From contig NW_006767438.1 of NCBI RefSeq assembly GCF_000264995.1, positions 1,922,953 through 1,986,952 on the forward strand: a stretch of 64,000 nt of DNA, written 5' to 3'. The notes under the pieces are model-generated. The model was not told the DNA's origin. It ran no database searches and worked only from the letters and a program-made list of their open reading frames with translations. Position numbers and translations under genes: made by a program. Positions 1-64,000 of this stretch are shown piece after piece; the stretch's first letter is position 1; every line of letters begins with the position of its first letter. The DNA comes from Punctularia strigosozonata HHB-11173 SS5 (taxonomy: Eukaryota > Basidiomycota > Agaricomycetes > Corticiales > Punctulariaceae).

Positions 1-602
1 TCGAGTACGCCTTGAGCGCCTCGGTGACCATCACCGGGCCGAGGTCGGACCCGCCGATGCCGATGTTGACGATCGTGTGGATCGGCTTGCCGGTGTAGCC
101 CTTCCACGCGCCAGAACGGACGGCGTCGGTGAACTGCTTGATGTGCGCGCGCACGCCCGCGACCTCGTCCACGCCCGGCTCGGGGATCGACGTGAGCGCG
201 TCGCCGAAGGCGCGCAGCGCGATGTGGAGCACCGCGCGGTCCTCGGAGGTGTTGATGTGCTCGCCGGCGAACATCTTGTCGCGGAAGGTCTCCACCTGGG
301 CCTCGCGCGCGAGGGAGAGCAAGGTGGAGAGGATCTCGGGCGTGATGAGGTTCTTGGAGTAGTCGAGGAGGAAGGTCACGGAGGGGTCGGAGGGGTCGAC
401 GTATTCCTTGGAGAACTTGGAGAAGCGGGCGGGGTCGGCGGCGAAGAGGTCCTTGAGGACGAGCTTGGAGTGCTCGGCATCGTAGATCTGCTGCAGCTTC
501 TGCCACGACGGATACTCTGCGAGGGAATAGATCGCGCGAGATCAACGACAATATTCAGAACGTATACGCGACAGACGCACCAGACGCTAGTTTGCCGCTC
601 AT
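1..602 (-). CDS. PGI1: Glucose-6-phosphate isomerase, 5' part (runs off the left edge)
   Basis: This enzyme interconverts glucose-6-phosphate and fructose-6-phosphate in cytosolic glycolysis and gluconeogenesis. Exon 1 is 602-581 (MSGKLAS plus one base), followed by a 64-bp intron (580-517, GTGCGT..CAG); exon 2 runs from 516 to the window edge. The join gives MSGKLAS-E-YPSWQKLQQIYD, the usual fungal PGI start. Further on are KMFAGEHINTSEDRAVLH and the sugar-phosphate binding stretch NIGIGGSDLGPVMVTEAL, which are PGI signatures. About 180 N-terminal residues of an expected 550 or so are present. The rest lies outside the window. The upstream 0.8 kb is shared with a divergent gene starting at 1382. 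Confidence 0.95.
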
Positions 603-1381
603 GGTCGCTGTTGGAATGGATTACCGGGCGAAATCGCGGTCGGTGGTTGCAATCGCATCGCTGACGCACCGGGCCGATCTTATAGCTGTCGTCAACCTGT
701 GATCGTGGGAATTTCCTATCCCCGGTAGAGCCCACCGCCTTGGACCGGCCGCGAACCTTGGGATCAGGGTTACCTGCCGAAAGCGCGATGAGAAGTTTGC
801 TGAGAAAGGAGACGGAAACGGTTGTGCGTACCGTGGTTGTGGAACGTGCGGACGCGGAAGGTGAGTGTGTCAGAAACTCAGGTGACGGAGGAATCCATCT
901 CCCAGCCTGGCCGAGTCGCGTAACCACGTTCGATGGGGATCAAAGGGCGCCGACGTGATAGGCTGGAGAAATAGAGGATCTTGTTGATTGCCCGTTGATA
1001 GGTGGCATTGGCCGTTGCTGACAAGAGCAACACGGAACATATGTGCAGGGATTGACGAAGCAGTCGAGGCGTTCTCAGCGTGGTTGGTCATTCGGCAAGC
1101 GCCAACGGGTTTTTCGTATTATTCCAAAACTAGTTCCCTTACATAGGAGGCGCATACGTCGTCGGCCTCGACAGAATAAAGGATGCTCGACGAACAGAGA
1201 GGTTGAAACCAGAACGAACCTCCGCCCCTATCCTGGAACGCGATGCGGTCATGTGACTCATATGCGATTAACGCCGCGCTTCTGCCAGTGCTTGAGCTTG
1301 AGCCTCGAAGGCGACTGTATGCACTTTGCCTTCCACCACATCCTTCATGCGGCGTAGACCCCTAATGCCGCTGGCGACAAG
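603..1381. promoter_or_regulatory. Divergent intergenic region PGI1 / disordered protein
   Basis: This 779-bp spacer lies between two divergent start codons and should hold both promoters. No coding exon with family similarity was seen. Short open frames here have no recognisable motif and no splice-consistent extension. Confidence 0.4.
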
Positions 1382-4000
1382 ATGAACGACGACGGCTGGA
1401 CCTTTAACCTGCGCTCTTGTCTTGCTGATGCTGATGACTCGGATGCCGATGGCGAGGACACTGTACCAGCCCCTTCTGACGACCTCGATCTCTCTGCTCG
1501 TCCCGACAATGCCGCATACAAGCCCACGCCATGGTCTATAGCCAAGATAAACGCCGCTACTCGTGCTATGAAGCCACCAGAGGAAAGCCCTGCTCTCGAC
1601 TCTACGTCCAAGGATGTCACGGCTGCCTCGGACCGAGCCGTCAACGTCGAGCCGAACAGCAAGAACGCCGCTTTAGACACGAACCTCTCGTCCCTTCCCG
1701 TCTCTCGCCCTCGTCCCGCCGCCTCCGCCGCAGCTCCCATTCGCTGCGAACCGCGCCGCTACCCTCGCCCCAAACCCGCCCCCGCCATCGACAGATCCCA
1801 AACGACGCTCCGCGACGCGTTCAAGGTCCAAGCCGCCCGCCCGCCTACCTCCAAAGACCCGCTCAAGCCCGGCGAGGTGATGGGCCAAAAGATCACCGCG
1901 ACGCCGCTCCCGCTCGTCAAGGGCCAGGGCGCGCGCACGATGCTCGCCGGCAGCTTCCTCGCGCCCGCGATGAAGGAAGGTAAGGTGCATATACCCCCGC
2001 AGAAGAAGCCGGTATGTCCTCGCTTTTGCTTGTACGACGTGGGCTTGGGCCGTGATCGCGCCATAGCCGGGTCCGCGGCCGTCTGCGCAACTCAATCCAC
2101 CCGCATATACGCGCTCGAAGTACGAGCCCCGGTCGACACAGAAGCATACATCCAACCGTCTTCCCAATCCCGGACGGGCTGCTTCCCCTGGACCTCGATC
2201 TGACTCTGAATCCACTCCGTCGACCGTCTCTCAGGATGTGACTTCTTCTGTCGAGGGTGGAGACGCGCATATCCTTCCAGGCAGGCAGCTCGGACATGGA
2301 CGCAGCCCGTCTTCTGCTCTGGACTCTGGTGCCCCTGCATATATGCGCTCGAAGCACGAATATCGGCCGAGTGAGGCGCCCACGTCGACCCCTATCGGCG
2401 GCTTTCCTTCTGGACCTCAACGTAGCTTTGACTCTGCGGACTCGACTCTCTCTCGCACACCCGAATCAGCCGGCGGACCTCGAGGCCTGCATATACCCAC
2501 CGCTCGCGAGGACGGACGACCGGCTGACGATTCGTCTCCCGTGCTTCACCCGGACGATCCAGATCTCGCGGACCTCCCCGACTTTGACTTGTATCTTGAC
2601 GGCCTCGGAGTTCAACCCCAAACCAACCACGTCAGTTCCTCCTCGGACCAGCGTGTCTTATCCTCCGATTCTCTGCTTTCTCTTCCATCTCTCTCTCCTT
2701 TGGCTGGCCGCGCTCCTCAAGCTTTCTCTTCCGGTCCCGCTCGTTCTATGTCTTGTTCTCCCCTGTCTTCAAGCGCTCAAGGTATCTCTATGACTCGTGG
2801 AACACCTGGCGCTTCGCTTCGTCCGCTCGTCGCTTCTCGCTATCCAGACACTGCATCGCCCATCGCCTTTGGAGGCATCTCGTGGCCCGAGCAAAGAACT
2901 CTGGCTCCCTACTCGGCTGCGGATCCTGACGAAGAGGCTCACCACGTCCGGCAGTCCTTACCGACGCGACCAGCTCGAGTTCAACAACATCCAACGCAAG
3001 TGCCGTACCCGGCTCGTAGCGAACCAGCAAGGGCACCCAAGGGTCCGATGCCCGCTTGGCTTGCGTCTGCGCTCCCGGAGCCTCACACGTCCAGGTTCGG
3101 CGAAAGTGGCGTAGGCGGATACGGTGCTGATCATAACGCACCCGTCGACGAGTAAGCCGCACGTTGGTCTCGTCATCCGCGCTGATGGGACACGGTTAGG
3201 TACGGTATGGATGTGGATGATGCTGAAATGTACACCGGCTCTGGGGTGGACGACGACGAGACTATGGACGTATATCATGACGGTACGCTCCGTTTTGTAT
3301 TCAAAATCCATAGGCGCGCTCACATGATTCTCCCCAAGCTCCGTCCGGGCTCGTCACCGCATACCATCGCCACCCTCACGCACGATATCAAGGCCATCCA
3401 GAAAACCAAGAATACGAAGCCGACGAGTACGGCCAATACCGTGCCCACGACAAGTTCGAGGGACGCGACGACCACGAAACGTACGAAGACGTGCCGTCCA
3501 GCCCGACGATGGTCAACTCGTCGCCCCCGCCCGCCCGCCCGCGCAAGATCTTCGCGTCGCCGTTCGGCAGTTCGCCCCCGCGTCCGCGCCCGGTCCAGCG
3601 CCTCCCGCCTCGCCCGCGCCCCGACCTTCCGCCCCCGTCGACGCCGCCTCCGCGCCCGGGTCCGCGGCAGCCGCGGCCCGTAGACCGTCCTCGAGACGCG
3701 TACGCGTTTGGCGCGGACGACGCCGATGTGGACGCGGAGTGGACGACGCTGCCGTCGCGCAAGAAGGCGCGCGCGTCGAAACCTACCCCTGGCGGCGGCG
3801 GTAGCGGCGGCGGCGGCGGGATCAGGCAGAGCGGAAAGTTCAAGTTGAAGGTTCCGTTCGGCGGGGGTGGAGGGGGTAATAAGTTGATACCGGATGTGGA
3901 TGCGAAGAGGGATGGACAGGGAACGGGTGGAAGTGGTAGTGGAAACACGGGAAGGAGGGTGGTAGTGTACGTTCCTCCGCCGAGGGTATTGTCCTCCTAG
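1382..4000 (+). CDS. Large intrinsically disordered protein with PIP-box-like motif (798 aa)
   Basis: I do not recognise the family. The four-exon model is 1382-2011, 2067-3151, 3200-3282 and 3402-4000 (introns 55, 48 and 119 bp) and gives 798 codons in frame. The protein is rich in Pro, Ser, Arg and Asp. QTTLRDAF at residues 140-147 resembles a PCNA-interacting (PIP) box but lacks the usual double aromatic end. Exon 2 contains a degenerate internal repeat: PAYTRSKYEPRS is followed later by PAYMRSKHEYRP, each ahead of a Ser-rich SDSEST / SFDSADST segment. The C-terminus has poly-Pro/Arg, a Gly-rich spacer and the short conserved-looking block SGKFKLKVPF. It is probably nuclear; a role in DNA replication or repair is only an inference from the PIP-like motif. 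Part of exon 2 is copied at 5510-5825. Confidence 0.75.
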
Positions 4001-4115
4001 CACCGGTGTAAGCTTATCAAGTATCGAATGAGTGTTTTAAGAATTGATTACTGGGCCGGTTTGGGGACGATTCGTCGAATCAGCAAGTTATGATGGCTAA
4101 CCAGTTTTACGGTGA

Positions 4116-5417
4116 TCAATCATGAATCTCTACGTGCACCTCGAGTTCTGGTATTCGTTCTCTAAACGGGGTAAGATGCTCTTCCGCGACGGATTTAATG
4201 CGGAGCATGCAGAGTTCCATGTCCATGTGATAACCCCATTTGGGATCCCCGGAATAATCGTCCTCAATCCTGGCGGCGATCCGAGTCAACCGGACGACCT
4301 CCGAAAGCCGTACGAGCGACTGGGCCAAGCGTTCCCAACCGTCTTCGTCGTCCTGCCTCGGCGTAAGCGTGTGCACGAGGAACATAATCTCGAATCGGAC
4401 GATCGTCGAGACCGAAGCGGTCTCCGCCGCCCTCTGCAGATCCGCGATATCGAGTGCGGCCGTGCGTAGGGAGCTCCGCATGCCGACCTCGATGGTGGCG
4501 CAGATTGATCTCAAGTCTGGGTTGCGCGAAAGGTCCAAGATCTCTGACGATCACAAAAACATTAAGCTCTATTGCCGGTCGCGTCTGGAAACCAATATAT
4601 ACGTACCCCTTGGCCGCCCCGTTCCATCGCCGGGCGCACGGAATTGCGCGAAGGACAGGTGTAGAGCACGGAGATTAGGACAGAGGCGCGTCAGTCTGCT
4701 GAAAGCGGCCACTTCGTCACGCCGTAGGAACAGCTGCGACCAATACAGACGCGAGGGACGGAGGGATCCGATGGAGCACAGGTGCGATAGGACGTCGAAG
4801 ATCGGCGCGAGACCCGGACGATGGTTCTTATGTTCCATATGAATGTCGCTGATGTCGAGGACGGGAGCGTTGCGGGGATAAACAAAGTCGGCCTCGTGCC
4901 AGTCATTCGGAGTTGACACGTCCATGCCAATGCGGATTCGACGAAGTTGTGGTAGAGACGTGAGGGTGTGAAGAAGGGAGATGGGCGACAGCTGACCGTC
5001 CTCGAAGGCAAGACTTTCTAACCGAGGACAAGAAGAGGACAGATATCGGGCCAGGAGGGAAGGATCCTGTCCCCCGTATGTATATCCTGAGCCATTCGAA
5101 TCCGTGAGTCGTACCGCGACTTCCTTGACGCGAGGGAAGTAGATAATAGATGGCTCCGCCTGTCTCGCGGCCAGACTGGCCAACATCCAGACTTTGGTGA
5201 CATATTGCAAGATGTAGGGCGACGAGTCGACGATGTCGCTGAGCAATTTCCGACGCTCGTCGGAGAGTAAAGACACTTCACGAAAGAGGTGGTGTTGGCA
5301 TGAGCTACGCCAGGCCCGACAGGTCAACGAGCAGGCACGAAGTGCGTCCCTATCGTGATGTAGGGCTTCAGATATGTGGTCCCATAGCTCTTGAAGCAGC
5401 GATTTTGAGGAGGTCAT
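4116..5417 (-). CDS. F-box protein (412 aa)
   Basis: This is a probable substrate adaptor of an SCF ubiquitin ligase. The exons are 5417-4607 and 4543-4116 with a 63-bp intron (GTACGT..CAG). The joined frame is 413 codons including stop. The F-box lies at about residues 7-50: LLQELWDHISEALHHDRDAL, then a CSLTCRAW block and HHLFREV, typical of the very large F-box family of mushrooms. The rest is Leu-rich with LRR-like spacing (PRLESLAFEDG, LPQLRRIRIG, CPNLRALHLSF), as usual for these proteins. The target is unknown. The start is the first ATG directly before the F-box. Confidence 0.9.
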
Positions 5418-5509
5418 AGCGGGAAGGAAGTCGTGCAGGGCGCTTTGTGGCTGATAATATCACCAGATCGTGTTGAAATCGCGCCGCTCGGCATATCCGG
5501 TGCTACGCC

Positions 5510-5825
5510 AACGACATCTCGGCAGCTCTGAGCTGGGACCTGGACGCAGTTCACCTTGCACTGAGAGCACGAATACCGGCCAAGTGGGGGGCAAACGTCC
5601 ACTCCTCATGCAGCTCTCGTTCCGGATCACACCATGGCTTGTGTTTTGCGGACCTGACTTTCTCTAGCACTCTGAATATACTTGTGGACCTCGAGGCGCG
5701 CATATACTCGCGAGGACGGACAAACAGCGGATGACGATTCTCATAAAGATAGCTTGTCTTCCGCGCTTCACCCGGACGACCTTCAACTAGCCTTGACCTG
5801 TATCTGTGCGCGCTCGGAGACCGAC
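5510..5825 (+). pseudogene. Decayed partial copy of exon 2 of the 1382-4000 gene
   Basis: This segment aligns collinearly with 2285-2612. Shared blocks include GAGCACGAATA / GAAGCACGAATA, GCGGACCTGACTTTCTCTAG-like text, GGACCTCGAGGC, CGCGAGGACGGAC and CTTCACCCGGACGA. Many indels and stops destroy the frame, so it is non-coding. A run of 12 A (5839-5850) begins 13 bases after the last clear similarity. This could reflect retroposition or be chance. Confidence 0.75.
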
Positions 5826-6125
5826 CCCATTAGAAGTGAAAAAAAAAAAACCCCTTCGGATCGCCTGAAACCGTAATGAACTCCAGTTCCTCATCGTAAA
5901 GCCAAGAAAGAGTAATTGCGATTTTGGGTGGTTCGATAGATCCAAGAACCACGGGTTACCTGGCGGTCGCATTGTAAGTACCTGAAAGGAAACATCATGC
6001 CTCATGGACATCACAAAATCACGGATGGTGTCCAACGCAGACGACAGACACTCATTCGTGTTATGGGAACATCGCATAGCCGCTTCGGCGTCGTCTGTCC
6101 TGGTACAACCAGCGCTGCATCGATA
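5826..6125. other. Intergenic, no gene seen
   Basis: The segment contains an A12 tract and no supported exon on either strand. It is the 3' flank of TRM44. Confidence 0.5.
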
Positions 6126-8014
6126 TCAATGATCGCCAGCTTTGCCTTCGGGCGTCCTCGTCTTGAATGCGCCGCGGCGACGGACGTCCAGCACGATTGC
6201 CTCCGCCCTCCGATACGCGTCCTCCTCGTCCCCTTCCCTCTGTCGGCCTGGATCGAGGGACCCCGTGAGCAAGGTACGAACAAAAGTACCAGCGCGATAG
6301 ACGAGCTTACCGACAATCGACCAGTTCCGCGTGCTCGGGATGCGCAGCATCTCGCACTCGACGTGCCACCCGCACCGTCTGCTGAGGCGCGCGAGCCAGG
6401 TGCGGTACGCCGCGTACGCCGAGTTTTCAGAGCCGATGCCGAGGTTCAGCCTGGCCAGAAAGTCGGATTCGTCGGCCTCGAGAGATGCGGCTGGTTCGGA
6501 GTCGTCCGAGGCGTGCTCTGACGAGGAGGGCTCCGGGAACGGCGCGGCTGCGTTACGCTGGAAGCGCTCGTCGAACGACCACGGGCAGCATGGGATGGAG
6601 AGGTACCCTGACGCATGGTGCAGCGTGGCGAGGACGGGGACCCAGGGCGTGAGCTCGTCAGCGTGATTCCCGATGATGAAGGTGCCAGGTCGCAAATACG
6701 GATCTTCGTCCACGTTTTCAGGATTGTCTTTGGAGATCGTCGAGGAGGATAGGCTTGGGTGAGGTGACGAGGAAGTCGGTGAGGGGGGCAACTTCGTAGG
6801 GTCCAGAGCGTGAACGCGGAGCGCGGCTTGAGTGGAGGCCGGGTAGTGCGCCCAGGACTGTCGTGCACGAACGTCGATGCCATAGCCGGCATATCCTTCG
6901 GATGTCAAGATGTGCACGAGGAGGCCGTTTCCGCACCTGTGGGGGGGCGACGTGAGCAGAGGTAAGCAAGGAGGTGGATGCTGGCGCGTACCCGAGATCA
7001 ACGAATCCACCAGGCGGTCGTCCCCAGCTCCGCCATGGGGTATCGCCGGTCGCGACTGGAAGATCCTCCGGGGATGGAGGAAACATCTCCTTCCAGAGCA
7101 GCATCAGGAACGTCGCGATTCCGATGTCCTACGTGAAGATAGTAGTCAGAGACTGCGAGGCAGAGATAGGGTGAAAGGTGGGCGTACAAGCTCGCGCCGA
7201 CTTACTTCGAACACGTGCTTGCGCGGGTCCGTCTTCTCCTGCCAGGTCCCGACGAGGTGCTTATGTCGCTCGCGCATTACGAGGTACAGATCCTGGTACG
7301 TCTCGCGCTGGAGGACATTGTCGTGCGCTACCCGCTTCTGGTAGTTGGTAAGCGCGCCCCAGCCATAGCGGTGGACGGTCTCGAGAAGGGCGAGCGCAGT
7401 ACGGTATAGGCGCGAGGATGGGTCGGTTGGCGTATCTGGGAGCGGCAGTACGTCGATGCGAAGGGTGTTCTCTGAGCTTGTAGGGGAGGTGACGTAGCGG
7501 AAGGCAAGGTGATGGACAGCGGGATGGTAGTAGGGTAACTCTTCGCCTGGCTTGACGAGAGGGGTGAGGACGAGGGTATGGGGAATCGGGTCTTCGGCAT
7601 TCACGGATGCAAACAGGGTGCAAATCTGTTCAAGTCCGGAATCTCGCCCAGGTCGGCGAGGCAGTAGGCGGCGATGAACTTGGCGTGTTGGTCGCGATCC
7701 TTCGAAGATGGGCGCCGCGCCCGCGAAGGCTGCGCTTTCCGTCGAGTCTGAGATCGTTTCTGATCGAAGGATCAGTGTTGAGTTGTATTCCGGATGATGA
7801 ATCAGCTGGAGAGCTGCTGGTTCGAACTACTATAGATCAGATGAGACGGGAGTAAACATAGACATGAACGCGATAAAACTGAATGCACCAGATGAGGCGG
7901 AAAACTTGCGTTGCACCGTATTAGCGAGACCCAACCACACGGGAGGGACGCCTCCTGTTCAGCCTGGCCGCCGGTAAGCGTAGGATTGAATTTGGGACGC
8001 AACGCTGAGTTCAT
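6126..8014 (-). CDS. TRM44: tRNA (uracil-2'-O-)-methyltransferase TRM44 (564 aa)
   Basis: Trm44 is the SAM-dependent enzyme that forms 2'-O-methyluridine at position 44 of tRNA-Ser in the cytoplasm. The four exons are 8014-7889, 7826-7206, 7128-6992 and 6936-6126; the introns are 62, 77 and 55 bp, and the frame is 565 codons including stop. Family marks in order are MNSALRPKFNPTLTGG, LQLIHHPEYNSTLILRSE, PGEELPYYHPAVHHLAFRY, RKHVFE-DIGIATFLMLLWK, the SAM-binding VDLGCGNGLLVHIL (about residue 292), the Trm44-specific IIGNHADELTPW, SIPCCPWSFDERF and the C-terminal RRRGAFKTRTPEGK. It is the only intact copy in the window. Broken copies are at 16870-17455 and 20985-22462. It is divergent to the membrane gene at 8821. 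Confidence 0.95.
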
Positions 8015-8820
8015 GGTGCGAGTTCGGGCAGAGCAAGCCAGTCCGTGTTAGGTAATCACGATCCTTGCCATGATGGGCTCTCGAGTCTCTGCTGATCGTT
8101 TGCGAGAATTTGGGCCTCTTACTCGCAGTATCAATTGCATCAAACTGGGAATACGCGGCGCGCGCTCATTTTGCGTCTCCAGTGCACGTTAGTGATGTGA
8201 TGAGACCGAACTTGGCATGTATAGCACCTGAGGAAGGGTACACTGGCATGTTCATGTCTCTCTGCGGACGCATCGCAAAGCAATGGACTGAGTTTGATCC
8301 TGACCACATGGGCGGTGGTAAAGCGTGAACTCGGAAGTACTATGCCATGCCTGACCTTTTTCAACTCACGAAAATTGTGGATCTGTCAGTGTGCGTAGGG
8401 GTAGCAAGTTATTCGTTATACACAGGGACCTACCCACGCAAGCATCATGCATCGTAAGCTCGCCTATACAACTACGTGCGTCGTATCTCTGATTTATCTG
8501 CAGCTGGAGCTGTTATCACCTCCGGCAGGAACGCCAATCTGGTCAAGGATCAGCCTTCGTGTGGGTGAGCATGCTGTGGACGCCACCGTTGTTGTGACGT
8601 CGCCTTTGGCCACGCAATTCCTGAATATGACCTCTTGTGCGCGGGCTCATTCATTCATTTTCACAGAACAAAAATACTCGCTCCACCCAGCGCTGATGCT
8701 ACGCAAGTGCTATCATGGACACATGCCTGTTCAAGCCCTCACCTATCACCCTGATAGTCTCCTTGTCCCCGGCAGGTCCCCGCACTACTCCCGTCATCGA
8801 CACTTCGATTCTGTCCTGCG
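8015..8820. promoter_or_regulatory. Divergent promoter TRM44 / membrane gene 1, with conserved TTAkGTAATnA box
   Basis: TTAGGTAATCAC at 8048-8059 lies 34 bp upstream of the TRM44 ATG. The same box occurs at the equivalent place before both TRM44 relics (TTATGTAATGATT at 17488, TTATGTAATCAT at 22489). That marks it as part of the duplicated unit and possibly as a promoter element. The rest of the 0.8 kb shows no supported exon. Confidence 0.45.
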
Positions 8821-10673
8821 ATGAATGCGACCCAAGCTAATGAACTCTTTACGGCTGATTTCAGTTCCCTCACACCTCTCTTGGTCACCGAGACATTTGC
8901 GTTCGGTGAGCCGGTTATCCACACGCGTTGCATTTTGCCGACACGTCCAATCCAGGCGTTACTAGCACGTCGGCTTTGTTAGCGGGTTATTGGGTGCTGT
9001 AATCAATGTCAGTTTGAGGGCAGTTATGTACGCTGACACCGTATTCCTGACAGGTTCCTTCAACCTCTCCATGCCATTCAAAAATCGCGGTTATTACTTG
9101 TGGCCGGACTTTACGGCCTCCTCGTCCTGCATTGGGCACTCTACTTTCGTAGTTACACACGCATTTTTGAAACACTGCGAGTTCATTATTTCCCTCAGAG
9201 TATCCCCATATTCATTGTTGCATCAGGGCCGCGAAGACGGCCGACATACCAACCACGGATTTCGCCTTGGTTGCTGGGTACTTCCAGGCCTCTTTCGGTG
9301 TAATAACTTTCCCCTTCATTACCGAAACTGTGCTCTTTGGTGGGTAGCATTTAACCCGCGACGTTGACACGGGTATAACAATCTCCCATATAGGCACTTC
9401 GGCAACACTTTTCGGATTGCTAGGCTTCTTGTCTCGTCGGTAAGCTGCGTATGATTCACCACGAGGTTCCTTCCCAACTGACAGTGGATAGGTACTCGAA
9501 CACGAGATACGGAACCCCAAGCAATCGTGTTATGTGGATCACAATATTTATCATGTTTTTAGCATGCGTGATACACTGGTCCACCAATCTGTGGACATGC
9601 ATTTCATTCCTTCAGCATTATGGCAGTGAAACGGATTTGGTACCGAACTGGTACGTATCCGCAGAGATCATCATGATCACCATCAATGTAAGTGCCCATA
9701 TAGACCCCTTGTGCTCGGACTCACCTTCATGATATGCTCAGGTTACACTGAGTGATGCTGTAGTCCTATGGCGGATGTGGATCATCTGGGACAGGAAACC
9801 AAGAATGCTGGTGTTATCAACCGTTTTGCTCTCTCTGACGCTAGGTATGTTATGGGCATCTATGTAATTTCAACTTCCTATGATTTCTGTCACTCAGGGA
9901 CATCCATTGCGAACATTGCACTCCTTTCCCGTTCATCTGTTCCTACCAGAGTGGATGACGAACAGCTGCTTCCTACTTTTGACTACAACACTCTTGGGTT
10001 GATAGCCAGCTTCTCCTCTACCGCATCAAACTTTATTGCTACAGGCTTCATCGCATACAAGGGATGGTCCGTGGTCTTTGTTCTCATGATCTCATGATAC
10101 GTTGATTGACAATGCTCTGATTTCCAATTGCCAGGAAACATCGTAAAACCATCTCAGCCGTTCTCAGCTCCGGATCACGCCGGTCTCTGGTGGAGAAAAC
10201 GATGAGCATCCTGATGGAGTCGGGCGCTATATATTGCTGTTTTTGGGCACGCATTCCGGCATACGGGATCAACTCTCTTTTTTTCTGATATCGCCTTCTC
10301 AAGGTTGTGTGGGCTGTCAGCGGAACAATAAACCGTTTCGTCCCGGAGAATGTACGGCGGACACAAGAGCTCGTAAGTCACCTGGATGCATCAATGGTGC
10401 AAATTATGGTGAGAACTTCGTTTTCTCCCTTCGAGCATGGCACCAAGTAAACCAATGCCGTTGAAACAGGCCATCTATCCCATGTTGATCCTGATACTCG
10501 TCGCATTGGAGCGTACGCATAGCGACCAGGGATTTATCGGCAGCGCACCCGCAAACACGGCCGATACCCCGGTCCGCGTCGTTCATGTGGCGGTAGACGT
10601 GGCGGGGGGTCGTGGGTTTGACCGCGACAGTGTAGGTCTAGAGTATGAAAAGGATTCAGAACTCGGAAAATGA
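8821..10673 (+). CDS. Multi-pass membrane protein, family copy 1 (432 aa)
   Basis: The family is of unknown function and Agaricomycete type. Exons: 8821-8905, 8956-8998, 9054-9176, 9227-9339, 9394-9439, 9492-9687, 9742-9844, 9898-10066, 10135-10246, 10304-10408, 10470-10673 (1299 nt, 432 aa). About eight hydrophobic segments are seen near residues 17-43, 54-75, 105-137, 150-175, 205-245, 270-292, 310-345 and 365-383. Landmarks are ETFAFG (exon 1/2), LHWALYF (exon 3), ETVLFG (exon 4/5), VIHWSTNLW (exon 6), SDAVVLWRMWIIW (exon 7), IAYKGW (exon 8), ESGAIYCCFW (exon 9) and IYPMLILILVALERTHSD (exon 11). Introns 3 and 9 use GC donors. The start is supported by MNATQ, matching (L)NATQ in copies 6 and 8. 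Confidence 0.88.
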
Positions 10674-10763
10674 CGGTCATTCCTAGTGTACATGTAGGAA
10701 GCTGTGCACCGTTTATAGCTTTAACAGTATCTGCAATGCGCTTTTATATACTATCTATGTAGT

Positions 10764-11170
10764 ACTGAAAGGAATGAAGTCGAGAAAATGCGCCTGTGGA
10801 GGAACTTCAGGTGTATATTACCGACCGGCCGTGTGGCTAGCACGTGCAACTGCAGATTCCCAGAATCATCTATCTCCATTCATATCACTCCCTCGTGCAC
10901 AGACTCTGAAGGGCGGGAAAACATGGGTATTCAATGGGCCATATAAGGTGCGTCTTTGTAAATTAAGAATACAACATTGAGCATAGTCATCGTCTTGAGA
11001 TTATGAGCGACTAGAGTGTAATATTGTTACTCCAATTAAAATATTATGTGTCGCCGATGGCTGAGGACAATTGCACGCATTTGATACGATCATTCAATCT
11101 TCAAGATCCACCGCACATGTGACGAGGCAGTATGATGTGGAGCGCTTCGGTGCGCCTCTTCCGTCGTTGA
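10764..11170. repeat. Segmental duplicate of 22806-23300 (upstream flank of a membrane gene)
   Basis: This segment aligns over its whole length with the sequence just upstream of membrane gene 5 (start 23475). Shared strings include GTGTATATTACC, GAATACAACAT, GAGATTATGAGCGACTAGA, CATTTGATACGATCATTCA and GACGAGGCAGTATGATGTGG. It is non-coding. It ends directly against a relic of the family's last exon, so the pair is an internally deleted gene copy. Confidence 0.8.
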
Positions 11171-11177
11171 GATCGAT

Positions 11178-11440
11178 ATGGCCCCTTACGCAATCTCTCC
11201 ACTGAGGATTCTTGATCTTGTCGCCTTGAAGCGCACACATTGTGATCGCGGCTTCATGCTTAGCACACAAGACAGGGTCGCTCGAAGACGAACGGATTTG
11301 AACAACGTCAGTCAAATCGCTAGAGATCACGCAGAGAAGTGTGGAATAAGAATGGGTGCAGTCAATTCAGAATACACCGAGTCAAACACGACTAGCACGT
11401 GCTCGAGGAGAAATATAAATGATGGGTTGAATGTGCGACG
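11178..11440 (+). pseudogene. Membrane family copy 2: relic of last exon only
   Basis: The frame reads ISPLRILDLVALKRTHCDRG, then MLSTQDRV and QIARDHAEKC. It matches the last exon of copy 4 (IYPLLILILVALERTHCDRS.., HIARDTEAEC). Exons 1-10 are missing, and the preceding 400 bp match the 5' flank of copy 5. One large deletion between promoter and last exon explains this. It is not expected to encode a working protein. Confidence 0.75.
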
Positions 11441-12310
11441 ATGCAAACGACGCGACGCGGTCAGATGGATAATATAGCTTCAGACTATGGATATGATCGG
11501 ATTCATAGCCCCCGGACAACACAGTGTCGGAACCATCGGCATAGTATGCAGCATTCCCACAGTATACTCTACACTGAAGGTATATCGTTTACGGCATCCC
11601 GTCAGGTATGAACAGCATAACCAAGGAGGGGAAATGTGGCTCATGAATGTAGCTGTGCAGTATCTGAGCATGCATCCTGGGTATTCAAGAGCGTGTCCAA
11701 GACAATCTATGATATTCAGTCGGGTTCCATCAAGCATGGAAAATGATCGTAGCCACGCGCCGGTGTTCCCGAGCCACTCCGTCTATCACCCTACATCCCG
11801 GATTTCACATCTTCCTGAGCGAGCTGTCTCCGGCGATACTGCCATGCGCGAACACACTGCCTCGTATACTCCACGACCCTTGGAGCATTGATAGCAGCAA
11901 TGAGTCATCGCGAAGAAAGGACAAACAGGCTTGCCCCATCGGCACACCACGAGCACATGCTTGCACAACACCATCTTGTATTGCCACTTGTACTCCTCGA
12001 TGATGGGCTTGTGCTACTAGGGCATGACGAGGCATAGGTTCTCTCTCCAATTATGGACATCAAACTTACCGGTATGTTGCATGAACCTTCTCCATTTCCA
12101 CTTTTGCCGATGCACTGTGCTTCTCAGTAAGGCAGTGACACCGCATTTCCGCTTCTGTTTGATTGAGCTGGAAAGTTCACTAGGGTTAGCTAGCGATATA
12201 TCCAATATCATGTATGGTTCGCTTACTGCCATCGCTTGGGATATATGAGGCACAGCAGCGGAAGACTGGCGAGCTTTGCCCTTCTCGCCTACAAGCTGCA
12301 ATCCACTACT
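11441..12310. other. Intergenic, no gene seen
   Basis: There is no supported exon. Near 12190-12240 a short stretch resembles one near 17560-17620 (both read SLTAIAxDI in one frame). It may be conserved upstream sequence of copies 3 and 4, but it is too short to be sure. Confidence 0.4.
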
Positions 12311-15031
12311 ATGTCATTCACGAACGGCGGGATACACGCTGTATCTCGAGATGAATCTGTCTATAAGTCTGCCTATGACTATCTTGTACCTCTGTTGATT
12401 GTTGAGACATTCGCCTTTGGTAAGTAGTGAGGTGTACACTGCTTTCTATCTCATGCTTTGTGGTTAGGCATTTGCACTGTTTCCCTTCTAATCTTGGCAT
12501 ACTCCGTAACGTAGGAATCTGGATCATTACCTTACGTCTGACGTTTGGCTTAATATATAATTCTAGGTTCTTCAAGCAGCGGCGTTCCAGTCCCATATTG
12601 CAACTATCAGGCGCTATCGGATTCTATATGACATTCGCGCTTCACTGGGGTCTTTCTCTCCAGGGGTTCCGCAAGATATTTCATGGGATGTAAGCACGGA
12701 AAAGCCAAAAGTTATCACGCATTCTGATCCAGCACCAGAGCCGTTACGGAGTCATCAGATGTAGTCACGGATGCATCAATTCTGTTCGATGCGATGCTTC
12801 CTACTTACTTCCTTCCGTTCATCACAGAAACAGCACTCTTTGGTGAGCGTTTGATACAATGAAATATGTACTATGTGAGATAACCAAGCCCAATATTAAT
12901 AGGTGTTTCAACGACATTGTTCGCATTCATGTGGTATCTGATCGTCCGGTATGTAGTAATCCAATTCAATACTGCATATAGCTGAATATCCTTACAGTCG
13001 ATCTGGCTCGCCATTCGGGATATCTATCGTACACGGTAGTGCATGCGTCATGTACCTCGTGTCCGTTGCACACTGGGCCGTTGATCTCGCAGCATGCGTC
13101 ATGATGTATCACTGGACAAAGTCTGGTGAGCCTACGCTGAGTACTCCGGGACGCTATATGAGGTGGTATAGAGATGGAGATCTCATACTCATTACATTCA
13201 ATGTCTGTCTCAATATATATATCTGGAACACATACATAATTGACATCCATATTAGATCGTACTCAGCGATGCCATTGTGCTCTGGAGAATGTGGTTGATT
13301 TGGGGAAAGGGAGCTAGGGTCCTGATACTAGCAACTCTATGCCTGTCGTTGACCGCCGGTGAGCACATTTTTCAGCATAGGCTCATAGATAGGATTCACA
13401 TAATTGAAAGGCCCCTCAATATCCAATGCCGCTACCCTACTACACTCCAATGAAGATGAAGATAGCGAGCTTCATAATTCTGCTGTTCTACCCACCTTCG
13501 GCTCAACCAGCGCAGGAATGATCACCTCTATTTCATCCACGGCATCTAACTTCACCGCAACGAGCGCTATTGCCTACAAGGCGTGGTACGCGCACCCTTA
13601 GGTCTGGCCGCAGGGATAACAAATCTTGATTGCAGGCAACATCGCAAACTGCTTGCCGATAGCCTTCGCTGTAATTCTCGAAAAACGATGGCGGAAAGAA
13701 TCATGGTCATCATGGTGGAGTCTGGAGCGGTATATTTTGGCCTTTGGGTGGGTTCATACCCGTCCTCGGAACGTTTTCCGACTCCAATGCCCCAACAGAT
13801 TCTATGGATAGTCACCGGCATTCATGGCGTAGCAGCATTCGACAAGAACTGGTCAGCTGTCGACCACATGAATACCGCGATGGCACAAGTGACTGTGACA
13901 TCCTGACATCACTAGATCATAAGCATGCGCTACGCGACGCTGTACACCGATTATGGACATTTAACGTATTCCAGTGTATACAGGTTAGGGAATGATTACT
14001 TACATTTAGGGGCTTCACCTAGTAGTGTGCTTGACCCCGCTGATTAGTAGGCCTGAAATATGACCATGCTTGGCTTTCATCAATCAACACTTGATTTTGG
14101 TGTACGCTATTTTCAGCATGCTTGACTTCAAGCATCAGTGTGCATTACTAAGCGTGTGGTTACTCAGAGCATATGCTGATTAAACTGGCTGATTATTTCT
14201 TATCGTGCGTCACTCTTGAGTTATCAATTAGCATGCGTCAGTGAATGTTACTTATTAGTATGTACATGAATTCGCGAGTTTGAACAGTCCTTGTTGGTCT
14301 GGTGGATATCTTCTTACCGTGGGTTCCCATTGGCTTAGTGGTTAGCGTGCATTACAGTGAGTTATTCTCTTGGTCTAGTGATACCTTCTTACTGTGGTTT
14401 ACCGTTGGGTTATCCGCAATGCATTACAGTAGCCTATCTAACGGGTCTAATGATCATTCTAATCGTGTAACCATTCATGTACCACAACTGTTATCGCGGA
14501 CCATTCTTGCGCAGGAGCGGGATCGAACCCGAGGCGTGTGCAAAACCCAAGTGATCACATCAAGACGCGTTACCGCTCCACCATCGGAGCTAACTATGTC
14601 GCCACTCACGGCATTTTATAAACGCGTGTTCCTCCCAGCTGACGTCACTGCTTAATCAGACGCTCACATGACTCAAGGCCGCCAGCCAATCAGAATGACT
14701 TTTTGTCTTGTCTCGTGGGAAACATCCTTGCTTTAGTATAGAAGATTCGTCCGCCAGATAGTACGCTGACAATCTTGTGCAGTCCATTTACCCACTTGTG
14801 ATTATCATCCTCGTTGCCCTTGAGCGCACGTATTGCGACCGCCCATTCCCGGTAATCATGTCCGGCACCCCTCCCACGACGACGACAGTTTCCACCTCCC
14901 GTGGTCATCACATCAATATAGACATCGCCGTCGAACGGGAAACTGAAGGCGGCGATGGAATGTCACAAGTGGCGTCTGATCCCAGCACCTCTGATTTGAC
15001 AAGCAATGAAGCGGAGAAGATGGGGCGTTGA
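12311..15031 (+). CDS. Multi-pass membrane protein, family copy 3 (456 aa), with an 888-bp last intron
   Basis: Exons: 12311-12419, 12468-12510, 12567-12689, 12733-12842, 12903-12948, 12998-13202, 13256-13358, 13411-13585, 13636-13747, 13799-13894 and 14783-15031 (1371 nt). Exon sizes 43, 123, 46, 103 and 112 equal those of the paralogues. Landmarks: VETFAFG, LHWGLSLQ, ETALFG, AHWAVDLA, SDAIVLWRMWLIW, IAYKAW, ESGAVYFGLW and IYPLVIIILVALERTYCDR. All introns have GT donors, including intron 3, unlike copies 1, 4 and 5. Paralogues have a last intron of about 50-70 bp. Here it would be 888 bp and carries a tRNA-like repeat array. Either the intron was expanded by insertion, or the gene is split and no longer expressed whole. 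The last exon has a proper acceptor and an open frame. Confidence 0.78.
14294..14450 (+). repeat. Tandem tRNA-length (about 76 bp) units with A-box-like start
   Basis: Unit 1 (14294-14369) starts TTGGTCTGGTGGATATCTTC. Unit 2 (14370-about 14442) starts TTGGTCTAGTGATACCTTCT. A third, weaker start (GGGTCTAATGATC) is at 14443. Both main units share TTCTTACyGTGG, then GTT..C, then TGCATTACAGT at the same spacing. The first bases fit a Pol III A-box (TGGYNNAGTGG), as in tRNA-Asp/Glu. No complete cloverleaf is seen. The array lies inside the long last intron of copy 3, and a degenerate further unit may start near 14188. Confidence 0.55.
14514..14590 (-). pseudogene. tRNA-like sequence (A-box and B-box, fold not complete)
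   Basis: On the minus strand TGGTGGAGCGG (14583-14573) is a perfect A-box. GGTTCGATCCC (14529-14519) is a B-box lacking one base. The spacing is about 10 bases longer than in an intron-less tRNA. I could not fold an acceptable anticodon arm, and the T-arm has a 6-base loop. It is a tRNA-derived relic or, less likely, an intron-containing tRNA. Confidence 0.4.
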
Positions 15032-15159
15032 TGGCTTATGGAATGGTTGCGACAATCACTACGTGGCTAACTTCCAGCTTTCACGATCGTAACAAAAGTA
15101 GCAGTATTCAGATCGAATTCCAAATACACGAGAGACCACTCAATGCAAGTTCGCCTTCC

Positions 15160-16835
15160 TTACTGTCTCAACAGCACCCTGATCGGATCCGGAACATCCG
15201 GCCTCTTCTCCCACTCAGTCATCCACCCCTTGCTCGCGCCCTTCTCATTGCCAATGTTCGGCTTCCCAAACACCGCCGTGACGTACCACACGTCGCCCTC
15301 GGTCGGCTCCACTGTGTCCAGTAAAGTCGGTAAGACAGCTCTCGCCCACATCAGGCTCGAGTTAGCGTCGGTCCGGATGACTTTTCCTTCCCTCTGCTTT
15401 CTGTTCCCCAGCTCGACGATCGCAGACGCACCCGCCCGCGAGTGCGCCCGCGCCTCGGGACCCTCTTGCCAGAATCCAAAACCACCTTCGACCGACTTGT
15501 CCACGGGATCGAGGTGTCGTCCGTCCGGGCGCTGGCCATAGATCGCCCAAGCGCCTTCGGCCGTCCATATCTTCCGCCCCGCCCGAACGCGATGTACACG
15601 CACGTGCCACAGCGGCGCGGCGGGCGTCGGCGGCACGAGCCACGTCTCGACCTCCACGTCCGCCCAGGGATACCACATCGACCTCAACCAGCCGCCGTCG
15701 TTCTCAAACCTGAACTCCTCCGTCTTCCGCCTCGCGCGCCACGTCTCGCCGTCGTCGTCGGAGAGAAGCAACGCGCTATCTCCAGCATGTTCCTCAAGCG
15801 TGCCGTCACCAACAGGGACGCTGTACGCGAACGCGGCGCTGTACGCAAACTTGCCGTACTTGGCCGCGCTCTGCTTGACTGGATAGCTGCATCGCTGCCC
15901 GCTCGAGAGCACGTACGTGTGCCCGCCGAGGTTGGTCGCGATATGGAGCGGCTTGTAGAGCGGTTTAACCGTCTCCCTCAACGCCGAGGGGAATGGCTCC
16001 TCCACGGATGACCAGAAAGGGTGAGTCTCCGGCAGCGCGAGCGAGACGAAGCTCTTGCAGCACCGGTGAGCGACCCGGGCGAGTTGTAGTTCTCGGTTAG
16101 GTTAAAGTTCGGGTAGGCATAACCGAGGGTAAGGGTGCTATCCGGATTGTAAGCACCAGGTTGCGCGGCTCAGTAACGGAGATCTCGAAGTTGAATCCCT
16201 CTGACGACGCCTCAGGTGAGGGGTGCGGGAAGTTCCACATCTGCGAAGGATAGAGCGCCCCTTCCTGACCGCCTTCCTCGATCCCCTCGCTTCACACGCA
16301 TCGCCGGGAGGCTCACGCATCCACCTCGGCCATACATGAGCGCATTTTGACGACACCGTTGCACAGCTCAAAAGGTTCGCTCGACCTCTCTGAGGCCTCG
16401 AGTCGTTGATCGCAGGCGAAAAGACTGGTCTCGCGATGGCCCAGAGGGCGTTGTACAGTACGCGACGCGTCCGTATCACATTTTGCATTGCTGATCGTAC
16501 TTATTATTCATCCGCGTTCGCGATCCAGTTCGCGCAACTCGTCCATCCGAGGCTATCCCAGACCGAGGGTCCCGAGCGATGCGAAGCATTCCGCCAACGT
16601 GCGCGTCAGTTCGTGCTCGATTTCGTCCACTATTTCGACGACGAAGGTACGCCCGTTTTGGTTTTTCTATTCCTCCAGACGATGCTTCCGCCCTCAGGTC
16701 GTGCAGTCGCCTTTGGCCGCTCGCTCGTATACCGCTTCGAGATGTCATCATTTTGGCCGCAACATCGGAACGAATTCGTAGCGGGTTCGCTGCGTATGGC
16801 GTGGTATGCTGGAAGGTCTTGACGAAGGAGGACAT
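15160..16835 (-). pseudogene. Broken, internally inverted copy of the DUF2264 gene
   Basis: The C-terminal half (16005-15160) is almost identical to 27150-26305 of the intact gene, including [20 protein letters not shown] and RDANSS-like blocks, so the copy is recent. The N-terminus ([20 protein letters not shown], from 16835) is also present. The middle, about 16262-16780, reads in the plus direction: [19 protein letters not shown] at 16262, then [10 protein letters not shown] and [16 protein letters not shown], ending MSSFW. Within the inverted piece, residues about 76-190 of the parent are deleted and stops occur. It cannot encode the protein. Its 5' end abuts a TRM44 relic. Confidence 0.85.
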
Positions 16836-16869
16836 GGGAGGATGGGCAAGCACAGGGCAGTAGCGAGCA

Positions 16870-17455
16870 TGGGTCGGCTGGCATATCCGGGAGTGGAACC
16901 GCTCTCATACGAAGGGCATTTTCTGAGTACTTAGGAGATGTGATGTAGCGGAAGGCGATGTGGTGGACGGCGGGGTGGTAGTAGGGCAACTCTTCGCCGG
17001 GCTTGACGAGAGGGGTGAGTACAAGGGTGTGAGGTACAGCGTCTTCGTGTACTCGGATGCAAAAAGGGTGCAAAGCTGCTCAAATCCGGAATCTCGCCCA
17101 GGTCGGCGAGGCAGTAGGCGGCGATGCGTGTTGGTCGCGATCCTTCGAAGATGGGCGCCGCGCCCGCGAAGGCCGCAGTCTCCGTCGAGTCTGAAATAGT
17201 TTCTGATCGTATGATCAGCGTCGAGTTGTATTATGGGTGATGGATGAGTTGCAGGGCGGCGGCTTCGAACTACCATAGATCAGATGAAATGAAGTAAACA
17301 TAAAGATCATCGCGATGAGATGAACGCACCAGATGAGGCGGGAAACTGGCGTTGCTCTATACCAGCGAGGACCAACCGTACGGGAGGGCCATTTCCTGTT
17401 CATCTTGGCGGCAGGGCAGCGTAGCATCGAATTTGGGACGTGCAGCGGGGCTCAT
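16870..17455 (-). pseudogene. TRM44 relic 1 (5' third only)
   Basis: It starts MSPAARPKFDATLPC, followed by a stop where the parent has CGG (SLV*SNASF). Exon 2 similarity follows: AAALQLIHHP (then a stop), LIIRSETISDSTETAAFAGA, PGEELPYYHPAVHHIAFRY. Similarity ends near PADPCSLLP, where the DUF2264 relic begins a few bases downstream in the same direction. The SAM-binding part is absent. It lies 704 bp upstream of, and divergent to, membrane copy 4. Confidence 0.85.
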
Positions 17456-18158
17456 TGTGCGAGAGTGGCGGACGAGCACGCTCTCCTTATGTAATGATTG
17501 ACCTGTGGGTTTTCGGCTTCGAGTTTCCTGTCCGTTCGCTGCCTCCGAGTTCTCAAGCTTGCATGCGATACAATACGTACGCGTGGTCGCTTACAGCCAT
17601 AGCATACGATATTCTGCTGTAGCCTCCCGAGTGCATGCTCTTCTATCAGCGAGAGCTAAGGGATTGAGTGCTGCCAAGTATATTCGAACAAATACCTAGT
17701 TATTATTGAATTTGAGGCAGAGCAGATATTGAGCATGGCACACCGGGTACTGAAAGTTAATTACTCCATTCTTGAAGAAACTCTCCAGTCATCCAGTCTC
17801 AATATCGGTCGGATGGTGGACAAGTGGAACCGACGGATCCGAGGTTAAACTTCAAAGTCGTGTGGTTCGCCGTCCCAAACTCACGGGCACTGCGGTTCCA
17901 TATCTCATTTTCTCGTTATAGGCTCATCCTAAGCCATAGAGGTCCTATCTACCCAACTACCGTCATAGATAGCAGATAGCAGAAATAGAAATAGTGCTGC
18001 TCAATTATCTGCTGTGCATCATGCATCGACATTGATGAGCGCTCTGTTACCATTCCATATTTTTGCGTGGTGTCATGCGGTATCCAAGTTGATGGAGTGC
18101 GCGGTATAAAGTGGCCTCTCTGTTTACCTCTTGAGTCGCTTCCACCTGCTCGCCCACC
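17456..18158. promoter_or_regulatory. Divergent spacer TRM44 relic 1 / membrane copy 4, with TATA box
   Basis: TATAAA at 18105-18110 is 49 bp before the ATG of copy 4. TTATGTAATGATT (17488) is the conserved box described for the TRM44 promoter. No coding exon is supported. Confidence 0.45.
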
Positions 18159-19987
18159 ATGGCGTCTGTGTCTGTTAATTCCACACAAATCCATGACATG
18201 TTCGTGACGGAATGGAAATACCTTGCTGCTCCTTTCATCATTGAGACGTTTTCCTTCGGTGAGCTGTCGACTCAAGCTTTGCAGATGGTAGCGCTTACAT
18301 ACGCTTCCGTGAGGCGTCGCCATTACCTCAACTCTAACTTGGGGGTATTGGCTCCTGTGATTGACAAGCATCTACTTGGCCAGCACATGGGGTGACTTAT
18401 GTTGGTCATAGGTTGCTCCAGTCTCGTCTGGCTATCCCAAAGCTTCAACTGGTTCTTGTAATGGGAGGATGCGGCCTTATTACTCTCCAGTGGGCACTGC
18501 ATGTCCGAGCTTTCTACGGCATATTATACACATTGCATGTCTTGCATCACTCATGATATCTAATCTGATGTGACCATAGGGCTCTTGGTATCATGAAAAC
18601 AGCCCCCCTCCCTAGCATGTTAGCGATAAGCCTCAATATACCTGGAGTTTATCTCCCATTCATCACCGAGACCGCATTATTTGGTGAGCGAATAGATATC
18701 AACGTGTGAAAATTCAATCAGCTCATGGAGAATATAGGATGTTCAACAACGCTGTTTGCACTGCTATGTTGTCTAAATCTTCGGTAACTGAGTGTCTTTC
18801 ATCACATGGCTCCGATACTCAAACAGAAATGGTTCTAGCATGCGGTTAAGTGCCCCTAATAAACGTGCTGTCATCGTCATTGTATGCGCGATGTACGCGG
18901 TCTGTGTATCTCACTGGTCCTTCAATCTATGGACATGCATTGCCTGGTTCATCTACTACACGGATTTTGATGGGGCCGTCCCGTCATCTAAATCTTATAT
19001 AGGTCTCATCATCATCACAATCAATGTATGTGCATTCATTTCTCCTGCTGCTGTTTAGCATTGATTGTTCATATAGGTCGTTATAAGCGATTCTGTCGTG
19101 TTGTGGCGCATGTGGATTATTTGGAATAGAAAGCGGAATATATTCATTCTATCGGTAATCTTGCTCTTCCTGACAATAGGTGAGCTGTTATGTGTGCTCG
19201 ATGTCGAAAATATCGCGAATTAACTCTGTAACTGAGGATCATCCATCGCAAACATCGCTCTCACTCGAGCCTCTGGAGACACTCGTCATGGGGAATTCAT
19301 AGCCCTTCCTACATTCAGCTATAATACATGGGGCCTGGTGACTAGTGCTTCGTCAACTGCGTCCAACATGATAGCTACCTGCTTGATTGCATATAAGGGA
19401 TGGTTTGTATCCTCCATACTTCTATCTTGGTATATGGCCTGTTATTAATGCGTAACTACGTAGGAGGCATCGGGCAACGATTACCGCGAGTCTCAGGAAT
19501 GGTACTCGTCGCACTCAGGCTGAGAGAACAATGAGTATTCTGGTTGAATCGGGCGCCATTTACTGTGTATTTTGGGCAAGTCCTCATAACTCTAATAATC
19601 CTGATGGATTTTTTTTCTCATCTAACACACTCGAAGATTGTTTGGGTTGCCATCTCGGTCCTAGAGACTCCCCGCCTCATTGATCATGTTGGTACCGCGA
19701 TGGCGCAAATCACGGTGAGTCCTACCAAATGCACGTCTTTCAGTCAGCTGACACCTCCTGCTTAACAGGCAATCTATCCTCTGCTGATCTTGATCCTCGT
19801 CGCCTTGGAACGTACGCACTGCGATCGCAGTTTCATTGTCAGCAAGCTAGGCGCTGTGGCCCAAGGACCAGCCGTTGACGACCATATCATGCATATCGCC
19901 AGAGATACGGAAGCGGAATGTAACGATTGGGAAACTACCGATTCCAACAGAACCAGCACATGCGAAGAACCAAAACACGACGCTTGA
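18159..19987 (+). CDS. Multi-pass membrane protein, family copy 4 (430 aa)
   Basis: Exons: 18159-18258, 18314-18356, 18412-18534, 18580-18683, 18738-18783, 18827-19025, 19077-19179, 19237-19402, 19464-19575, 19637-19714, 19769-19987 (1293 nt). Landmarks: IETFSFG, LQWALHV (Gln replaces the first-half His), ETALFG, SHWSFNLW, SDSVVLWRMWIIW, IAYKGW, ESGAIYCVFW and IYPLLILILVALERTHCDRS. Introns 3 (ATT|GCATGT) and 9 (TGG|GCAAGT) need GC donors to keep the frame, exactly as in copy 1. Closest in structure to copies 1 and 5. The cytosolic tail of about 55 residues after the last segment is polar and unlike the other copies. Confidence 0.88.
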
Positions 19988-20640
19988 GGTAGGGCACACC
20001 AAGGCCGGACAATGGCAGCTCGGTGATACAGTTTTGACGCGACCCGATAAGACCTACATGTATATTTGCGGACAGGACATTGACACAGTAGCATATCTAC
20101 TTCGTGTACGTGGGTTAAATCAGATACCGTTAGCATTTGTCTCCCTCATTCAGCTCCATGCAGTTCATTGGGTACGGCAACACAACTCGTCCTCAGAGCA
20201 GGATCAAGCTTGAGCGGCTCAGATCGCCCCTACTTTCCTATCCAGATTTGGCGATTAATAACGAATCTACCCGGAATGCGCGCTACCTTACGACGCCTCT
20301 ACCATGGCGGCGCTGCGAGTGTCGATAACACATGCTGCATCTGGAACTCGCAGTCCAGCCAGGAAGCTACCACAATGACATCAGCCATCGGCAGTCGTGT
20401 CCCTCCCTCAACTCCTCCGTGCTCCACCTCGATTTTTGTATCCTGTCCTCGTCGTCAGTAGGAGCGTCAATCTGTCGTGAGAATGTACAGAATTTTGTTA
20501 TGCCATGGCGGTTCTCCGCAACGTGTCAGGAAAAGGCTCCTCTGAGAACCATGTCACAGCATCAGTAGCGAGCGAACGATGCTTCTTTGTCAAATCGAGA
20601 TTCAAGTAGGCGTGGACGGGGGTGAGCATCTATGCGGGTC
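19988..20640. other. Intergenic, no gene seen
   Basis: Short open frames exist on both strands. None shows a domain or a splice-consistent extension. Confidence 0.4.
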
Positions 20641-20700
20641 TTAGATGCTGGACTGCGCAGCCCAGTAGCGGAGGTCGCAATGTTGCACTCCCTTTACTAC
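20641..20700 (-). pseudogene. Short DUF2264 fragment
   Basis: The minus frame reads KGVQHCDLRYWAAQSSI against [17 protein letters not shown] of the intact DUF2264 gene. It sits just beyond TRM44 relic 2 in the same order and direction as the larger DUF2264 copy beyond TRM44 relic 1. Confidence 0.6.
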
Positions 20701-20984
20701 GGCCGTAGACGATGGGGGTGGGGGGCTCTGAAGGCCAATGAGCCCCGTTATGGGAACATTACGAAGCAGGATAGCAGAACTGATGAGCCCTGTGAGAACG
20801 ATCGAAAGCAACAGCACGACCCAGAACATACATCAGTAATAACAGAGTCTGCATCGGTCGTACCTTTGTTCTCAGTATTTGAGACATATCTGGGAATGGC
20901 GGGCGCACTCAGCATCCAGTATCGTGAAGCCCTCCGCGTGATAACTTGAACCGGTGCCCGGAAGCAGTGAAGCGTGATAATGAC

Positions 20985-22462
20985 GGTGACCCAGAACATG
21001 TAGCTCTGCGGGCTTTCCGATGACGAATGTGCCGAGGCGCAAGTGCACCGCTTCGCCTTCAGCCGAGAGAAGAGGATGGAAATGCCGTGGGGACCGAGGG
21101 GAGCTGGGGTCGAGGCCGGGGAGTACGCCCAGAGTCCTCGCGCGACGGATGTTGATTCTGTATCCGGTGTAGCCTGCAGGGGCAAGTACATGCACCAGTA
21201 GTCGTCTTCCTTACCTGTGTGTCGGAGTATCATTAAAGGAGGCAGTCCGAGGAGTGAATGGTAGAGCGCACCCTCAATCAACATGCCCACCGGGCGGTCG
21301 CTCCCAGCTTTGCCACGGGTATCGGTGGTAGACCATGGAGAGGCCCTGGGACGCGGGGAACATCTCCTTCAATAGCAGCACCAGGAATATCGCAACATCG
21401 ATTCCCTAGATCAAGGGTTTAGTCATCTCCTGCGACGCAGAGATAGGGTGCGAAGAGGGCGTACAAGCCTGCACTGATTCACTTCGAACAAGTACTTGCG
21501 CGGGTCGGTCGTTTTCTGCCAGGTCATGACAAAATGCTTCTGTCGCTCGCGGATCACGAGTAGGTCTCGCGGGAGAGGAGGTTGTGCAATGGACGGTTAC
21601 GAATAGGGCGAGCGCAGTGCGGTGTAGGCGTGAGGATGGGTCGGTTGGCGTGTCCGGGAGCACAGCACGTCGATGTGAAGAGTAGTTTACGAGCTTGTAG
21701 AAGAGGCGAGGTGATGGACGTCGGGCTGGTAGGAGCCTGAGGGCAACTCTTTGTCTGACTTGACGAGCGCAGTGAGTACGAGGGTATGGCGTGGTGCGTC
21801 TTCGATGTTCTTGGATGCAAAGCAGCACAAACCTGCTCGATTCGACCGTCCTAGCGAGGCCGGCGCGGCAGGAGGTTGGTCGCGATGTTGCGGATAAGTG
21901 CAGCGCGCGCAAATACTGTGGCCCCCGCCAAGACTGATATCGCTTCTGGTTGGAGCATCAACCTCGATTCGTATTCCGGGTGATCGATGAGTTGCAGAGT
22001 GCAAGGCTCGGACTGCGATGGATCGATAGTTCGGATGAGAGGGAAGGAAATTATTAATACCATCGCGACGCGTCTCGTGCGTGCCGTTACCGATGGGTAC
22101 GCTATAAGGTAGCGCATCCTGCCCAGGGCCGCGAGACAATACATACCGATGGACATTGAATGTTGGTTGCGAGCCTTCGAAATGAGCGCGGCGCCACGAA
22201 GGCTGCCACTTCGGTTGGGTCTAAAATTTTCTAATCTGAGAATCAGCGTCGAGTGGTCGTCTGGATATGGAATATTTGCAGCACGGCGGAGTCGAACTAC
22301 TACATATCGTATAAGATGGAAGTGAACATGGATGGCAGTACAACGCATGAGCGCACCAGAACGATACATCGTGCCAACCTAACCAGACGTAAGGGCCGTC
22401 TTCCGATCCGTTCGGATTCCCAATAGCGTAGAATCGAGTCTTGGACGCGGCGTTGCACTCAT
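20985..22462 (-). pseudogene. TRM44 relic 2 (longer, heavily decayed)
   Basis: Similarity starts at MSATPRPRLDSTLLG (22462) and continues with DHPEYESRLMLQPEAIS, DKELPSGSYQPDVHHLA and the SAM-region remnant VHVLAPAGYTGYRINIR with its downstream LRLGTFVIGKPAELHVLG (parent LRPGTFIIGNHADELTPW). Frameshifts and stops are frequent. Key residues of the SAM site and of the NHxDELTPW motif are lost. It is older than relic 1 but covers all four parental exons. Confidence 0.8.
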
Positions 22463-23474
22463 TGGGCAGAGTTACGAGCCTTCCTTCCTTATGTAATCAT
22501 CTACATTTCCCGCTCTGCAGTGGCAGCGACTGGCTTCTAGCTTTTTTGGTTGACAATGCGTTATTCGATCCATCTCTTCCATGCTTCACAGCTGCCAGCA
22601 TGCTCACTTTCTCGCTGGTTATGTTTCACCGTAATGGTACACTGTCTCCGTCATAGTGGGCACAGGTCTTCCCAATCTTACGAGTACCTAGATGTGGGCT
22701 GACTTATTTTCATAGCGATGCATGCGAAGAGGGGACATGGTTTGCTCATATCGTGGCATACAGAGAGGCTCGCTGCATGTAATCATTCATACTTCGAGCT
22801 TCATATCCATGTTATGGAGGGGAAGAAGTCGAGAATTTACGCTTGTGGAGTAACTTCGAATGTATATTACCAATCGGCCCTGTGACTCGTCCCGTGCAAC
22901 TGAAACTTGGCAGCATGCACTGTCGAAAAGGGATGCGGATTCGGTGCATTTGCCGTTATCCTGCGATTGAGTTTTGGAGCCGGTTACCAAAATCATCGAT
23001 CTCCGTTCATATTACCTGTTGTATAATCTGGTTCCATGCATAGACTCCGATGGGCGGGGGAAAATAGGTATTGGATTGGCCATATGAGGTGCGACTTTGT
23101 GAATGAAGAATACAACATGGAGCATACTCATCGCCCTGAGATTATGAGCGACTAGAATGTAACAGTCTTATCCCAATTAAAATACGATGTGTCACCGATA
23201 GCTGCGGACAATCGCCCGCATTTGATACGATCATTCAGGATCCACAGCACATGTGACGAGGCAGTATGATGTGGAGCGCGTCGGTGGGCCTCTGCCGTCG
23301 TTCGAATCTCTCTGGATGCAATTGGGGATCTCGCTACGCTTATGCCGGGGAATGCTCGAAGTCGCTGCGGATCTAGGAGACCTTTATAGAGGCAGGGTCC
23401 AACTCGATGTCAGGCCATCAAACTTTTTCTCCATCCAAATTGCAACGAGTGTGTCGTCAAGGCGGACATAAATC
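22463..23474. promoter_or_regulatory. Spacer TRM44 relic 2 / membrane copy 5, contains duplicated flank
   Basis: TTATGTAATCAT at 22489 is the third example of the TRM44 promoter box. Positions 22806-23300 duplicate 10764-11170. No exon is supported. Confidence 0.5.
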
Positions 23475-25378
23475 ATGTCTTCCGATTACATTGGCGTCAG
23501 CCCAGCACCAGAAATAGTGTTTGCTGATGACTGGAACATCCTAACGGCCCCCTTGGCTGTCGAGACATTCGCTTTTGGTACGGGGCCTCCAAGATCGTAT
23601 CCTTTATCACCAAGCTCATACCTAAACCAGGTGCTGCCGGTGTTGCAATCGTTTTGTGGACTTATTGGCTGGTGTAATCGAAGCATTCTCATGCACTGTA
23701 CGGCTGAATGACATCAAGTGGATCACAGATTTATACAGCCTCGTAACGAAGTGCTCAAATCTCGGATTCTCCTTGTTTTTGGATTGTATGGATATCTGAT
23801 TATCCACTGGGCCATGTCTCTCAGTGCTTACATCCGCGTTGTGTCAAGATTGCAAGTCTTTACATGTTTTTTCTCAAGAATCTCCTAATGTTTTTGTAGC
23901 GATCCGAGCCTGTCAAATAAACTTGCGCTCAGCCCCGTAGACTATGAAGCTCTCATTTACCTGATTACTCTTCCGTTCATTACCGAGACTGTCCTCTTGG
24001 GTGAGCATATAGCAGGAATATTGTTGCACATTACTGACAGTCATTTTAAATCCAGGGAGTGCAACCATGCTTTTTATCACACTGTCCTATTTTCTACTCA
24101 AGTAAGTAGGTGTGCAATTAACGGATATGTCACCTCATTAATACGCCGCAATAGGCGGGCAAAAATGCAACAATTTACCCACTCCAGTAACTTGGTGATC
24201 AGGATGGTTGTATGTGTAATGTATATAGCCAGCATTCTTCACTGGTACATCAACCTCCGCATGAGCCGTGTATGGATAGGTTCATTCAAGAGGCATTGGA
24301 TTGTGACATTTTCAACAACGTGGTATGACGTCGCGGAGCTCTCCCTTGTTACCATCAACGTATGTGCCATCAGAATAAACGTTCGTATACTCACAATCAT
24401 ATATCAGATTACCCTCAGTGATTCCATCGTACTCTGGCGCATGTGGATCATTTGGGAGAAAAGGCGCTGGTCTATGATACTGTCGGTCGTGCTGATATCG
24501 CTGACAATGGGTAAGCTGACCAACATCGAAGTACGGTGTATATTTAATGACCACCACATCTTAGCGTTCTCTATTGCCAATGTCATCAGTAACACGCGAA
24601 CCTCTCCCCTCCCTACCCTCGCTGTGCAGGTATTGCCAACATTCAGTTACAACATCTGGGGACTTGTGACCAGCTGCTCCTCCATGGCGAGTAATCTCAT
24701 TGCTACTGGGCTTATAGCATACAAGGGATGGTCGGTTTGTCCATTAAGATTCTCGTCCATTGCGACTAAGGTTGCTCTCAGGAAGCATCGCAGGATGATC
24801 AAGCAAAGCCTGATAGAGGGTTCCACTCGTACTATTGCCGAGAGAGCCCTGAGTATTCTCATAGAGTCGGGTGCTTTCTACTGCTGCTTCTGGGTCAGTT
24901 AACAAGTTGCGAAGTGTGGATGTGTATGAATATGCTGACTCTATGCCGGCAGATTGTGTGGGTCACGGTCTCCATGTACAACGCTTTTTGTCCGCCGCAC
25001 ACGGGGTTCACCAACGTAACCTCCATGGAGCAGCTTGAGAGCAATATGGACACCGCTATGGCGCAGATTATGGTGATTGTCGTTCATTGCTACCCGGATA
25101 CGGAGATTGATTGTGCTCAATAGGCAATCTATCCGATGCTGATATTAATCCTCGTTGCCCTAGAACGAACCAGTTGCAATCGCAATTTCAGCTCAGGCTC
25201 ATCGATAGGAGTCGGAAGGGCTCAGATCACTCCTAACCAGGTCCTACATATTACCATTGGTGATACACCCGCTTCCGAGGGCAAGCACTGCGAAGGAGCC
25301 GGCGCAAGGGAGTGCGGACACACGGATACACTCTCAATCACAAGTACGGTCGGAGTGGACGACGAGGATCAACGTTAA
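23475..25378 (+). CDS. Multi-pass membrane protein, family copy 5 (458 aa)
   Basis: Exons: 23475-23577, 23633-23675, 23729-23851, 23900-24000, 24056-24101, 24155-24359, 24408-24510, 24565-24730, 24782-24893, 24953-25072, 25124-25378 (1377 nt). Landmarks: VETFAFG, IHWAMSLS, ETVLLG, LHWYINLR, SDSIVLWRMWIIW, IAYKGW, ESGAFYCCFW, IYPMLILILVALERTSCNRN. The last motif departs from THCDR of the other copies. Intron 3 has a consensus GC donor (ATT|GCAAGT), whereas intron 9 has GT. Exon 10 is longer than in copy 4 and adds a polar loop (NAFCPPHTGFTNVTSMEQL). Confidence 0.87.
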
Positions 25379-25653
25379 AGCATGCTTCAGTGACACGCTA
25401 ACCAGCTGGTTCAGTCAGATAACCTCTTTCGAAATGGTATGAGCTGCGTGTTATATACTGGACTATAACAATACGCTTCCCTGGTCACAACATGTGTAAT
25501 ATTATTGATAGCCATGAATAATGACGTATCATGTACAGTTGTGGTCTACGATTACGGGTCAGCGATGTCCACATGAGCAGCAGTGTGCAACCTCTCTGCA
25601 AAATTAGCTCTCCGTCGTGTAGTAGACAAACACCCGTTATTGTGGACTCATTA
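25379..25653. other. Intergenic, no gene seen
   Basis: This is the 3' flank of membrane copy 5, ending at the TA duplication of the MITE. Confidence 0.4.
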
Positions 25654-26151
25654 GGGGGCCTCAAAGTTGGCGATTACGGGCTGATTATGCGTCCGATTAT
25701 GCGTCGATTCTGTGTCGATTCTGTGTCGATTCTCGTGTCGCTACACCGACATAATCCGACTCTCAACTTTGAACCCCCCGCTACATCCCCGGATTCTGTC
25801 TGGATTATGAACATGAATCTCCTCCTGCCGACTCGCCGGCATGTCCTTCTGAGCTTGAATACCGAGTTCGGCCGCACGGCCGAGCTGCGTTTGTGCCCAA
25901 GTCGAAGAATGAGCACCTCACCTAAGTCCCGAGGATATTCAGATACCTCTGGGTATACTGACGTTGACATTCCTGTCGGGTGAAGGAAAAATTGTATATT
26001 GTCTGGCTGAAACAATGACAGCAGTACTGAGTTACTATATGACCAGGTGCCTTTAGTGGCGACGAGGCGGATTCGACCATAATCCGCGACCATAATCGAC
26101 TTTCGAATCCACTCCGTAATCTGTCCCATAATCGCCAACTTTGAGGCCCCC
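25654..26151. mobile_element. MITE-like element, 498 bp, TA target duplication
   Basis: The left end GGGGGCCTCAAAGTTGGCGA and the right end (reverse complement) are identical for at least 22 bases, continuing TTA/TTAT. TA flanks both ends (25652-25653 and 26152-26153), as expected for Tc1/mariner- or pogo/Fot1-type transposition. The left subterminal region has short tandem motifs (GATTATGCGTC twice, CGATTCTGTGT twice). The open frame across it has no transposase similarity, so the element is non-autonomous. No second copy is in the window. Confidence 0.85.
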
Positions 26152-26304
26152 TATTGCTGTCTGACGTAACCCATCCCGCCCGCCCGCCTGAATACTCGTC
26201 TGTGATTCTGATTCGCCAATATCATGAACCGTAGATTCTCAAGGGTACTAATCCCATTCAACACTGTACATATGCAGTGATATGAATTCTCGTCACAGTA
26301 AAGC

Positions 26305-28407
26305 TCACTGAGGAATCAGCATTTCGATAGATTTCGGAACATCCGGCCTCTTCTCCCACTCAGTCATCCACCCCTTGCTCGCGCCCTTCTCATTGCCAAT
26401 GTTCGGCTTCCCAAATACCGCCGTGACGTACCACACGTCGCCCTCGGTCGGCTCCACTGTGTCCAGTAAAGTCGGTAAGACAGCTCTCGCCCACATCAGA
26501 CTCGAGTTAGCGTCGGTCCGGATGACTTTTCCTTCCCTCTGCTTTCTGTTCCCCAGCTCGACGATCGCAGACGCACCCGCCCGCGAGTGTGCCCGCGCCT
26601 CGGGACCCTCTTGCCAGAATCCAAAACCACCTTCGACCGACTTGTCCACGGGATCGAGGTGTCGTCCGTCCGGGCGTTGGCCATAGATCGCCCAAGCGCC
26701 TTCGGCCGTCCATACCTTCCGCCCCGCACGAACGCGATGTACACGCACGTGCCACAGCGGCGCGGCGGGCGTCGGCGGTATGAGCCACGTCTCGACCTCC
26801 ACGTCCGACCAGGGATACCACATCGACCTCAACCAGCCGCCGTCGTTCTCAAACCTGAACTCCTCCGTCTTCCGCCTCGCGCGCCATGTCTCGCCGTCGT
26901 CGTCGGAGAGAAGCAACGCGCTATCTCCAGCATGTTCCTCAAGCGTGCCGTCACCAACAGGGACGCTGTACGCGAACGCGGTGCTGTATGCAAATTTGCC
27001 GTACTTGGCCGCGCTCTGCTTGACTGGATAGCTGCATCGCTGCCCGCTCGAGAGCACGTACGTGTGCCCGCCGAGGTTGGTCGCGATATGGAGCGGCTTG
27101 TAGAGCGGTTTAACCGTCTCCCTCAACGCCGAGGGGAACGGCTCCTCCGCAGATGACCAGAACGGGTGGCTCTCGGGCAGCGCGAGCGAGACGAAGCTCT
27201 TGCAGCACCAGTAAGGCGACCCGGGCGAGTTATAGTTCTCGGTCAGGTTGAGGTTCGGGTAGGCGTAGCCGAGAGTAAGGGTGCCATCCGGATTGTAAGC
27301 ACCAGGTTGCGCGGCCCAGTAACGGAGGTTTCGGAGTTGAATCCCTTTGACGACGCCCCAGGTGAGGGGTGCGGGGAGTTCCACATCGGCGAAGGCGAGT
27401 GCGCCCCAGAATGATGACATCGCGAAGCGGTATACGAGCGAGCGGCCGAAGGCGACTGCACGACCTGAAGACGGAATCAACGCCTGGAAGAAAAGCGAGA
27501 TCAAAACAGGCGTACCTTCTTCGTCGAAGTAATGGACGAAATCAAGGGCGAACTGACGCGCGCGTTGGCGGAATGCTTCGCATCGCTCGGGATCCTCGTT
27601 TTGGGCTAGCTTCGAATAGACGAGTTGCGCGAACTGGATCGCGAACGAGGACGAATAATAATCCAATCTGACAAGTATGGTCAGCGACGCAAATTGCGAT
27701 ATGGACGCGTCGCGTACTGTACAACGCCCTCTGGGCCATCCCGAGACCAACCGTCACCCACGTAAAAAGTATCGAGGTGGTCCATATCCTTCTTCGCTCG
27801 AGAGAGATCGCCATACTTCGAGCCATTCTTCGCGAGACCGAGATTGGCGAACACCTACGAGTCGATTATGATCAGCCTCACGCGCAGTGTCGATTGACAA
27901 CTAGAACCGCACCCTGAACCACAGCCAGTTCGTATTCGGCATTTCTTTCGTGTTCATCACGTTCAACCACCGCCCTACGTTCTCCTTCGCCTCCTCGCTC
28001 AGCGGATCCCACATCTCCCTTCCCGCAACCGCCAGCGCGAACCCAATCGGCGAGCACTCGACCATCCTTTGATCGCGGTCGCGCATCTCTCCCCAATATT
28101 CCTCCCCATTCGGATCCGTCCCGCTCGCCAGTCCCCTCGCCCAGCGTTCCACGCCTGCATACGTCCCTCCACCTGCGATCAACGACGCGAGGCCCCAGAG
28201 AGGTCGAGCGAACCCTTCGAGCTGTGCGGCGGTCTCGTCGAAATGCGTTCCTGTATGGCCGAGGTGGATGCGTGAGCCTCCTGGCGATGTGTGTGACGCG
28301 AGGGGGTCGAGGAAGGCGGTCAGGAAGGCCGCGACATCGGAACGAGTTCGTAGCGGGTTCGCTGCGTATGGCGTGGTATGCTTGAAGGTCTCGACGAAGG
28401 AGGACAT
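26305..28407 (-). CDS. DUF2264 domain protein (647 aa)
   Basis: This protein belongs to a family of fungal and bacterial proteins of unconfirmed function, thought to have an alpha-toroid glycoside-hydrolase or lyase-like N-terminal domain. Exons: 28407-27913, 27854-27718, 27667-27516, 27464-26305; introns of 58, 50 and 51 bp. The 51-bp intron is in frame, so a read-through model would add 17 residues, but the splice join [20 protein letters not shown] restores the family pattern. Marks: [65 protein letters not shown], and [18 protein letters not shown]. No signal peptide is evident, so the protein is probably cytosolic. It is the intact source of the broken copy at 15160-16835. Confidence 0.92.
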
Positions 28408-29651
28408 GGGTGGGTGGGTGCCGATCCGCGTTCGATGCGAGGTTTATCTATGTTCTCTACCCGTCTTGTTCACGAGGCTAGGCGTGCCCGGGCCGTCCAA
28501 ACGCGATCTTTGTCCAGGAGGCGGGAGGCCGGCGAATCAGCACCATTCAGTCGCAAGCCCATGATATATGTGGTTACGGGAGAACGTCGGCAGGGCGTCA
28601 TTGAGCATGGCGCAAAGGGGGGAGCGGATGCACCGGCCCGTTGAGCCGCAGACGACCACGTGCGTAGCTGTAGCCTTGCTAAGTTAGCTCGCGCAGATGC
28701 TGTTGTTGATTTCTGCTTCAGCATGCTACGTCCCGCTTCTCATTAACAAAGCTGCGAGGTCCATGCCATCCATGGTCATGGTATCAAAGATGAAGGGGAT
28801 GTTTCATGGCAGATGGGTCGTTGTTGGCAGGGTACGAGTCCTGTGCGCGATTATATATAAATGAGCAGGTTACTTTGGGGACTATGTGATAGCGAAGGAA
28901 TTGATACGCACTTCGACCAGATAAGGGACGTATCCGATGCCCAATCAGCCTTCATGAACGAAGCCGTACAGAAAACCTGGCGAGTTGACGCGGGAGTATG
29001 GGGCACTTGCACGAACGCGACGGGTGTGCTTGAACCAGCGCCGTAAAAGTTGAAGATAGCGGAGGACGCGTAGGATCGCTCGTACGCTCTCTTTTCACGT
29101 CCACGATATCTGTGATCTGGTCAGCAGGGCGAACCTAAAACAGTCTTTCACTCACCATCGTGTTGAGCCATCGTGCATCACAGAGACTGAAACCAAGTTG
29201 CTGCGCCGGTGCACATGCACACGACCGTTATCTAAACGAGCGAGCGGATCCCAGCGTCGTGGCATGGAGGAACGAGAGAAGGTGGCGTGGGACGACTCTT
29301 TCGAAAAACGAGGTGTCGCGCGCGGCTCGAAGTTCGTTCCATTGAAATGGACTTCATCGCGGCCTTTCTGCAGATGACCTTACCGAATCTACCAGGCTTA
29401 TCGTGCTACTGTTATATTGCCCTGTCCCAAACTCAATCATGGCATAACACGGTTCAATCAATCTATCTTCGACGTCGTAGTTCTTCAATAGGATACATGA
29501 ATTCTCTTGGGGGTTGAGGAGCGTTCATTGCGCGCTATCCGGAGGTGCCAAACTCTTAACAAAGCTATCGTTTGTATTCGTCACGGTATGCCCCGACGCT
29601 CCATTTCGTACCACCGGTGTTGATTGTGACCTGCCTGTCCTCCAGGACATC
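28408..29651. other. Intergenic, no gene seen
   Basis: This is 1.2 kb between the DUF2264 gene and the first permease. The small open frames have no recognisable motif. Confidence 0.4.
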
Positions 29652-31755
29652 ATGAGCGTGAAGAAAGAGCAAGATGTAGAGATTTTCGTAGAAGATTCCT
29701 CGCCCAGCAGTCTCGGCCGCGTCAACGCGAGTGGGCACTCAGATGAACTCACAAGGCACTACTACATCAAGAGCATCACGGGGACTGCCATCACCATTGA
29801 CGCTGCATGGATTGCGATGTGAGCGCCATGTCAGCCATCATCTTCGGTTTTCTGACTTCGTGCTAGGGGAAGCTCGCTCGCTGTGGCTTCCGCTAATGGA
29901 GGACCTCCTGGAGTACGTCTACGAATGATACGCGGACATGTATACTAACGTTGCGCACAGATTCTCTATGAACTGCTTGTGTCGGCCTTCTATTATGCAT
30001 TCATTAACGCGTCTCTCGCTGAGCTTGCGAGCTCGATCCCTTCTTCAGGCGGTGGTGAGCATCCAATTATCGTCGTACGGTGCGACTGATCTGAGTATGA
30101 GGTAGTTTATCATTACGCGTCGGTCACTGCAGGGCCCAGATATGGCCGTCCAGTTGGCTTCTTTGCGGGGATCGTCAACCTATTCGCTTGGTTATTCGGC
30201 GTCGCATCCTCAGTCATCATTAACTCCACCGTGGTCCTCGAGATATACGCGCTCTATCATCCTGAGTTCACGATCAAAGCCTGGCACATCTTCGTCACCT
30301 TCCTCATCCTGAACACAGCAACGTGCCTCGTCGTCATATATTGCAATCGTATCTTCCCGGCATTCCAGTCTTTCGGCGGGGTCGTCATGTTACTCACAGG
30401 CGTCATAACGATAATTGTCGTGACCACGATGGCCTCGGAGCATGCCAGCAACGCCTTTGTTTGGACTCAATGGTCCAACGTGACCGGATGGTAAGCCACG
30501 AGATATGTGTAGCATGCCAGGAAACTCGCTCATCTCTCACTTGTAGGCCGGATGGCATTGCTTTCATTGCTGGGATGCTCAACGGGGCTTTCACAATCGG
30601 AACGCCCGACTCTATCACTCACATGGCGGAGGAAATGCCAACGCCTCGCAAGGATCTCCCCAAAGCTATCGCCTTGCAGCTCATATTTGGGACAATCAGT
30701 CAGTGATAATAGTAAACACACCGAGTTTCACCCTTGAAGCTGAACTGGATGTTCCTAGCTGCGTTCATATTCGCTGTCGCGATCATGTACGGCGTGACGA
30801 ATTTTGACGCCATCCTCGACGTCGGGGATCAGTTTCCGCTCACACAATTCTATGCCCAAGCTACCGGAAGCCGCGCTGCAACCACTGGATTGCTGACGCT
30901 TGCGATCATCCCAGGCGTTTTCGCCATGCCTGCTACGTATGTATCGGTAAGCGAGCCCCGGTTGGTGTTTGCCACTCATCCCCGTAACGGACTGTGGCTT
31001 TAGGTGGGGAGGACGCTGTGGACGCTGGCCAGAGATAACGTTTTGCCGTTCTCCCCATGGCTTGCGAAGAGCTCCACTAAGCTCAGCTGTCCGGTCCACG
31101 CTACCCTCGTGACTTGTGCGTCGCAGTTGGCGGTCCCTGAGTTTCACAATCTAACTTCACTTTCACGATCAGATGTGTTGACGACAGCTCTCGGCGCTAT
31201 CAGACTGGGTAGTCCAACTGCGTTCGGCGACATCGTCGCGAGCTATGTGATATTGACGACAATGAGGTAAGAAGGCTAGCGCTTCTCGGTGTTACCGAAA
31301 CTGGCTGAGCGTGCTTTCACTGGCAGTTATCTCCTTGCCATCCTCCCACATCTTCTTACTGGAAGGCGGAATGTACCCATCGGTTTGCACCCTGATTGGT
31401 AAGGACGATATGCCGCTGACGTGTCGCTCTTACAGGACCGTTTTGGATGGGTAGATGGGGATACGCGGTGAACACGCTAGCAGTCATCTCCATAATCGTC
31501 ACGAACATATTCTACTGTTTCCCTTTCTTCCTCCCGGTCACTACAGCGTACGTCGCGATTAATCTGGAAGAGGATATAGATGTATCCCTGACGCACATCT
31601 ATAGAACGATGAACTACAACGCCGTGATACTCGTTGGACTCCTTGCGCTGACGTGCGCGTGGTGGCTCGTTCACGGCACGCGCCACTATTCCGGCCCACG
31701 AATTCCCCACCGGGACGAAGCTGGTCGTCGTCTGAAAGCTTCTGATGTTATCTGA
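29652..31755 (+). CDS. Amino-acid/GABA-type permease 1, APC superfamily (518 aa)
   Basis: This is a plasma- or organelle-membrane transporter of amino acids, GABA or choline (ACT family). Exons: 29652-29818, 29867-29912, 29961-30054, 30106-30490, 30547-30698, 30759-30946, 31004-31115, 31173-31266, 31327-31382, 31436-31547, 31605-31755 (1557 nt). About twelve membrane segments are expected. Family marks: the first-segment glycine motif GSSLAVASANGGPPG after SITGTAITID, the loop ASLAELASSIPSSGG-VYHY, THMAEEMPTPRKDLPKAI (typical of this family), MPATYVSVGRTLWTLARDN and GAIRLGSPTAFGDIVAS. The N-terminal tail is short and polar. The substrate cannot be told from sequence. Tandem paralogue at 32301. 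Confidence 0.92.
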
Positions 31756-32300
31756 GATGCGCCCAACGATCACGATGCAAGAAGAATCGGATCGGAGTTT
31801 CCTAAATTCACGAGCGCAGCATTGTATCCCGGGTGTTCAATGTAATCAAAAGGCTCGTGGCGTGCTTCACCGCCGGTTGATACGGAGAAGAAGGATCTGT
31901 GCACTCGATGAAGAACAAATTGGACAGGTCCGAGTACCGATTGGTCGATGTGCCCTCAACCCAGGTATGTATATCCAGAGGACTGGGGAAAGTCACGATG
32001 AATCTCCTTGACGTTCTGTGGGGAATTACCACGTAAAAAGAGCTTATCGCGCGTCGTGGCCGTTATCTGGGATACTTTGAGCGCTGGTATCTCTGGATGC
32101 GTGGTACCCTCACGCGAAGAGAAGACGAGAGATGTTATAGGGAAGCTCCTTCGGAACGACGGGGCGGCCTTGGTGTGCGCTGCCACTCTCCCAATTATAC
32201 ACAATACTGACAGGCGTGGCCGACGATGACCCTCGGTCCGTATACTCCCTCGACGTTATCGCACCCTTGTCTTATCAACCTCCTCTGCAGTTTAGCTAGG
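31756..32300. other. Spacer between the tandem permeases
   Basis: The 545-bp spacer has no supported exon and should hold the terminator of permease 1 and the promoter of permease 2. Confidence 0.4.
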
Positions 32301-34416
32301 ATGAGCGTCGATGAGAAAAGAGACGAAGAATTGGTTCTGGATAGCCCTGTACTCGACGAACGCCAGCGGATTAACGCAAGCGGCCACTCTGACAAGCTCA
32401 CCAGGCACTATTACCTCAAGAGCATAACTGGGACAGCTATCACCATCGATGGATCATGGATATCTCTGTTCGTAAATCATTCGGACGCGTCCCTGTATGC
32501 ACTACTCACAGTTGCACGATGATCAGGGGCAGTTCGCTTGCTGTCGCGTCAGCTAACGGAGGACCACCTGGGGTGAGTGTTCGAACATGTACGTGATTGG
32601 TATTGTGACATGTGTTCACAGATCCTCTACGAGCTTCTCGTCGCATGTATATATTATGCCTTCATCAACGCATCGCTTGCGGAGCTCGCGAGCTCCATAC
32701 CATCATCTGGTGGTGGTAAGCTCCCTATTTCATTTTAACCCGACGTTATCATATATAACTTCATTAAACAGTCTATCATTATGCCACTGTCACTCCTGGG
32801 CCACGTCTCGGGCGCGTCATCGGGTTCTTTGCGGGTATCACCAATCTCTTTGCCTGGCTTTTTGGCGCCGCATCCTCTGTCCTTATCAACTCCACCGTCT
32901 TGGTTGAAATATATTCCATCTACCATCCTAAATTTACGGTTCAATCATGGCACATCTTCGTGACATTTCTCGTCCTCAATACGTCTACCTTTTTATTCGT
33001 CGTATATTATAACCGTCTCTTGCCGGCTGCGCAGTCATTCAGCGGTGTCCTAATGATGACCGCTGGTATTATCACGGTCATTGTTGTCACTGCCATGACG
33101 TCGGAGCACGCCAGTAACTCCTTTGTTTGGACTCAGTGGTCCAACGTGACAGGTTGGTGAGCGCCAATCTTGACTCTCATGCGAATCTGCTCCGACCTAC
33201 TACGTGATAACAGGCCGAGTGGTGTGGCATTTATCAGTGGAATGCTGAATGGAGCATTTACCATCGAGTCTCCCGATGCGGTCACCCATATGGCTGAGGA
33301 AATGCCGACTCCTCGCAAGGACTTACCTAAAGCAATCGCAGCACAACTCATCTCAGGGGGTATAGGTGGGCATACACGGACCGTGCATTGGTTCATTCCT
33401 GATATTGTTATTCAAGTGGCTTTCGTCTTCGCCGTCTCCATCATGTATGGCGTCACAGATTTCGACGCAATTCTGAATGCGCAGGGACAATTCCCCCTCA
33501 CGCAGTTCTATCTCCAATCAACTGGAAGTAGCGCAGCAACCACCGGTCTGCTATTGATTCTATGGTTGCCGTCCATATTTGCCATGCCCGCTTGCTATGT
33601 CTCCGTGAGCAATTACTCATATCCTCTCCGCGCGCTCACCACAGCCCCTATCCCCACGAAAGGTTGGACGGATGCTGTGGACACTGGCCAGGGATAACGT
33701 AACACCTGGATCTGTGTGGTTGGCGGAGAGCTCCGTCAAGCGGAGCTGCCCTGTTCGGTCGACTTTCATGATCTGTATGCACCGCTGTTCAGGCGATATC
33801 TATACTGTACTTGACGCCGGCTAATGCGTCTACAGGGGCACTGACAACAATCTTGGGAGCTATTCGTCTCGGAAGCCCCACAGCGTTCGGTGACATTGTC
33901 GCGAGCTTCGTGATACTGACTACAACCAGGCAAGATATCTCGTTATGTTAGGAACTGCATCCTGAATCTGATTTCTACTCCTTGACAGTTACTTGATGGC
34001 AATCCTACCTCATCTTCTGACTGGACGACGAAACGTGCCGATAGGTCCTCTAAGCCGTTGTCACAGAATATGGGTGCCGCTAACATAATTACGACTAGGG
34101 CCTTTCTGGATGGGTAACTGGGGATACGTGGTGAACGCTTTAGCAGTCATCTCCATTATTGTCACCAACACGTTCTACTGTTTCCCTTTCTTCTTACCGG
34201 TAACCACGGGGTACGCGAAAATCGTTGCGAGTTCAAAAGACATCCAAACTGATGCGTTAGTATAGGTCCATGAACTATAATTCTGTAATCCTGGTAGGAC
34301 TTCTTGCGCTGACCTGCGCCTGGTGGCTTATACACGGTACACGTCATTACGCCGGCCCTCGCATTCCACATCTCGAGGAAGCAGGCCACCGCCTGGATGC
34401 TTCCGAGGTTATCTAA
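32301..34416 (+). CDS. Amino-acid/GABA-type permease 2, APC superfamily (518 aa)
   Basis: This is a tandem duplicate of the upstream permease, with the same 11 exon lengths (167, 46, 94, 385, 152, 188, 112, 94, 56, 112, 151). Exons: 32301-32467, 32527-32572, 32622-32715, 32772-33156, 33214-33365, 33417-33604, 33663-33774, 33836-33929, 33989-34044, 34099-34210, 34266-34416. Marks: GSSLAVASANGGPPG, THMAEEMPTPRKDLPKAI, GRMLWTLARDN, GAIRLGSPTAFGDIVAS, HGTRHYAGPRIPH. Intron 8 starts CAG|GCAAGA, a GC donor, where permease 1 has GT. All catalytic-region blocks are kept, so both copies look functional. Substrate unknown. Confidence 0.92.
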
Positions 34417-34584
34417 ATAGCGAAAATCGCCTTCGCTGTCCGGCAGGGTTTGCTGGCGTAAACGATTTACGTACTTGTGGTACATAGTCCATAAATTACA
34501 CACCACTAATGATTCTCCATCATGATAAGTCGAGATATGCCCTCGCCAATCCCATGAACGGCTCGGGGGTAACGGATCCTCCTA

Positions 34585-36396
34585 CTAGGAAACAGAGCGT
34601 GCCCATTCGAAGACTCGTTCTTCTTCCAAGCGACCTTCGATGACGCCACAAATCCTTTCATCGCTCGTTCTTTTGTACTGACCTTTATGAAAATCGAAAA
34701 TCAAAGTCGTAGGCAGGAGCCAGTCCACATAGCTCCCGCTGGATGACCTTGCTATCCGCCATCGGGGCCTGTTCGGTTTCTCCGCTGCATCGCTCCACCA
34801 ATCGATCCAGTGAGCGCAACAAAAACATGACCTGCTTGAAAGACCCATCGATATAGTTCTGGCTTCATCGTACTCCAGTGGGAAACCATAAGGAAGATTC
34901 GGTCTACCCTCGTAAGCGGCGTAGATCCAGTCTCGAACGAGCCACGATTCGACCTCGTGCGTGACTTGATACCACAAGACGAGCTGAACTTCGGGATGGA
35001 GGTTCGCTACCGTCACGGGCGAGTCGTGCCAGGATAGGTTCAGGCGGTACATGAGGAAGTTGATGTCTGCGCGAACGGGAGGAAACGCCGTAACGACGCG
35101 TTGGGTGCAGATATCCATGGCGCTCAGATCGTCGGACGCCCATATGTGCTGGACGCGTAGCTCGGTTCCCCATACACGCCGGAAGAGCTGGTCACGATAC
35201 GCGACCATGTCCTCCAACGCCGCGTCGAAATCCGCGAGGCGGCCAATAAGATACGCGAACCTTCTGACGTGGCGGGTGTCGACCCCTGCCGTCTCCAGCT
35301 CTTGGAAGACGGTGTCGGAGAGGAAGTTCGTGTGGCGCATGCATGACGCGAAGCGAGCGAGGAGCATGCAGTATTGGGTTTTCCGCGGAATCTTCGGGTT
35401 CAGGTCCGATTTCGATCTCCCGATGCAAGTTTCGTGATATTGGGCGGGAAGGTTGATAGCCTGAGCCTCGTGAAAACAGCGAACGAGCCCGAAATATACC
35501 TGGTATACGTCGTCCGTTCCTTGGCTGTGGCATAACTCCTCCCACATCCACGGACCTTCCTTCCCATTGATCTCGCACTCTGCTCCCCTGACGCCGAGCT
35601 TCGGAAGGACGGTCGTCCAGTATGTTCCAAGCGCAACCGTAATCTGGCTGAATCGTAGGAGGCTGAGCTCGTGGAAAATCCGCTCCAGGCAGCCTGGTGC
35701 GTTCATCGTGATGAACGTCCATATATCGGAAACTTGTGTGGCGTCTGCGGCAGCATCGAAGAGCGCGAGCGCGAGCGCCCTATCGTCCTCGAGAACCATG
35801 CCTGACCGAGCGAGAACGTAGGTGAGCGGCCAGTCGTTATCGATGTCTTCACTTTCGTGCGATTCAGCGGCCAGGATATGTGTACCGTCGAGGGCCAGGA
35901 CGGCTATCGGAAGTTCGGGCTGTCGGTTGGCCAGGATAAGGGCTAAAGCCGTACATGTCGTGTATTGGAGGCGCTCCGTCAGGTCGAGAGGGCTTTCGTC
36001 CTGGGGTAGAAATTCTTGCGGGGCCGTATCGTACTCGATGCGGCGGAGCGCACGAAGTTGAGCGCTCAAATGGTCCTGCTTCTCAAGCCCTAGAATTTCA
36101 TCCTGTTCAGGGATACAGTACCCAGCATGAAATGGGTCCCACCGGAACGAACGCTGTACATGATTCTGCCGAGGCTCCAGAGAGAGGGATGAGAAAATAA
36201 TGGAGGAGACGTGAGGTCGCTGCCGTGGAAATGGGGGAAGAGTGTTGTACAGTTCGCACCGAACAAGGTAGCCCAGCCACATCATGAAACACGATCGCGG
36301 AGCCAGTTGAACAACGCCACACAGAAGATTTGCGCTGCTGCCAACTCGAACCGGAAAAAATTGGAAGATCTTCCGGAAAGAATTTCGGCCAGACAA
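34585..36396 (-). CDS. Possible OTT_1508-type deaminase-fold protein (up to 603 aa)
   Basis: It is a long uninterrupted frame with normal coding character. The N-terminal 60 or so residues look atypical, and the true start may be at the MMWLGYLVRC methionines or later. The C-terminal part has HPEVQLVLWYQ (His467) and SSRSCFCCAHWIDWW (Cys524 and Cys527). The H-x-E plus C-x-x-C arrangement is that of the zinc-binding deaminase fold, and the spacing resembles the fungal OTT_1508-like family, whose role is unproven. The rest is helical, with no other domain recognised. It is convergent with permease 2. Confidence 0.6.
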   Translation of the reverse strand: MSGRNSFRKIFQFFPVRVGSSANLLCGVVQLAPRSCFMMWLGYLVRCELYNTLPPFPRQRPHVSSIIFSSLSLEPRQNHVQRSFRWDPFHAGYCIPEQDEILGLEKQDHLSAQLRALRRIEYDTAPQEFLPQDESPLDLTERLQYTTCTALALILANRQPELPIAVLALDGTHILAAESHESEDIDNDWPLTYVLARSGMVLEDDRALALALFDAAADATQVSDIWTFITMNAPGCLERIFHELSLLRFSQITVALGTYWTTVLPKLGVRGAECEINGKEGPWMWEELCHSQGTDDVYQVYFGLVRCFHEAQAINLPAQYHETCIGRSKSDLNPKIPRKTQYCMLLARFASCMRHTNFLSDTVFQELETAGVDTRHVRRFAYLIGRLADFDAALEDMVAYRDQLFRRVWGTELRVQHIWASDDLSAMDICTQRVVTAFPPVRADINFLMYRLNLSWHDSPVTVANLHPEVQLVLWYQVTHEVESWLVRDWIYAAYEGRPNLPYGFPLEYDEARTISMGLSSRSCFCCAHWIDWWSDAAEKPNRPRWRIARSSSGSYVDWLLPTTLIFDFHKGQYKRTSDERICGVIEGRLEEERVFEWARSVS

Positions 36397-37247
36397 ACTG
36401 AAGAGCCACGAAGGCGGTCCTCCTCAGAAGAGTAGTAGGGGTTGATTCAGGCGAAGCCACCAACACGCAACGTCTCAACCCCGGAGTACTACCCACAGAC
36501 TTGCCGTAGAGTTCTATGATGAGGGCTGCTGAAATCTTGATCACGAACGCCAGAGGCCCTCCTCCATAACCACTATGGGGAGAAAGATCGCGTCTGTGGG
36601 GAAGACATATTCCAAGGATATCGCGCCACCCTCCGCCGAGGTGGTTGTTCCCGTTCATGATGTCGGCGCACACTCACTTGGATCTCTTGGACCTCATTAT
36701 GTTGGGAAGGATTCCACGAAGACGGCCAGCGGAGTTCGAGGGACGAGCAAAGGTTGGGTAAACACGTGCCCCCACAAGCATCAACAAAACAGCTACGGTG
36801 TGGCGTGGAAATTGTATCGGGCTGTTCGGCCCCCCAACCGACCACACACAAAACCATACTAATAGCTGAGCTAGGCACTTTGTTTCAAGGAGCACAATAC
36901 GTAGATACATGTTAAGGAAGATATGATAATGTTAGATGATAATGCTGGATTCACCATGCCCTTGCATATGCACATGCGGACACCTCGCAATGTCGAGGAC
37001 GTCCTAAACGTAGGGTGTCATAGGAGGGAAGAGGGAAAGAGGTTGGGGGATGGGTGATGGTAGGGTGTCGCAGGTGGCGGAATAGGATGAGGTATCGCAG
37101 TTCGATGGTTGATGTATAAGAGATGACGAGAAAGAGAGGAGATGGTACAAATCGTGAAGGAGAGATGATGATGATGATAGATGGTGGTGATGAATGATGA
37201 AGACGGCGACGGTGTAGCGACACCGAAGGGAGGGCACAGAAGCGACT
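36397..37247. other. Intergenic, no gene seen
   Basis: An AT-richer stretch near 36870-37200 contains GATGATGATGAT-type repeats on the plus strand. No exon is supported. Confidence 0.4.
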
Positions 37248-38523
37248 TCAAGGGCTCGCCCGAATCTTCGACCGCAGGCGTGGGGGGCTCGCCGCGCGAG
37301 TTCCCGGCGGAGGAGTCACGGGCCTCTCCGACATTTGCCTCTTGGCGCTGGACAACAGCGCGGGCAAGGCGCCACGGATCGAGTTATCTGTCGAGTTACC
37401 GGGCGTGATCTCGGGGGAGGTTTGACCATGCGATGCCAGCCTTGCAGATCGCCGAGGCGACGACGACGTATCCGGGCTTTCCTCAACCTCAACGAGCGCC
37501 TTCGTGACCGAAGGTACCTTGACCTTGGCGCCGCCCTTGCCGTCGAGAGAGGGCGAGCTGGAAGAGTGCGAAAGACCGCGCGCCACGCGCTTGCGGACGG
37601 GGAAGAGCAGCTTGCGCGGCATGACGGGCTCCGGGGAGAAGTCGACGTGCGAAGGCGGGAGTTTGGCACGCTCGCGCCGGGAGGGCGTGAGGTTGTAGTA
37701 CGGGTTTGCATACGTGCGCTTTTGGCCGCGGCTGCGAAAGATTAGTTAGCGACGAGAGCAGTCCCGGAAGCGCAAGAACGTACAAAACGTAGTCGACGGT
37801 CGGTCGCTCTTCCTCCTCGGAACGCTGAGGCGGCGTTCCAGGGCTCTCGAACGGCGAAACGTCAGTGTCGCCAGAGTCCTTGTCGAGGAACGGATTGTTT
37901 GGCGAGTCGCGGACTGCTTCGGGTTCCCGCTTGGACCTCGGCGCCGTCCGAGACGAACGTCGTGGCGGCGTCTGCGGTGGCCTCAGCGCAGTCGCAAAGA
38001 TAGTCCTCTGCGCCTTTGGGCGAGACTGACGTCTTGATGGCGGGGGAGACAGGGGCGCGCGAACCCGAGTCGATGACCGGGGCGTCGCAGCCACGTTGGT
38101 CGTCTTCTCGCCCGAACCCTCGTCGACTTTGATCCTAACCGTCCGCCCAGACGACTTGGTCGCGCTCCCAGCCCAAAACGCCTCCTCTTCCGCAGCCACC
38201 ACCTCCTCGGCGATCGTGTCTAACCCCGTCTTCCGCCTCTTCGCGCCCCGCTCCGCCTCCGTGCCCTTATCGGGAACGCCAGGTAAGACATCCTTATCCG
38301 CGTTGAGCTCGTCGTCCGAGTCCGAGTCATCCGTGTGCCGCGAGCGCCCGCGTTTTCGCTTGTGTTGAGTGCGGGGCGGCGTCGGGAGGCTGATCGACGA
38401 CGACGTCCGAGACACGGGCGGTGGCTTTGTTTTGGAAGAGGACGACGTCGGCTTGGGTGCGTGAGCCAACGATAGCGGCGCTCGGATAGGAGACGAGTCA
38501 AGCATGCCACGCGTTGTCGGCAT
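37248..38523 (-). CDS. Disordered, basic nuclear-type protein (407 aa)
   Basis: Exons 38523-37784 and 37731-37248 (intron 52 bp, GTACGT..CAG) give a 408-codon frame. The protein is Ser/Pro/Arg-rich with many SP/TP sites (possible CDK targets), a basic cluster HKRKRGRSRH (nuclear signal), an acidic SDSDDE run and the most ordered-looking segment PTVDYVFRGQKRTYANPYY across the splice junction. The C-terminal half has PRKLLFPVRKRVARG. The conserved-looking VFRGxKxxxANPY block and SP sites suggest a cell-cycle or chromatin regulator. This is inference; I do not recognise the family. Confidence 0.7.
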
Positions 38524-40182
38524 GGCGCTCTCTAAGTATGGTTGAAGTCGCTACGGTCTTCGTCGTCGTCGTTGTCAATGTTGTCTAGTGGTGGTAGCGT
38601 GGTGAAGGCGTGTTTACTGATGGTTGATTGATCTGATGAGCACTGAGGATATGCAAGGGAGATGAAGGAGAGAGAAAGGCAGGGTGAAGGCAAGTGAAGG
38701 GTGTCGCTGAAGACGAGAAACGTCAATGCCCACGAGGCGGGCATTGTTCCGGAGCCGTGGGAATACGTCTGAAAAGGGTAAAACAGCACGTGATCAGCCG
38801 TTCTTACTGACGCCGCACACGGTTGCACGTCAAACTTGACTCCCGTTACCCTACCACCTCTCAATGACAATGATATCGACGGTATCGTCTATGAGCACGT
38901 TACTTTACTCTATATGTTTAGAGCTATGGGCTAACCTCATTTACCTTATAGTGGTTCTTCTGGAGTTTCTCCTAGCCTTCTACACGGTCAGCGCCTCCAT
39001 CGGTTATACCAAGGTCTCTGCCCTCCGTGGCATCTTCGGCGCACGCAATTTATGAGCAGCGCATCTTGCCCATTGCGTTTTGCGTTTTGCGTCTTAGATC
39101 ACATTCGCCGCCCTCGCGTACGTCTCCCTTCATTGCCCTCATTTTTTCCGGATTCCTCACCAACGATCTCTCTTCCTCAGTCGATACTCGCACCTGAGGC
39201 CGACCGCCCCCGTCGTTGTTATCTGGTTCGCGAAATTCTGTGGTTCAACGCGTTTTGGACCTGGGAGTCGAACGACTGATCCTTCGTGCTCAACGACCTC
39301 AGCTTCGCCTGAGGCACGCCCATCTATATCTCCTCCAGTGTTGTCTCCACTTACTTTCTCAGAAGTCACAGGGACGACAGCAAGCGTCTTGCTCCCAAGC
39401 CGCTATCTCCACCTATGTCGTCCTGGGCACGGTCTCCTCTGTTCAGCTGGCGGTTTCAACGACGCCTCGGCCGCCTTCGCCAATATCTACGCAGCCCGAG
39501 CTTGAACAGGCCTGCCATCGCCACCCGAATCATCGTCATCGGCTCCGCAACCGCGGATTATGTTCGGCCTCATGGCTGACGCAGGATGATTAATGGTACA
39601 CTTGCCGATGTGCGACAACCCCGGCATGCGCTTTCAGTGCGGTGCTCGGCGCGGACGAACATCTTTCCTCGGTCAACATCGTCCCCGAGGGCCACGGCGT
39701 CCCCGGCGGCGGCTGCGAGCCGATGCATTGGCATGCGCCACCCTCATCACCTCGTGAAGAAGGCTGAGGACCGTTAGCGTTGCAGCGGCTTGAACACTCG
39801 ATGGCGCCAGGAGAGCATTCACAAGGCATGATAGATGGTCCTGTTTAACCGTATTCGATCCTGTGTTCGGTCGTTGTTGGTGTCTGACCATTTGTCTTCG
39901 GAAGTTGACGTGATGTCCTTGGCCATGTCTCGCTATCCATATTCACCCTATTATCATATCCTTTGCTACCGCATTGCGTGTATACCCGAAGGCCAAGGGC
40001 GAATATGGCGACATATACAGAGGTGCCGAGAATGAAAACCAGGTATTACGTACGCGAGGGTATAACACAGCGTGGTATATTGATGATCGCCTGCGAAGCA
40101 TCTGCGGGGGTTATGACTGGCAGGGACTGGCAGGTGGCGAGTTGGAGTTTCTTGGGTACATAGGAAGTATGTACGCGTACGC
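38524..40182. other. Long stretch without a supported gene
   Basis: A plus-strand frame at 38864-39055 has two hydrophobic runs (LELWANLIYLIVVLLEFLLA). Frames near 39310-39590 stay open for up to 90 codons, but no splice model joins them. They could be remnants of a membrane protein gene. Confidence 0.35.
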
Positions 40183-42135
40183 TCATGACGGTTTGAGCGT
40201 GGGCGAAACCGTATTAAGCTGTTCTAGCTCGGCCAACACTTGCTCCATGTGAGGGCGATCCCGGGCTTCGAATTGCCAACACCTATCGACAAGCGCCTGC
40301 ATTCCCTCCGGGGTGTGTTTCGGAAGCTCGCCGGGCTTTAGGCCGTCCTTCATCGCTAGAGGGATCTGCATGTTGTTATAATAAACATACGGGTTATTCC
40401 CGGTGTGCAGCTGAGAAGGTACGAATAGTCAGCCAACTACGAGGAGGTACAACGCATCACCTGCCTCGAGACACAGACATCCGAACGACCACACGTCCGT
40501 CTCAAGCGTTGAAGTTGGACCCCCGTCATTGCCGTCGGTCTGGCCATTCCATAATAAAAGTTCGGGGGCCATCCAACGCACGGCTCCGCCAGTCTCCTCA
40601 CTCGGATTTAGTACGGAGTTAACTGTGATAAAGGAAAGGCCGAAATCGGTGATCAGCGCTCTCTTGTCTTCAGCAATCAGTATGTTGGCCTGGAGAGTCG
40701 TGAGAATGGTGGTTTGACCACGGAGATGAAAGTAATGTACCCCTCGAATATCGCCATGTGCGATTTTCTTCGAATGAATATAGGTCAGTCCCTTAGCAAT
40801 CTCGAGTACCTACGAGAGAAAGGACTCGTGAGCGGCGACCCGTTATCTATCACGGATGCATACCAGTCTTTGCGCTTCTGGGGCCCGTTGAATGCCATTT
40901 CTGCCGAGATAATCCCGCGACGTCCCGTTCTCCATCCAGGGAGAGACGAGATAGAACGTGGGATATCCTTCCAGATCTTGCAAGTCGTATTCCGAGGAAT
41001 AGATGCCCATGAACTGCAGTACGTTATCGTGGCTGAGCATTCGCCATAGCAGAGCCTCGGTTATGAACATCTAATAGCATTGAGCTCGCAAGTTACGCTT
41101 GCACGGTCTGGCACGTACTCCGAAAGTGTCTTGCCTTTCCTTGTTCCTGAAATGACGAAGACGCTTGCAGGCGACGTTCTTGCCACCCGAAGTGCACGTC
41201 CATACATCAGAGAACCCTCCACCGTGTCGGGGATCGCCTTGGGGTAGCGAGCATGCTACCCGCAGACCTATCGGAATGTACCTGGCCTGATTACACAACA
41301 TTCCGAGAACACGGTGGCGGCGTCTGATATCTGGGTTTTGCAGGGGCACGCCCCCAATTTCGCTTTCAGAAGCCTCGAACGTAGCTTGCAGGTACTGCCG
41401 ACGACGGTCAAATGCCAAATTGCGGAACGGGATCAGAGTATAAGTAACACTGACATCATGTAGATCGTCAGCCATTTCCCTCGCATCTTCGAGTGTGAGC
41501 TGCAGTACGTTGCTGTCTCCTGCGGGACACACCACGAGGAGTTTCTCTGATTAGCACGTAGTCGGCAAGAGAAGCGGAAAAAATCTTTGCCTTTCCATCG
41601 CAGTGTCGGTAGCCTTACGCAATCGATTTCGAGCTTACGCATGCTGCTCGCTTCGTCGGGGCGCAACTCAATCTGCCATTCCCCAAGGTCAATGAATACC
41701 TTAGTTTCAAGTTGGGATACACTTCGCACTTACGTTCAATCTGACTTCAGGTGAGCCATCGTGGACTGCATTGACCTCAGAGGACGGCGGAGCTGCGACG
41801 TCTGGTTTCGCGAGTACAGGCGCGCTGGCCTAGTTATGAGGTCCATATCAGCTAGCATCATGCGAATTGAGGCATTCATACATTCTGTCCATCCATCGAA
41901 CCAGTGTCCGCACCCGAAGTACCTGGTTTCTGATCGTCGTAAGGTCATGAGCCGGCTTCAAGCCAGTTGTTTCGATGTAGATACTGACGTTTTTGACAGC
42001 CAAAGTCTTTTCGTCGAAGTTGGCGCCTGCCTTTTGCCCACCGCATCGACCAAGGCAAAGAGAGAATGGATCCCATGAGAACGATCTGGAGCTGGGACGA
42101 CGGCGGAGATACCGGGAAAGAGTAGACCAGGTCAA
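40183..42135 (-). CDS. TKL-type protein kinase 1 (N-terminus unresolved)
   Basis: This is a Ser/Thr or dual-specificity kinase. Solved exons of the kinase domain: up to 41119 (open from 41535), 41070-40864, 40809-40741, 40689-40465, 40410-40183, all phase 0. Motifs: Gly loop HGGGFSDVWT, VACKRLRHF (Lys), EALLWRMLSHDNVL, hinge YLVSPWMENG, catalytic loop AHGDIRGANILI (HGD in place of HRD), ITDFGLS, RWMAPELL and WSFGCLCLE. The last intron starts GAG|GCAGGT, a GC donor. Upstream exons probably include KNVSIYIETTGLKPAHDL and FIDLGEWQIELRPDE, but the joins are not certain. All catalytic residues are present. It is divergent to kinase 2. Confidence 0.8.
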
Positions 42136-42456
42136 CTACGTGGATAAGAGTCACTCAGAGGAGAGCGGTATCAAGCGGTTCAGATATGCAACTTCGACTG
42201 AGTAAACATGTGGATGTTGCTGCACCTGTTCCGCGCTGCTCCAGTTGCACGAGGGGTTAACGCTGTTTCGTGCCTGTGTACACGATCTCCTGAGCCGCCA
42301 TGCCTTCAGACCCGCTCCATATCAATGGATAGATCTCTCCGAGATGATGGTCAGAATGAACATGCCAACGAGAAGTGTTGCAGTAACTGATCAATGAGTG
42401 GCACTCGTGGTTGCCTCGAGCTTATGACCGCACTTATGAATGGGCTTCCATAATGA

Positions 42457-44500
42457 GTGACCAAAAGCACGTTGATGTCGCGCTCTCTGCGTGCTGCAAA
42501 CAAGCCAGGCAAGAGCGCAATAGACCTGCCAGCACATCCTACAACAGGTGGTGAGGGTGTGCAGAGCTTTGTCAGCAGGAACTCGAGTAGCAAAACTACA
42601 CGCAACGCAACAGCCATGTATAGCTCCTCGCCCCTCTCGCCGCTCAGCTTTCCCTCCATCGATCATGCCCTTTCTATGGTGTGGCAGCCCAATACTTTCG
42701 CGTTCTCATGCGAGAACTCGAAATGCTTCTCATCCCTCCTCTCGTTCAAATGCTCGCGAAAGACCACTCAAAGGCAGGATCCTTCAACCTTCCGCATATC
42801 TACATACATAACACTACAACTTGCTAATGCCATAGATCCCACGCGTCGAGCAGCGCAATCGGCTTCCATGACATCCCGAGCTGGGGTAGCAGGTCTGGAC
42901 CTTGCACCTTGCACGACCACTTGCGATCGAAACGTGAAGACAAACGCGGATGCGAGCCGTGGTAGGAACAAAGATACGTCAAACCCAGTTTACTGACATG
43001 TATACCCTGTGCAGTTATTACCTATTCCGGCGATGCTGTCCGACCTCTTGCGATTACGGGTGGTGAGTAACCCCACCTGAATACTATTACTACTTCCCGT
43101 GAGACCCAACATGTTACAGGCGCGATATCTGTATTCGAGCAAGAAGAGTTAGAAAATAAGACGTTCGAAGCACTGAAGTCTCTTGGGATCAAGCATCCAC
43201 GAACAGGATTCACCAGAAGAGCGGAAAAAGTCGTTAAGATTGTGAATATTATCCAGAAGGTAAGTCTTCCTTCACGTTTCAAATTACCAACGATATGCAA
43301 TGTTATCTCTGCCAGCGTCTTGACTCCCCCAAGCCCTTAGGAGTAGCTGAACGTTGTCAAGCTGCAATTGTCATGTCAGAATTAGTTCGCCAGGCCACTC
43401 GCTTACCACGCGTGCTCGTTATACGCAATGTTAAGCTTACGGCGGAGTCATTCAAGTTGTCGGGAACAACCGGGGACGTGAAAAAAGGGACTCTCCGTGG
43501 CGGCGCTGTTGTAGCACTGAAGAGGCTACGAGTCACCGCGGCACAGAAGGAACAAGCCGTCTTCTATACCGTGAGTTACTACAGCACCCTCCGATGTCTC
43601 CGCTCATTGCGTACAGAAATTACGAGACGCGATCGTTATCTGGCGCCAATTGCAGCATCCGAATGTTCTCTCCTTGCAGGGGCTATACGGTCCTGGAGTG
43701 TGTACCAATGGGATCATGAAGATTGGCGAGGTGGCGTCAGGAACTTCTTTATATCTCGTTTCGCCTTGGATGCCTAATGGAAACGTCGTTGGTTATCTTG
43801 AAACGCACGGACCCGACGCAAATAAGCTCTTAAAGCTGGTAAGCCTGCCCTTGGCCGCGATTCAATCACACTAAACCACAGTCGACGGTACAGTCCAGCG
43901 ATATCGCGAATGGGCTTTCGTACATCCATGAGTTCGGCCTGATCCATGGGGACATGAGAGCGGTACGTATTTGTCACGCTGCGGATAAGTTATCTAACCT
44001 ATCGCCAGGTCAACGTTCTCGTAGACTCTCAGGGTAATCCAAAGATCACCGACTATGGGATACTACCTATTTATAACGAGAGTCAAGTCGTCGTCGAGAG
44101 TCCCGGAAGTATGGTAATCACACGCTACGCTGCACCCGAGCTATTCGGACTTGAGACGCGACTGGATTTACCAGCGCGACAAGCGGCAGATGTTTTCGCA
44201 TTTGGGTGCGTTTGCTTCGAGGTTCGTACACGCCACATTCAATGCTCCAAAATAATGACATTATGGACGTAGATGTACACTCTCAAACTACCTTTTCCTG
44301 ACGTTGAGAAGGATACAGCCGTACCATCGTTGGTTATCAAGGGCAAGCGACATACTTTGCCAACTGCTAGAGACTGCCCCTTCGGTCAGCCGCCTCCTGA
44401 AATGTCGAGAATCATGGAACAGTGCTGGGCAGAGAAGAGCGATGCACGCCCTAGTGCTCGTGATATAGTAAATCGGTTGGTTGACATACTCCATCGATAG
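42457..44500 (+). CDS. TKL-type protein kinase 2 (start uncertain)
   Basis: Exons: (42457)-42961, 43015-43062, 43120-43259, 43316-43570, 43617-43838, 43882-43962, 44009-44221, 44273-44500; 563 codons if started at 42457. A later start (for example 42616) is possible. Motifs: TLRGGAVVALKRLRV (Lys), AIVWRQLQHPNVLSLQG, YLVSPWMPNGNVVGYL, IHGDMRAVNVLVD, ITDYG (DYG in place of DFG), RYAAPELFG, FAFGCVCFEMYTLKLPFPDV and CWAEKSDARPSARDIV. The Gly loop is poorly conserved. The metal-binding Asp is kept, so activity is plausible. The HGD(L/M)R loop is typical of expanded mushroom kinases. The N-terminal 230 residues are not recognised. Confidence 0.78.
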
Positions 44501-45889
44501 TTACTCGCGCGATACATGTTGGCTTGGAGCTGGATTCATAGACGGCTATAGTGACCCGTCGCTCATACAAACAGAGCGCGTCGGAGACCACATCGAGTTC
44601 GAGTACTCATGCACCGGACCTCATAGTGGGATGCGTTCAAGGTGCTTTGCTCAGGACTGATGATGCCGAGGCGCTCGCGCTCGTTCAAGCAGTCGCTGGC
44701 GATGGGTCGTCTGGTGCTTAGAAGCAGATTTTCCCATAGTCGCTCTTGCGTATAGCTTTGTATGTCCTACCCCCTGCTGCTTGCGTTGTATACGTTCTTG
44801 AAACATGATAGCCTATGTAGCATCGACTCATTGGTAGCATGGTAGTAGAGCGACGATCGGTGCAGCATGAAAATGAAACGGACATCAAGTGAGAGATTCA
44901 TATGCCAATTTATGTAATTGTGCTTCGTCTCATAGGCGGACCGTCCGTTCAGTGGAGCGGATTTGAATACGTGACAGTGTCCATCGTCTTGTAGCTTTCA
45001 GTTGTTGCTTGAGAACAAAGTCATAACCGATGCTTCGGCTGTCAGGCCTGACCGCATGCGCCGTCGTGCCCTGTGCAACCTGAGCGATGTAAGGACTCCG
45101 ACAATCAAAGACTCGTATATAACTCGCACCTTTTCGGTCTGGGTTTGTTCGTTCCATTCGGAGGTGCGACGGGGCGATCTTTGCGGGCTTCATCACGCGT
45201 CCCCTTTCCGAACGACGAGTCAGGACGCAACGCCCGGGTCGCTGAAGTCATGGATGAGATGGTGTAGATGTACGACGAGAGTAGGAGCCTATGTGCCCGC
45301 AGATTGTTACATCCCTCGCCCTTGGGGTATATCTCCCGATATCCACGGCGCCGTGTATGCTGGTGAGTCATGAATGCTGTCCCGGGCGGCGGCATGGGCG
45401 TTAGAACTCGGACTGCATTATCGTGGTGCAAAGATAGAGAATCATGGTCATGGTTCCAATGACTGAACAAGCTATAACGAGAAGCCATAGACAACGAGGC
45501 GACTAGTACATATTTGCCACGAGACGGCGAAGCCCGGCACTTCATCGGCATGTCGGCATTTTCCTGATCAGGCAGTAGAGCCCCGCGCCGGGGTCTGCGA
45601 TCTGGCATCCGTCATTGCCACTTAACTGCCTCCATATCTTGACCACCTGTATGCAGCCTTCATGACGGGAACACGTACCCGCCATGTTATTACCGTTCAG
45701 TTTTCCGAAGGGTCGTTGTGCGCATGTCAAGAACTTGTCCGGTCTGCGCTCGTAATGAGAAATGGACTGAATGACAATCATGTGATGCTCCACCTTAGCT
45801 GCGGCGACGACCTCATCGACCAAGCCGTTTAGCGCTAATCATGTAGTGAGAAGGAGTTGGCACTCGACTTGACGCACCATCCTCGGAAC
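44501..45889. other. Intergenic, no gene seen
   Basis: This is 1.4 kb between kinase 2 and a secreted-protein gene. Only short open frames without motifs are present. Confidence 0.4.
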
Positions 45890-46795
45890 ATGCTCGCACT
45901 ACTCAAATATGCTGTCGCGATTGTTGTGCTACTCTCGGCACAACTCGCTTCGTCGCAGGCGGACGCTGCCATCCAACGTGAGTCAATACCGTCCATCTTC
46001 CAGGGTATCACCTCACTCTTCCCTTAGAGTGCTACAAGAATGCATTTGCGGAAGCATTGGGTCCGGAAATCACCGACCCAGCCAATCGTACCGTCCACCT
46101 CTGCGAAGACATCTCGCTGTTCCAACAAGCGGCCAACAACATAATCCGCGAATGCTTTGGTGGCAACATCAACGTGACGTGTGTCGCCACGGCTGAGCAA
46201 TACATATTTGACGCCTGCTTTCAAGTGGTGAGCACTACGTCCTGTTGCTCGCGCTTGGGATAATGCTGACCGAACGCGGAAGGGCGTTGTGATACCTGCT
46301 TACAATCGCGCTCAAGTGACGCCAACCCCCGGATCTACGTACGTCTTGCTCAACTGCTCTTTGATTGATTCGATAACACCCTATGCAGATCTATTTTTAC
46401 GACCGAGCCTGGGATGAGCGTGACGAGTGCGGTTTCAACTCTCAGCTTAACGGCTCCGCTACCGGTGACATCCAATAATACGTAGGTTCAACTGCTCAAA
46501 TAGCCTATCGTCTCCTATTCACCGCCCGCCAATGTATACAGACTACGTTCCTCCACCACCGCAAGTGAACTGAGCACGACAACGAAGTGCGTCGCTCCTT
46601 TCCGCATGCTTATGTGTTCGCTCACGGGCTTCCAGGGCGGTTCCAGGGTCGAGCGTCATGAAAACTACCTCCACATCCGCTTCAAGTGCTGCACCGTCAT
46701 CGACGCAAACTAGCCCCGCAGAACGCGTCGCTGCCGTCAAAGTGACCCTGAGCTGCTTCGTCACGTCCGCGGTGGTCAGCCTATTGAGCCTATGA
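45890..46795 (+). CDS. Small secreted Cys-containing protein with probable GPI-anchor tail (213 aa)
   Basis: Exons: 45890-45977, 46028-46227, 46283-46338, 46389-46481, 46542-46586, 46636-46795 (642 nt in frame). A signal peptide is clear (LLKYAVAIVVLLSAQLASSQ). The mature N-terminal domain has five Cys (QCYKN, HLCED, RECFG, VTCVA, DACFQ). A Thr/Ser-rich linker follows, and the protein ends in a hydrophobic tail (VTLSCFVTSAVVSLLSL), as for GPI-anchored wall or membrane proteins. No catalytic motif is seen. The role is unknown; cell-wall or surface protein is the likely class. Six exons in 0.9 kb is dense but every join keeps the frame. Confidence 0.82.
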
Positions 46796-48468
46796 CCAAC
46801 GACCAGTCTGATAACAACCAGCGATATTCAACTTGTGGTGCCGTCAACGTGCGACATCGAACGTAGTTAACTCCTTCGGCTTCGCGATTTCTGATGGATG
46901 CAACGCGAAGGCATGGCGCGCAACCACGATCGAACATGAGGTGTTTTGGAGGTCAGGATGCTGTGACCGCGGCCGGGATGAAGTCGTGAGTGCAGATGCA
47001 ATCTCCCAACTTAGATGTCAAACAAGCTCGAGATGACGAGCACGATGCCGCAAAAGACGGATAGCCCGCACCTTTCGTGGACTAAGACCGAGCCCAACAG
47101 CGGACGCCCGCTAAATGGTATGCGGGTGGGTTACCGACCCCCGCCGATGATCAATTGCGATAGTGTCCAATTCGTCATCTTTGGGGGCCTTCCCACATGG
47201 AACGAAGGTGCTTGCTTTTCTCGGCTTCGTGGCGTCTGCAGGCATGGAGAACCTGACGGTTCCGCGAGAAGGTCAGCTTCGAAACTCTCATCGTTTGCGA
47301 GCCTGGAATGGCTTACTCAGGCCGGGTATGGGCCGACTCGCCGATTGGCACGACAATACACCTGTTCGCGCCAGGCGTTGTCCGCATCCTTGATCGCTAA
47401 CCGGTCGACCTTGACGTATCTTCATCAGTGCTAGAGGCTTGAGAAGAGGACTGCTTATATTCACACTCACGACCTGTCGAAAGCTTGACGTCAGGTCAGT
47501 CATCAAAGACGCATTCCAAGTCGACCGTGGGTCGATCATAGAAGATACGCCCTTCTCAATTATAGACATATCACCATGGTCTTGGCAGAAGACGCGCCCA
47601 TATGGGAGTATAGACCCGGAGCGCTGTGTCCACGGACGGAGCACGAGCCGCGAGCGCTCGTTCTGAGTTAACGCGGTACCCGGCAGTACATCCCCAGATA
47701 CTGTGAGAGGGGGCTAGCTATCTTCTTAGCCCCTGCGCCGAAGTTTCCAGATTGAGCGTATCGTCAAAGGGGGGGGGGGGGCGGGGGTTGTGCTATAGCC
47801 ACAAATCGGCCATCGCGTCGTTTCGCCGGCGGCACGCGAGGCCCAGAAGTCATTGTGCGAGGTGCGAGAACGATGAGACCGCAGGGCTGCGGTGGTAGAA
47901 GCCGACAAGCAGCCGTCCGGAGAGGACGTGAAATCCGAGCTTGATGGAACGCCAAGAGTTATCAGGAAAACGCTCACTCACAGGGTGACCACCAGGGCGA
48001 CGTATGGCACATCTGACAGACAATGTTGATCGACACTCAATGAAACCCGAGGGGGTAAATGGGAATGATTCGGGTCGCGTCGGAAAGCAAGGGAGAACAG
48101 GAAGAAACGCGTGTAAAGGGAGGTCACATGATCGGAACTCTCTCACCTTCCTCCCTTCGTCGGTTTGCCGATTGACGTGCTCTGCATTAGCCTAAGCAGC
48201 CCGCGTTCTGAGAATTGAATCAAGTCTCTTCCTCAATCGCTTGCGCCAGCCGATCTTTAACTCCTCAAGTTAGAGCGGGGTTAGAGGGGCAGCACACATG
48301 TCCTCTCTGCAGTTTTATACGCCCTACGGGCTCGACGCCATGCACCTGCCTCCGGTTCACGGTGTTGCAGTGATCCTTGGAACGCAGCCTCGTCCTCGGC
48401 TCGCGAATCCTAGGTCTTATCCGTGGTGTCCTTAGTTGAGACATCCGCCCCCACATTCTTTACCCGAC
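46796..48468. other. Intergenic, no gene seen; G13 tract
   Basis: This is 1.7 kb upstream of the DUF1275 gene. A run of 13 G lies at 47769-47781, followed by CGGGGG. No exon with a motif was found. Confidence 0.4.
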
Positions 48469-49789
48469 ATGGACAACCAAGTCCTCTTACCCCTACCTGC
48501 CACCTACCCCCGGTACACCGATCCGGAGGTACAGGAACGCAAATCTAGATTTGCTGACCTAAAGGAGTACCTCATGTCTGAGGTAAATCCTGAGCTTTGC
48601 TCGTATCCTCTCGCTGGCTTCACCTTCATGACCGGCTACATGTACGTCCATCGGCAGACTTCTTGACTTAAGCCCCGTTCTCATCGTGATAACAGAGATG
48701 CCGTCACCTTTTCCGCCGTCGGGCTCTGGTGCGGCTACCAGACGGGCAACTCCGCCCAGCTCGCCATCGCGATCGCCAGGCTCTTCCAGGTGCAGCCCGA
48801 TGGATCGTACGATTTGACATTCCATATGCACGATCGCCTCGCGCTCGCGTCCCTCATCACTTTCTGTCTCGGGGCCATCGTCGGCCGCATGGGCGACAAG
48901 CTCGGACCCAAGACTCGTCTCTGGCTCATGCTCGGCACGTTCATACAGGGCCTGATGACGATGGCCGCTGCCATTGCTATCTGGAAGAGCGGGCAGCCCA
49001 GCTTCGAAGGCGTCAACGGTGCTCCGGCTTGGACGAACCCCGCTGCCTTCGTCAGCGTCGGTTTCATGAGCGCGAGTTTTGGTCTACAAGGCATTATGGC
49101 AAAACGCCTCAACACGTCGTTCACGACTACCCGTGCGCTCTCCTTTACTCTGATGTAAGCATTCCAGCTGACACGGATTTCCTAGTGGTCCTTACGACAG
49201 CATGGTGCGAACTGGTCGCCGATCCTAAGCATCGGCGCACCGTATTCGTTAAGAAGATATCTGCGATCGTATCCCTCCTCATCGGCGTGTTCGTCGGGCG
49301 CTCGATCCTTCAAGTCACCGACGCCTCCGTGACCCTTGGCATCGGGTGTGGCGTAAGGTCAGTCATTGTTTCGTTGTTTTTCATCCCTGAAATCACTGTC
49401 AGCTGATGCCAGACCACAGGGTATTCTTCGCTCTGGTGTGGTTCTTCGCGCCCGCCAAGCGACTCCCATCCAAATTCACTCCCCGCAAGCGTCCGGACCC
49501 TCCTCCGGCGCTCAAGCCACTGACGCTCAACGCGTCTGCCGCCATCCAAACCGAGAAGATCCCGCCCGTGGTCGAGCAAACGCGCACGTCCTACATCCCG
49601 TTCCCGTCGGAAAAACCCGCGGTCTTCTTCGAGCCGCCCTACACCCCGCCGCAGTCGCCCCGCGACCGCCGCCCCAGCCGCCCGCGCAAGCGCACCCTCT
49701 CCAGGGTCATCGTAAACTGGTGGAACAACTGGTCCGGCCGCGGCACACGCTCGCGCCAGTCATCTTTCCGATCCCTGCGCAGGGACTAG
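48469..49789 (+). CDS. DUF1275 (YoaK-type) membrane protein (383 aa)
   Basis: This is a multi-pass membrane protein of unknown transport or signalling role. Exons: 48469-48641, 48696-49132, 49186-49357, 49420-49789 (1152 nt). Family signature: YPLAGFTFMTGY-IDAVTFSAVGLWCGYQTGNSAQLAIAI, later GLQGIMAKRLNTSFTTT-LVLTTAWCELVADP, KKISAIVSLLIGVFVGRSIL and VFFALVWFFAP. Six to seven membrane segments are expected. The donor at 49133 (GTGCGC) was chosen because only it restores SFTTT-LVLTT. The cytosolic tail of about 110 residues is Pro/Arg-rich and disordered, longer than in bacterial members. Confidence 0.9.
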
Positions 49790-50214
49790 CGCCCCGAGCT
49801 CGGACACTTCTTTCCTCGGCGCCTACATGAGCGAGCCTCCGCTGCGCCCTAAGGCGATACCGAAAATGTATAGGGACTTCTCTGTCGTCCACTTCCTTCT
49901 CTTGAACTCCGCATTCGTATTTATTTGTAGAACGGAACGCTCCCATGCTACGCAGCCTGCGTTCCAGGTCTCTCTGACCTCCATGGCAATAGCGTTGAGC
50001 TTCTTACCACACTCCTTTCTTGTACAATAGTAGCGGATGTACTGCATATCATGTACATTCTTGTACGACGCATTACCGCATTATACCGGGCTTTCGGATG
50101 ACTCTCAGCATGCGATTTGATCTCCTTATCACGAACCATTTCACGCCAGCCTGTTGATCGACATACAGCGACCGAAAGGACACCACACATAATACATTTT
50201 TATTCGGCGACGAA
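49790..50214. other. Intergenic, no gene seen
   Basis: This is the 3' flank of the DUF1275 gene and holds no supported exon. Confidence 0.4.
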
Positions 50215-50720
50215 GACGCACTCACACTGCGCCGGTCCAAGCCGGCGTATCCGCGAAAAGGACGCCCATGTCGGGAGGAGGATATCGATCACCTTGCGCA
50301 GCATCGGCCTTGTTCTCGACTTCCCTGACCTCTTAGATCTCCTCCGGCATGAGCTTTACCTCGACGGCGCCCAGGTTCTCTTGGAGGTACTGCAGGTCAA
50401 GACGTCAGCCATAGCTTCCTGCCGCCGTCTTGGGATAGATGACCACCAACCTGCACCTGCGTCGTCCCCGGAATGAGGATGACGTCCTCGCCTTACGCGA
50501 GGAGCCATGCGAGGGCGACTTGATCGGCGGTCGCGCCGTGTCGCTTGCCGATGTCCGCGATGTCGTCGACGAGGCGAAGAATGTTGGGGAAATTGTCGGC
50601 GGTATAGCGAGCGACCCTCCGTCGGAAGTCGCGTTCGCCAAAATCGTCGGGCGATTTCTGCGCACCATCACGTCTGCTGCAAGGGTCTCTTGCAGGTATG
50701 TAGACGTGCCAAAAGACGAC
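50215..50720 (-). pseudogene. Aldo/keto reductase relic, C-terminal part
   Basis: Minus-strand similarity reads RVARYTADNFPNILRLVDDI, then GKRHGATADQVALAWLLAQG, DVILIPGTT and YLQENLGAVEVKLMPEEI, the usual AKR13-type C-terminal order. A stop follows PEEI and a frameshift separates the GTT and YLQEN blocks. The catalytic Tyr/Lys region is absent. A matching N-terminal relic lies 5 kb upstream on the same strand at 55690-55935. Confidence 0.8.
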
Positions 50721-51169
50721 TTGGTTGATGCACGTTGGCTCCATCATCTGCATATTCAGATGGCCCCATGTACGAGACCGACATCCGAGGAGCGGTAGTT
50801 CCGCAACAGATTGCGCGCTATATTATTTGAAGGAGTACTCCAAGTATAAATGGCAGCTACGTAAAACCTATCTCACGGGCGCTGAACGGTGTATAATGAC
50901 CCAAGATCCGGTTATCGCTCCCTAGGACCGAGCTTGAGCGGTCATCTGAGCTGCTGATTGGTGCCTATACTTACCTTGATATACTAGATGTACCGGCTTC
51001 AATACCTCAATCCGCATGCTCAGGCCGGAAGAACAGGTAAAGTGTCCATGCGAGTGATCATGTGATAGGACATAACAAGACATAATCTGATCTCATCGTG
51101 TTATGATTATCCCCCGAAGATGGGCAAGAGAACAACGCTTTGATCTTCCAGGGTTTGTTCAGGGCCGGG
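50721..51169. other. Intergenic, no gene seen
   Basis: No supported exon. Confidence 0.35.
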
Positions 51170-52060
51170 GGCATCACGCGCTCTCTGTTTCCGGCGTGAG
51201 CGTTTGACATATTCTGGAGCTGGAAGTAACTTTAATTTTGGCTAGATTTGGGTTGAAGGCAATAGCTTCTCTGAGATCGCTCTCTCTACACCGCTCCGCA
51301 CTTCGAGTGCGTACGAAGAGGCCATTGTCCGTGCACGTGTAAGTGACTATGGAGAGCTTGACGTTGGAGACGGTCTCGTAAGACACCCTTCCCTGAATCG
51401 CGGCCATCTTGAGCTCGAGGGCGGGCGGCTGCCGCGAGCCCTCGCCAGCGGAGAACGTGCCTAATCGAAGGAACAGTACGACGAATCGTCTACGGAGAGA
51501 GGAGAGAAGGACGTACCGGCACCCCAAAGCGGGCCACCGTGGGCCTTGCTTAGGTTGGTGAGCTGCGCGAAGGCGTGCTTGTAACTGCACGGGACGTAGA
51601 CCATGCCGTGTGGTGCGCGATACTCGACATGGCCGCTGAACAAACGGCATCAGCATAGGCATCCTTCGTCGACATAAAGGACGACGAAGGTAGGCAATTG
51701 CCAATAGCGGTCCACTCCTGTCGCCCTTCACCCATTTCCGGAGGTGGAGACAACCACGCCCGCAAAACTAGACGGGGAAGTTGCCGTACTGGGTTGAAAC
51801 ACCGATAAGACCCGAGTACAGCTCGAATAAAAGACGGTATCAATGCATGGGGCAGCTCGGGGGCGTCATGCAAGGGTCTCAAGATTATTCGGATTTTTTA
51901 TGAGGCGCGAGCGCATATCTGTCGCACTTCCGGGGAAGTATGTAGCGGGAACTTCTTCCCGGATTACATGTGCGACATGTTCGAAAGGGACCTCCTCCCG
52001 TGAACTGCGCGGGAAAGTTGCTATATTGAGCCGCATTTCCGTATAAGAACGAGTGACAGC
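51170..52060 (-). pseudogene. Remnant 1 of an unrecognised gene (FSAGEG family)
   Basis: Minus-strand blocks read NAAQYSNFPAQF (about 52030), TQYGNFPV then a stop (51780), HVEYRAPHGMVYVPCSYKH (51610) running into FAQLTNLSKAHGGPLWGA, and TFSAGEGSRQPPALELKMAA (51440). The last two blocks also occur in remnant 2 at 62.6-63.3 kb with the intron between them conserved. Stops and frame changes suggest decay. I do not recognise the protein. Confidence 0.5.
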
Positions 52061-52511
52061 TGTAGAGGTCCCTCGGGCCCAGAAGGAGATAGGTAACTTG
52101 GGATGCGGATATTGCTTTGACGGCAGAAGATTGTGTCCCGCGTGGGTTTGCCGCTGAAGTATACTAGCGTGGCTTCGGGGGGATTATTAATAGACAAATC
52201 GGACTAGGACGTGCTGGTCATGGAAGCCCGCGATGCATATAAGGCAAGCGCTTGGCTGTCCAAAGTGGAAAAGTTGGCACCAAGAAGAGGGGTCTGGATT
52301 CGCGTGTACATATTGATCGAGTGTAAAACCGTTCCATCGGAAAGATCAAAAGCTTAAATATGGGCACATGATCTTATAGCTAACGTCGAGAGGTGATGGT
52401 GGCGCTTACCAGCATGGATTGTGCGAGCATGGATATGATATCAAGGCGGTGTTACTGATATAAAGTAAGTTGGGTCAGCTGATGGCTCTTTAACCGAGAT
52501 CCAACCCTCCT

Positions 52512-54516
52512 ATGTCTCTCCTGAAAGTGCTTAATGCAACGCAAGCTGTCGCTGTCGCAGATGTGGCATTCCGTTTTAACGTCAAGCACGTAGCGCCACT
52601 TCTTCTGTTGGAAAGCTTTGCATTTGGTTCGACTTTCCATTATACACTCGATCGAGCGCAACTGAGCCTGCGCTGCAGGTGTAGCATGTACAGTGCTTCT
52701 CTTGTGGATATACTGGGCTCTGTGAGTAGATTATCGAGTGTCTCGATGATACTGAGCTGATTTTCTTCACATATCCGTGTCTCTACGTCACAGATTCGTA
52801 AAAACGAAACATGCTCCCACGAAGATCAAGATGTTAGCTCTTCCTGCAATGTATCTCATCCTCGCCATACATTGGTCTATGCTGTTGCATAATTTCTGCA
52901 GTATTTTCAACGGAACGTGAGGTTGACATTGCTGTGGATACCACTCATAATTTTACCTTGGAATAGAGCAATGAATCTGCCCTTTTCCGACCTTTACATT
53001 GAGGCGTACAACTCAGCTTTAAATGACGGAGGCTCGTGGGTAGCAATAGACAGCCTTAATAAACAAGGGACTGTTTTGTTATACTTACTACCATTCGTGG
53101 CCGAAACAGCCTTCTTTGGTGAGTTACTATGGATTAGTTGACCGTGAGACGTTCTCATGATTGCATAGGGTCACTAACAGCGCTTTTCACGGTTCTATGC
53201 TATGTGGCCTCGAAGTAGGTCACAAAAGACTCCTATATTCATCCGTAATTGAAGTAATTCTGCTCACGAAGACAGCGCAGAGATCAGCCAGACGCCGCAT
53301 TGAATAAGTTCATTGTGCGCGCAGTGATATGTGTGATGTTCCTATTTTCCCTGGTGCACTGGTGCATCGACCTCCTTGCATATATTGTTGCCACTGGCAC
53401 GGTCTACAAAGAGTTCCCCTTCAACACAATATTGGTGAACCAAAGTTACATCCGCAATGCCCTGATCTATGTCACAGTGTGTTCATCGCAGCGGGAATAG
53501 TCGTGTCTTGTCATTCACGCTGCATTTAGATCTTGCTCAGCGACGGGGTCGTACTGTGGCGCATGTGTGTGCTGTGGGAAATGCGTCCCATTCTCTTATG
53601 GATCTCGGGAGCAGCACTGGCAGCTACCACTGGTGCGTACTCACGCTGTACGCTTACCTTCTTCACTTTGACGCATTCCTCCGGTTGTTAGGATTTTCTA
53701 TAGCCAATACCGTGGCTCTAGCCCAGGACCACTGGGTAAATAGAATATCAAGCGTGGAGGTATCCCTGCCGACGTTCAATGCATCCGTTTTTGGATTATT
53801 GGCAATGGTGGTATCCCTTATGTCCAATGGTTTTTCGACCATCGCGATTGCTTATAAAGCGTGGTGAGATGAACAGAAAACCGGTGTTATCACCAGCCTT
53901 TGTTGAGCTACACATACATACAGGCAGCATCGCAAGCTTCTCAAGGCGCAGCTACAGAGTAACTCCTGCAGAACATTAGTTGAGAAGATCATGAGCATTC
54001 TTATGGAATCTGGGGCAGTTTATTGCTGCATATGGGTAAGCACATACTTCAATAAAAATGGCCCTATTTAATCGCCTCGGTTGTCTCGCAGATACTCTGG
54101 ATTATTGCCAGCTACTTTCCGGTCGGAGCTGCCGGCACTCAAATCAAACTCCCTGGGAGTCGGGTGCTCATCGAGCAGCCGGTCCTCGAAGATTATCTTA
54201 ACGTCATCATGGCCCAGCTTACGGTAATGTCTTATTCCTGCTCCGGTGACGTTATTTGCATGTGAGGCTGAGTACGCTTCCATGCCAGTCTATCTACCCG
54301 CTACTGGTCCTCCTCCTCGTGGCCTTCGAGCGTACACACTGCGATCGCGGGTTTTCGCTCAACGAGTATGTCACCGACGAGCTCAGATTCTCTCCGCCAG
54401 TCATCCTTGATCTTGTTCATGGCGGTGACCACGAAGAGATCTTTCAAGCAGCATGCCCAGACTCTGCTAGTAACTTGGGACCAAACACCGATGCAAAGGC
54501 GTCAGACTCAGTTTGA
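52512..54516 (+). CDS. Multi-pass membrane protein, family copy 6 (476 aa)
   Basis: Exons: 52512-52626, 52679-52721, 52794-52916, 52967-53118, 53169-53214, 53272-53476, 53530-53632, 53692-53863, 53924-54035, 54092-54223, 54289-54516 (1431 nt). Landmarks: LESFAFG, IHWSMLLH, ETAFFG, VHWCIDLL, SDGVVLWRMCVLW, IAYKAW, ESGAVYCCIW, IYPLLVLLLVAFERTHCDRG. All introns have GT donors. Exon 4 is the longest of the family (152 nt), adding a polar loop between the two repeated modules. Its closest relatives here are copies 7 and 8 (shared MSL..LNATQ start, LWRMCVLWEMR, and QHRKxL..QLQ.. in exon 9). Confidence 0.88.
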
Positions 54517-55689
54517 TTGTCACGTTGGCGTGTCTGTACTCGCTGCCTCCCTTTGACATGACATGTACGTAGGACTTTGTTACTCGAGATATCGGTGGAC
54601 TGTCTTCATGCACGCGTATATACTGGACAGCAATGGGTGTACATCTTACACTTGGGTCTCAGCGAACGTTCCACGCAACTTCATTGAGCGAGTCGTTTTG
54701 TGAACCTACGTCTCGTAGCAGCGGCCGATCGACTCCGAGCACAGGTTCGCGGAAGAAAACCAGTCTGTCCATCACGATTACAGCTTAGCTGCAGCAGAGG
54801 TCGGCGTACGAGCTTGACCAGCTCCGGCGATTCTCCTCGAACCTCCGTCCGATACGCGTCGTTGTGCTCGTCGACCTAGGAGACATCGACGAGCTCCTGG
54901 CGCCATGGCGGCGGTGGTTGCACTCCTGCGAGAGCGCGGGCGGTGACGGATCGCGTACGGCAACGAACATTCGCACCATCGCTCGTGTACGGTATTCAGT
55001 TGGAGTTTTCGTCGTGTCGTGCGATACAGCGCACTCGGGACGTCCACCCGAGACAGCGACAGGAATGGTCGACCTTTTCCAGCTTTGCAGTTCAAAATGT
55101 TCGGAGCAGTGAAGGGTCGACAAGGGCGCGACGTTCCGAGTCGGAACGACAAGCCAACGAGGAGCGCGCGTCCATTGCGTGAGCGACTGTCTTCCACGCT
55201 CTCTAGAGTCTGTCTAGGGAAAAAAGAGCGCGCGCACGTTCGCGTCGGAAAGCGACACGCCCAAGAATGGGCGACGCATACTGCCTGCGCATGCGGCGAT
55301 CATAAGCAGAATTGCCGTATCCATCGCGGAACGAACACGGGAACGTCGCTCACCTGTTTATCCCAGACACACCAAACACCGTCAGTAGACATTTCCTCTC
55401 ATCAAAACGATAAAACCGACGTCGCCTTCGCGTAACAACCCATGTCGAGCGTGGCGGATCGTGGTACACCCTGTAGCCAGCCCTACTCCTTGCGGATGCG
55501 GACTGCACTGCTCGGGTCGGAGAATCGCGCGATGGTCGACAAGCGTCGCAGCTTCTGGATTCAGGATCAATGAAGGAAGATATGGTGAATCGCTCATAGG
55601 GCGAAATCCCGAGAGACGGTGGGAACGCGTGGGTATGTGTGAACTGCTTCGGGAGATGGGCGATCTTCGTTTCGGCCTCGAGGGCGCGG
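54517..55689. other. Stretch without a supported gene
   Basis: Open frames on both strands (for example 55461-55877 plus) are long because of GC richness. None shows a motif, apart from the minus-strand AKR relic that follows. Confidence 0.35.
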
Positions 55690-55935
55690 GGAGAAGAGCG
55701 AGAAGACGAGGAGGACGCGAGCGCACCACATCGCGCCCAGATATCCGCGGTATCCCAGAACGTGCAACCACTTTCGTAAAGCGCGTCGAGAAACTGTGCT
55801 GGGAGATCAGATGGGGAATAGTAACAAGAGCACCTCGCACCTTCAAACGCTCCTCGTCGGCTTACGAGGTGCCATAGGCAATGTTTCCGATGCCCGTAGT
55901 CCCGTAGCCTATCGCTGAAACAACTTCTCCGGAAA
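55690..55935 (-). pseudogene. Aldo/keto reductase relic, N-terminal part
   Basis: The minus frames read SAIGYGTTGIGNIAYGTS, a stop, ADEERLK, and after a frameshift FLDALYESGCTFWDTADIWA. This is the AKR order: substrate-loop GxGxxG region, then SDEER and GCTFWDTAD with the catalytic Asp. The catalytic Tyr segment is not found. Together with 50215-50720 it looks like one gene separated by about 5 kb. Confidence 0.75.
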
Positions 55936-58635
55936 TCTTGCGAGACGGGAATGGCTTGGGGGAAGTCATAGTTCGGGAGATCTTGCGATCGAGGTGGTAT
56001 GTCGGAGATACATGATGGGCTGTCCTTTATGCTTTACTATCAAGCCCAGTCATGAGCTATCGGTACCGACGGTCGGGAGGTAAGGCAAGCGAAGAAGGTA
56101 ACAAATCTGTAAGCATAACTCTCGGGGAAAATAATACAGTACCTCGCGATGTGTCGAGGGTGCGGGAGGTGCCATGATTTTGGTTTTGCTGGACGTATTG
56201 ATGACATTTATCTGTGGTGATATTCAAGCCAAGGTCTATTCCGGGCATGCTGAAGTTTCCATGAACACAAAGAGCGACGGCAAAGCGACGAACGCGATGG
56301 CTCACACGCCCACGTCCGGTCGCATGTCTCTTGCAAGAGCCCGGGAAGGTACAGGCTTGAGGGCATTTCTTCAACAGCCAGATAACAGCGGAGCGACGAA
56401 ACGATAGGTGGAAGTTGCAGCCTTCCCGATTCTATTGACGACGTACAAGCTCTCGTGGCAAACAGAGGCGAAGTAGCTGAAGCGGTGCTCCTCACTTTCC
56501 TCTTCTACCGACTTTCCCTCATCCGTGGACGCCGAAGACATACTGCTTGCCTTCGACAATCGATCGACAGTCAGGATCACCGGGATGACGGAAATTCTTC
56601 GCTGAGGGTGTATCTGTATCGCGGCCTCGATTTGCCAGTCTGCTAGTCGTCGACACCATGGAGAGCACACCGCCCGGTACACCAAGTGATTCTTGCAGAG
56701 TAGAGGATTATTCCGGGTACGTACCGGTGAACTAACATTCTTGTCCGACATAACATCTCATGGCATTGTTTCTGATCGTGCCGAACAGAGCGAATCGCAT
56801 CCCGACGGCGCCGCCAACATCGGTGGACGCTCGCTCCCAAAGGATCCGGCGTCACTACCCACGATAATGCATTGACTCCTCGGGAGATCCGTTGGTGGTG
56901 CAGCCCTGACATTGACCTTGAGCTGGTTCATATGGACTTGCGGTGTGTTTCCGTGCGCTCTTGCTCGCCCCGCTATCGTAGTCGCTGAACTTCGTTGATT
57001 CTCGCTTGGACAGATAAACCGCATCACGATCTTCAACTATTCTATCTCTAATGACCAAGACTCTTGATGTTCCTCCTCTGAAGGCTGCCACCCGGCTGGT
57101 GTGCCTCGGACCCAAGAGACCTCTTTGGCGGACTACGCCGAGCTGTCATCACTTTCGTGAACGGAAAGTGCGACCGGCCGTCTCATCAAAGCCTTCTGGG
57201 ACGATATCCTCACGTTGGAATAGATAGCTTATATCGGTGAGTATGGTACATATATTCCTCATTCGGGGTTACGAAGATTCATACCTTCACCCTGGGTAAG
57301 GCGTGTGCTGTTCGTGTTGATCATGCACCACTTCACCCCGAGGTTCCGTGCAGAGCTCGAATAGCCTCGCAAGCGAACGAGGTGCCATAATCGGTGGGTG
57401 GTATCTCAGCTATGCCTGCGGTCCACCTGATGGGGACTCTAGGATCCGAGAAATGAGCTGAAGATCTGGTTTACAAAAATGGTGCCTGAACCACGATACT
57501 GAGAGAACATGGTACGTCTCCTCGTATTCGGTGAGCACTGAGGTTTGACCATCGACTCTCCAGAAATGATGAGACGCTGGTGACACGTCGTTTATCGCGC
57601 GGTTGTAGAAAGAAGTGTAGAATTATGTTCGTTCATTGAAAAAGACAAAGTCCCCAAATTGAAACCGAATCGCGCGGCAATGGCGGTCGGAAAGCTTACC
57701 CCAACAAACATCGGATCGGTTACGAGGTGGGATCTACTATGTCAGATTTTGTAACGCCCGCTTCCCCTCATCCTGTCAGCTCTCAGATTCGAAGGCAGAA
57801 TCGTCGCAGGGAGATGGACAGAAGCGAAGCCTTGTTCGTCCTCGCTGCTGTAGAGGACGTTCGCGGATCTTGTGATGTAGACAAATATTTACCGTACGTG
57901 TGGCAGACATGTGAGTACCGCCAGCCTTTGAATGTGCAATCCTGACGAGCTATCTCAGAACCGAGGGAGATACGTCGTGGTGATTATCCCTGGTGCCGCT
58001 TTGTATCATTCCGTTGTAATCACAGCCCAGGTTCAATATCAGGAGCGCCGATGTTACATCTCGTTTTAGCGTGTGAGGATGGAATCATCATGTGCCCAAT
58101 TTGACTCTAGGGAGGAATGTGGTATCCTTCGCAATTTCGTCCTTGACGCGCGATTGGTCTATTGCTTGGTTTGGAGCGTTCTTGCGCATGCTTGAAGAAC
58201 GCAGCTTTACAGCCATCCATGCCGCCGATGTTGATGAGTGCCTTCGCTAACTTTGGCATTATGTTTCATCTTTCTGGATTTCAGGGCTCGGGCTCGGACA
58301 TCACAAGATGAAGCTGTCACTCGGGGAAGCTTTCTACCACACTCCCGTTATGGTATGCTCTCTGTACGACATGCTACACCAGAGGGTGTCCCCATCGATG
58401 CACTGGCAATAGGATGAGTGAACGTGCCCTTGACTACCAGTCATACCGAGCAATTTCTCACCACCGACTCATGAATCATCATGAAACCTAATTAGGACGC
58501 TCTTGTTCTATTCACTATCGCACGGCCCTCCGTAATACCATGATCCGAAGAGAAGGGCTATACATGTAACTCCTAGATAGGTGTAGCGGTGCGTGCTCTT
58601 GTTGGGATATGGCGTTGGCGAACTCGTACTGATAT
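55936..58635. other. Long stretch without a supported gene
   Basis: Several short open frames occur on both strands (for example 56371-56751 minus, 57727-57945 plus). No domain motif or splice-consistent model was found. Confidence 0.35.
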
Positions 58636-58938
58636 GAACGTAGTCATGGCCCAGCTTACGGTGTGATCCTGCTCCTGCCGTGGTATCGCCATCCGCATGT
58701 GGAACTAAGTACATCACTATCCCAGTCTATCTACCCGTTACTGGTCCTGCTTCTTGTGGCCCTCGAGCGTACACACTGCGATCGTGCCTTTTCGTTCAAC
58801 GAGCCTGTCACCGAAGAGCTCGTATTCTCCTCGCCTGCCATCATGAATATTGTTCGCCGCGGCAACAATGAAAAGGCGTCACGCAAACATGAACTTCTAT
58901 CCAAGAGCACGGTTGTAGTAGGTTTATTCCGTACATAG
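58636..58938 (+). pseudogene. Membrane family copy 7: 3' fragment (end of exon 10 and exon 11)
   Basis: NVVMAQLT-like text (VVMAQLT before GTGTGA at 58661) is followed by an intron ending CCCAG at 58723. Exon 11 then reads SIYPLLVLLLVALERTHCDRA and FNEPVTEELVFSSPAIMNIV. It is nearly the same as copy 6 over this part. Upstream, only weak similarity to exon 10 remains and exons 1-9 are absent. Confidence 0.8.
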
Positions 58939-59734
58939 TGCTTTGCGTCGTCATATGCACGCTTATATATGTATTAACAGTGTCACAAATTACGATTCAA
59001 CAACCAATGAATGGCACGCTTTTCGAGCGCTGCGTAAAGTCTGTTCTAGTATTAGCAAGAATTATTGATGTATGCGCAGTGGAGAAGGTTTTACGCTACT
59101 TCCACCGAGAAAAACGAACTTGCGATGAACTGCAGTATGAGGCAAGTTACGTACCGCAGACTACAATTGATGGTCCGCTTCTACTTTGAGCATGCACAGC
59201 ACGATTAGAATCCGCAATCGTAGTATCTCAGTCATCGTCTTTGCTTATCAGGCTCAATGTGGCCAATGCAAGTGTCCTGTCCTTTGACTATTGACTATAG
59301 AGATTAAGAGACGCATGGGCAAGGCATATCATCTCGGGGGTATTGTTGCAATCATACACGTAAAGCACGCACACCTCGGGAGTAGCAAATGGCGCTCAGG
59401 ATGACTTTCGGCCAACGTTCCGGAACTTGCACCCTCGAATCACGTCGTGTTTCATATCAGTATCTATCGGAACAGGCCTAGTCCGGAGAAAGCGCACAGT
59501 GTGTGAGTCAGATGATAATGTACTCTGCATCGCCGCTGGAGACTTTGTTGATTCAGCTCATCGTATGGAAGACATGTCACCCTCGGAGTCGTGTCTACCA
59601 CTCCTGGAAGGATGTTCTAGGCATCAACGTGTTATGATGTCATACGATTCATCGCATTGTGAGTCCCACTTTCCCTTTTATACGGACGCAGGCAAGCCCA
59701 TCATTAAGGGGTTTGTCGCCATTCGCATCCTGTC
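58939..59734. other. Upstream region of membrane copy 8, no exon seen
   Basis: TTTTATAC at 59676-59683 could serve as a TATA-like element 50-60 bp before the ATG. Nothing else is supported. Confidence 0.35.
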
Positions 59735-61689
59735 ATGTCTCTTCATCATGAACTTAATGCAACGCAAATTTTTGCTGTCGTTCACGTGGCACTAAGGTTT
59801 GACGCTACTCATGTTCTTCCTCTCGTGATATGTGAAACATTTGCCTTCGGTAAGGAACATATTCTAAAATTATGCGGCGAAATTTTGCTGAGCTTGTTGA
59901 TACAGGTATACTTTCCACCTCGTTACTTCTATGGGTATATTGGACACTGTATGTCTGCATTATAAAATACTGAGCACTTCTTCACATCTGCTTCTGGATG
60001 TTCTCAACGTTTGCGGAAACAATAGATTCTTGAGAACAAGATCCACGGTCACGAAGTCTGAAGTAGCGGCAATTCTAGCGACGTACATTTTCTTCTCGCT
60101 GCAATGGATTATTATTCTCCAGAATGCGTCGGAAATGCTTGATGGAACGTAAGGAGATAATGTTGTTGTATGCACCCACTGACATTTCGTAGAGCTGTGG
60201 GACTGCCTTACTCCGAAATTGGATTAGACCAAGGGTTGAATACATGGGATCTCCAGGACGAGTGGGACCTGCAACTGCTTACAACATATCGTGTACTTCC
60301 ATTCATTGCCGAGACAGCTTTTCTTGGTGCGCTTGTCGCGGATCGCTTGCGGGAACATACACTGAGGTTGATAGATAGGCTCCTTAACAACACTCTTGGC
60401 GATCGTGTCTTATCTTGTGGTTCGGTAAGCCCTTTGAGTTGATTTATGATGATGGTACTCACGAATAATTCGGCCCCGACAGGCAATACAGAGCTCGAAC
60501 AGATTCAGCCCTCAATAAACGCATTGTTCGTATCGTATCCTGGGTCATGTGCCTTTGCTCGCTATTGCATTGGTGCATCGACCTTCTGGCATGGAGCTCG
60601 TCATTTCAGTTCTTGTTCACGCAGCATACTACCGTGGATCTCGACAATATGTTTATCTACCAAATATATATCGACAGCATCTTGAACTACATTACCGTGC
60701 GTTTTCATCTCTAAAGGTTGACGTTTATATCGGATTAAGCAAACCTCAGATTCTTCTCAGTGATGCTGTCATACTCTGGCGCATGTGTGTGTTGTGGGAA
60801 ATGCGTCACGCCTTTCTGTGGACCTCGGCTGGGTTAATACTGACAACACTCGGTGTGTACTCAGTGATACCATATCATCGATTGCATGCTCACTCAGACC
60901 TGCATCTATCAGCGCTTTCTATAGCCAATACGGTGTCGCAGTTTGACCACATTGGCTCCATCAAAACACCCATGTATATTGCTGTACCCGTGTTCAGCGG
61001 ATCCATCTACGGGTTGCTGGCGATGGTCTTCTCCTTGTCGTCGAACTTCATCGCGACTGTCGCAGTCGCCTACAGAGCATGGTGAGTCCCGATATAACCA
61101 CTTCATCGTGACCCTGATCCGAAACTTGGATGCACTCAGGCAACATCGAAAGATTCTTCGAGTACAGCTACAGAAAAGTTCTCGCAGAACGCTTGCGGAG
61201 AGGATTATGAGCATTCTTGTAGAGTCTGGCGCAGCTTACTGCTCTATCTGGGTGAGTCTCCTTCCGTCCTAGCACCTTGGATGTTCCGACTCTCTTGCTT
61301 CAAGATAATTTGGGTCATTGCCAGCTACGTACCTGTTGAGAATGAGAGCCGCACGTCCACAACGCCATTATTCATCGACTACATCAATGCTATCATGGCA
61401 CAACTCACAGTGAGTTGCTATCATGTTTATCGTATACGCAGCTTACGACCATTCTGAGTCTATTTATCCTTTGTTGATTCTACTCCTCGTGCAATTGGAG
61501 CGTACACACAGTGATCAAGTCTTCTCAATCCGCACTGTTCATTCTAGAGAGCTTGCATTCTCTCCATCGGTCGTTCTTGATATCATCTCACACAGTCTCG
61601 AACAAGAGACAGCTGGGGGAGCTCCCACAGTATCAGAGGCCTATGGCAAGGAGACCGACGTCGAAATATGTGGGATGGTGAATCTGTGA
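59735..61689 (+). CDS. Multi-pass membrane protein, family copy 8 (464 aa)
   Basis: Exons: 59735-59849, 59906-59948, 60026-60148, 60193-60326, 60379-60424, 60483-60696, 60750-60852, 60913-61081, 61140-61251, 61305-61409, 61459-61689 (1395 nt). Landmarks: CETFAFG, LQWIIILQ, ETAFLG, LHWCIDLL, SDAVILWRMCVLW, VAYRAW, ESGAAYCSIW, IYPLLILLLVQLERTHSDQ. All donors are GT. The acceptor of intron 4 is the second of two TAG sites (60376-60378), because only this keeps the 46-nt exon size and frame. The THSDQ ending matches copy 1 rather than the THCDR of most copies. Confidence 0.88.
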
Positions 61690-62599
61690 GCCCGATGCCG
61701 CAATGATATAGCAAGTTATCCTGCCAATCATGTTCCTTGGGATGTAGTTATAACAACACCGAAGGCATTCCGTCGGTCCAGTTGTCGACGAGCAGTCCTG
61801 CATGTCCTGTTGTGGGATGGGTCAGAAGCACGCACGGCGATCAAGTTATCCTCGTATAGCTCGATCGATATGGGAACAGAGCACCGACGGACATAGTGCC
61901 CATGCGACACGGTCGGAGACGAGATGGTACAGCAGACAAATTGCAGCACGTTTCAACTCGAATAGTAATATGCGACTCTTATCCTCTGCGCATCACGTCA
62001 GTAAACGAATCTTTCGCTGACACCATGATGTGGAGACTCAAAGAGCTTAAGCGCAATCGATCATTGTGCTAATGAGCCGGGTGATGAGCAAAAAAAGATG
62101 AAGGGTGGAATCCTACGTGAGATCGTGACTTCTCCGGTGATCGTGACTTCTCCGGTGATCGTGAATTCTCCTGAAGAACACGCCAACACGAAGGGTTGAT
62201 TCATCATCAACTTGACTGGAGAACACGCACAAATGAGAGGAGCTTGCCGTGTGATAGAAATCGATGAAACCAGAGAAGAAGAGTTAACACGTCAATCCTC
62301 GGACTTGCAATAGCGATCCAAAGCATATGAGTGAAGGGCGGCGCACGACGAGACACAGCTTCTCGCGATACCATCATTCCCGCACAACGAGTTTTGGGTG
62401 ATCGCTTCAGGGAAGCCGGGATATCGGAAGCGCGCAGCCGAGGGTTATGACCGGATTTGTGGATGCTAGGTACTGCGGCAGAGTCTGCTTGGAGTCTGCG
62501 CAATAGCAAGTCGAACAGTCAGACATGAGCGAGGGTGAAACGGGAGCAAGCGGTATCATCTTCGACAAGAGCTGCAACAGGACACGGGTACAACAAGCA
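61690..62599. other. Intergenic; short direct tandem repeat
   Basis: GATCGTGACTTCTCCGGT occurs twice and then once more in altered form (GATCGTGAATTCTCC) at about 62122-62172, an 18-bp period. No gene is supported. Confidence 0.5.
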
Positions 62600-63275
62600 G
62601 GGTCCGAACGCTTGTAGTGACTACGCTCCACACGCTCAGCTGGCCGACATACTCGAGTTAAACGAGAGCAACGATTGTGCATATAGTGACCACTGCATAC
62701 GGTCCAGGGGATCGCGAGATACGATGAGAGGTTGGCCTTGCGGACGGTCGCGTACAAGGACACGTATCCTGGATCGTGTCAATCTCGAGCTTGAATGCGG
62801 AGGGATGACGCAAGCCCTCACCAGCGAATAACGTGGCTAATCGTGAGGTCAGTACAATTCTTCGTATACGAGGTAACGAGGAGGAGAACGCACCAGCGTC
62901 CAAGTGGGAGACCTTGCTAAGGTTGGTGAGGTGCGGAAAGGCTAGCATGGAACGCGGAATGATACCGTGGTGTGCGAGGGTACATCGCAGCTGATCGACA
63001 CGCGTTAGGACGAGTCACGGACCAAAGAAGGGAAAACTCACCGGTAGCATTCGTGTCCGTTCTTCACCATAGCCAGCGATCGAGATAAACGCCCGCAAAC
63101 TTGCGCGCCCATTTTCTACCACAACTAAAGCGTTGACCTGTTGCGTCCCATATTGAGGACGAGCTAGGTCCCTCTGGACGACCTGAGAGATGGTCATTCC
63201 GTCTCCAACGAATGCAGTGACCTCGTTGCCGCATTCGCTACCGGAAGAGACCAGCGCGAGTGATGGGTTGCTGCC
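62600..63275 (-). pseudogene. Remnant 2 of the unrecognised FSAGEG gene
   Basis: Minus-strand exons: about 63272-63042 (GSNPSLALVSSGSECGNEV, TAFVGDGMTISQVVQRDLA, RPQYGTQQVNALVVVENGRA, GYGEERTRMLP), then LRCTLAHHGIIPRSMLAFPH continuing LTNLSKVSHLDA, then TLFAGEGLRHPSAFKLEIDT. Introns have GTGAGT..CAG and GTGCGT..TAG ends. It keeps frame better than remnant 1 and could be part of a real gene whose start and end I cannot fix. Function unknown. Confidence 0.5.
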
Positions 63276-64000
63276 ATATCAGTCCGCCAGTATAGTTTCA
63301 GCCTGAGAATGAGACCGTTTGCATGCCAAGCGGCGGGACGGAAATAGAGCCATGGAGTCGCATACTATATGAGATCGTCTCTTCGGCCAGATGGTCGAAT
63401 CGGCCAGTCACTGACACGTCACATCTCCGCGCTGATGTCCCATCAGAAACTTTGGTACTCCGCTCGGGGTGGCCGACTCGTCCTCGACAGACGATTTTTC
63501 GTACGATGTCTGAAGCTCACGTTCTATTATGAAGGATGTAAGCTACAGTAACAGCAACAATTTACAGCTAGCCGTGAGTAAGAACATAATCTGAATGAGT
63601 ATCGTGGTGATTAAGAGTCAAGGTCGTCAACAAGCATGTTTGAATCAGAACTCCCCGGGCAATCATGCGAGGCTTCATCAGATGTTGGGTCGAGAGATGT
63701 CAGATGCGATGTGGAATCGGGGCAGGCTCTTTGCGCAGAGCGTCGGGAAGACTTGAAAAGGCCTGCAAACCGGTTGAGCTTGCTCTCGAACAGCGAGTCT
63801 GTCGTACTTTGATGCTGTCGTCCAATTCGGATAGTGTGTGCTCCGCTGCGTTTCTGGGTTCGATCTGCACCCATTGGCAGAGCAATACTGACATGAAAAT
63901 GAGTGAATACTTGTCTGTCGTCGCGTTGCCTGACGCGTTGCGACGCGTTCAGTGTTTGAACTCCGGCCGGCTGTCATCCGGCATTGTCGGCACCACATCA
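63276..64000. other. Right end of window, no gene seen
   Basis: Only short open frames without motifs are present. Confidence 0.35.

Follow-up and report, generated by a model that had tools for sequence, protein, structure and literature searches.

Probable ancient duplication of a two-helix exon module in a clustered family of predicted fungal membrane proteins

Results

Six 11-exon genes form an array on one strand

The DNA analyzed here is a window of 64,000 nt with a GC content of 53% that looks like eukaryotic, fungal DNA with short introns. It carries six complete copies of an 11-exon gene as a same-strand array on the forward (+) strand, in agreement with the original prediction of a family of six paralogues. 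We built the gene models by three-frame reading and splice-site placement, so that all exons and proteins described below are predicted from DNA alone. In each gene, we refer to exons 1 to 3 as module A and to exons 4 to 6 as module B, and the interval 8821–9687 that was initially highlighted corresponds exactly to exons 1 to 6 of copy 1.

Copy 1 illustrates how the predicted membrane segments (TM) are distributed over the exons. Exon 1 (8821–8905, +) encodes the N-terminus and the first half of TM-A1 and ends with the motif ETFAFG in phase 1, the second half of TM-A1 follows in the 43-nt exon 2 (8956–8998, +; phase 1 to phase 2), and exon 3 (9054–9176, +; 123 nt) contains TM-A2 with an HW motif and terminates in phase 2 with a GC donor. 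Exon 4 (9227–9339, +) comprises a linker and the first half of TM-B1, ending with ETVLFG in phase 1; the 46-nt exon 5 (9394–9439, +) supplies the second half of TM-B1, again from phase 1 to phase 2, and exon 6 (9492–9687, +) encodes TM-B2 with HW, a loop, and the start of TM3 before ending in phase 0. The remainder of TM3, TM4 to TM7, and the C-terminal tail are encoded by exons 7 to 11 (9742–10673, +).

The other five models have the same 11-exon layout on the + strand: copy 2 at 12311–15031 (module A 12311–12689, module B 12733–13202, last exon 14783–15031), copy 3 at 18159–19987 (A 18159–18534, B 18580–19025), copy 4 at 23475–25378 (A 23475–23851, B 23900–24359), copy 5 at 52512–54516 (A 52512–52916, B 52967–53476), and copy 6 at 59735–61689 (A 59735–60148, B 60193–60696). 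All six have an intact frame with no internal stop and share the phase series 1,2,2,1,2,0,1,2,0,0 for introns 1 to 10. Several exons are moreover of constant length in every copy (exon 2 with 43 nt, exon 3 with 123 nt, exon 5 with 46 nt, exon 7 with 103 nt, and exon 9 with 112 nt), which makes the gene models firm even without transcripts.

Copy 2 had been considered as a broken gene on the basis of a 374-aa model, and this was ruled out when its last exon was located beyond an intron of 888 nt. This intron 10 (13895–14782) compares to only 49 to 65 nt in the other five copies, suggesting an insertion; Tandem Repeats Finder detected no array in the region 13880–14800. Copy 2 entered all other analyses minus its last exon, which leaves modules A and B unaffected.

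Fragments and repeats elsewhere in the window

Besides the complete genes, the window contains two orphan 3′ fragments of the family. The one at 58633–58935 belongs to an additional family member, of which it retains the end of exon 10 plus exon 11 (profile E 2.4e-14), and over positions 58637–58855 it is 77% identical at the DNA level to 54200–54418 of copy 5; upstream of it, the profile search listed no family exons at a convincing E-value. A degenerate, last-exon-like orphan lies between copies 1 and 2 (11136–11474; E 1.6e-10 to the C-terminal profile), and the block 10896–11168 beside it is 84% identical to 23037–23302 upstream of copy 4.

Further repeats involve other sequences. Two DNA copies with a DUF2264 gene (15190–16261 and 26335–27407) are 96% identical and are surrounded by more matching fragments in both orientations. 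A 2-kb direct repeat of about 66% identity occupies 29724–31753 and 32373–34414. Finally, a reading frame with a Pfam AdoMet_MTase match (6126–7010, − strand) is overlapped or flanked by repeats shared between 7412–8022 and 16863–17463 (80% identical) and between 6826–7838 and 21103–22024 (65%).

Introns and motifs recur in modules A and B

In all six copies, introns 1 and 4 split the Gly codon of a motif of the form E[TS]xx[FL]G after its first base, i.e., in phase 1. Introns 2 and 5 are both in phase 2 and lie only one codon apart relative to each other, reflecting exons of 43 and 46 nt. Both introns internal to the repeated unit thus agree in phase in each of the six genes, the first at the same codon and the second one codon off. 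When two introns were placed randomly in an 84-residue module, equal agreement was obtained in 79 of 1,000,000 trials under a simple model that ignores real biases of intron position. This match is independent of the motif-based protein signal described below.

The original prediction had described these features in somewhat stricter terms than the six copies allow. The near-equal size of exons 2 and 5 and their common phase 2 end apply throughout, as does the phase 1 intron within Gly at the ends of exons 1 and 4, but the proposed E-T-x-x-F-G sequence before it is looser, reading ESFAFG at exon 1 of copy 5 and ending in LLG or FLG at exon 4 of copies 4 and 6, respectively. For exons 2 and 5, a beginning with T/S-T-x-L is a trend rather than a rule. 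Exons 3 and 6 do each contain one hydrophobic segment in every copy; the HW motif assigned to both is present in exon 6 of all six genes and in exon 3 of four, with QW in its place in copies 3 and 6.

Profiles of the two modules align colinearly

We compared alignments of modules A and B from all six copies (exons 1 to 3 against exons 4 to 6) using hhalign and obtained a match with E = 1.9e-6, a score of 39.2, and a probability of 89.6 over 77 aligned columns, in which ET..FG lands on ET..FG and HW on HW. None of 500 shuffles that preserve hydrophobic class reached this score, with a mean of 11.4 (sd 2.2) and a top score of 22.3 (E 0.0031) for 300 column shuffles of B and a mean of 11.6 and top score of 23.6 for 200 shuffles of A. 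Module A against reversed B gave no significant match (score 13.0), and neither module matched the rest of the protein, which was cut into seven overlapping windows (scores of 8 to 14, E of 0.1 or more). The profile-profile comparison suggested with the original prediction places its two halves above the shuffles and above the other segments of the same proteins (39.2 versus 8 to 14).

The match is also colinear. TM-A1 aligns to TM-B1 with E 1e-4 and TM-A2 to TM-B2 with E 4.9e-4, and no match was seen with hhalign for the cross pairs A1-B2, A2-B1, A1-A2, and B1-B2 (E of 0.2 or more). Similarity persists when the copies are split, with E 1.8e-4 for A of copies 1 to 4 against B of copies 5 and 6 and E 3.5e-4 for the reverse split. 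Searched over the six frames of the window, the B profile retrieves the A exons of copies 3, 5, and 4 with E-values of 0.0067, 0.018, and 0.031, respectively; the A profile finds no significant B exon, its best one (E 0.63) ranking behind a chance match to a TM3-TM4 exon at 0.34.

Masking defines where this signal resides. With the six ET..FG columns masked, the E-value for A against B rises to 5.8e-4 (score 26.0), and masking of both ET..FG and HW abolishes the match (E 0.13, score 13.4). The protein signal thus rests largely on two short motifs, with similarity elsewhere not being significant. The insignificant alignment obtained after double masking keeps the register of TM1 within two columns (16–59 on 28–69, compared to 14–92 on 26–108).

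The repeat ends within exons 3 and 6

It had been proposed that exons 1 to 3 as a whole are repeated as exons 4 to 6 in every copy. This holds for exons 1 and 2, which correspond to exons 4 and 5, and for the TM2 part of exon 3, whose counterpart is the TM2 segment of exon 6 alone; exons 3 and 6 as entire units do not match. Exon 3 has 123 nt and ends in phase 2, whereas exon 6 has 196 to 214 nt and ends in phase 0, so that the boundaries of the units are not equivalent. These unequal ends limit the repeat unit and leave the homology of the remainder untouched.

Since exon 6 reads on uninterrupted into the beginning of TM3 before ending in phase 0, the donor of exon 3 has no counterpart in module B. 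Three of the six copies (1, 3, and 4) have GC at this donor, compared to two of the 53 introns elsewhere (Fisher p 0.006, with intron 10 of copy 2 left out of the count). Over all 59 counted introns, the five GC-AG introns are introns 3 and 9 of copies 1 and 3 and intron 3 of copy 4. One reading of the exon 3 donor is that a weak donor was recruited, and another reading is that module B lost the corresponding intron.

Age of the probable duplication and coding status of module A

Mean sequence identity is 34% among A modules, 33% among B modules, and 19% between A and B. A FastTree phylogeny places the six A modules apart from the six B modules with a support of 1.000 (some branches on the B side have support down to 0.14). 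Together, tree and identities indicate that the duplication predates the split of the six genes. A and B modules of the same gene are 20% identical, hardly different from the 19% overall, so that there is no sign of later homogenization and gene conversion between A and B inside a gene was rejected.

In all 15 pairs of copies, pN is lower than pS for module A (means of 0.445 and 0.756), and so it is for module B (0.484 and 0.751) and the rest of the protein (0.395 and 0.792); given that synonymous differences are near saturation, these ratios are only a weak and mild sign of constraint. An in-frame Met precedes the motif within exon 4 of copies 2, 3, and 5 and is absent from copies 1, 4, and 6. 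Copy 6 has an in-frame ATG just upstream of the chosen exon 4 acceptor, which makes the absence clear-cut for copies 1 and 4 only, and these two copies led us to reject exon 4 as the true start in the main reading. From the constant exon lengths, the absence of Met, and the pN/pS comparison, much the best reading is that A is joined to B in one predicted protein.

Predicted topology of the product

Hydropathy analyses give nine peaks for copy 6, ten for copies 1, 3, 4, and 5, and eight for the shortened copy 2, where TM5 is missed and TM7 lies outside the truncated sequence. The additional peak is found just before TM-B1 in copies 1, 2, 3, and 4 and in the N-terminal stretch of copy 5. Two AlphaFold2 models computed with alignments of four of the six proteins each predict nine long helices plus shorter ones, and at mean pLDDT values of 47.7 and 44.4 they were used for helix counts alone. 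The stretch before TM-B1 of copy 1 forms part of one long helix in these models, again at low pLDDT. A product with nine membrane segments thus appears quite likely from these predictions, rather than the 8-segment protein that had been envisaged initially, and ten segments are conceivable for copies 1 to 4 given the peak before TM-B1.

The loop between the two helices carries a net positive charge in both hairpins of all six copies (+2 to +4 for A1-A2 as well as for B1-B2), and the TM5-TM6 loop is at +5 to +7 in the five copies where it is resolved. The TM3-TM4 loop is positive in copies 1 to 4 and neutral in the remaining two. Values for the B2-TM3 loop lie between −4 and +3 (the latter in copy 4), and the tail that follows TM7 is close to neutral and not generally positive. 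On balance, these charges fit an orientation in which the N-terminus is outside and hairpins A and B are parallel. The addition of two helices leaves the orientation of the core unchanged, and this may be why it was tolerated.

Relation to known families

None of the six proteins (copy 2 minus its last exon) matches a Pfam family at the cut-off. The models of DUF6533 and DUF6534 matched none of them at E up to 5, in a search whose filters drop most matches above about 0.1, and the Pfam models of receptor families of any GPCR class likewise matched none of the six. Matches to MARVEL (B hairpin of copy 2, E 0.0014) and RAMP (copy 5, E 0.021) stayed below the cut-off, concerned one protein of six each, and were discarded. 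NCBIfam, a bacterial and archaeal library searched with copy 1 only, gave no match. Four PDB entries matched the sequence profile and none is a credible relative, with a chromatin-remodelling protein as the best one (E 0.21) and a relaxin receptor chain at E 3.4 dismissed as noise. Pattern searches of viral and prokaryote contigs yielded 38 and 55 stretches, respectively, and no relative was confirmed in either set.

Helix count and most loop charges of the six proteins would fit a GPCR-like protein, with a neutral TM3-TM4 loop in copies 5 and 6. It is possible, if somewhat short of probable, that the core formed by module B and TM3 to TM7 acts at the plasma membrane as a seven-helix, receptor-like signaling protein, against which hairpin A would be packed.

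Discussion

Modules A and B are almost certainly homologous through an ancient duplication. Profile similarity, the colinear correspondence of TM1 with TM1 and TM2 with TM2, and the shared positions and phases of introns all back the ancient exon-module duplication of the original prediction. The accompanying idea that this built an 8-segment protein from a smaller one needs to be revised, because the repeat puts a two-helix hairpin before a larger core and is not the doubling of a small protein. The explanation that we favor for the locus as a whole, and that we regard as very probable, is that the stretch encoding TM1 and TM2 was copied before itself, that the cluster then spread, and that the product has nine helices. 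In the common ancestor of the six genes, exons 1 and 2 together with the TM2 part of exon 3 and the introns between them would have been copied ahead of the original stretch, either through intragenic unequal crossing-over or because the 5′ part of a tandem copy became fused to the next complete copy. The former first exon would thereby have turned into exon 4, now internal and with a newly gained splice acceptor, and a phase 2 donor behind the copied TM2 would have been recruited that was weak enough to be GC in three of the six copies. The gene would subsequently have multiplied along the chromosome with both modules retained, and its product would run from an N-terminus outside through hairpin A, hairpin B, and TM3 to TM7 to a C-terminus inside. 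That module A is the added copy and the ancestor was a seven-helix protein seems likely to us.

Other origins of the pattern have to be weighed against this explanation. ET..FG and HW could have evolved twice as motifs that TM1-TM2 hairpins need for their function, with the introns matching by chance, and the loss of the profile match upon masking of both motifs speaks for such convergence. Yet the motif is cut at the same base in both modules, and the exon that follows agrees in its phases and almost in its length, for which function offers no explanation; introns placed at random match as well in just 79 of 1,000,000 trials, and the double-masked alignment, insignificant as it is, keeps TM1 in register within two columns. 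Convergence thus appears extremely unlikely. It is similarly hard to place exons 1 to 3 outside the protein, as the remnant of a truncated tandem copy or as a separate short gene upstream of a gene that starts in exon 4. Fragments do arise in the cluster, as seen from the orphan 3′ exons, the donor of exon 3 is GC in three of six copies, and exon 4 of copies 2, 3, and 5 offers an in-frame Met before the motif. Exon 4 of copies 1, 4, and 6 lacks such a Met, though clearly so only in copies 1 and 4, and in all six copies the exon lengths of 43 and 123 nt and the phase 2 junction between A and B are preserved, with pN below pS across module A in 15 of 15 pairs. Intact preservation of this kind would hardly be expected six-fold of a remnant, which makes a start of the gene in exon 4 very unlikely.

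Within the duplication explanation itself, the event may have been a fusion of two tandem gene copies, by a deletion that joined intron or exon 3 of the upstream copy to the 5′ end of the downstream copy, instead of an intragenic duplication. The genes form a same-strand array with broken pieces nearby, and the donor of exon 3, which has no counterpart in exon 6, is more often GC than those elsewhere (three of six versus two of 53, Fisher p 0.006), as if a cryptic donor had been recruited at the breakpoint. Both routes lead to the same product, however, and nothing in the window separates them; we give the fusion somewhat less than even weight.

Whichever route module A took, joining exon 1 to exon 5 or exon 2 to exon 6 preserves an open, stop-free frame in all six genes. 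A splice-switchable receptor could therefore be imagined in which one gene gives rise to the nine-helix form or to a seven-helix form with an A/B hybrid TM1-TM2 hairpin and an A-type N-terminus, and the weak GC donor after exon 3 of three copies would then bias the choice of splicing. The in-frame joins follow automatically from a phase-preserving duplication and are no evidence of use, and we consider such switching unlikely.

The duplication of exon modules is an established process, and membrane proteins commonly contain internal repeats; SWEET, aquaporin, and similar proteins repeat large units. Membrane proteins built from smaller helical units by assembly or duplication, among them SWEET, aquaporin, and GPCRs (PMC7162841), resemble the present case in that a helical unit is repeated within one chain. 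Unlike in the SWEET or aquaporin type, it is one hairpin that is repeated here, in parallel orientation and ahead of a seven-helix core. Tandemly duplicated exons with alternative use (PMC9741552) similarly are adjacent exon copies with preserved intron phases, whereas the locus described here repeats a multi-exon module of which both copies are apparently used together in the predicted protein.

SNB1 (Snowball), a DUF6533 protein of unknown mechanism, has a predicted topology of seven helices, N-terminus outside and C-terminus inside (PMC10949477); the loop charges suggest the same topology for the core of the proteins studied here. PMC12842992 proposes a large DUF6534 group as GPCR candidates, mentions that some of the ten largest clusters are mostly without Pfam domains, and notes nine helices for class 11 fungal GPCRs. 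The six proteins resemble the basidiomycete DUF6533 and DUF6534 proteins, whose function is unknown, as fungal membrane proteins with a seven-helix core (PMC10949477, PMC12842992) and differ from them by two extra N-terminal helices and the lack of a match to either Pfam model at E up to 5. They further share nine predicted helices and a receptor-like appearance with the class 11 receptors (PMC12842992), and with no Pfam family at the cut-off there is no sign of homology between the two. Our literature search, which covered few subscription papers and is therefore weak evidence of newness, found no description of the hairpin A/B repeat among the records listed. Particular to this locus is that a single parallel hairpin was probably added to a seven-helix core in an unnamed family. 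Some seven-helix mushroom proteins have a motif resembling ET..(Y/F)G in TM1 together with one resembling ESGA.Y in a late helix, and they constitute a lead for a single-module ancestor.

The six genes thus illustrate a route by which a seven-helix protein may gain a hairpin without flipping its core, namely by copying TM1-TM2 at the level of exons, of which the intron phases remain as a lasting trace. Since the intron pattern outlasts sequence similarity, it could be used to look for the same event in related families, and relatives with a single module would provide a date for the duplication. The family, of which none of the six proteins matches Pfam at the cut-off, falls in an area in which many seven-helix proteins of mushrooms still await a function. 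Its proteins probably grew from seven to nine segments long ago by copying part of their own gene.
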